33,123 nt of DNA from Coriobacteriales bacterium. Its GTDB lineage: Bacteria > Actinomycetota > Coriobacteriia > Coriobacteriales > UBA8131. The stretch is from assembly GCA_031268525.1 (NCBI GenBank), contig JAIRXA010000128.1:1-33123 (forward strand), read 5' to 3'. A program made the translations under genes and the position numbers. Of the stretch, positions 1 to 33,123 are shown one piece after another. The stretch's first letter is position 1, and every line of letters begins with the position of its first letter. The notes under the pieces were generated by a model, which saw nothing but the letters and a program-made list of their open reading frames with translations, searched no databases and had not been told where the DNA came from.

Positions 1-44
1 CAACGCTGATTGTCAGCTGATACCACCTTCGCGTTAGGAGCGTC

Positions 45-482
45 ATGAAAGTTTCAACCAAGGGCCAGTACGCACTCAAGGTCATGCTCGACTTTGCAAA
101 ACACGCCAACGAGGGATTCATTCGTCTGCGTGATGTTGCCGACCGTCAGGGTATCTCCAAGACCTATCTGGAGCAGATCATGGTGCTGCTCAACAAGGGC
201 GACCTCTTCACGACGGCACGCGGTTATCAGGGTGGTTACCAGCTTAAGCGGCTTGCTCGTGAATACACCATCGGGGACATTCTGCGCATCACCGAAGGCG
301 ACCTCTCGCCCGTTGAAACCGACGAGTGTAGTGAGAATGTCAGCGATCGTCGTGTGAGCGTGATGGCCACTGACGTCTGGGGCGGTCTGGAAAAGGTGAT
401 GATCGACTATCTGGATCATCTGACCCTTCAGGATATCCTCGATGCGCATCGCGAGGAAGACGCCTACGAATTCTTCATCTGA
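45..482 (+). CDS. Rrf2 family transcriptional regulator (IscR/CymR-like)
   Basis: 145 aa; N-term MKVSTKGQYALKVMLDFA and GISKTYLEQIMVLLNKGDL..RGYQGGYQL are typical of the Rrf2 winged helix; ATG start. Confidence 0.9.
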   Translation: MKVSTKGQYALKVMLDFAKHANEGFIRLRDVADRQGISKTYLEQIMVLLNKGDLFTTARGYQGGYQLKRLAREYTIGDILRITEGDLSPVETDECSENVSDRRVSVMATDVWGGLEKVMIDYLDHLTLQDILDAHREEDAYEFFI

Positions 483-521
483 GCTCTTGCAATCGCTCGT
501 AGGCAGATTTACAATATAGTA

Positions 522-559
522 ATCTTATCAGGTTAGTAAGTTTACTAACCTGATAAGAT
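522..559. promoter_or_regulatory. 38-bp perfect palindrome (18-nt arms, 2-nt centre), putative operator
   Basis: atcttatcaggttagtaa-gt-ttactaacctgataagat lies between the Rrf2 gene and cysK. Low GC and no T-tract, so operator is favoured over terminator. Confidence 0.7.
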
Positions 560-636
560 AGTAAGCGCGACAAGACCATCGATTGCCAGTATCTCAAAAG
601 TGCCTCGACAGTACCTCAGGAGAAGGGACGACAGCC

Positions 637-1566
637 ATGACCGTCTACAAGAATATCAGTGAGCTGGTTGGCAATACGCCACTGGTTGAACTGACCAACT
701 ACAACAGGGAAAACGAGTTGGCAGCGTCCGTTGTCGGAAAGTTGGAGAGCTTTAACCCTGCCGGCTCCGTGAAGGATCGTATTGCCGTTGCGATGATCGA
801 TGCCGCCGAGGCTGCCGGCAAGATCGCTCCCGATACCGTGCTCATCGAGCCGACCTCCGGCAATACCGGTATCGGTCTGGCTGCCATCGCTGCAGCCCGT
901 GGGTATCGCCTGATCCTGACCATGCCCGACACGATGTCCATCGAGCGTCGCAACCTGCTCGCGGCCTATGGTGCCGAGCTGGTACTGACCGATGGCGCCA
1001 AGGGCATGAAGGGCGCCATCGCACGCGCTGATGAGCTGGCTGCCGAGATCGCCAACAGCTTCATCCCCGGGCAGTTCGTCAACCCTGCCAACCCAGCCAT
1101 CCATCGCACGACCACCGGCCCGGAGATATGGGAGGCTGCTGATGGCGTCGTCGACATCTTCGTCTCCGGTATCGGAACCGGCGGCACCATCACCGGCGCG
1201 GGTGAGTTTCTCAAATCCAAGAACCCCGATCTGTACATCGTGGCCGTTGAGCCCTCCGCCTCACCCGTGCTCTCCAAGGGTACCCCTGGTCCGCACAAGA
1301 TACAGGGTATTGGCGCCGGCTTCGTGCCCGACGTACTGAACACCGGCATTTACGACGAGATCATCACCGTGGACAACGACGACGCCTTTGCGACCGGGCG
1401 CGCGCTGGCCACCACCGACGGTATTCTCGTGGGCATCTCGTCGGGTGCGGCGCTGTGGGCGGCCACGCAGTTGGCGAAGCGGCCCGAGAACGCCGGTAAG
1501 CGCATCGTCGTCATTTTGCCGGATACGGGCGAGCGCTACCTCTCCACTGCGCTTTTTACGGGGTAA
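637..1566 (+). CDS. cysK: Cysteine synthase A (O-acetylserine sulfhydrylase)
   Basis: [23 protein letters not shown] and [17 protein letters not shown]-enzyme motifs; internal ATG at 637 with upstream aggagaagg RBS preferred over the 583 ORF start. Confidence 0.95.
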
Positions 1567-1651
1567 TTGGCGGACTTGCTCGCAAAGAGCATTGTTCGCA
1601 GAGAACACCGTCTGCAAAAGGGCGCGAAATCCAAGGAGCAGGTTTACCAAT

Positions 1652-1679
1652 GAGGAGCGGGCTTACCAAGCCGCTCCTC
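1652..1679. terminator. Hairpin downstream of cysK
   Basis: gaggagcgg...ccgctcctc inverted repeat; no clear T-tract. Confidence 0.45.
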
Positions 1680-1715
1680 CCTGTCTGCTGCGCCTCCGAG
1701 ATCGTAATCGGCTCG

Positions 1716-1746
1716 TGTCACACCCGCAGGGCCTCGACCAAGAAGG
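1716..1746 (-). pseudogene. Duplicated/remnant C-terminal tail of a TetR-type gene
   Basis: Minus strand reads ...TFLVEALRV*, nearly identical to the FFVEALRV* terminus of the intact gene; 31-nt match 1714-1744 vs 1822-1852 with 2 mismatches. Confidence 0.5.
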
Positions 1747-1768
1747 TCACGTATGAGTATCGCGGGGC

Positions 1769-1834
1769 CATACTGGGCGTGTTACACCCGCATACTGGGC
1801 GTGTTACACCCGCATGCCGGACGTGTCACACCCG
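1769..1834. repeat. 22-nt tandem repeat, 3 copies (2 exact, 1 diverged)
   Basis: catactgggcgtgttacacccg at 1769-1790 and 1791-1812, diverged copy catgccggacgtgtcacacccg at 1813-1834 running into the 3' end of the tetR ORF. Confidence 0.9.
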
Positions 1835-2371
1835 CAGAGCCTCGACAAAGAAATCTGGCGTACAGGCCTCGATAACGCTTGCTATCTCTTCAGGGGTTTC
1901 CTTCATGCCGCGATCGATCCACTGACGCGTCATGTTTGACGCTCCATAGTTGCGGAATTCCAGCATGAGCACCTCCCGCTCAGTGAAAGATCGTCCCAGA
2001 CGACGCTCTGCCGTCTCAACCATGATCCGCTTGACGTTGCGCGCACCGTACTCCAAGGGGCCGTTATATTCCTTACATTTGAAGGCCTCATAGAAGAAGG
2101 TGCGATTTGCGAGAAGCATCTCAAAGCTCCGCACATGCCCGGTGTAGTGATCGCAACTGATGCCTACCGCGTAAAGCGCATCGCGCATGATATAGTCCCA
2201 GTACCAGGTAACGACTGAATAGATGTCGTCAAAATACTCATAGAAGGTTGTGCGTGAGATGCCCACGAGTTTGCAGACACGCGCGACTTTGACACGCTTG
2301 ATAGGATCACACTGCATCAATGTGTCCAGCGCTTCAACAACATGAAGGCGGGTTTGTAGTTGGCTGCCCAC
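1826..2371 (-). CDS. TetR/AcrR-like transcriptional regulator
   Basis: HTH-like KRVKVARVCKLVGISRTTFYEYFDDIYSVVTWYWD; GTG start at 2371 preceded by gaggagggct RBS. The upstream part of the given ORF is not TetR-like. Confidence 0.75.
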   Translation of the reverse strand: MGSQLQTRLHVVEALDTLMQCDPIKRVKVARVCKLVGISRTTFYEYFDDIYSVVTWYWDYIMRDALYAVGISCDHYTGHVRSFEMLLANRTFFYEAFKCKEYNGPLEYGARNVKRIMVETAERRLGRSFTEREVLMLEFRNYGASNMTRQWIDRGMKETPEEIASVIEACTPDFFVEALRV

Positions 2372-2595
2372 TGAGCCCTCCTCGTGATGGTGCACCAATG
2401 CCTTAGCGTGCCTCGACCTGCCTTTTCCTGCTTCCTTACAGTATTGTACTTGTGTCAGGCTGTTGCTGTAATCCTTACAAACTCCACTGAATGTCAGTTT
2501 CCTTGCATGAATCCGCCCTTTTATAATTCGAAGCAGGATGGAGGGTTCCCGGGATTTTTGCGGGCACCCCAAACGGAGAGAGGAAGGTCGTGGCC

Positions 2596-4464
2596 ATGGA
2601 AGCAGAGAAAAAGACCGTAGAAGAGCAATCAGGCTTATCGAGGCGCGGGTTCTTGACGGGTGCCGCAACGGCAGGAGCAGGCGCGCTGGCAACATTCGCG
2701 CTCAGCGGCTGTTCGCCTGCGGAGGGGCAGACGCCAGAACCGGAGGCAACAGGCGACGGTGAGAATGCCGGAACCGGCGCGCAGGCCTGGGACTATCGTC
2801 CCGTGTCGCTTGCCGATCAGGTCAGTGAGACGCGTGATTACGAAATCGTTGTGGTTGGGGGTGGCAACGCCGGGGTCTTTGGCGCGCTGCACCTTGCCGA
2901 ACTCGGCGCAAAGGTTGTGGTTTTGGAGCAGTCCAGCGGTAACACCATGTGGGCTGGCGATATCGATGCGCTGGACTCGCAGATACAGAAGGATCTCGGT
3001 ATCGTCATCGACAAGGAGTTTGTGGTCAAGGATATCGTCGAGCGCTATGCTCAGGGTCGCTCAGACGAGAACCTCGTCCGTCAGTGGGCTTACAATGCTG
3101 GCGCGATGGTCGATTGGTTTCAGGCGCAGATTCAGAAGAAGGGTCTGGAGGTCATGGTCGATACTGAGTGTAAGAAGTTTTATCCTGAGAACTTCTTCTA
3201 CAGTCCTGCCTCAGTGCACACTGCCTATAAGCCGCCCTTGCTGCCAACCGCCAACTCCATGGGCTCTGAGGTCGCAATGCCGGCGATGCTGGAACTGTTC
3301 GCCGAATACGGTGGCGAGATGATCTATGACACCAAAGCCGTAGAACTTGTACAGCCTGATGGTCCGGGAACTCAGGTTACGGGCGTTCTTGCTCAGGATG
3401 TCGATGGCGGGGTTATCCAGTTCAATGCCTCAAAATGCGTGATGTTGGCGACTGGCGGCTTCTCCGGCAACAAGGATATGATGGATCAGTGGGGCGTGAA
3501 CTCCCACAAGTTCTGCTCCAATCATCTGGGCGGCGAGGGTCGCAATGGCGATGGCATCAAAATGGCAACTTGGGCTGGCGCCGACCGTGATTGGTTTTCC
3601 GCGAACGGCTCCTGCAACATTTTCGATCGCGGAGCCATTACGGGTGACTCGACCAATGGCAATGTGGGCGATGCCCCCGATCGACAGGGTGGCGGCAATA
3701 TGAACTTCTGGTGGCCGGGGTCACAGCCCTTCTTGCGCGTCAACGCCTTCGGGCAGCGTTTCTGCAATGAGGACGGCCCCTACGACGTGGCCTTCAACCT
3801 TGCCTGCATGCAGCCGGGACACTTCTGGTGGCAGGTTTTCGACTCCTCAAGCTGGGATGATGTCGTTGCCTTCGATACCACGATCTGCTCCCGAGTCGTC
3901 GCACGTGAAGGCGCGAAGAATTGCCTGTTGCTCGGCCAGTTCTATCCCTGTACCTCAGCTGAGGAATGGCAGGAAGTCTACATTGATCCAAATGTGGCGA
4001 ACGGCGTGCTCATCAAGGCTGACACGCTGGAGGAGCTTGCTGATCTCATGGAGTTTGACGCCAACGTCAAGGCGACTTTCTTGGCAACGGTCACGCGCTA
4101 TAACGAGTTGACCGCTTCAGGCGTGGATAGCGACCACGACAAAGCGCCGTGGCGGATGTCTGCTCTGGACGCGCCGCCTTATTACGCCTGCAAATTGACC
4201 GGCTGGCTACTCTCCACGCTTTCGGGAATTCGAGTGGACAACCGCTATAATGCCCTGACTGCCGAGGGCACCCCGATTCCCGGTCTGAAGATGGTCGGCT
4301 TGGATCACGGTGGCTTCTTCAGTGGCATGTATGCACAGTACTATGGCGGTCTCAATCTCTCGCACAACCTGATCGCCGCCTGGCTTGGCGCCAAGGACAT
4401 CATGGGCGCCAAGCCTCCCGTGCCGCTCGAGTCGGTTGCAAAGGCCTATCTCCCCACGGCATAG
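2596..4464 (+). CDS. Tat-exported FAD-dependent oxidoreductase (fumarate reductase/flavocytochrome c-like flavoprotein)
   Basis: Twin-arginine signal SRRGFLTGAATAGAGALATFALSGC; FAD motif YEIVVVGGGNAGVFGALHLAELGAKVVVLEQ; C-term GLDHGGFFSGMYAQYYGGLNLSHNLIAAWLGA. GTG at 2590 is an alternative start. Confidence 0.88.
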   Translation: MEAEKKTVEEQSGLSRRGFLTGAATAGAGALATFALSGCSPAEGQTPEPEATGDGENAGTGAQAWDYRPVSLADQVSETRDYEIVVVGGGNAGVFGALHLAELGAKVVVLEQSSGNTMWAGDIDALDSQIQKDLGIVIDKEFVVKDIVERYAQGRSDENLVRQWAYNAGAMVDWFQAQIQKKGLEVMVDTECKKFYPENFFYSPASVHTAYKPPLLPTANSMGSEVAMPAMLELFAEYGGEMIYDTKAVELVQPDGPGTQVTGVLAQDVDGGVIQFNASKCVMLATGGFSGNKDMMDQWGVNSHKFCSNHLGGEGRNGDGIKMATWAGADRDWFSANGSCNIFDRGAITGDSTNGNVGDAPDRQGGGNMNFWWPGSQPFLRVNAFGQRFCNEDGPYDVAFNLACMQPGHFWWQVFDSSSWDDVVAFDTTICSRVVAREGAKNCLLLGQFYPCTSAEEWQEVYIDPNVANGVLIKADTLEELADLMEFDANVKATFLATVTRYNELTASGVDSDHDKAPWRMSALDAPPYYACKLTGWLLSTLSGIRVDNRYNALTAEGTPIPGLKMVGLDHGGFFSGMYAQYYGGLNLSHNLIAAWLGAKDIMGAKPPVPLESVAKAYLPTA

Positions 4465-4507
4465 CAGACATTTGCAAAGGCCTATCTCCCTACGGCATGA
4501 CGGGCAT
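4436..4507. repeat. 36-nt tandem duplication across the stop codon of the FAD reductase
   Basis: ttgcaaaggcctatctccccacggcatagcagacat followed by ttgcaaaggcctatctccctacggcatgacgggcat. Confidence 0.85.
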
Positions 4508-4568
4508 ACGGGTTCGCAAGCACAGCACATAACTTTCCGGAAGTGCCATCCTGAAAGTGCCATTCCGG

Positions 4569-4599
4569 AAGTGCCACCCATTCGTAATGGGTGGCACTT
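4569..4599. terminator. 14-bp perfect hairpin with 3-nt loop
   Basis: aagtgccacccatt-cgt-aatgggtggcactt, within a run of short GGAAGTGCCAT repeats. Confidence 0.55.
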
Positions 4600-4745
4600 T
4601 CAGTTGCCAGTACGCAGTTGCCAGTACGTGTGTATCGGCAAACCGCGAGTGTGGGTATAATGTGAACCTCAATCTGAGACGAACAGGGGGAACACCCGTG
4701 TCTGGTAGTGCGCGTAGTGACCTACAAAAGGATATATACGGTGAT

Positions 4746-5945
4746 ATGAAGTACGCCATCGTCATACTCGACGGCGCGTCCGGGGAGCCGGTGCCACAAA
4801 ACGGCGGGCTCACCTCGCTGGAAGCCGCCCATACTCCTCAGCTTGACGCCCTGGCACGCAGGGGGAGAGTCGGTTTGGTCCACAACGTACCGCAGGGATT
4901 GGAGCCTTCCTCCAATGTCGCCTGCACCTCCATTGTTGGGTATGATCCGGCCGATAATCCCATTGGCAGGGGAGCGCTGGAGCTGGCCGCATTGGGCGTT
5001 GACCTCAAGGAAGATCAGGTTGCCTTACGCGTCAACCTCGTGAATGTTTCACCCGAAGGGCTGATGCACTCCTACTCAACCGACAACATATCCACAGCCG
5101 ATGCCCATGCGCTGGCCGACGAACTTCTCGATGCACTCCCTGAGCTTCAAAGCGATACCTTTCGGCTCTATAAGGGTATCGGCTTTCGTCTGTATCTGGT
5201 GGTTACCGGGCATCCGGAGCTGATGGCCGCACAGCTGCCTGCCGCGCACAATATCACCGATCAGGCGATTGCCGAGTATCCTCCCATGGGGAGCGGTTCC
5301 GCTTTGATCGCCGAACTTGAGGCCAGGGCGCACGCGATCCTCGCCGCTTCGTCGATCAACGCGCGTCGCGTTGCCTGCGGCAAGCTGCCCGCCACGCACA
5401 TCTTCATCTTCTGGCCGGGAAGGCGTCCCGTAGGGCTGCCCTCCTTTGAGAGCCGTTACTATAAACGGGCTGCGATGCTTTCCGGCGTCGATCTGCTCAA
5501 TGGTATCGCCCAGCTCACGGGCATCAAGCGCTACAGCTTCACGGGAGTTACCGACGGCCCGGACAACGATTATGCCGCTCAGGGAGAGGGCGCGTTGAAG
5601 ATGTTGGAGGCAAACGATGTCGCCTTCATCCACGTGGAGGCGCCCGATGCCGAGGGGCACGATGGCCATATCGAGGGCAAACGTCTGGCCATTGAGGCAA
5701 TCGATCGCGAGATCATCAGCCGCCTGAGCAGCTATGGCGAGCAGCACCCTCTGCGCATCCTTGCCCTGCCCGACCATCCTACGCCGGTGCTCGCCAAGCG
5801 CCACAGCTCTGATCCGGTGCCCTTTGTGATGGCTGGCCCGGGAGTTGGGTCCAATGGAGCAGCGCGCCTGACCGAGCTCGCGGCTGCAGCAACCGGCCTG
5901 GTTGTCGATCCCGGCTGGCGACTGCTCGGCGATCTTTTTGGCTGA
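4746..5945 (+). CDS. apgM: 2,3-bisphosphoglycerate-independent phosphoglycerate mutase, archaeal type
   Basis: MKYAIVILDGASGEPVPQNGGLTSLEAAHTPQLDALARRGRVGLV and EAPDAEGHDGHIEGKRLAIEAIDREI alkaline-phosphatase-superfamily motifs; ATG at 4746. Confidence 0.88.
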   Translation: MKYAIVILDGASGEPVPQNGGLTSLEAAHTPQLDALARRGRVGLVHNVPQGLEPSSNVACTSIVGYDPADNPIGRGALELAALGVDLKEDQVALRVNLVNVSPEGLMHSYSTDNISTADAHALADELLDALPELQSDTFRLYKGIGFRLYLVVTGHPELMAAQLPAAHNITDQAIAEYPPMGSGSALIAELEARAHAILAASSINARRVACGKLPATHIFIFWPGRRPVGLPSFESRYYKRAAMLSGVDLLNGIAQLTGIKRYSFTGVTDGPDNDYAAQGEGALKMLEANDVAFIHVEAPDAEGHDGHIEGKRLAIEAIDREIISRLSSYGEQHPLRILALPDHPTPVLAKRHSSDPVPFVMAGPGVGSNGAARLTELAAAATGLVVDPGWRLLGDLFG

Positions 5946-5984
5946 CGGAAGGCTGTCAACTATATTCTCTTTTCATGTGGTAGC

Positions 5985-6362
5985 ATGGACGGCATCGCAA
6001 GACTCTCCAAAACGGGGCGCGAGGAGCTATTCACTGGAACGGCCGCAAAGAAGCAGTTGGCGGTGGCGGCAGTCGAGAAGGACTTCTGGGTTTGTTGGAC
6101 GCTCTCTCAACTGTTCAGCAAATCACAGCTTAAGGACAGCTTGGTCTTCAAGGGTGGCACCAGCCTGTCAAAAGCCTATCACTTGATTGAGCGCTTTAGT
6201 GAGGACATCGATTTGATAATGGATTGGCGTTTGCTGGGCTACAATGAAGACGCGCCCTTTTCCCGAATATCTGGCAAACAGGAAAAACGTCTGCTCAAGG
6301 AAATGGTTGAGTAACGCAATAAATACCTTGAGGAGATATTCGTGCTGCGCTTGCTGTTCTGA
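5985..6362 (+). pseudogene. Truncated nucleotidyltransferase AbiEii/AbiGii-type toxin
   Basis: VFKGGTSLSKAYHLIERFSEDIDL nucleotidyltransferase motif; in-frame TAA at 6312-6314 followed by plausible continuation RNKYLEEIF, then loss of similarity at a junction. Confidence 0.75.
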
Positions 6363-6365
6363 TTT

Positions 6366-6517
6366 CGCTCATAATCTATTGCTTTTGTATGAATGAATGA
6401 CTCGATATCACCATCTCGGGTACAAGAAAACTCCCCGAGTTATTTCTCAAGGAGTTCCTGTGGGTATCCGCTGAGCAAGTGCTCGCGTAGCGGCTCAAGT
6501 CTAAGGGTGCTTGTCAC
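6366..6517 (-). pseudogene. 5' fragment of GNAT acetyltransferase toxin gene
   Basis: VTSTLRLEPLREHLLSGYPQELLEK then TAA (CAA in copy B), with homology continuing to about 6366, where the fragment abuts the AbiEii remnant. Confidence 0.75.
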
Positions 6518-6686
6518 CAGAGTACTTTCTTTCAAGATCGCGCATTGTTGCCTGTGGGTCACCCCACGTGATGGTTGATTCGCGCGGCTTGGGTGGATTT
6601 GCATCCATACGTTCCATCGCATTCACGATTTGCTCGAACGAGTCATCGTTGAGATAGACCGTTCTACCGATACTCTCTGTTGCCAT
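6501..6686 (-). CDS. Small antitoxin-like protein, copy A (orphan)
   Basis: 61 aa MATESIGRTVYLNDDSFEQIVNAMERMDANPPKPRESTITWGDPQ...; ggagg RBS; near-identical to copy B paired with GNAT. Confidence 0.7.
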   Translation of the reverse strand: MATESIGRTVYLNDDSFEQIVNAMERMDANPPKPRESTITWGDPQATMRDLERKYSGDKHP

Positions 6687-6925
6687 GGGCGACCTCCTTT
6701 CCATTTTTCGGTCGTCTCAATACTACCACGGCCGCTAACGGCAGCACCTCTCAATAATCTCAAATTCACCCAAATATGCACTGTGTTCTGGAAGTCACGC
6801 TTGCGGGAAAAGTCTGGTTGAATTTGTAGTTAGAAATGGAGCAGCTGGGCTTTTATACTTGATGGCTTGCGCTATCATTACTGGTAGCAATACCTTGGTA
6901 CATTCATCCAACTGTTGGAGTTGCT

Positions 6926-8311
6926 GTGGCCGAAAAACAAACGATAGAGTGGAAGTCATCCTGGCATGATGATTGGGTCAAATGGATATGCGGATATGCC
7001 AATGCGCAGGGCGGAACACTTTACATAGGCAAGGATGATGGTGGTAAGGTCGTGGGCATCAAGAACGTCAAGAAGCTCTCAGAGGACATCCCCAACAAGA
7101 TACGCAACTACCTCGGCATAGTCCCCGAGGTAAATATTTTGGACGAGAATGGACTGGACTTCATCGAGATAGTCGTTGATCCGTATCCATCACCCATTAG
7201 CTATCACGGCAGATACTACTATCGCTCCGGTAGCGTCAAGAGCGAGTTAACGGGAGCCGCTCTCGATGCATTCTTGCTAAAGAAAATAGGTAAGACTTGG
7301 GACAGCCTTCCGGTTCCCGGATACTCAATCAGCGATTTAAAGAGCGACGCAATCAAGCTGTTTAGAAAGAAGGCTCTACAAAGCGGCAGACTCACCCAAG
7401 GCGAACTGGACGTATCGGATGAGGTTTTGTTTCAAAACCTGCGGCTGATCGAAAACGGCCAGCTCATAACTGCCGCCGTGATGATGTTCCATGATGACCC
7501 TGAAATTTGGGCTAACAGCGCCTATATCAAGATCGGCTATTTTGAGAAATCCGACTCTGATCTGATATACCAAGATGAAATCCACGGGTCGCTTCTCGAG
7601 CAGGTTGATAAGGCAATCGACCTTATATACACCAAGTACCTCAAGGCGTTCATTTGGTATGACGACATTCAGAGAGTTGAGACTTTCATGTTTCCTCGCG
7701 ACGGCTGCCGCGAGCTAGTCTTGAATGCCGTCCAGCATAAGAACTACCAACGCCCGGTGCCCATTCAAATAAGTGTCTACCCAGACAAGATGTACATCTA
7801 CAACATTGGCGAAATGCCAGAAGAAATAACACCTGCCGAGAGACTTTTTACCAAGCATCCATCGCTGCCTCGCAATCCCAATATCGCCACCACTTTCTTT
7901 CGTTCTGGTATGGTAGAGAGTTGGGGTAGGGGCTATGACAAAATCGCTGAAGCTTGTGAGGATGCAAATGCTGCCCTGCCCATCGTAGAGGCGGACTTTG
8001 GCGGATTGATGGTACGTATTGAGGAAAGTCAAAAATTTAGCGAGTTACGCATGGAACATTCCAGTCTGTCGCGGGATGCGACAGAGGATGTTACAGAGGA
8101 TGTTACAGAGAGCGCTACAGAGAAAAACTTGCTGGCATTGATAGCTGCAAATCCACATATTACCCAGATTGAGCTGGCTAAAGAAACAAAAAGGCACCGT
8201 GTCACAATCGCCAGATGGATTAAATCGTTAAAAGACGCGGGACTAATTGAGCGAGTAGGTTCAGATGCGAAAGGCTACTGGAATATCATAGATCCTGACG
8301 ATAAAAAATAG
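6926..8311 (+). CDS. AlbA_2/divergent AAA-4-type ATP-binding protein with C-terminal winged helix
   Basis: N-term EWKSSW..WICGYANAQGGTLYIGKDDGGKVVGI; central FPRDGCRELVLNAVQHKNY..PVPIQISVYPDKMYIYNIGEMPE; C-term HTH ITQIELAKETKRHRVTIARWIKSLKDAGLIERVG; GTG start. Confidence 0.82.
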   Translation: MAEKQTIEWKSSWHDDWVKWICGYANAQGGTLYIGKDDGGKVVGIKNVKKLSEDIPNKIRNYLGIVPEVNILDENGLDFIEIVVDPYPSPISYHGRYYYRSGSVKSELTGAALDAFLLKKIGKTWDSLPVPGYSISDLKSDAIKLFRKKALQSGRLTQGELDVSDEVLFQNLRLIENGQLITAAVMMFHDDPEIWANSAYIKIGYFEKSDSDLIYQDEIHGSLLEQVDKAIDLIYTKYLKAFIWYDDIQRVETFMFPRDGCRELVLNAVQHKNYQRPVPIQISVYPDKMYIYNIGEMPEEITPAERLFTKHPSLPRNPNIATTFFRSGMVESWGRGYDKIAEACEDANAALPIVEADFGGLMVRIEESQKFSELRMEHSSLSRDATEDVTEDVTESATEKNLLALIAANPHITQIELAKETKRHRVTIARWIKSLKDAGLIERVGSDAKGYWNIIDPDDKK

Positions 8312-8345
8312 CGCTTTTGCGCTAAAGGAATTAAGAGTTGACAGA

Positions 8346-8490
8346 CATCAAAAGGGCCGTTGTCGAGGATTTTCTACCTTGATTCGGACATTTTTGCGCG
8401 CTGGCCTTTTCTATAACTCTCTGACCTGCTGATTCGTAATCCACACCAATCTGGCTCGTTGAAAAATCCTCGACAACCGCCCTTTTGATG
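8346..8490. mobile_element. MITE-like element, 28-nt terminal inverted repeats, 145 bp total
   Basis: catcaaaagggccgttgtcgaggatttt (8346-8373) versus reverse complement of aaaatcctcgacaaccgcccttttgatg (8463-8490): 27/28 match, no coding content. No clear target-site duplication seen. Confidence 0.5.
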
Positions 8491-8636
8491 CAGCAGGCGT
8501 CTCTTGCCCCGCCTTTTTCGTCGACGCCCTTCACACAACCCCCTCTTCGTCTCGGGGGTCGCTTTGACAAATTGGTTATATTGCGTTTATATAACAGCTA
8601 CGCTATATTTGCTATATACAAACCTGAGAGGAGTTT

Positions 8637-8918
8637 ATGGTGACTACGAAACTCGTAGCATTTAGAATTGACGAGCAGGTAAAGGATGATTTTGACAAGT
8701 TCTGCCACCAAGCCGGGCTTAGCGTATCGAGCGCCTATAACCTGTTCGCAAGAACGGTGGTTCGTGAGCAGCGCATACCTTTTGAAATCAGCATGGACCC
8801 GTTTTATTCCAGTGAAAACATGAGTGTCTTGCAAAAGTCAATTAAGGATGCCGAAGATGGCACATTCGGTGCCACGGCTAAGGTAGACGATTTTGATGAA
8901 CTCATGGCGAACCTCTGA
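8637..8918 (+). CDS. RelB/DinJ family antitoxin
   Basis: 93 aa TTKLVAFRIDEQVKDDFDKFCHQAGLSVSSAYNLFARTVVREQRIPFEI; gagaggag RBS; stop overlaps next gene start. Confidence 0.87.
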   Translation: MVTTKLVAFRIDEQVKDDFDKFCHQAGLSVSSAYNLFARTVVREQRIPFEISMDPFYSSENMSVLQKSIKDAEDGTFGATAKVDDFDELMANL

Positions 8919-9190
8919 TGAAATTCGCCTACACTTCCTCAGCATTGCGGGATCTGAAGGATTGGAAGAAGCAACACGATCAGGAAGTCATCGATATCAT
9001 CAAGGATATCGAGAGGGAGATCGCCATAGACCCAACAGCAACCGGAGGTAAATATAAGCCCGAGAAGCTGAAACATGAACTGTCCGGTTGGTATTCAAGG
9101 CGTATCACGCAGGTGGACAGATTTGTCTATCGCCCCAGCCCAGATGACCCCGATATTGTCGAGGTCGTCCAGTGTAAGGGGCATTACTGA
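8918..9190 (+). CDS. YoeB/Txe-like (RelE superfamily) toxin
   Basis: 90 aa; PEKLKHELSGWYSRRITQVDRFVYRP...VVQCKGHY is typical of YoeB; TGATG overlap with antitoxin. Confidence 0.9.
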   Translation: MKFAYTSSALRDLKDWKKQHDQEVIDIIKDIEREIAIDPTATGGKYKPEKLKHELSGWYSRRITQVDRFVYRPSPDDPDIVEVVQCKGHY

Positions 9191-9276
9191 TTACAGACGG
9201 TAAGACCACACACCACCGCAGCACATCTCCATCATGAGGCTTTTTATGGAAAGAAATGTAGCGAGCAGCCAGTCAA

Positions 9277-9414
9277 GTGAAACAAAGGGATGTTCGTGAA
9301 TTGCTGGGAATCGGTGAGGCTGTCGCCAAAGATGTATTGAGAAGTATTGCTGAATCCGATCAGACGGAAGCGGTTGGCAGCAAGAAGGCTCGAATATGCC
9401 TACTGCATAAATAG
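9277..9414 (+). pseudogene. Possible HTH-domain C-terminal remnant
   Basis: Reads VKQRDVRELLGIGEAVAKDVLRSIAESDQTEAVGSKKARICLLHK*, resembling C-terminal wHTH tails; overlaps the 3' end of the convergent GNAT gene. Confidence 0.35.
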
Positions 9415-9987
9415 GGGTATCTTTGGCAACAGCTTGAACATCTTGTACAAGCCGTGCACAGGCTCATCCTTCGAAATTAACTCATAACCGTGATGTTGAT
9501 AGAACTTTACCATGTGCTCTTTGCAGTCTACATAGATAAGCATGCCGCCCAGAGTTTGCCTGCCTATCTCGATTAAGGATTCTGCGTCAGCAATCATCTC
9601 TGCACCGTCTATCACAGAGCCGTCAAAACTGTCATCACGAGCAAGTTGAGCGATTAACAGTCCCGGGAAATTGTTTTGACTGTCACGTCCAGGTTTACTG
9701 TGCAAAACCTTCTTACGTCTACTACGACTGACTGCGGTGTAATCAACTGAAGTAATAGCAATCGTAATATAAGCGGCAAGCTTGGTCTTTTCGGCCGAAC
9801 CCTCTAAATAGAGATAGGTTCTTCCTAACCCAGCTCGCTCATAATCTATTGCTTTTGTATGAATAAATGACTCGATATCACTATCTCGGGCACAAGAAAA
9901 CTCCCCGAGTTGTTTCCCAAGGAGTTTCTGTGGATAGCTAATGAGCAATAGCTCACGAAGCGATTGAAACCTAAGAGCGTTTGTCAC
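9400..9987 (-). CDS. GNAT-family N-acetyltransferase, putative TA toxin
   Basis: 195 aa from GTG; ...LLIAQLARDDSFDGSVIDGAEMIADAESLIEIGRQTLGGMLIYVDCKEHMVKFYQHHGYELI; overlaps the end of the antitoxin ORF by 17 nt. Confidence 0.78.
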   Translation of the reverse strand: MTNALRFQSLRELLLISYPQKLLGKQLGEFSCARDSDIESFIHTKAIDYERAGLGRTYLYLEGSAEKTKLAAYITIAITSVDYTAVSRSRRKKVLHSKPGRDSQNNFPGLLIAQLARDDSFDGSVIDGAEMIADAESLIEIGRQTLGGMLIYVDCKEHMVKFYQHHGYELISKDEPVHGLYKMFKLLPKIPLFMQ

Positions 9988-10250
9988 CAGAGTACTTTCT
10001 TTCAAGGTCGCGCATAATCTCTTGTGGGTCAGCCCACGTGATGGTTGATTCGCGCGGCTTGGGTGGATTTGCATCCATACGTTCCATCGCATTCACGATT
10101 TGCTCGAACGAGTCATCGTTGAGATAGACCGTCCTACCGATACTCTCTGTTGCCATGAGCGCCCTCCTTTCCATTTTTCGGTCGCCTTAATACTACCACG
10201 GCCGCTAACGGCGGCACCTCTCAATAATCTCAAATTCACCCAAATATGCA
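9836..10250. repeat. Direct repeat copy B (about 415 bp)
   Basis: Partner of 6366-6780. Confidence 0.92.
9971..10156 (-). CDS. Small antitoxin-like protein, copy B, partner of the GNAT toxin
   Basis: 61 aa MATESIGRTVYLNDDSFEQIVNAMERMDANPPKPRESTITWADPQEIMRDLERKYSGDKRS; aggagg RBS. Confidence 0.72.
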   Translation of the reverse strand: MATESIGRTVYLNDDSFEQIVNAMERMDANPPKPRESTITWADPQEIMRDLERKYSGDKRS

Positions 10251-10385
10251 GGAAAAGAGGTCTGCCTGTGCACTGATAGATACCTACTCCCTCGTTAGTT
10301 GGCCAAAACCTTTCCAGAACTTGAACAGAACCTAAATCAAATCCAAACAACTCGTTAAGAATGGAGGCAGAACAGTGCCTGTTGT

Positions 10386-10469
10386 TCAAAGCACATCTTT
10401 TGGATTGCTTGCGGCCGTCTGTGCCTTGAGAATTTCGTATGACAGCAAGACAACGGCCCGCTCTTTCAT
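10386..10469 (-). pseudogene. C-terminal remnant of a PucR-type regulator gene
   Basis: Minus strand reads MKERAVVLLSYEILKAQTAASNPKDVL*, nearly matching the intact PucR tail EERAFILLSYEILRAQTVLSNPGDVL* at 21760. Confidence 0.75.
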
Positions 10470-10496
10470 AAAGGCCTACTCTTTCATCAAGGCCCA
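10461..10496. repeat. 18-nt tandem repeat, 2 copies plus partial
   Basis: ctctttcataaaggccta / ctctttcatcaaggccca / ctcttcaag. Confidence 0.7.
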
Positions 10497-10520
10497 CTCT
10501 TCAAGCGGGATCCCTGCCTG

Positions 10521-12095
10521 TCATCCGTTAAGCACTTCGGGCCCGTCGGAGCGGGTCTCTTCCAGCAGATCGAGCAACTCCTGGCGGGAGTGGACCCCGA
10601 GCTTTTGGTAGATGCGCTGGCGATGGGTGCTTACCGTTCCCGCCGAGATATTGAGCGAGTGCTGGATATAGGAAGTATCACGTCCCTTTACGAGGCAGAC
10701 CAGCACCTCGTTCTCGCGTTGTGACAGCGAGAACTGGTGGGACAATTTCTGACAACGGGACTGCAGGCTCCCACGTCGTACACCATAGCCAGTTGTAATG
10801 GTCGTGATGGTGCGCTCAGGCAGGATAAAGACATAGCTTGCCACCACACAGATGATAAGGATTGCAACCAGGAAGAAGGGCATCACGGGCGCGTCGATAT
10901 GAAGCATTTCCATGAACGGCAAGGGAGGATAGAAGCTCCCGAGGAACACGCCAATGGCCCAGCCACCTCGTCCAAGGCCAAACACCTGGACAGCCGATAT
11001 ATGGTACCGAAAGCATATGTTGGAAAGCGCAATCCAGAAGATGAGTTCAAAGCAGCCATAGCCGGCGTTGACGATGACCGATGACAGAGTTCCCAGCATG
11101 CCGAGGAACGGCGAAAACAGGACACCGACGATCATGAAGATGAGGACGAAGCGATAGATGAAGCCCATATCCGACTTCTTCGATACGAAAATGGTTATGA
11201 AGATGAGTACCGCGATGATAAGTGTCGAGATGAACAGGGTGAGGGCATACGACATCTCCGCAGCGACCAGGGAAGGAGCGGCGGCAGCAGCGCGAGGAAT
11301 GTTGCTTATGACGCCGAGCAGCGCAGCATGAACAAAGCTGATGATGAGGGCGACGACGGCAACCCTGAAGACATTGGCCTCACCGCCCGGGATTGGATGG
11401 GTTTCGCGCTCGCCGGGAACGTCCCTCAGCGCACGCATGAGGACAAGCCCCGACAACAGCGGCAGGATTGTACCAGCCAGGATATACAGTAGATTGGACG
11501 ACAGCAGCAGGAACAGCGCATAGATGAACAGTGCGAGCATGAAGGCCAGAGCGGAATGAATCTGTGCCGTCGTCGAATCGGACGAGCCATACACCTCGCC
11601 CCAGTACAGCAACAGGAAGCCCGAGCCTATTCCGGTGCAGATCCCACAGAGCAGTGGCCATGCCAGAGCGCTGTTGGAATCGGTTGCGGTAAGGAGGAGG
11701 AGCGAGCCGACCGACACGAGTAGGGGGCTTGCCACCATGACTGCCCGCGCCTGCATGAGCCGCTTCATCTGTCTGGGAAGCAGGCCGCCAGCCAGCAGGA
11801 TAAGGCTCAACGCTATGAGCGAGCAGGGGTAGATCAGATCCGCGTGGCTGCCATTTGTGCTGACACCCACCATTGCTTTCGCCGAGAAGAAGAATGTCGC
11901 TATCCAGGCCCTATGGAGTGCGAGACCAATAACACCCGGATTGGAGAACTCGGAGAAACTTGATCTGAAGAATGTGTCAAGTCTGTTCACGCAAACCTGC
12001 CAGTCTGCCGAATCGCCATGTCGCCCTTTTGCTCTTGCTCTTTGCGACCTGCCGCCCAGTATATCATGCTTCCTGATGACACGAATCCTCCCCAA
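10521..12095 (-). CDS. Membrane-anchored LuxR-family transcriptional regulator (multi-TM N-terminus, C-terminal HTH)
   Basis: Multiple hydrophobic helices, then FSLSQRENEVLVCLVKGRDTSYIQHSLNISAGTVSTHRQRIYQKLGVHSRQELLDLLEE. True start is probably downstream of 12095 (e.g. GTG near 11990). Confidence 0.85.
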   Translation of the reverse strand: MGRIRVIRKHDILGGRSQRARAKGRHGDSADWQVCVNRLDTFFRSSFSEFSNPGVIGLALHRAWIATFFFSAKAMVGVSTNGSHADLIYPCSLIALSLILLAGGLLPRQMKRLMQARAVMVASPLLVSVGSLLLLTATDSNSALAWPLLCGICTGIGSGFLLLYWGEVYGSSDSTTAQIHSALAFMLALFIYALFLLLSSNLLYILAGTILPLLSGLVLMRALRDVPGERETHPIPGGEANVFRVAVVALIISFVHAALLGVISNIPRAAAAAPSLVAAEMSYALTLFISTLIIAVLIFITIFVSKKSDMGFIYRFVLIFMIVGVLFSPFLGMLGTLSSVIVNAGYGCFELIFWIALSNICFRYHISAVQVFGLGRGGWAIGVFLGSFYPPLPFMEMLHIDAPVMPFFLVAILIICVVASYVFILPERTITTITTGYGVRRGSLQSRCQKLSHQFSLSQRENEVLVCLVKGRDTSYIQHSLNISAGTVSTHRQRIYQKLGVHSRQELLDLLEETRSDGPEVLNG

Positions 12096-12281
12096 TCATG
12101 CTTCTCATAAGATGGCGCCCCGCCCGTGGGCCCCTACCATGAATACCACCATGCCTCAGTAAGAGGCTCCAGCAACAGACTTCGGCAGGCTTCGGCAGGT
12201 ATCAAGACAGGGCAAGAAAGAGGGCGTCAGGGTACGCTTCGTGCCAGAAGTACCGAATCGAACAGGAGGACGGGAGGATCT

Positions 12282-15278
12282 ATGGAATCATCGACGAAGA
12301 CAAAGACAAAAACGATGACAAGACGCAGCTTCGTGAAAGCTGCCGCTGCAGTTGGTGCGGCGACTACCTTGTCGACCGCTGTCCTTGGCAAGGCCCTCGC
12401 TGAGGATGCGGGCGCCTCATCGACACCGGATGACATCAGGGTAGTTCGAACCGCTTGCAGAGGATGCGGGAAGATGGAGTGTGGAGTCCTGGTCACGGTG
12501 CGTAATGGTCGCGCCGTCAAGATCGAGGGCGACCCAGACTCGTTCCAAAGCGATGCCAACTGCTGCTCCAAGTCGCAGGCGTCAGTGCAGGCATGTTATC
12601 ACCCCGACCGTCTCATGTACCCCATGAAGCGCACCAACCCCAAAGACGCACCAGATCCCGGGTGGGTTCGCATCACCTGGGATGAGGCGTTCACGATTGC
12701 GGCAGAGAAGATCCAGGAGCTCAAGGACAAATACGGTGGCGAATCCCTCTACTCGATGGTCGGGACGAGCCGTGTCTGGGCGATGGGTGGCCTCATGGCC
12801 TGGCCGATGCTCCTTGGGACACCCAATACGGTCCAGGCATACCAGATCTGCAAGGGACCACGCCATTATGCGACCGGCCTGATCTCCAACCGTGCGTTCA
12901 GCTGGATGGCGACCGTCGACCGACCGCGCGTCTTCGTGCAGTGGGGTGGTGCCTCCGAAATATCCAACTATGACGACTCCTGCCGCACCACCGTCGACTG
13001 CGCCGTCGTCTCCGACACGCACATCGTCGTCGACCCTCGCATGGCAGGCATAGGTCGCACGGCGGACTACTGGGTTCACCTGCGGCCCGGCACCGACGCA
13101 GCCGTCGCCCTGTGCTGGACGAACGTCATCCTCGAAAAAGACCTGATTGACAAGCCATTTGTCAAGCGTTGGACCAACGCGCCCTTCCTCGTCCTGCCTG
13201 CTTCCGAACAGCCCACCTTCTTCGCCGATCGCCCCTTTGGCCCGCTTACGACCAGGCTGCTCAAAGAGTCCGATATCATCGAGGGCGGCAGCACGATGCG
13301 CTTCATGGTCTACGACGAGATCGGCGCCAGGCTCACCTACTTCGATTCTGCGACAGGACTCTGGGAAAACGAGCCTGCATTCGAGGTTCTTACCAGAGAG
13401 ACACTCAAGGGGAAGGAAGCGAACCAGGCGAACCTTCAGCCCGGTGTCGCTCAGGGTTTTGTCCCCGATCTGTCCCCCTTCAACCCGCTTATCGATCCGG
13501 CCCTTTACGGAGAATTCGATGTCACCCTCAAGGATGGCACAGCTGTCAAGGTCCGTCCGGTCCTCGACAGGTATCGTGAATACTGCAAGGGCTTTGAACC
13601 TGCGAAGGCCGCCGAGATCACCGGCGTGCCCGCCGACATTCTTGAGGGATCGGCGACAGCCTACGCCACCCGGCTTGATCCCGAGTCCGGGTACGGCAAC
13701 GGCGGCATCCAATACATGCTCGCCCTCGAGCATGCCGCCAACGCGATCCAGAACTGTCGCGCCATCGATGGCATCACGGCTCTGACAGGCAACTACGACA
13801 CTCCTGCCGGACAGCGGGGACCGACCATGGCTCCGGTCGACGGAGGGTTCACCCCCTTTGCCTTCATGGTTCCCGGCGCGGCCATGCTGGGTCTGTTTCC
13901 GGATGGTTCGAAAGAAATCGGCGACGCTGAGTTCCCCGTCAACAAGTGGTGGGGCGGCTGGGCGGACGCCAACACCTTCTACAAGGCCATCGAGACCGGT
14001 ATGCCCTATCCCATCAAGGGCGGCGTAAACATGGCTGGCGACTTCATGAACATGACCAATGCAAAGACCAATTGGGAAGACCTCAAAACTCTTGATTTCA
14101 TTCTCGAGTGCAACCTGTGGCATGCTCCGTCATCTGACGTCGCAGATCTGCTGCTTCCCGCCTGGCACTGGCTTGAGATCAACTGCTCACGCGTCTCCCA
14201 GGGCTCCTCGGGAGGCTTTGGCGCCAACATCCGTTGCGTTGATCCTCCGGCAGACACCCTCTGGGATCCGCTTATCATCATGGGCGTCGCAAAGGCCATG
14301 AACATTCCCTACGCACCACCACCACCCGAGTCACTGCCTGCGCCGGGGGCGCCTCCAGCCGGTCCCCTCGTATTCCCTGACAGTTGCTGGCCCGGTTCGC
14401 TTCCCGATGACTGGGGCCCCGGCGAGAAGTTCATTCTGGATAACGCCGTCAGTGGAGCGTCAGCTGTCCTGGGTCTCGACGGTTGGGACGCCTACGCCCA
14501 GCACTTCCAGGAAAACGGCTGGTGGGATGCCAAGGTTGAGATGGAATGGAGTTGGGGCATCTACCGCCGTTACGAAACCGGCTATCTGCGCGGTGGCGGT
14601 GCCAGCATGTTTGGCCCACCAACGCCTCCCTCGCCCGGCTTCCCGACACCCACGCTGAAGTACGAGCTCTGGTCGACCATTGTCGAGTCGCTCATGCCCG
14701 ACCAGGGTTTCGACCTACCCGACTTCCGCGAACCGCCACACTCGCCCGTCAGCGACCCGGAGCGCTACAAAGAGTATCCCTTCATCGTCACAACAGGTCG
14801 TCGTATCCCCGTGTACTTCCATTCTGAGCATCGCCAGCTCCCCTGGTGTCGCGAACTGTGGCCGACCCCACGTTGCGAGATCAATCCCGTGGACGCGGCG
14901 GAACTCGATATCGAACAGGGCGACTGGGTGTGGATCGAGACCGAATGGGGCAAGGTTCGTCAGGTTGCCGACCTGTACTACGGTATCAAGAAGGGCACGA
15001 TCAACTGCGAGCACCAGTGGTGGTTCCCCGAACTCAACGAATCGGGGCACGGCTTTGAGCTCTCGGGCATCAACTGCGTCAACGACCGTGATGCGCAGTG
15101 CCCCATCTGTGGCGCCTCAAACCTACGCGCCTATCTGGGCAAGATATATAAGGCAACACCGGCGAATTGTCCCAATGGCGTCGTCGTTCCCACGGGTGCG
15201 GATGGCACACCCATCATCACCTCGGCGAGTGATCCTCGCCTCAAGGAATGGCAACCGGTCTATGAAGGGAGGGACTGA
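12282..15278 (+). CDS. DMSO reductase superfamily molybdopterin-dependent oxidoreductase, catalytic subunit (Tat signal)
   Basis: TRRSFVKAAAAVGAATTL Tat signal; [4Fe-4S] motif ACRGCGKMECGVLVTVRNGRAVKIEGDPDS; WDEAFTIAAEKIQELKDKYG; C-term molydopterin dinucleotide-binding segment; ATG at 12282 with ggagg RBS. Confidence 0.93.
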   Translation: MESSTKTKTKTMTRRSFVKAAAAVGAATTLSTAVLGKALAEDAGASSTPDDIRVVRTACRGCGKMECGVLVTVRNGRAVKIEGDPDSFQSDANCCSKSQASVQACYHPDRLMYPMKRTNPKDAPDPGWVRITWDEAFTIAAEKIQELKDKYGGESLYSMVGTSRVWAMGGLMAWPMLLGTPNTVQAYQICKGPRHYATGLISNRAFSWMATVDRPRVFVQWGGASEISNYDDSCRTTVDCAVVSDTHIVVDPRMAGIGRTADYWVHLRPGTDAAVALCWTNVILEKDLIDKPFVKRWTNAPFLVLPASEQPTFFADRPFGPLTTRLLKESDIIEGGSTMRFMVYDEIGARLTYFDSATGLWENEPAFEVLTRETLKGKEANQANLQPGVAQGFVPDLSPFNPLIDPALYGEFDVTLKDGTAVKVRPVLDRYREYCKGFEPAKAAEITGVPADILEGSATAYATRLDPESGYGNGGIQYMLALEHAANAIQNCRAIDGITALTGNYDTPAGQRGPTMAPVDGGFTPFAFMVPGAAMLGLFPDGSKEIGDAEFPVNKWWGGWADANTFYKAIETGMPYPIKGGVNMAGDFMNMTNAKTNWEDLKTLDFILECNLWHAPSSDVADLLLPAWHWLEINCSRVSQGSSGGFGANIRCVDPPADTLWDPLIIMGVAKAMNIPYAPPPPESLPAPGAPPAGPLVFPDSCWPGSLPDDWGPGEKFILDNAVSGASAVLGLDGWDAYAQHFQENGWWDAKVEMEWSWGIYRRYETGYLRGGGASMFGPPTPPSPGFPTPTLKYELWSTIVESLMPDQGFDLPDFREPPHSPVSDPERYKEYPFIVTTGRRIPVYFHSEHRQLPWCRELWPTPRCEINPVDAAELDIEQGDWVWIETEWGKVRQVADLYYGIKKGTINCEHQWWFPELNESGHGFELSGINCVNDRDAQCPICGASNLRAYLGKIYKATPANCPNGVVVPTGADGTPIITSASDPRLKEWQPVYEGRD

Positions 15279-15280
15279 CG

Positions 15281-15865
15281 ATGACACAATACGCGATCGT
15301 GACCGATCTCGACCGTTGCGTCGGATGCCTCGCCTGTTCCGTCGCCTGTAAAATGGTCAACTCGGTGCCCATCGGCCAGTTTTGGAACAAGACCCTGCGC
15401 ATTGGGCCCAACCCGAAAAATGAAGGCGACAACTGGCCCGATGTCGAGCTGTACTACCTTACGGTCCAATGCCAGCACTGCGAGAAACCCCAATGCGTTG
15501 AAGTCTGCCCAACGGGCGCTTCGCAAAAGCTTGCAGACGGCACCGTGCAGATCGACAAGCAAAAGTGCATCGGCTGCCAATTCTGCGTCATGGCCTGCCC
15601 CTACAACGTCAGATACCTCAATGAAGACGAGCGGGTTGTGGAGAAGTGCACCCTCTGCGAGCAGCTCATCGCCGATGGTGGTCTGCCCCAATGCGTCACG
15701 CAGTGCGGTGGACGTGCGCGTTATTTCGGTGACATCGATGATCCGGCTTCGGAGGTTTCGACTCTCCTTGCCGCCGAAGATCCAGCAACGGTCCACTCCC
15801 TTCCTGACGTGGGGAACCTGCCGACATTCAAATATATCCTTCGTAACATGAAGTGGAGGGGATAA
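15281..15865 (+). CDS. DmsB-like 4Fe-4S electron-transfer subunit
   Basis: Repeated CxxCxxCxxxC clusters (CVGCLACSVACK, CQHCEKPQCVEVCP, CIGCQFCVMACPYNVRY, CTLCEQ). Confidence 0.93.
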   Translation: MTQYAIVTDLDRCVGCLACSVACKMVNSVPIGQFWNKTLRIGPNPKNEGDNWPDVELYYLTVQCQHCEKPQCVEVCPTGASQKLADGTVQIDKQKCIGCQFCVMACPYNVRYLNEDERVVEKCTLCEQLIADGGLPQCVTQCGGRARYFGDIDDPASEVSTLLAAEDPATVHSLPDVGNLPTFKYILRNMKWRG

Positions 15866-15868
15866 GCC

Positions 15869-16741
15869 ATGGAGGTCCAGTGGTCTTTGATAGTCTTCAC
15901 TCTCTTCGCCTGCATCGCTTCCGGCGTGTTCGCCGGTCAGGGCTTGCTGGCGCTGCTCGGAAAGAGCGAGAGGCTTCAGAAGCCGGCGCTCGCCGTATCG
16001 CTCGGAGCCCTGGTAGTCGGAGGCATTGTCTCGTTCACACACCTCCAGCACTGGGAGCGGGCATTCAACGGATTCGGCAACCTCAGCTCGGGTATCACTC
16101 AGGAGCTCATCGGTATCGTTGTGATGTTCGTGCTGATTGTCATCTACTTTGTCGTCCTCCGCAGGGGGACGGTCCCCAAATGGGCAGGTATTCTCGCAAT
16201 CATCGGCGGGCTTGGATTTGTCCTTGTCGTGGCAAGCTCGTATATGATGCCCGCGCGCCCCGCATGGTCGACCCCCTTGCTGCACGTGTTCTACCTCGCA
16301 CAGATGGTGGTTTCCGGTGGTGCCACCCTGTGGCTCATCGCTGCCGTGCTGAAGGCTGACGATACCCTGGTGGTCAGTGCACGCATCACCGCCATAGGCG
16401 GTGTCTGCGTCGTGGTGTCTCTGATCGCCTATGCCCTGTACGCAAGCTCCCTGTCGCTTCCCATGGTAGGCAACTACTTTGACCCCACCGATCCAACGAA
16501 GCCGATGGTGGCCGTCGCCGGTCTGGGCGGAGAACTCCTGGCGGGTGGACTGGCAGCCTACTTCTGGGGCGCCCTCGTTGTCGGCGGCGCAATCGCCGCG
16601 ATCCTCGGCTTCCTCAAATGGAACAGAGCTGAGGGTAACTTTGGCTTTGCCGCAGCTGCCCTCGTCTGTGCGCTTGCGGGCGGCCTTGCCTTCCGCGCAG
16701 CACTGTACCTCATAGGCGTCAGCGCCTATGCGTTTTATTGA
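15869..16741 (+). CDS. DmsC-type membrane anchor subunit
   Basis: Eight or so hydrophobic helices, MEVQWSLIVFTLFACIASGVFAGQGLLALLG; immediately follows the FeS subunit. Confidence 0.85.
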   Translation: MEVQWSLIVFTLFACIASGVFAGQGLLALLGKSERLQKPALAVSLGALVVGGIVSFTHLQHWERAFNGFGNLSSGITQELIGIVVMFVLIVIYFVVLRRGTVPKWAGILAIIGGLGFVLVVASSYMMPARPAWSTPLLHVFYLAQMVVSGGATLWLIAAVLKADDTLVVSARITAIGGVCVVVSLIAYALYASSLSLPMVGNYFDPTDPTKPMVAVAGLGGELLAGGLAAYFWGALVVGGAIAAILGFLKWNRAEGNFGFAAAALVCALAGGLAFRAALYLIGVSAYAFY

Positions 16742-16765
16742 GTTTCGCGACTGGGTCCACGTTTT

Positions 16766-16798
16766 GCAAAGGGCCTCCATCACCCGGTGGCCCTTTGC
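16766..16798 (+). terminator. Intra-operon hairpin (10-bp stem)
   Basis: gcaaagggcc tccatcacccggt ggccctttgc just after the anchor gene; no T-tract. Confidence 0.5.
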
Positions 16799-16818
16799 GG
16801 CGTGGTTGGACCGAAGAA

Positions 16819-17715
16819 ATGGAGGCGGCTGTGGTTGACAATACAGGCGATGGCGCAGGGGGAGGTACGGCCGAAGGCGGAAGGCATATCGATCTCGAAG
16901 CTGATTACGATCCGCTGGCTGGTGATGCCGGGGACGCATTGGACGGCGAGGAAGAGAATGTCGCGTTCATCGGATTCATTGAGCATCAGGTCGAGGAGGC
17001 ACTCGATCCGCCCTCCGAGTCGATACGTCCTCCCGAAGAGCGTATCGCGGACCTGCTCGCAAGCCTTCCGAACCAGAAGGATCTGCTTCTCAAGATCATC
17101 GGATACTGCCGTGAGGCGCGAAGCCCCGGAGAGGTAGACGCATTCACCGTCGAGCTCCAAAAGACCAATAAGTCGGTCTACACGCCCGTCATCCTCCGGA
17201 AGCTCCTTGAGGACAGCGGCGCGCTCGTCTATGAGGAACCTGAGTTGTCGGCATCGGCTCCGGGTGCCGCTGAGGCGAGACAGGCGAATACGCCAGTGCC
17301 CGAGATGGAGAGTGATGTGGCAGCGGCGATGTCGGCTGGCCTGCCCGATGATGAGCAGCTCTACCTTGTCGTGGAAAAGCGGGTAGAAGGGACCTGGCTT
17401 TCCACGGCTGCGGCTCTGGGAATCCTCGATGCCCTCGATCCCATAACCGACCTCAGGGCTCTTTTGGCCGCCGAGGAGAAATACTCTGAAATCTATCTTC
17501 GTATTCTCAGGTACTGCGCCGAAGAGCCGCGTACGAAGCCCGAGCTCAACGCCCTTGTCGACGACGACCCGCTTCTGCAGAGCCCACGCCGTTACAGCGG
17601 CGCCTTCATCGAGCGACTCAATGAGAATGGCGCGCTTGAATGGAAGCCTCGATGGGCGACAACGGCCGCGGGCCTGAAGCTGCTCAGAGAACACGACAGG
17701 GCTGAGGGGAGCTGA
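16819..17715 (+). CDS. Hypothetical acidic protein with two apparent wHTH-like repeats, in the reductase operon
   Basis: ERIADLLASLPNQKDLLLKIIGYCREARSPGEVDAF.. and DLRALLAAEEKYSEIYLRILRYCAEEPRTKPELNALVDD.. align as an internal repeat. Start 16819 (ATG) or 16831 (GTG after ggagg). Confidence 0.7.
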   Translation: MEAAVVDNTGDGAGGGTAEGGRHIDLEADYDPLAGDAGDALDGEEENVAFIGFIEHQVEEALDPPSESIRPPEERIADLLASLPNQKDLLLKIIGYCREARSPGEVDAFTVELQKTNKSVYTPVILRKLLEDSGALVYEEPELSASAPGAAEARQANTPVPEMESDVAAAMSAGLPDDEQLYLVVEKRVEGTWLSTAAALGILDALDPITDLRALLAAEEKYSEIYLRILRYCAEEPRTKPELNALVDDDPLLQSPRRYSGAFIERLNENGALEWKPRWATTAAGLKLLREHDRAEGS

Positions 17716-18530
17716 TGAAAATGGATGAGCAGACTTACGGCCTCGAAGCCATCATGAAAGGGCGCGTCGCCACCTATGCGCTTCTTGTGCGTCTGTACCG
17801 CCGGGAAGTTGACCAGGAGCTCCTTGACGAGATGTGTGAGATGCGGTTTCCCGTGGGCGTCGGCAACACGGAGCTGGATGAAGGCTATCGCCTGTTCCAC
17901 GCATACCTGGGCACCGTCTGGGAACGAACCCTGACCGACCTTGCCGTCGATTATGCGCGTGTCTTCCTCGGCAATGGCATGAATGCCTATTCGGCAGCCT
18001 ATCCGTTCGAAAGCGTCCATACCTCCAGCAAGCGTCTCCTCATGCAGGATGCCCGTGATGAGATACTGGCGATCTATCGGGCAAACGACCTCTCAGTACC
18101 TGAAAGTTGGAAGGTGGGCGAGGACCACATATCGCTTGAACTCGAATTCATGCGAATTCTCACCGAGCGCGTGCTCCGCGCGCTGCGTGATGAGGGCGAA
18201 AACGACATGATGAGTCTGCTGAGAACCCAGTACAACTTCCTCATGGACCATCTGGTGAGTTGGACACCCATGCTCTTTGCCGAGATGATGAAGTTCGCGC
18301 AAACCGACTTCTACCGGGCGCTCGCACACCTGACTGCAGGATTTCTTGCCACAGACCGCGAGTTTCTCGAGGACCTGCTCGACGAGGATGTGCTTGACGA
18401 GAGCTTGCTCGCCGAGGATGTGTCTGACGAGGGGCTGTCTGACGAGGATGTGTCTGACGAGGGGCTGTCTGACGAGGTGCTGTCTGACGAGGGGCTGCTC
18501 GCCACAGAGACAGGTGTTGTCGATGACTGA
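17715..18530 (+). CDS. TorD/DmsD-family redox enzyme maturation chaperone with repetitive acidic C-terminus
   Basis: GRVATYALLVRLYRREVDQELLDEM...DYARVFLGNGMNAYSAAYPFESVHTSSKRLLMQDARDEILAIYRANDL is typical of TorD; overlaps upstream stop. Confidence 0.87.
   Translation: MKMDEQTYGLEAIMKGRVATYALLVRLYRREVDQELLDEMCEMRFPVGVGNTELDEGYRLFHAYLGTVWERTLTDLAVDYARVFLGNGMNAYSAAYPFESVHTSSKRLLMQDARDEILAIYRANDLSVPESWKVGEDHISLELEFMRILTERVLRALRDEGENDMMSLLRTQYNFLMDHLVSWTPMLFAEMMKFAQTDFYRALAHLTAGFLATDREFLEDLLDEDVLDESLLAEDVSDEGLSDEDVSDEGLSDEVLSDEGLLATETGVVDD
18378..18497 (+). repeat. 15-nt in-frame tandem repeat, 8 units (pentapeptide LDEDV/SDEGL)
   Basis: Units such as tctgacgaggggctg and tctgacgaggatgtg encode LDEDV LDESL LAEDV SDEGL SDEDV SDEGL SDEVL SDEGL. 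Confidence 0.95.
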
Positions 18531-19197
18531 CAGCGGGACGCCTGGCGGCGGAATCACCCGACGCAAGCTCGCGATAGGCGTGGGTGGCACGGTGGCGCTG
18601 CTTGGAATCGGAGGTGTGGCAAAGTTTGCGGGCAGCGAGCCGTTGTGCAGGCCGCCCGGCGGTCAGGATGAGGAGCATCTCATTGCCGAATGTCTGCGCT
18701 GCGAGAAATGCTATGAAGCCTGCCCCACAGGCGTCATCGTGACGGCAAAGATAGAGGCTGGCCTCATAAATGTTCGCACTCCCACGCTGAACTTCAAACT
18801 GAACTGGTGCGATTACTGCGACCAGGGCAACGACGGCCATCCCCTCTGTGTTGAGGTCTGCCCCACCGCAGCGCTGAGGCTGCCCGAGGGCGCGACCAGG
18901 GAGAACGTGATACTGGGCACCGCCTATCTCGTCGAGGACTGGTGTCTCGGTTGGCAGCTCAGAGGATGCAGGCGCTGTTACGAGGAGTGCCCCTTCGATG
19001 CCATCGAGATGGACGCCCACGAACGGCCAAGGGTGATTCCTGAGAAGTGTAACGGCTGCGGTCTCTGCGAGAACATCTGCCCCTCGCTGATGGCAGGCTC
19101 ATACACGGTTGGTGCCACCGACCGAGCCATTACGATCAAACCGGTCGAAACGCTACGACTCCTTGCTCTCGAACAGGCGGGGGAGGAAGAACAATGA
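18523..19197 (+). CDS. NapG/MauM-like ferredoxin-type protein
   Basis: TRRKLAIGVGGTVALLGIGGVAKF signal/anchor; CLRCEKCYEACPTG, CDYCDQG..CVEVCPTAAL, CRRCYEECPFDAI, CNGCGLCENICPS clusters; ATG at 18523 overlaps the torD stop. Confidence 0.87.
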   Translation: MTDSGTPGGGITRRKLAIGVGGTVALLGIGGVAKFAGSEPLCRPPGGQDEEHLIAECLRCEKCYEACPTGVIVTAKIEAGLINVRTPTLNFKLNWCDYCDQGNDGHPLCVEVCPTAALRLPEGATRENVILGTAYLVEDWCLGWQLRGCRRCYEECPFDAIEMDAHERPRVIPEKCNGCGLCENICPSLMAGSYTVGATDRAITIKPVETLRLLALEQAGEEEQ

Positions 19198-20252
19198 GGA
19201 GGTTCAAGGCGACACACGTTCGTACACTCATCATCCTGCTCGTCGCGCTTGTCATCATGGTCGGGTATGTTGCGCGCCTTGATGTCGGAAACCTGTCGAC
19301 TTTGGGCTATGGCATCATAAGCGCCATCTGTCCTCTGGGATTTCTTGAGACGACACTCGCCGGAAAGTCCTTCATCTTGCGCGCGCTTGTCTCCTTCGTC
19401 CTCGTCATTGCTCTTGTCATCGTGTTGGGGCGCGTGCTCTGCGCCTGGATCTGCCCCGTGCCGCTCATCCAGCGTTGGCTTCCCAAACGTAAGAAGAAGG
19501 CACGCGAGCAGATGGAAGACAGGCGAGCGGACCTCGCTCTGTCGGAGGACCGACAGCCAGGCGGCCGGCGGCGCGGCGCGGCGCGGCTCGACTCACGCCA
19601 TTGGGTACTCGGAGGCTCGCTGCTCTCCGCTGCGGTATTTGGATTTCCGGTCTTCTGCCTCATCTGCCCTGTCGGGCTCACCTTTGCGACACTGCTCGTC
19701 CTGTTCCGTCTCTTCGGTTACGGAGAGACCACTTTGACGCTTCTGGTGTTTCCCGCCATCCTCATCCTCGAGCTTGTGGTTTTTCGTAAATGGTGCTCGA
19801 AGATATGTCCGCTTGGTGCGCTCGTTTCTCTCGTCGCGGGGCTCAATCGCTTCTTTCGCCCAAAGATCAACGACAGCAAATGTCTCGTCACATCCCGCGG
19901 TATTGACTGTTCTCTCTGCCACGAGGCCTGCGCCCGCGAGGGCATCGACCTTCGCCGACCCCTGGCATCGAAAACTGCACTCAACGACTGCACGAAGTGC
20001 CGGGACTGTGCCGATGCCTGCCCAACGAAGGCGATCATCTTCCCTCTCCTTGCTTCCAGACCGACGGCTCCAAAGGAGATGGTGGAGGTAAGGGCGACGG
20101 CAGCGACAGGAGTGGCGGAGACGACAGAAGCGGCGGAAGCGGCAGAGAGGACGGGGAGGGCGAGCACGACAGAGAGGACGGGGACGGCCAGCACGACAGA
20201 GACGACAGAGGCGACGAGCACGACAGAGACCTCAAAATCAGAAGAGTCGTAA
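19194..20252 (+). CDS. NapH-like polytopic 4Fe-4S membrane protein with low-complexity Thr/Glu C-terminus
   Basis: Hydrophobic helices with CPLGFLETTL, CAWICPVPLIQRWLP, CLICPVGLTFA, CSKICPLGALVSL; cytosolic CSLCHEAC and CTKCRDCADACPT clusters; ATGA overlap with the upstream gene. Confidence 0.87.
   Translation: MRRFKATHVRTLIILLVALVIMVGYVARLDVGNLSTLGYGIISAICPLGFLETTLAGKSFILRALVSFVLVIALVIVLGRVLCAWICPVPLIQRWLPKRKKKAREQMEDRRADLALSEDRQPGGRRRGAARLDSRHWVLGGSLLSAAVFGFPVFCLICPVGLTFATLLVLFRLFGYGETTLTLLVFPAILILELVVFRKWCSKICPLGALVSLVAGLNRFFRPKINDSKCLVTSRGIDCSLCHEACAREGIDLRRPLASKTALNDCTKCRDCADACPTKAIIFPLLASRPTAPKEMVEVRATAATGVAETTEAAEAAERTGRASTTERTGTASTTETTEATSTTETSKSEES
20157..20237 (+). repeat. 27-nt in-frame tandem repeat, 3 units
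   Basis: Encodes RASTTERTG / TASTTETTE / ATSTTETSK at the NapH-like C-terminus. Confidence 0.88.
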
Positions 20253-20306
20253 GGATGGGCGGTGCCCTCCCATACTTGCTCGCTCGCCTCAGCAAAGGAG
20301 AAAGCA

Positions 20307-21530
20307 GTGCCTGACACTCTTGCCATGATAAAGGTACTGAACTCGCTTCAGGGTACGGGTATCGCCGTCTTTCCCGAGCGTTGTGTGGTCGTGCGCAACC
20401 GTAACGCGCATTGCCGTCGATGCGCCGAGGTCTGCGACACCGGCGCAATCTCGTTTGATGATGGCGGATCGGTCGGTCTGACGATAGACGCGGAGAAGTG
20501 TGTGAGTTGTGGCAACTGCACAAGCTCGTGTCCCACGACGGCGCTTGAGGCGCGCAACCCCGATGATGCCGAGCTCCTGCGATATGCAACAGAGCTTATC
20601 CGTGAACGAGGCCTGGCGCCTGTGTTCGCCTGCAAACCTCTGCTCGATACACAGCGTGACGGCTATGACCGGAGCAGGGTGATTGAGGTCGGCTGTCTGG
20701 GGCGTGTTGAGGAGACCGAACTTGTCGCACTCGCAGCACTCGTTGCGTCCTGCGCCGATGCGCTCTACCTTGCGTATGGAGACTGCATGAGCTGCCCGCT
20801 CGCAAGCGGGCGGCTGAGCGCCGATTGCATGGCGCACACGACAGAGCTGCTCCTTGAGGCCTGGGGGTACGCGAGCCCTCTGCGGACGTGCGAGGGACTG
20901 CCCACCTCGGTTGTTCTCGATAGCCGGACATCCCGCCATACCGAGGATGTGGATGGGCTTTCGCGCCGCGACTTCTTTGCCCAACTCAAGGAAGGCGCCA
21001 AAGCCATGGCTACACATGCGGCATCGAATGCGATCGGCAATGAGGAGGCAGCGGTCGCGCCCATATCTTCTGTGACCAAGGTCTCCAACGACGGGACTCT
21101 GCCGCAGCTTGTTCCTCATCGGCATGCACGCCTCCTTGAGTACCTCAGGTTTATCGGTCGGCCACAGGCAGAGTTCCTCGATACCCGTCTGTGGGGATGC
21201 CTGTCCATTGACATCTCCACCTGCACCTCATGCCGCATGTGTGCGACCTTCTGCCCAACAGGTGCGATCAGCAGATTTGATGATCCCGGGCCTCAAGGCG
21301 AGATGGGCATCGAGCATCGGCCTGCGGCCTGCGTGCAGTGTCGCCTCTGTGAAGATATCTGTCCCTCAAAGGCCCTGTCCATACGCTCGGAGGTTTCCCT
21401 GCGAGAGCTTGTTGGAAGAAAGGCTGTTCGCTTCGTGATGAGGCCGCCCCGCTATCGGCTCAACTCTCCTGACCAGATCCGCCAAAGGATGTATGACCTG
21501 CTGGGCGGCGGTCAGATATACGAGCGCTAG
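20307..21530 (+). CDS. Multi-4Fe-4S protein with MvhD-like cysteine segment
   Basis: CRRCAEVCDTGA, CVSCGNCTSSCPTTA, CTSCRMCATFCPTGA, CVQCRLCEDICPSKA; segment IEVGCLGRVEETEL...GDCMSCPL resembles hydrogenase/heterodisulfide-type FeS subunits. GTG start 20307 with aaaggag RBS. Confidence 0.82.
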   Translation: MPDTLAMIKVLNSLQGTGIAVFPERCVVVRNRNAHCRRCAEVCDTGAISFDDGGSVGLTIDAEKCVSCGNCTSSCPTTALEARNPDDAELLRYATELIRERGLAPVFACKPLLDTQRDGYDRSRVIEVGCLGRVEETELVALAALVASCADALYLAYGDCMSCPLASGRLSADCMAHTTELLLEAWGYASPLRTCEGLPTSVVLDSRTSRHTEDVDGLSRRDFFAQLKEGAKAMATHAASNAIGNEEAAVAPISSVTKVSNDGTLPQLVPHRHARLLEYLRFIGRPQAEFLDTRLWGCLSIDISTCTSCRMCATFCPTGAISRFDDPGPQGEMGIEHRPAACVQCRLCEDICPSKALSIRSEVSLRELVGRKAVRFVMRPPRYRLNSPDQIRQRMYDLLGGGQIYER

Positions 21531-21759
21531 CTGCCTGACCGCGCTGCCATAGAACGCGTGGTTTCTGAAGGAGCCTCGAGTTTGCAGCCAGGATACCGTA
21601 CCTTGTAAGATCCGATGATTCTGAAAGTTCGGGTGTCCACGCGTAACGCAACCCGGTCTCATCGCCGGTAAGTCGGGTCTGATCAGCAGCTTTGCAAAGT
21701 GATCCAGGGTCAAACCATCGGCCCGGGACCCCCGCCAGAATGTCTGCAACCTCACTGCC

Positions 21760-23262
21760 TCAGAGCACATCTCCCGGGTTGCTCAAAACTGTCTGGGCCC
21801 TGAGAATTTCGTATGAAAGTAAGATGAAAGCCCGTTCCTCTGCGTCCTCCAGGTCTATTGCGAGTAATTCGCCTATCCGTTTTATCCGGTAGATCAGGGT
21901 ATTGCGGTGGATGTGCAGAGCCTGAGCGGCGTCCACCAGTCTACGCTCATGTGCAAGGAAGCGATAAAGGGTCTCAAAGAATTCTGTGCCGTGTATCTCG
22001 TCATAGCGCATCAGTGTCAGTACGCCGGGATGGCAAAACTCCCATTTGCTGTTTTGCTCAGACAGGGTTTTTATCAGATGTTTGTAGGCGTAGTCCTCAC
22101 AGCGATAGATTCCGGCAGTTCTTCCACCCATGCTCATGGCAAAGTTTGCCTGCCTGAGGCGCAACGATAGGGCACCCCACCCTTCAAAGGGCAATGAAAT
22201 GCCCACCATATAATACGTTGCATTGATCGTCGCCATTAAATCGCCGATAAAAGCCTCTTCCCGTTCTCGGGGAAACACCGACACAATCTGGTTGTCAAAT
22301 TCCAGGGAGATATTCTCAGCTGCAAATCCTCTCATCGTGGTCAGCATACTTCTCGTTCTTATTACCGGAGCGTTTCCCAGAATGTTCTTGATTGCAAGCA
22401 GAATAAAGGTGTCGCAACCTGCAGAGAACTCTAATATATGAGCATAATCGCTTTGCAGCATTTTGCCTTCAAGAAGATCGTGTACGATGGAGGCCTTGGA
22501 CTTGAGGGTGAAATACTGCTCGTCATTTTCTCTACTCTTGAGAGCCAGGCGCAAAATGTCGCAAAACACTGTTGCAAGCTGGCATTGGGCCTGAGAAAGT
22601 TCCTTTTTATATTCCTCTATCATAAATGCGGCAATGATCTCGTCATCAAACACGATGCTTGCTGCGATGTAGCAAAACCGCTCTTTCCCAGAATAATAGC
22701 AATAGCGCCTTGGTACTTCCTCCCACTCGGGCAAATAGTCGCCTTCGAAAGTGATGACCGGAATCCCTACCGACCTCAGTTGCACGAATCGAGTCTCGTA
22801 GGTCTGCCGCCACCTCTCATTGAAATCGTTGGGACCAAACTTTTCGCTGATTGCTATAACCCGTCCATCGGCATCCATGATTCTGTTGGGAAATCCAAAG
22901 ACCTCATCGCTCAAACTGATCATCTTCTGCAAGGCATTCGGAGAGATTGCGGCCTCTCTGAGTCGCGCCTCCCATTGGTTGTAGTAATCAAAGGCGGCCA
23001 AGACCTCATTGATCAGTGTTTCGCTGTCGGAGTTATTGATGAAAAGATAATCATTGCCCTGCGCGAGTACAATGGTGTCAGAATGCTGACCCATGACCGA
23101 CGGCTCCGAAACCGCCGCTATGTAGATGTGCTCTCGGTTGTAGGTAGAAATGCCTTCCGTGATGATGCGGACTCCCGTGATTTCCGCTTCGCCCCTATGA
23201 ATAAAAACACGTGGATTATGGCTTTCAAGCCATTCTGCCAAAATCCACATACTGAGTTTCAT
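21760..23262 (-). CDS. PucR-family transcriptional regulator
   Basis: C-terminal PucR HTH FETLYRFLAHERRLVDAAQALHIHRNTLIYRIKRIGELLAIDLEDAEERAFILLSYEI; probable ATG at 23262 (MKLSMWILAEWL). Confidence 0.87.
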   Translation of the reverse strand: MKLSMWILAEWLESHNPRVFIHRGEAEITGVRIITEGISTYNREHIYIAAVSEPSVMGQHSDTIVLAQGNDYLFINNSDSETLINEVLAAFDYYNQWEARLREAAISPNALQKMISLSDEVFGFPNRIMDADGRVIAISEKFGPNDFNERWRQTYETRFVQLRSVGIPVITFEGDYLPEWEEVPRRYCYYSGKERFCYIAASIVFDDEIIAAFMIEEYKKELSQAQCQLATVFCDILRLALKSRENDEQYFTLKSKASIVHDLLEGKMLQSDYAHILEFSAGCDTFILLAIKNILGNAPVIRTRSMLTTMRGFAAENISLEFDNQIVSVFPREREEAFIGDLMATINATYYMVGISLPFEGWGALSLRLRQANFAMSMGGRTAGIYRCEDYAYKHLIKTLSEQNSKWEFCHPGVLTLMRYDEIHGTEFFETLYRFLAHERRLVDAAQALHIHRNTLIYRIKRIGELLAIDLEDAEERAFILLSYEILRAQTVLSNPGDVL

Positions 23263-23471
23263 GGCTTCATCCCAATCCGACTGCACGCAGAAAACGCAAA
23301 GAGGAGCCTGCCTCCATAGTATTTGTACGAATAGTACCAATAGATCGTCGCAAGAACTCTTGCATTTCAGTCACATTATACCTTCTTTGCCCACGTGCTT
23401 CTGCGCTATTTTAGGCATCGCTTGTAATGGAGGAAAAAAAATTCTGAGTAATTCGAACCTGAGGAAGGAGG

Positions 23472-24716
23472 ATGAATGCTGTGATACGTGAAGAGCAGCG
23501 CCAGGAAAAAACCAGGCGGGTAGAAACTGCAATTGCATTGGGAGAACCGGATGTTGTACCTTTTGCACCACTGATCGGTGCTTTTTACCTGTTGGGCTAT
23601 AACATCAACCCTTACGATGCGATGATGGACTTTCGTAATATCATCCCGGGAGTTCAGCAATTCATCGAAGACTACGATCCCGATGAGGTTATGGTTGCTG
23701 GCCTCCACGGGATTCCGATGCTGGAGAGCCTGGGCACGAACTTCATCAAATGGCCCGGTCCCACCTGCGGTCTTCCTTTGAGTGATACCTTCCAACACCT
23801 GGATGACACCTTTCTTCAGGACGATGAGTTCAAGGAGTATATCCTCGATCCGACCCACTTTACCCTTACCAAACTCCTGCCACGCAAGCACAGGAACCTT
23901 GAGGGCTTGAGCAAGCTCTATTTACGCGAGTGCTTCGATACCGTTTTCTTCAACGACCTTCCACTGCTGGCACTCCCCGAGGTTCAAGAGAGCCTTGCCC
24001 ATCTGCTGGAGGCAGGTAAGCTCCAGGCAGAGCGAGCAAAACAGCTCGGCGCGGTGCTCGCCTCGATTTCCCAGACAGGCTATCCTCTGCTCGCCCAGGG
24101 CACCCTCTGCGTCCCCTTTGATGCCTATGGAGACAGTGTTCGCGGCATTATCCGAGCGGTGATGGATACCTCTGAGTTTCCCGATGAGTTGGAGGAAATA
24201 CTGGGTGTTATCACCGAAATGAATGTCAATCGGATACTCGATGTCTATGCAGCGCGTGGCGTGCACAGGGTGTTCATCCCTCTGCACTGCGGCGTCGATG
24301 AATTCATGAGTTGCGAAAGCTATGAGCGCTTCTATTGGCCCGGCCTCAAGGCCTGCATCGATGGTATCGCCCAGCGGGGGATGCAGGCATTGATTTTCTG
24401 TGAAGGTCGCTATGATACCCGCCTGGAATTCCTTTCCGACGTTCCCAGGGGTACGGTCACCTATTGCTTTGAGCAGGTTGATATCAAACGCGCCAAAGAA
24501 GTGCTTGGCGGCGTTGCCTGCATCTGTGGCAATCTGCCCACGCCGCTTTTGGTGAACGGCAGCCCTGCGCAGGTAGAGCGGGAGACAAAGAAGCTGATAG
24601 ATATGCTGGCGCCTGGTGGCGGGTTCATCATGAACTGCTCGATTATCATCGACAACGCCAAACATGAGAATATGCGCGTTTGGCGTGAGACCACTGAGAC
24701 CTACGGGAAGTATTGA
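23472..24716 (+). CDS. Uroporphyrinogen decarboxylase (URO-D)-superfamily protein, putative methyltransferase 1
   Basis: VETAIALGEPDVVPFAPLIG; CICGNLPTPLLVNGSPAQVERETKKLIDMLAPGGGFIMNC matches the C-terminal signature of URO-D-like methyltransferases; ATG start with gaaggagg RBS. Confidence 0.82.
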   Translation: MNAVIREEQRQEKTRRVETAIALGEPDVVPFAPLIGAFYLLGYNINPYDAMMDFRNIIPGVQQFIEDYDPDEVMVAGLHGIPMLESLGTNFIKWPGPTCGLPLSDTFQHLDDTFLQDDEFKEYILDPTHFTLTKLLPRKHRNLEGLSKLYLRECFDTVFFNDLPLLALPEVQESLAHLLEAGKLQAERAKQLGAVLASISQTGYPLLAQGTLCVPFDAYGDSVRGIIRAVMDTSEFPDELEEILGVITEMNVNRILDVYAARGVHRVFIPLHCGVDEFMSCESYERFYWPGLKACIDGIAQRGMQALIFCEGRYDTRLEFLSDVPRGTVTYCFEQVDIKRAKEVLGGVACICGNLPTPLLVNGSPAQVERETKKLIDMLAPGGGFIMNCSIIIDNAKHENMRVWRETTETYGKY

Positions 24717-24741
24717 AAACGAGAGGTATTGAAAACGGGCG

Positions 24742-24806
24742 AGAGAGTGCAGGGAGAGAGTGCAGGGTGAGCGTGCAGGGTGAGGGTGCAGGGAGAGAGT
24801 GCAGAG
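24742..24806. repeat. 13-nt tandem repeat, 5 units, intercistronic
   Basis: agagagtgcaggg x2, tgagcgtgcaggg, tgagggtgcaggg, agagagtgcagag. Confidence 0.9.
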
Positions 24807-24836
24807 CGAGGTCTATCCACGACAAGGAGAAAGGGC

Positions 24837-25955
24837 ATGAACATGACGATAACTGCAATCACGAACGCAGCGGTATTCGACGGAGAGAATACGATCGGCA
24901 TTAAAACAGTTGTGGTAGAAGATGACTTGATTACCGGGTTATCAAGTTCGGAAGCGAGCACACCAGGCGGCATTGAGAGCATTGTCGACGGTAGCGGCTG
25001 CACGTTGCTGCCGGGACTCATCGACTCCCACGCCCACCTCTATGATCGCGTCGCCGATCTGGAAACCTGCGCGAAAAACGGTGTTACCACGCTACTCGAT
25101 ATGGGCAATCGCGACTACCGTTTCGTGGACAGGTTGCGTGAGGTGCCCCGTGCCGCCAGTGTTTTCAGCGTGCTCGGTGTGGCCTATGCTCCGGGCAGTA
25201 CCATGCTCAAGGCAATGTATTTTCCAGAGGACTGCGGAGTGAAGGACAGTGTTGACGCGATTCGTTTTGTCGATGATCAGGTGGATCGTGGCGCCGATTT
25301 TATCAAAATCATCCTGGAAGACCCCATGCAGAACAACGGCATCAAGTGGCCTTTTGAAGTCGCAAAAGCCCTGGTGGATCGGGCACACGAAGCGAAAAAG
25401 CTGGTCATAGCACACGCGGTGACACCCGACAGTTACCTTGAGGCCCTGCAATTCGGGGTGGACGAGATATCCCACGTACCTTTTGTGCCACTTCCGCAAA
25501 GTACCCTGGATGAGCTTATCGCCCATAAGGTAACCATCGTCCCAACGCTGACGATGATGTCTACGATTGCCCAGAAACTCAATGAGTCCTTTGGTATTCC
25601 GATAACGGCGGATTTCTGTTTCAAGACGGTGGCAGAGTTCCACAGGGCTGGTGTGAATATACTCGCAGGTACTGACGCCAATTTTGATGACCCGCCGTCA
25701 ATGGCGACGCCTATGGTCTATGGCAGTTCGCTCCACAGAGAGCTGGGATACCTCGTGCAGGTCGGGCTCGGCCCACGAGAGGCGCTTGCGGCAGCTACCT
25801 CCCGACCGGCAGATTTCTTCGGGCTGAGCGATAGAGGGAGAATTGCCGTCGGTAAGCGCGCCGACCTCTACCTGTGCAAAGGCAATCCGAGTGAGGAGAT
25901 AGCTGATATCTGCAAGGCTGTGCAGGTCTGGGTTGCCGGGGAGGAAGTGCTATGA
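24837..25955 (+). CDS. Amidohydrolase-superfamily metal-dependent hydrolase
   Basis: GLIDSHAHLYD (HxH), DFIKIILEDP (Lys), KKLVIAHA, DEISHVPF and ILAGTDANFDDP metal-ligand motifs; aaggagaaagg RBS. Confidence 0.88.
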   Translation: MNMTITAITNAAVFDGENTIGIKTVVVEDDLITGLSSSEASTPGGIESIVDGSGCTLLPGLIDSHAHLYDRVADLETCAKNGVTTLLDMGNRDYRFVDRLREVPRAASVFSVLGVAYAPGSTMLKAMYFPEDCGVKDSVDAIRFVDDQVDRGADFIKIILEDPMQNNGIKWPFEVAKALVDRAHEAKKLVIAHAVTPDSYLEALQFGVDEISHVPFVPLPQSTLDELIAHKVTIVPTLTMMSTIAQKLNESFGIPITADFCFKTVAEFHRAGVNILAGTDANFDDPPSMATPMVYGSSLHRELGYLVQVGLGPREALAAATSRPADFFGLSDRGRIAVGKRADLYLCKGNPSEEIADICKAVQVWVAGEEVL

Positions 25956-26980
25956 CCATCTCGGAAAAGGAAAACATCCTCAGGCATTACAAGCATGTGA
26001 TGCCTGAGCATTATCCAGATTTGAACTACCTGCATACGATCATGGGTTATGGCTTTTTGGAGCGCGCCCTCGAGCCGGAGATCGTGGCCCTGCTTGGGCT
26101 GGAGCCGGACAGATATGACCAGTACACGGTGTCGCGTAAAGACTGGTTTGGTGTCGACTATCTCCATGTGGAGGGCATTGGCTCGATGCCTTCTCCTGAC
26201 CGGCCTCCCGTTGTCACCGACATCTGCAGATGGCGTGAGCAGCTTGTCTTTCCCGATCTGGATGCCTACGACTGGGCACAGGCGGCTCAATTTGACCATG
26301 TAGATCGGGTCGATCGCGAGCATAAGGCTTTCAGCGTATTGGTACAGGCTGGCATCTACGAACGCTTCCACTCGTTGTTGGGCATGGAGGAGGCACTGAT
26401 TGCGCTGCTGGAAGAGCCAGAAGCATCGGCGGAGCTCTTGGGGGCGATATGCGAGCATAAGCTCAAGCTGTTCGCGCGAATCATCGAGCATTATCAACCG
26501 GATATCATCCGCCAGCACGATGATTATGGTTCTCAGGTCAGTCTGCAGATGAGTCCAGCACTGTGGCGGGAGATGATCAAGCCAAATCTGGCACGGATGG
26601 TCGAATTCGTCCATTCTGCAGGTCTTCGCTATGAGCAGCATTCCTGCGGAAAGATCGAGGCGATTATCCCTGATTTCGTGGAGATTGGTATAGACAGTTG
26701 GCAGGGCATGCACATCAATGATGTGCCTATGCTGAAGCAGCTTACCGGTGACAGGCTGAACTACCACATGAGTCTGCCGATACAAAGCTACGTGGCTCGC
26801 GACGCCGCTGGCAACCTGAACGAGGAAGAGCTTCGCAGAGAGGTTCGGGAGTTGGTTACCGCCTGCTCGAAGGGCGGCTTCTATTTTGCCGTAACGGCTA
26901 CTGCCGATCCCGGTTGGTGGGGGACTGCCGTTCTCAATGATGAGTTGGGCAAGGTCGGAGCGACCATCAGGTATCAGTGA
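25952..26980 (+). CDS. URO-D-superfamily protein, putative methyltransferase 2
   Basis: RHYKHVMPEHYPDLNY; QHDDYGSQVSLQMSPALWREMIKPNLARMVEFVHSAGLRYEQHSCGKIEAIIPDFVEIGIDSWQG; ATGA overlap with the amidohydrolase. Confidence 0.82.
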   Translation: MTISEKENILRHYKHVMPEHYPDLNYLHTIMGYGFLERALEPEIVALLGLEPDRYDQYTVSRKDWFGVDYLHVEGIGSMPSPDRPPVVTDICRWREQLVFPDLDAYDWAQAAQFDHVDRVDREHKAFSVLVQAGIYERFHSLLGMEEALIALLEEPEASAELLGAICEHKLKLFARIIEHYQPDIIRQHDDYGSQVSLQMSPALWREMIKPNLARMVEFVHSAGLRYEQHSCGKIEAIIPDFVEIGIDSWQGMHINDVPMLKQLTGDRLNYHMSLPIQSYVARDAAGNLNEEELRREVRELVTACSKGGFYFAVTATADPGWWGTAVLNDELGKVGATIRYQ

Positions 26981-27148
26981 TGGAAGTGCGGCGGCGGGGC
27001 AGGGCGGAAATGCGGCGAGTGTGGCAGCGGCAGGGAAACGTGACGAATGCGGTGCGGGATGGAAGTGCGGCGAGTGCGGCGCGGGGTGGGTGTACGGAGG
27101 GGCAGCGGTCCACTCGATACCTTAGAACAATCAAGGAGGAGGATACTC

Positions 27149-28465
27149 ATGCGTAAGGTAAATGTGAGCGAACTTATTGCCAAGGCAAAGCTCAACCGGT
27201 TTTTCATCACGGTGTTTCTGGTGACACTGCTGGTCTTTGTTGCCAATGGATACGGGCAGGGAGTTTTTGGCGTGGCGATGCCCAACATCCTCACCGACCC
27301 CACCGCACCCACCAATGACGCCGTGGTTTTAGGGCTTGTGGTCACCTGTACGCTGGTCGGTATGTTTTTTGGTAGTTTGGTCTTTGGCGTTGTGGCAGAT
27401 AAAATTGGCCGCCCCAAGACCCTTGCCATCTGCATGGTTCTCTTTTGCGCTGGGAACGGATTGATTGGGATTGCCAGCACCGAGGCAGAGTTCTTTATCT
27501 ATCGTGTTGCTGCTGGCTTTGGTCTGGCCGGTGTGGTGCCGGTCTGTTTCGCAATCGTATCTGAATACTCACCGCTCAAGCATCGCGCAGCCCTGACCTC
27601 CTATGTTTCCAGCGGTGTGCCCATTGGCCAGATTATCGCACCGCTCTTGGCGATGTTGATCCTGCCTGTTGGCGGCTGGCGTTGGATGTTTCTTACGGCG
27701 TTCCTTCCCCTGGTGTTCATCGTATTGGTCTTTGCCTTTTTGCCGGAATCAATGGAACGACTGGTTGGGCAGAAGCGTTTTGACAAAGTAAAGCAGATCT
27801 TGAAGAAAGCCGTGCCTCTCTTTGGCGCCGCCGATGATGATGAGTATGTAACCGCGAGCTCTCAGGTCGGCAAGACAAAGTCATCGCTCGCAGATCTCTT
27901 CAAGGGCGGTATGGCGCGCACCACCCTGCTTTTCTGGGTTGCCTTTATCTGCATGATGTTTTTTACCTACGGTATGTCAACCTGGCTCCCACAGATGATG
28001 ATTCAGGCAGGATTTCCGGTTGCAAACTCACTCATCTTCATGTTCCTCTATACCGCTGGGTCGGTGCCCGGTATCTTTGTTTCCGGTTTGTTGGTTGGCA
28101 GGCTGGGGTATAAGAAATGCACGTCACTCTACATTGCGATCGTTGCGATCTCGATGATGCTTCTTGCTCTGCGCCCTGATGTACTCATCATGTATATCCT
28201 GCTCTTCCTCTGCGGCTGGGGCCTCTTTGGCTCGATGGCGATCATCTATACCTACCTGTCTATCTCCTATCCCATTGTCGTTCGCAGCACCGGTGTTGGG
28301 TTTGCTGCGGGAATCGGACGTATCGGTGGTTCGATTGCGCCCATGGCCGGAGGCTTCCTGGCGGCGGCTGGTACACCGCTGGCAGTCAACTTCCTCTTCT
28401 TTGCGGCCTTTGCGGTAGTTGCCTGCGTTGCGATTATTCTCACGAAAGGCAAGGTGGCGGATTAG
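27149..28465 (+). CDS. MFS transporter (possibly aromatic acid:H+ symporter-like)
   Basis: About 12 hydrophobic helices; GSLVFGVVADKIGRPKTLAICMVLF motif; ATG at 27149 with aaggaggagg RBS. Confidence 0.87.
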   Translation: MRKVNVSELIAKAKLNRFFITVFLVTLLVFVANGYGQGVFGVAMPNILTDPTAPTNDAVVLGLVVTCTLVGMFFGSLVFGVVADKIGRPKTLAICMVLFCAGNGLIGIASTEAEFFIYRVAAGFGLAGVVPVCFAIVSEYSPLKHRAALTSYVSSGVPIGQIIAPLLAMLILPVGGWRWMFLTAFLPLVFIVLVFAFLPESMERLVGQKRFDKVKQILKKAVPLFGAADDDEYVTASSQVGKTKSSLADLFKGGMARTTLLFWVAFICMMFFTYGMSTWLPQMMIQAGFPVANSLIFMFLYTAGSVPGIFVSGLLVGRLGYKKCTSLYIAIVAISMMLLALRPDVLIMYILLFLCGWGLFGSMAIIYTYLSISYPIVVRSTGVGFAAGIGRIGGSIAPMAGGFLAAAGTPLAVNFLFFAAFAVVACVAIILTKGKVAD

Positions 28466-28481
28466 CCTCGTTTGTGAGCAT

Positions 28482-28515
28482 GACGCCCCGAGTACAGAGA
28501 TGATCTCGGGGCGTC
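28482..28515 (+). terminator. Hairpin downstream of the MFS gene (11-bp stem)
   Basis: gacgccccgag...ctcggggcgtc. Confidence 0.6.
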
Positions 28516-28560
28516 GATCAGGAGAAGTTGACGAATGGGGAGAAGGCGGTCCTGATCGAC
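28513..28560. repeat. Second inverted repeat overlapping the first hairpin
   Basis: gtcgatcagga (28513-28523) and tcctgatcgac (28550-28560), perfect 11 bp, sharing GTC 28513-28515 with the upstream stem. Confidence 0.75.
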
Positions 28561-28912
28561 GCTCAGAACAGCTCGTAACAATTGTTGTTGAAAACGCACT
28601 TGAACCTGCAAGTTGCATCAGACGGCGACAGCCAAACGACAGCTCGTGCAGCCCGGCATGTCGGTGCGACCGTTAACTGAACTACTTGCAGCGCGCGGCA
28701 TATCAGACGCTCTCTGCCTACCCACTGTCTGACCTCGAGGGCAAGAGAGGGTGTGGTAGAATCGCCTGCGATGTTGCCTGCGATGTTGCTTACGGTATCG
28801 CCTACGCCATCGCCTGTGGCAAACGCAGAGCAGAGTGGATAGGTTCTGTGCCCAAGGGGATGTCCGAGAAAACGATACACCCCAGGAAGGAGTGTCATGA
28901 GACTCAAAAAGT

Positions 28913-28925
28913 GGGGGGGGGGGGG
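28913..28925 (+). repeat. G13 homopolymer tract upstream of lysR
   Basis: aaaaagtGGGGGGGGGGGGGatttt; 31 nt between the tract and the LysR ATG. Confidence 0.95.
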
Positions 28926-28956
28926 ATTTTCATAGCTTCCTGACAGGGGTGACACG

Positions 28957-29871
28957 ATGGAGATAGAATTATTATCTGAATATATCCAGCTATCAAGAAC
29001 CTTGAACTTTACCAAGACAGCGCTGACCCTCAACATCTCACAACCCGCCTTGAGCAATCACATAATGAAGATAGAAAAAGAAGTTGGCGCCAGCCTGATT
29101 GACCGTTCGAGCGGGAAATCCAGGTTCACGATTGCTGGGCGCGAGTTCCTGGAATGCGCCGTCGAGATTACCAGCATCTACAATAAGTTCAAAACCCGCT
29201 GCAGTCTGGGCGAAGTCTCTGACTCGAATCACTTCGTAGTTCAGGTGTTGCAGCATGCAGACACGATCACCTTTCATCTACTCAATCGGATTCGAAGTTT
29301 TAAAGAGGTACATCCCGGAGTTGTCGTTGATATCAGCGAATCTCTTGCCTTTGATGCGGTGGAAAACATCCGCAAGGGTATCGTTGATTGCGGATTTTAT
29401 GCTATCCGTCGACATGAGCCCAGGATCGAAGAAGGCTTGATTGCCGTACCCCTGCATGAAGAGGAGTTTGTGGTCTGGCTTGATGTCGATTCTCCCTTGT
29501 TTAAAGCCGAAACACTTTCGCCCAGAGATCTTGCAGGTTCAACCGTTCCCGTCTGGGTTGGTTCAAGCGCGAACGATTTTGAGAATACCTACACCGAACT
29601 TTTTGAGGATTACGATACAGAAGTTGAATACAGTCCGCGCTACTGCACCTCCAGGGAAGATTTCTTCTTGAACAGGATCCGACCAAAAGATGTGGTCATC
29701 CTGACCATGGGTAGCGAAGCGATCAGCTCAATCGGCGTGAGGAACGAGAGAGGTTTACGGGGCTTTAATCCCCCGGTATACGTTGACGCCTATATCGTTT
29801 TTCGAGATGAGAGCCATTGCCCAGCCCTGGAGAGCTTTCGCGAATTCCTTGTTGAGAACTACAACCGGTAA
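28957..29871 (+). CDS. LysR-family transcriptional regulator
   Basis: EYIQLSRTLNFTKTALTLNISQPALSNHIMKIEKEVGASLIDRSSGKSRFTIAGREFL N-terminal wHTH. Confidence 0.92.
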   Translation: MEIELLSEYIQLSRTLNFTKTALTLNISQPALSNHIMKIEKEVGASLIDRSSGKSRFTIAGREFLECAVEITSIYNKFKTRCSLGEVSDSNHFVVQVLQHADTITFHLLNRIRSFKEVHPGVVVDISESLAFDAVENIRKGIVDCGFYAIRRHEPRIEEGLIAVPLHEEEFVVWLDVDSPLFKAETLSPRDLAGSTVPVWVGSSANDFENTYTELFEDYDTEVEYSPRYCTSREDFFLNRIRPKDVVILTMGSEAISSIGVRNERGLRGFNPPVYVDAYIVFRDESHCPALESFREFLVENYNR

Positions 29872-29880
29872 ATGCGAGCA

Positions 29881-29907
29881 GAGCGCAGCAGGTAACCTGC
29901 TGCGCTC
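29881..29907. terminator. Hairpin between convergent lysR and reductase genes
   Basis: gagcgcagcaggt-a-acctgctgcgctc perfect inverted repeat, 10 nt after the lysR stop. Confidence 0.65.
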
Positions 29908-29928
29908 CCCCTGCCGTTCGCTCTCTGG

Positions 29929-32394
29929 CTACAGGCTTGCCAAATAGCTGACTACATTGGTTCCCGCAAGTCGCCCGGAGGTAAATGCCCAGCCCAGAGC
30001 ACAACCGCCATACTGTGCGTATGGCTCAAGATTCGTATACAATACGCCGCCACTGTCATTGCCACAGGCGTAGAGTCCGCCTATCTTCGTCTTTCCGTCT
30101 GCCTGCAGTACATTGATATCTGTGTCCACATCCAATGCTGCAACGGTGGCAAAGGGCATGGCGTCTGTCCTTACCGCGTAATAGGGAGCCGCGTTAATCT
30201 GTGAGATGAGCATTTTCGGGTCTTTTCCGAATTCAAGATCCTCGCCACTCCTGCAAAACGATTCATAACGATCCACCTGATCTGCAAACGCAGATGCAGG
30301 AACGCCCATTTTCTCTGCCAGATCCTCAAGGGTATCGGCTTTATAGACGTATCCCCTGGCGATGGCCGTATCGAGTACTTCGTAAATTTGCGGAAGTGGC
30401 CTCGCGTTGGGAACTCCGCCCTGGCCAAATGCTCTGGTAGAAGCTTGATAGGTATCTGCTTCGCCGGGATAACCCTTATCGGCAAGATTGTCTACATAAT
30501 CACTACCATAAATGGTGTACCAATGAGGGCCGGCGGACCAGAAAGCGAACGTCCCATTCTCGTTGAAGTGACGAACGCCGTCGGTGCCAACCGACAAGGC
30601 AGCTTCATTGATGCCCATCAAGAGGGGTATATCGTTTATTGACCAGATGTTTTTCTTCCTTGTATAGACATCCACTCCCTCGGTATAGTAAGCGGGGTAG
30701 TCAGTGATGTACTCGGCAGATGTCTTGTAGTGAACGCAGGGCGACATGTCGATGTTATAGGTACCAGCACCTTTATCGATAGCCGATTGAATCATCCGTC
30801 CCTTATTCTGATACATTCCCCATATCCGCCATCTGCCATTCAGTGGATACTCAGGATTCTGAATGACCATCTCTTGAAAATCCTGGTTACCGCCAAATCC
30901 ACCACTGCTCAAAATGACCGATTTGGCGGCGATCGTATACTCTGTTCCATCTACGGTACTGCGAGCTTTTACACCGGTAACCTTGTTGGAGGCAGCATCA
31001 TAGAGCAGTTCGTAGGCTTCTGTCTCAAGCAGGTACTTTCCGCCAAGGGCGGTAAAGTCAGAAATAATGCTGTCATAGTACTGTCCCACCGTTTCGGATC
31101 TTCCCCCAAACGTGTATTGAGGGTATTCGGCGGCATAGTCTTTGCCCGGATCCATATTCGCAATATGAACGTACTGTTGCTTGCAGAGCCATGTATTTGT
31201 CCCGAAGCCACCCATTGCATTCGTAAACACAAAACCATGATCAAACTGCAGCCAGTCAACGGTCTTTCCCGATTCGTCCATGAACAGTTTGACGCATTCT
31301 GGTTTACAGGGTGTGCCCTTTGAATACACCTCAAGCCAATTTGCATATAAACTGTCATAGTCACACCAGGGCACTCCATTGTTGTATTTTTCAAGATATC
31401 GCGGCGCATTGACGCTGAATGGCTCACCAGCCTGTGCGGCAGTTCCCCCGTATTTTCCTGCAACCTCAACGGCGAGAATGCTCACGGGCCTGCCAGCAGC
31501 CTTCATGGCCTCAGCCGCGGACATGGCTGCGGCACTGCCAGCGCCGCCCAGACCGCATATCACAAGATCGTATTCGAGTGTTTCAGTGTTGCTGGATGTC
31601 TCGGAAGCACCATAGAAATTATGTATGGCCGTTGGGCTGGCCCCTCCAGCGTACAAGGCTTTTTTGAGGGCTTTTTCTGTCGCGGATTTGATGCCAGCGC
31701 TGGAACCTGTTGCTCCAGAGATGGAGTCGAGAGTGACAGACTGCGCTTCAAGCATTCGAGGAATGAGATACTCCTCAACCTCTTTCAGCAGCAGTGTCTC
31801 TTCTCTGCAGAGGTCTTTGTCGATCACCTGGATTGCCTTCAGACTCTTTTCGTCTACATCGATCTGTACTCGAACAGGCTCTGTCCAGTTAAAGCCGAGG
31901 GATTCGCCAAAGTAGACCCCTGGCAGCATCTGCACTTCGCCGGGCTGTTCAAGAACGCCGGCGTTGTACAGGCATTCTTCAGTTGCACGAAATACCGCTC
32001 TACTGGTGGTCGTTGCGCCTGACACGGCGTCAACCCCAGCAAGGCCGTTGGCGTCTTTGATAAGGGGTGCCAGCACGGTAACGGCAACACCGCCCTTGGC
32101 GGCTGTTTCTCCTTCGTGGCTGATGGAGATATCAGTGATAACTCCCTTATCGATGCTGAGGTCAACGGTCACCAGGCCCAGATAGCCTTGCGATGAAGCG
32201 GAATATTCTCCGCTTGCTGCCGTTCCGCCCTCTGCTCCACCATTGCTGGAGGTCCCACACGCTGCCAAGCCTGTAGCAGCTACCCCTGCTCCGGCAAAGG
32301 CAGCTCCCTTGATAAACGACCGCCGCGACATTTCCTGCTGTTTGGGTTTTTCAAGCCTGTCTTCACTCTTCATCTCCAGCTCCCTTTCCTCCAT
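29929..32394 (-). CDS. Tat-exported FAD-binding reductase with two N-terminal FMN-binding domains
   Basis: SRRSFIKGAAFAGAGVAATGLAAC signal; FMN-binding motifs DAVSGATTTSRAV and DSISGATGSSAGI; FAD domain YDLVICGLGGAGSAAAMSAAEA; C-term GGLYACGNDSGG..YGGCALGWAFTSGRLAGTNV. Confidence 0.92.
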   Translation of the reverse strand: MEERELEMKSEDRLEKPKQQEMSRRSFIKGAAFAGAGVAATGLAACGTSSNGGAEGGTAASGEYSASSQGYLGLVTVDLSIDKGVITDISISHEGETAAKGGVAVTVLAPLIKDANGLAGVDAVSGATTTSRAVFRATEECLYNAGVLEQPGEVQMLPGVYFGESLGFNWTEPVRVQIDVDEKSLKAIQVIDKDLCREETLLLKEVEEYLIPRMLEAQSVTLDSISGATGSSAGIKSATEKALKKALYAGGASPTAIHNFYGASETSSNTETLEYDLVICGLGGAGSAAAMSAAEAMKAAGRPVSILAVEVAGKYGGTAAQAGEPFSVNAPRYLEKYNNGVPWCDYDSLYANWLEVYSKGTPCKPECVKLFMDESGKTVDWLQFDHGFVFTNAMGGFGTNTWLCKQQYVHIANMDPGKDYAAEYPQYTFGGRSETVGQYYDSIISDFTALGGKYLLETEAYELLYDAASNKVTGVKARSTVDGTEYTIAAKSVILSSGGFGGNQDFQEMVIQNPEYPLNGRWRIWGMYQNKGRMIQSAIDKGAGTYNIDMSPCVHYKTSAEYITDYPAYYTEGVDVYTRKKNIWSINDIPLLMGINEAALSVGTDGVRHFNENGTFAFWSAGPHWYTIYGSDYVDNLADKGYPGEADTYQASTRAFGQGGVPNARPLPQIYEVLDTAIARGYVYKADTLEDLAEKMGVPASAFADQVDRYESFCRSGEDLEFGKDPKMLISQINAAPYYAVRTDAMPFATVAALDVDTDINVLQADGKTKIGGLYACGNDSGGVLYTNLEPYAQYGGCALGWAFTSGRLAGTNVVSYLASL

Positions 32395-32776
32395 CGCGCC
32401 CTCCCTTCCCTCTCATCATCAGGGCATCCATGCTTCAGGCGAACCATGGCCTCAAGATACCCCGCCATCGGCTTTGTTCCGATGTCTGATTATTGGAGGA
32501 GCATAACAGAAGGTAATCAGATTGTAGAAATAGCGATTTATCACACGTATGGGATGTGAGAGTGATGAGATTCATTGGGCAATTGTCCTTATATCATCAC
32601 GCAATCGAATAGCCTTCATAACGAAGCCATCTGAAAACCGTACCCCTCAGAGAGATAGGGACAGGCAGGGAGGATGTTTTCTGTCTCACAATGGTGCCTC
32701 TCTGATGCCCAGATGGTGTCAGCCACTCTACTCGCATACAGTCATTGATTCGCTGTATTCCGTAAAGCAAGAAATG

Positions 32777-32797
32777 TTCTAATGTGGTATATTAGAA
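32777..32797. promoter_or_regulatory. Inverted repeat, putative TA autoregulatory operator
   Basis: ttctaat-gtggtat-attagaa just upstream of the antitoxin gene. Confidence 0.5.
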
Positions 32798-32817
32798 TAC
32801 ATTGAAAGGAGTTCATT

Positions 32818-33123
32818 ATGAGTTCATCGGATACTGCCTCCCTTAATACAAAGCTACCAGTTGATGAAAAAAAACTCTTTACCGAAACAGCCGCGTCTCT
32901 CGGTATGACGCCTTCCGCTGCCATCCGCGTTTTTGTATGCAAGTTCAACGAATATCAAGGATTCCCCTTTGCAGTGAGAAGGGCGGTCCCAATGAGCGAT
33001 ATTGAGCGAAGGGAAATAGAACTGCTCGATAAAGCCATTGACCTTGGGACGGCAGAAACCTACAAAAGCTTCTCCGAGCTACTTGCGGAAATTGATGCGG
33101 AGATTGTTATAGAAAATGAATCC
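32818..33123 (+). CDS. RelB/DinJ family antitoxin, truncated by window end
   Basis: ATG after aaaggag; MSSSDTASLNTKLPVDEKKLFTETAASLGMTPSAAIRVFVCKFNEYQGFPFAVRR; no stop before window end. Confidence 0.82.
   Translation, partial: MSSSDTASLNTKLPVDEKKLFTETAASLGMTPSAAIRVFVCKFNEYQGFPFAVRRAVPMSDIERREIELLDKAIDLGTAETYKSFSELLAEIDAEIVIENES

Follow-up and report, generated by a model that had tools for sequence, protein, structure and literature searches.

Gene content and layout of the locus

The window is a stretch of 33,123 nucleotides from a Coriobacteriales bacterium, a gut-type actinobacterium, whose genome is a draft that is 77.8% complete. It carries a gene for a PucR-family transcriptional regulator and, diverging from it, genes for a URO-D-superfamily protein (UD1), a metal-dependent amidohydrolase (AMH), a second URO-D-superfamily protein (UD2), and an MFS importer, in that order. 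The sequence-only reading of this DNA had named these five genes, and each was confirmed at, or close to, the position given for it.

The regulator gene (21760..23340, minus strand) encodes an HTH_30 domain (E = 3.7e-17), and the protein is presumed to be a substrate-responsive regulator. A PocR sensor domain was considered for it and dropped, since the match has an E value of only 0.1 and was not seen in the PucR orthologues. UD1 (23472..24716, plus strand, 414 aa) scores 58 bits with the URO-D profile, against a cut-off of 23.9. AMH (24837..25955, plus strand, 372 aa) matches Amidohydro_1 with E = 9e-27; its start is most likely the ATG at 24837, behind the Shine-Dalgarno-like AAGGAGAAAGG, and the longer ORF that begins with GTG is disfavoured. 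UD2 (25952..26980, plus strand, 342 aa) is barely above the URO-D cut-off, at 26.6 bits. The MFS gene (about 27149..28465, plus strand; MFS_1, E = 4e-48) starts at the ATG after AAGGAGGAGG. The nearest NCBIfam subfamily of the transporter is TIGR00895, aromatic acid/H+ symport (E = 5e-84), although its 282.6 bits are below the cut-off of 418.55.

UD1, AMH, UD2, and the MFS gene are co-oriented, and no terminator-like site was found on the plus strand in the spacers among them. The last 4 bp of AMH are shared with UD2, whose ATG overlaps the AMH stop (ATGA), and this suggests translational coupling. Short tandem repeats, which amend the earlier picture of the locus, fill two of the intergenic spacers: a 13-bp repeat in 4.9 copies between UD1 and AMH (24741..24804, TRF score 100), and a 27-bp repeat in 3.1 copies between UD2 and the MFS gene (27006..27089, TRF score 82).

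AMH had been described from its sequence as having intact metal-ligand motifs, and the set of binuclear-type ligands is indeed complete, with the HxH pair His-65 and His-67, Lys-156, His-193, His-213, and Asp-280. Most of these equivalences are seen in alignments with 3mkv, 3mtw, and LlADH. The nearest solved relatives of AMH are Xaa-Pro/arginine carboxypeptidase-like enzymes, the amide hydrolase LlADH, and molinate hydrolase.

The two URO-D-superfamily proteins

What are the functions of UD1 and UD2? With the hemE equivalog profile, UD1 scores 18.6 bits against a cut-off of 303, and UD2 gives no match. Furthermore, both proteins lie apart from three true HemEs in the tree, with a support of 100, so an identity as HemE was rejected for both. 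The UD1 family profile A4 matches CdmB (9rui) over its full length with E = 1.7e-65, and the single UD1 sequence matches it with E = 4e-24. CdmB is placed beside the O-demethylases MtvB, OdmB, VdmB, and MtoB (PMC13222342). Judged by its sequence, UD1 is a predicted corrinoid methyltransferase I (MTI) of the O-demethylase/CdmB branch. The hemE scores, the tree, and the CdmB match thus bear out the earlier view that the URO-D proteins are methyltransferase-like and are not HemE. The AlphaFold model of UD1 has a pLDDT of 93.9, and its fold matches are UroD. HemE structures rank first in the fold searches for both proteins; because the fold library ends in April 2026 and lacks CdmB (May 2026), this ranking does not discriminate between an MTI and HemE.

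Thiol methyltransferases of the CoM/Mlp type in the URO-D superfamily follow a His-Cys-Cys rule for zinc (PMC10418091). This triad is missing from UD1 and UD2, which argues against thiol substrates, and assignment of either protein to that type was rejected. UD1 has an invariant Glu-311–Gly-312 where the thiol methyltransferases have HxCG. The zinc motif in O-demethylases is E-X14-E-X20-H, and this was looked for in both sequences and not found.

UD2 belongs to a separate "B" branch of the superfamily and is a putative MTI or partner subunit. The best solved relative of this branch is the corrinoid methyltransferase MtaA (4ay7), which the UD2 profile A2 matches with E = 1.6e-6 in the C-terminal part only. 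His-230 and Cys-232 align with the HxC motif of MtaA, and the third Cys is missing. The model of UD2 has the UroD fold at moderate confidence (pLDDT 77.8). The best homologue, at 41%, is in Parasporobacterium paucivorans, where it adjoins a divergent PucR gene, and genomes of Parasporobacterium, Blautia, and Lactonifactor carry UD2-type relatives; a search of genome contigs with the UD2 sequence by itself gave no match. In related family members, UD2-type genes adjoin genes for Mo enzymes similar to acetylene hydratase. Of the characterised enzymes, acetylene hydratase is the one most closely related to the catechol dehydroxylases (PMC7028382), and this setting is consistent with methoxy or catechol chemistry.

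Conservation of the neighbourhood and corrinoid partners

The best UD1 homologue, found with the UD1 family profile, is 58% identical and lies in locus L078. A PucR-like gene is divergent from the UD1 homologue, 2–262 bp away, in 12 of 80 loci, and this divergent pair is present in the three nearest relatives (L078, L079, and L080; UD1 53–58%). Of the PucR proteins seen, those closest to that of the window are in L195 (7e-52) and L095 (2e-57), both of which have UD1-type and UD2-type genes. Adjacent UD1-type and UD2-type genes were seen in five Firmicutes loci (L106, L122, L144, L149, and L195), and in L195 the order is PucR, UD1-type, UD2-type, with no AMH. From these sequences, the conserved part is the PucR gene with UD1, and the pairs of UD1-type and UD2-type genes in Firmicutes.

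AMH is not part of what is conserved. It is absent from 32 of 32 other genomes of the family (E ≤ 1e-15), from 399 other genomes of the class (E ≤ 1e-40), and from all 33 genomes that carry the closest UD1s (E ≤ 1e-25). Conservation of the four-gene set in Coriobacteriia or in Firmicutes relatives was therefore rejected, and the proposal of a four-gene pathway, hitherto undescribed and shared across Coriobacteriia, is unsupported, with AMH in 0 of 32 family and 0 of 399 class genomes. A search of 391 Clostridia gave one relative of AMH (L161, 40%), which has a divergent PucR gene of its own, and a search of 297 Actinobacteriota gave one other (33%); no URO-D gene is near either. The link between AMH and a demethylase is thus known from one genome, and the substrate of AMH may be unrelated. 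We found no literature report on a URO-D protein together with an amidohydrolase in gut demethylation.

In 15 of 80 cases, from several phyla, the UD1 homologue has a gene for a corrinoid protein, RACo, or MtrH no more than 5 kb away. The sequence-only reading had seen no such partners at the locus, and this holds for the window, with no B12-binding match on its own contig. However, the genome has them on other contigs. B12-binding matches are on C57, C198, C72, and C195; there are two corrinoid proteins (C57 and C198) and two RACo-type activases (C168 and C198). C57 also encodes a CH3-THF:corrinoid methyltransferase (PRK07535, 323 bits against a cut-off of 259), and C168 has acetyl-CoA synthase-related AcsB/AcsE/AcsV-like genes. 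With corrinoid proteins, RACo, methyltransferase, and acetyl-CoA synthase present, the objection that the genome might lack a corrinoid methyl-acceptor system falls away. A corrinoid protein gene and an MTII gene are linked on C57 only. A complete cluster of MTI, corrinoid protein, and MTII, of the cdmBCA, mtv, or mto type, was not encountered, as the latter two are unlinked to the MTI. Further orphan URO-D genes adjoin MFS genes on C89 and C162.

Proposed function and relation to known systems

The observed family membership, motifs, synteny, and trans-encoded components lead us, with moderate confidence, to read the locus as an orphan module that serves the corrinoid-dependent demethylation of a specific substrate, most likely a methoxylated aromatic delivered as an amide-type conjugate. 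The class of substrate, the order of steps, and the corrinoid protein used are what we infer. The earlier idea of import, hydrolysis, and methyl transfer is kept as the working model. PucR would sense the substrate and switch on UD1-AMH-UD2-MFS, and the MFS protein would bring the substrate, likely a methylated, plant-derived aromatic, into the cell with protons. AMH, probably recruited, would then cleave an amide or similar bond to free the methoxylated moiety as an acid or phenol. UD1 and UD2, either as two MTIs that each act on their own methyl position or as subunits working together, would methylate the Co(I) of a corrinoid protein whose gene lies in trans on C57 or C198, with the cobalt kept reduced by a RACo activase. 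Finally, the C57 methyltransferase would pass the methyl group to tetrahydrofolate and thus to the Wood-Ljungdahl pathway. The chemistry is of a known kind, and the added amidohydrolase alone is unusual. Several points count against this reading: UD2 has no characterised close homologue, CdmB acts on haloalkanes, AMH is tied to the demethylase genes in one genome, the transporter scores below the aromatic-acid cut-off, and the genome is an incomplete draft.

Methoxyaromatics from plants and the host supply acetogens with methyl groups, and these groups influence how drugs and phytochemicals are metabolised in guts. If the reading is true, amide hydrolysis is joined to corrinoid demethylation within one regulated unit, and orphan MTI modules of Coriobacteriia draw on a small common set of corrinoid proteins. 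That members of two distant URO-D branches repeatedly share an operon hints at a methyltransferase made of two parts. A bolder form, in which the UD1-type and UD2-type proteins are a two-component MTI, heteromeric or sequential, with corrinoid partners in trans and coupled by AMH to amide conjugates of methoxyaromatics, we hold to be improbable.

The most serious alternative, though we think it unlikely, is that AMH is a chance neighbour, recently inserted and acting on another substrate, and that the unit is PucR-UD1-UD2 with or without the MFS gene. The arrangement in L195, the absence of AMH from every relative tested, the repeat-filled spacer that separates it from UD1, and the L161 relative, with its own PucR and no URO-D gene nearby, would all be expected then. 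However, the 4-bp overlap with UD2 suggests translational coupling, and the four genes are co-oriented with no terminator in the spacers. There is a smaller chance that the two URO-D proteins act as corrinoid methyltransferases on a methyl donor that is not aromatic, such as a halomethane or aliphatic methyl ether. Among solved proteins, UD1 is closest to a chloromethane enzyme, and haloalkane MTI candidates are scattered over the uncharacterised clades of the superfamily (PMC13222342). Haloalkanes would need neither an importer nor an amidohydrolase, however; the transporter is nearest to aromatic-acid symporters, and the sequence of UD1 is far from that of CdmB. It is very improbable that UD1, UD2, or both work as uroporphyrinogen decarboxylases or as other enzymes that are not methyltransferases. 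The fold ranking and the vacant HemE role in the draft genome, where no gene exceeds the HemE cut-off, would fit this, but the hemE scores, the tree, and the corrinoid-gene neighbours of UD1 homologues do not.

The proposed demethylation module can be compared with several known systems. AMH shares its ligand set and domain order with the Xaa-Pro/arginine carboxypeptidase and amide-hydrolase type (3mkv, Cc2672, LlADH), but the matches have E values of just 1e-12 to 1e-16, so the substrate is not transferable. Of the soluble CoM methyltransferases MtaA and MtbA, the UD2 profile matches MtaA, and UD2 keeps the His and Cys of HxC. It differs from these and from the type 1 mlp clusters in lacking the third Cys and an adjoining corrinoid gene, and its similarity is too weak for the definition of Mlp, >25% identity to an SCMT (PMC10418091). 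UD1 is a full-length family relative of CdmB, from the Cdm chloromethane methyltransferase system of Acetobacterium dehalogenans (9rui; PMC13222342), and likely acts as CdmB does, as an MTI with a separate corrinoid protein and MTII. It is a distant one, however; cdmC and cdmA do not adjoin it, and its cluster includes AMH and the MFS gene. CdmB demethylates haloalkanes, not methoxyaromatics, and a haloalkane is unlikely as the substrate of this cluster. The Mto, Mtv, and Odm systems (MtvB, OdmB, VdmB) likewise have URO-D-superfamily MTIs that need a corrinoid protein, an MtrH-type MTII, and an activase, but here these are in trans, and AMH is extra. The mto operon of Methermicoccus provides for MFS transport and regulation alongside two MTIs, MtoB1 and MtoB2 (PMC8630106). 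These two MTIs are close paralogues of each other, whereas here the second URO-D protein comes from a different deep branch.

Gene layout and assignment of the URO-D proteins

The gene set that the sequence-only reading had placed at 23472–28465 was borne out, and all five genes were located. A PucR-type regulator (21760–23340, minus strand) is followed by UD1, a URO-D-superfamily gene on the plus strand (23472–24716), then by the amidohydrolase gene AMH (most likely start ATG 24837), by UD2, the second URO-D-superfamily gene (25952–26980), and by the gene of an MFS protein (most likely start ATG 27149). The start of UD2 overlaps the stop of AMH (ATGA), and a terminator scan found no plus-strand terminator-like sites in the cluster spacers. 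The spacers flanking AMH–UD2 on both sides hold short tandem repeats, so that a single operon is plausible, yet unproven. Imperfect repeats of this kind occur in gene ends and spacers at 18368–18501, 20094–20230, 24741–24804, and 27006–27089, and one of them lengthens the acidic C-terminus of a TorD-like protein (SDEGLSDEDVSDEGL). The GC content at 22.5–28.5 kb, 49–56%, is inside the range of the remaining window.

The proposal that the URO-D proteins are not HemE was supported by a tree of 47 URO-D proteins, which separates the UD1 clade from three true HemEs. As a HemE, UD1 is ruled out, with 18.6 bits vs the hemE cut-off of 303. UD1 and its homologues form one well-supported clade in this tree, and the UD2 clade is separate from it. 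The only strong solved relative of UD1 is CdmB (E 4e-24 for UD1 alone, 1.7e-65 for the family profile). CdmB acts as methyltransferase I (MTI) in the Acetobacterium dehalogenans chloromethane system and is placed beside the O-demethylases MtvB, OdmB, VdmB, and MtoB (PMC13222342). The AlphaFold model of UD1 is confident (pLDDT 93.9) and has the UroD fold. We assign UD1 with high confidence as a corrinoid MTI. Its nearest homologues (53–58%) are from uncultured Firmicutes/Lachnospiraceae, not Coriobacteriia.

The only PDB profile match of the UD2 clade is a weak one (E 1.6e-6), to the corrinoid methyltransferase MtaA. His-230 and Cys-232 of UD2 align with the MtaA HxC motif, the residues of which are zinc ligands, and the third ligand, Cys in MtaA, is absent. 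The best homologues are from Parasporobacterium paucivorans (41%) and Blautia parvula; the former is described as consuming methoxylated aromatics, and papers name P. paucivorans and such compounds together, as a co-mention only. Paralogues of UD2 are found in its own genome on contigs C89, C162, and C193. Thiol-type members of the superfamily have His-Cys-Cys, and in O-type members one or both Cys are replaced (PMC10418091). Neither UD1 nor UD2 keeps His-Cys-Cys. UD2 is probably a corrinoid MTI or a partner of one.

Corrinoid partners and conservation

The reported lack of a corrinoid protein and activase holds for the window, but not for the genome, in which C57 and C198 encode corrinoid proteins and C168 and C198 RACo-type activases. 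A row on C57 (7123–11959) comprises an MtaA-like URO-D protein, a corrinoid protein, a CH3-THF:corrinoid methyltransferase scoring over its curated cut-off, DUF1638, and MFS; by gene content this would be a complete methyl-transfer system. The carbonyl branch of the Wood–Ljungdahl pathway is represented on C168 by AcsB together with an AcsE-like pterin-binding protein and an AcsV-like activase. Given these partners, the genome, only 77.8% complete, is predicted to be able to accept the methyl groups that an orphan MTI delivers. C89 and C162 each carry a further orphan URO-D gene adjoining an MFS gene, which suggests a general plan of importer-plus-MTI modules with central partners in common.

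The four-gene set did not prove to be conserved in relatives, since AMH is without a counterpart in the related genomes searched: no relatives turned up in 399 further class genomes (E ≤ 1e-40), in the 32 other family genomes, mostly incomplete drafts (E ≤ 1e-15), or in the 33 genomes with the closest UD1s (E ≤ 1e-25). One relative (40%) was found among 391 Clostridia, where it faces its own PucR gene. Of 80 loci with a UD1 homologue, 12, among them the three closest, have a divergent PucR gene within 2–262 bp of it; all other positions in those loci together hold only 5 PucR-like genes. A corrinoid protein, RACo, or MtrH gene is within 5 kb at 15 of the 80. UD1-type and UD2-type genes are adjacent at L106, L122, L144, L149, and L195, the last in the order PucR, UD1-type, UD2-type. 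Thus, the pair is found repeatedly in Firmicutes, and the sampling to date makes AMH a lineage-specific addition.

Every ligand of the binuclear amidohydrolase center is present in AMH. Judged by their molecule names, its solved relatives include molinate hydrolase, amide hydrolases, and peptidases that cleave off C-terminal residues. In general terms, such relatives support the hydrolysis of some amide-type bond, with no particular substrate indicated. A role for AMH in the same pathway as UD1/UD2 is somewhat favored.

Substrate context

Among the MFS subfamilies, the aromatic acid:H+ symporters come closest to the cluster's transporter, with a score below the cut-off. Just upstream of the cluster is the gene of a putative TAT-exported Mo-bisPGD oxidoreductase (12294–15278), in a putative operon with accessory genes to 21530: a likely membrane anchor (15869–16741), the TorD-like protein (17715–18530), and Fe-S proteins; a membrane-LuxR regulator (10521–12095, minus strand) accompanies it. 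Among solved proteins, the oxidoreductase best matches acetylene hydratase, the closest characterized relative of gut catechol dehydroxylases (PMC7028382), and the 10521–21530 region resembles the catechol dehydroxylase loci of Eggerthellaceae. In other family members (L068, L071, L072, L073, L074, and L077), UD2-type genes adjoin cytoplasmic acetylene-hydratase-like Mo enzymes, and these loci are possibly coupled demethylation–dehydroxylation operons. Several also have small Fe-S subunits. Since O-demethylation yields catechols and Mo enzymes of this kind strip catechol hydroxyls, the two contexts, as read from the gene neighborhood, agree. We consider O-demethylation of an aromatic substrate reasonably likely.

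Two FAD_binding_2 reductases with TAT-like N-termini are also encoded in the window (29929–32394 and 2590–4464). The former, adjoined by a convergent LysR gene (28957–29871), has FMN-binding domains, and its nearest model is vinyl phenol reductase, below cut-off. Both are possibly respiratory reductases for phenolic acrylates.

Relation to known demethylation systems

Four draft genomes of genus g15, in the same family and only 1.1–2.3 Mb in size, have 59, 33, 16, and 43 UD2-type URO-D matches, often in tandem, an extreme expansion of putative methyltransferases. A. dehalogenans is reported with 26 systems (PMC13222342).

Predicted from its genes, the cluster would work in the same way as the Mto/Mtv O-demethylases. 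However, it is not a complete member of that group, because the corrinoid protein and methyltransferase II are unlinked. Nothing new is shown in the chemistry; what is noteworthy is that two distant URO-D branches repeatedly occur as a pair, along with the link to an amidohydrolase.
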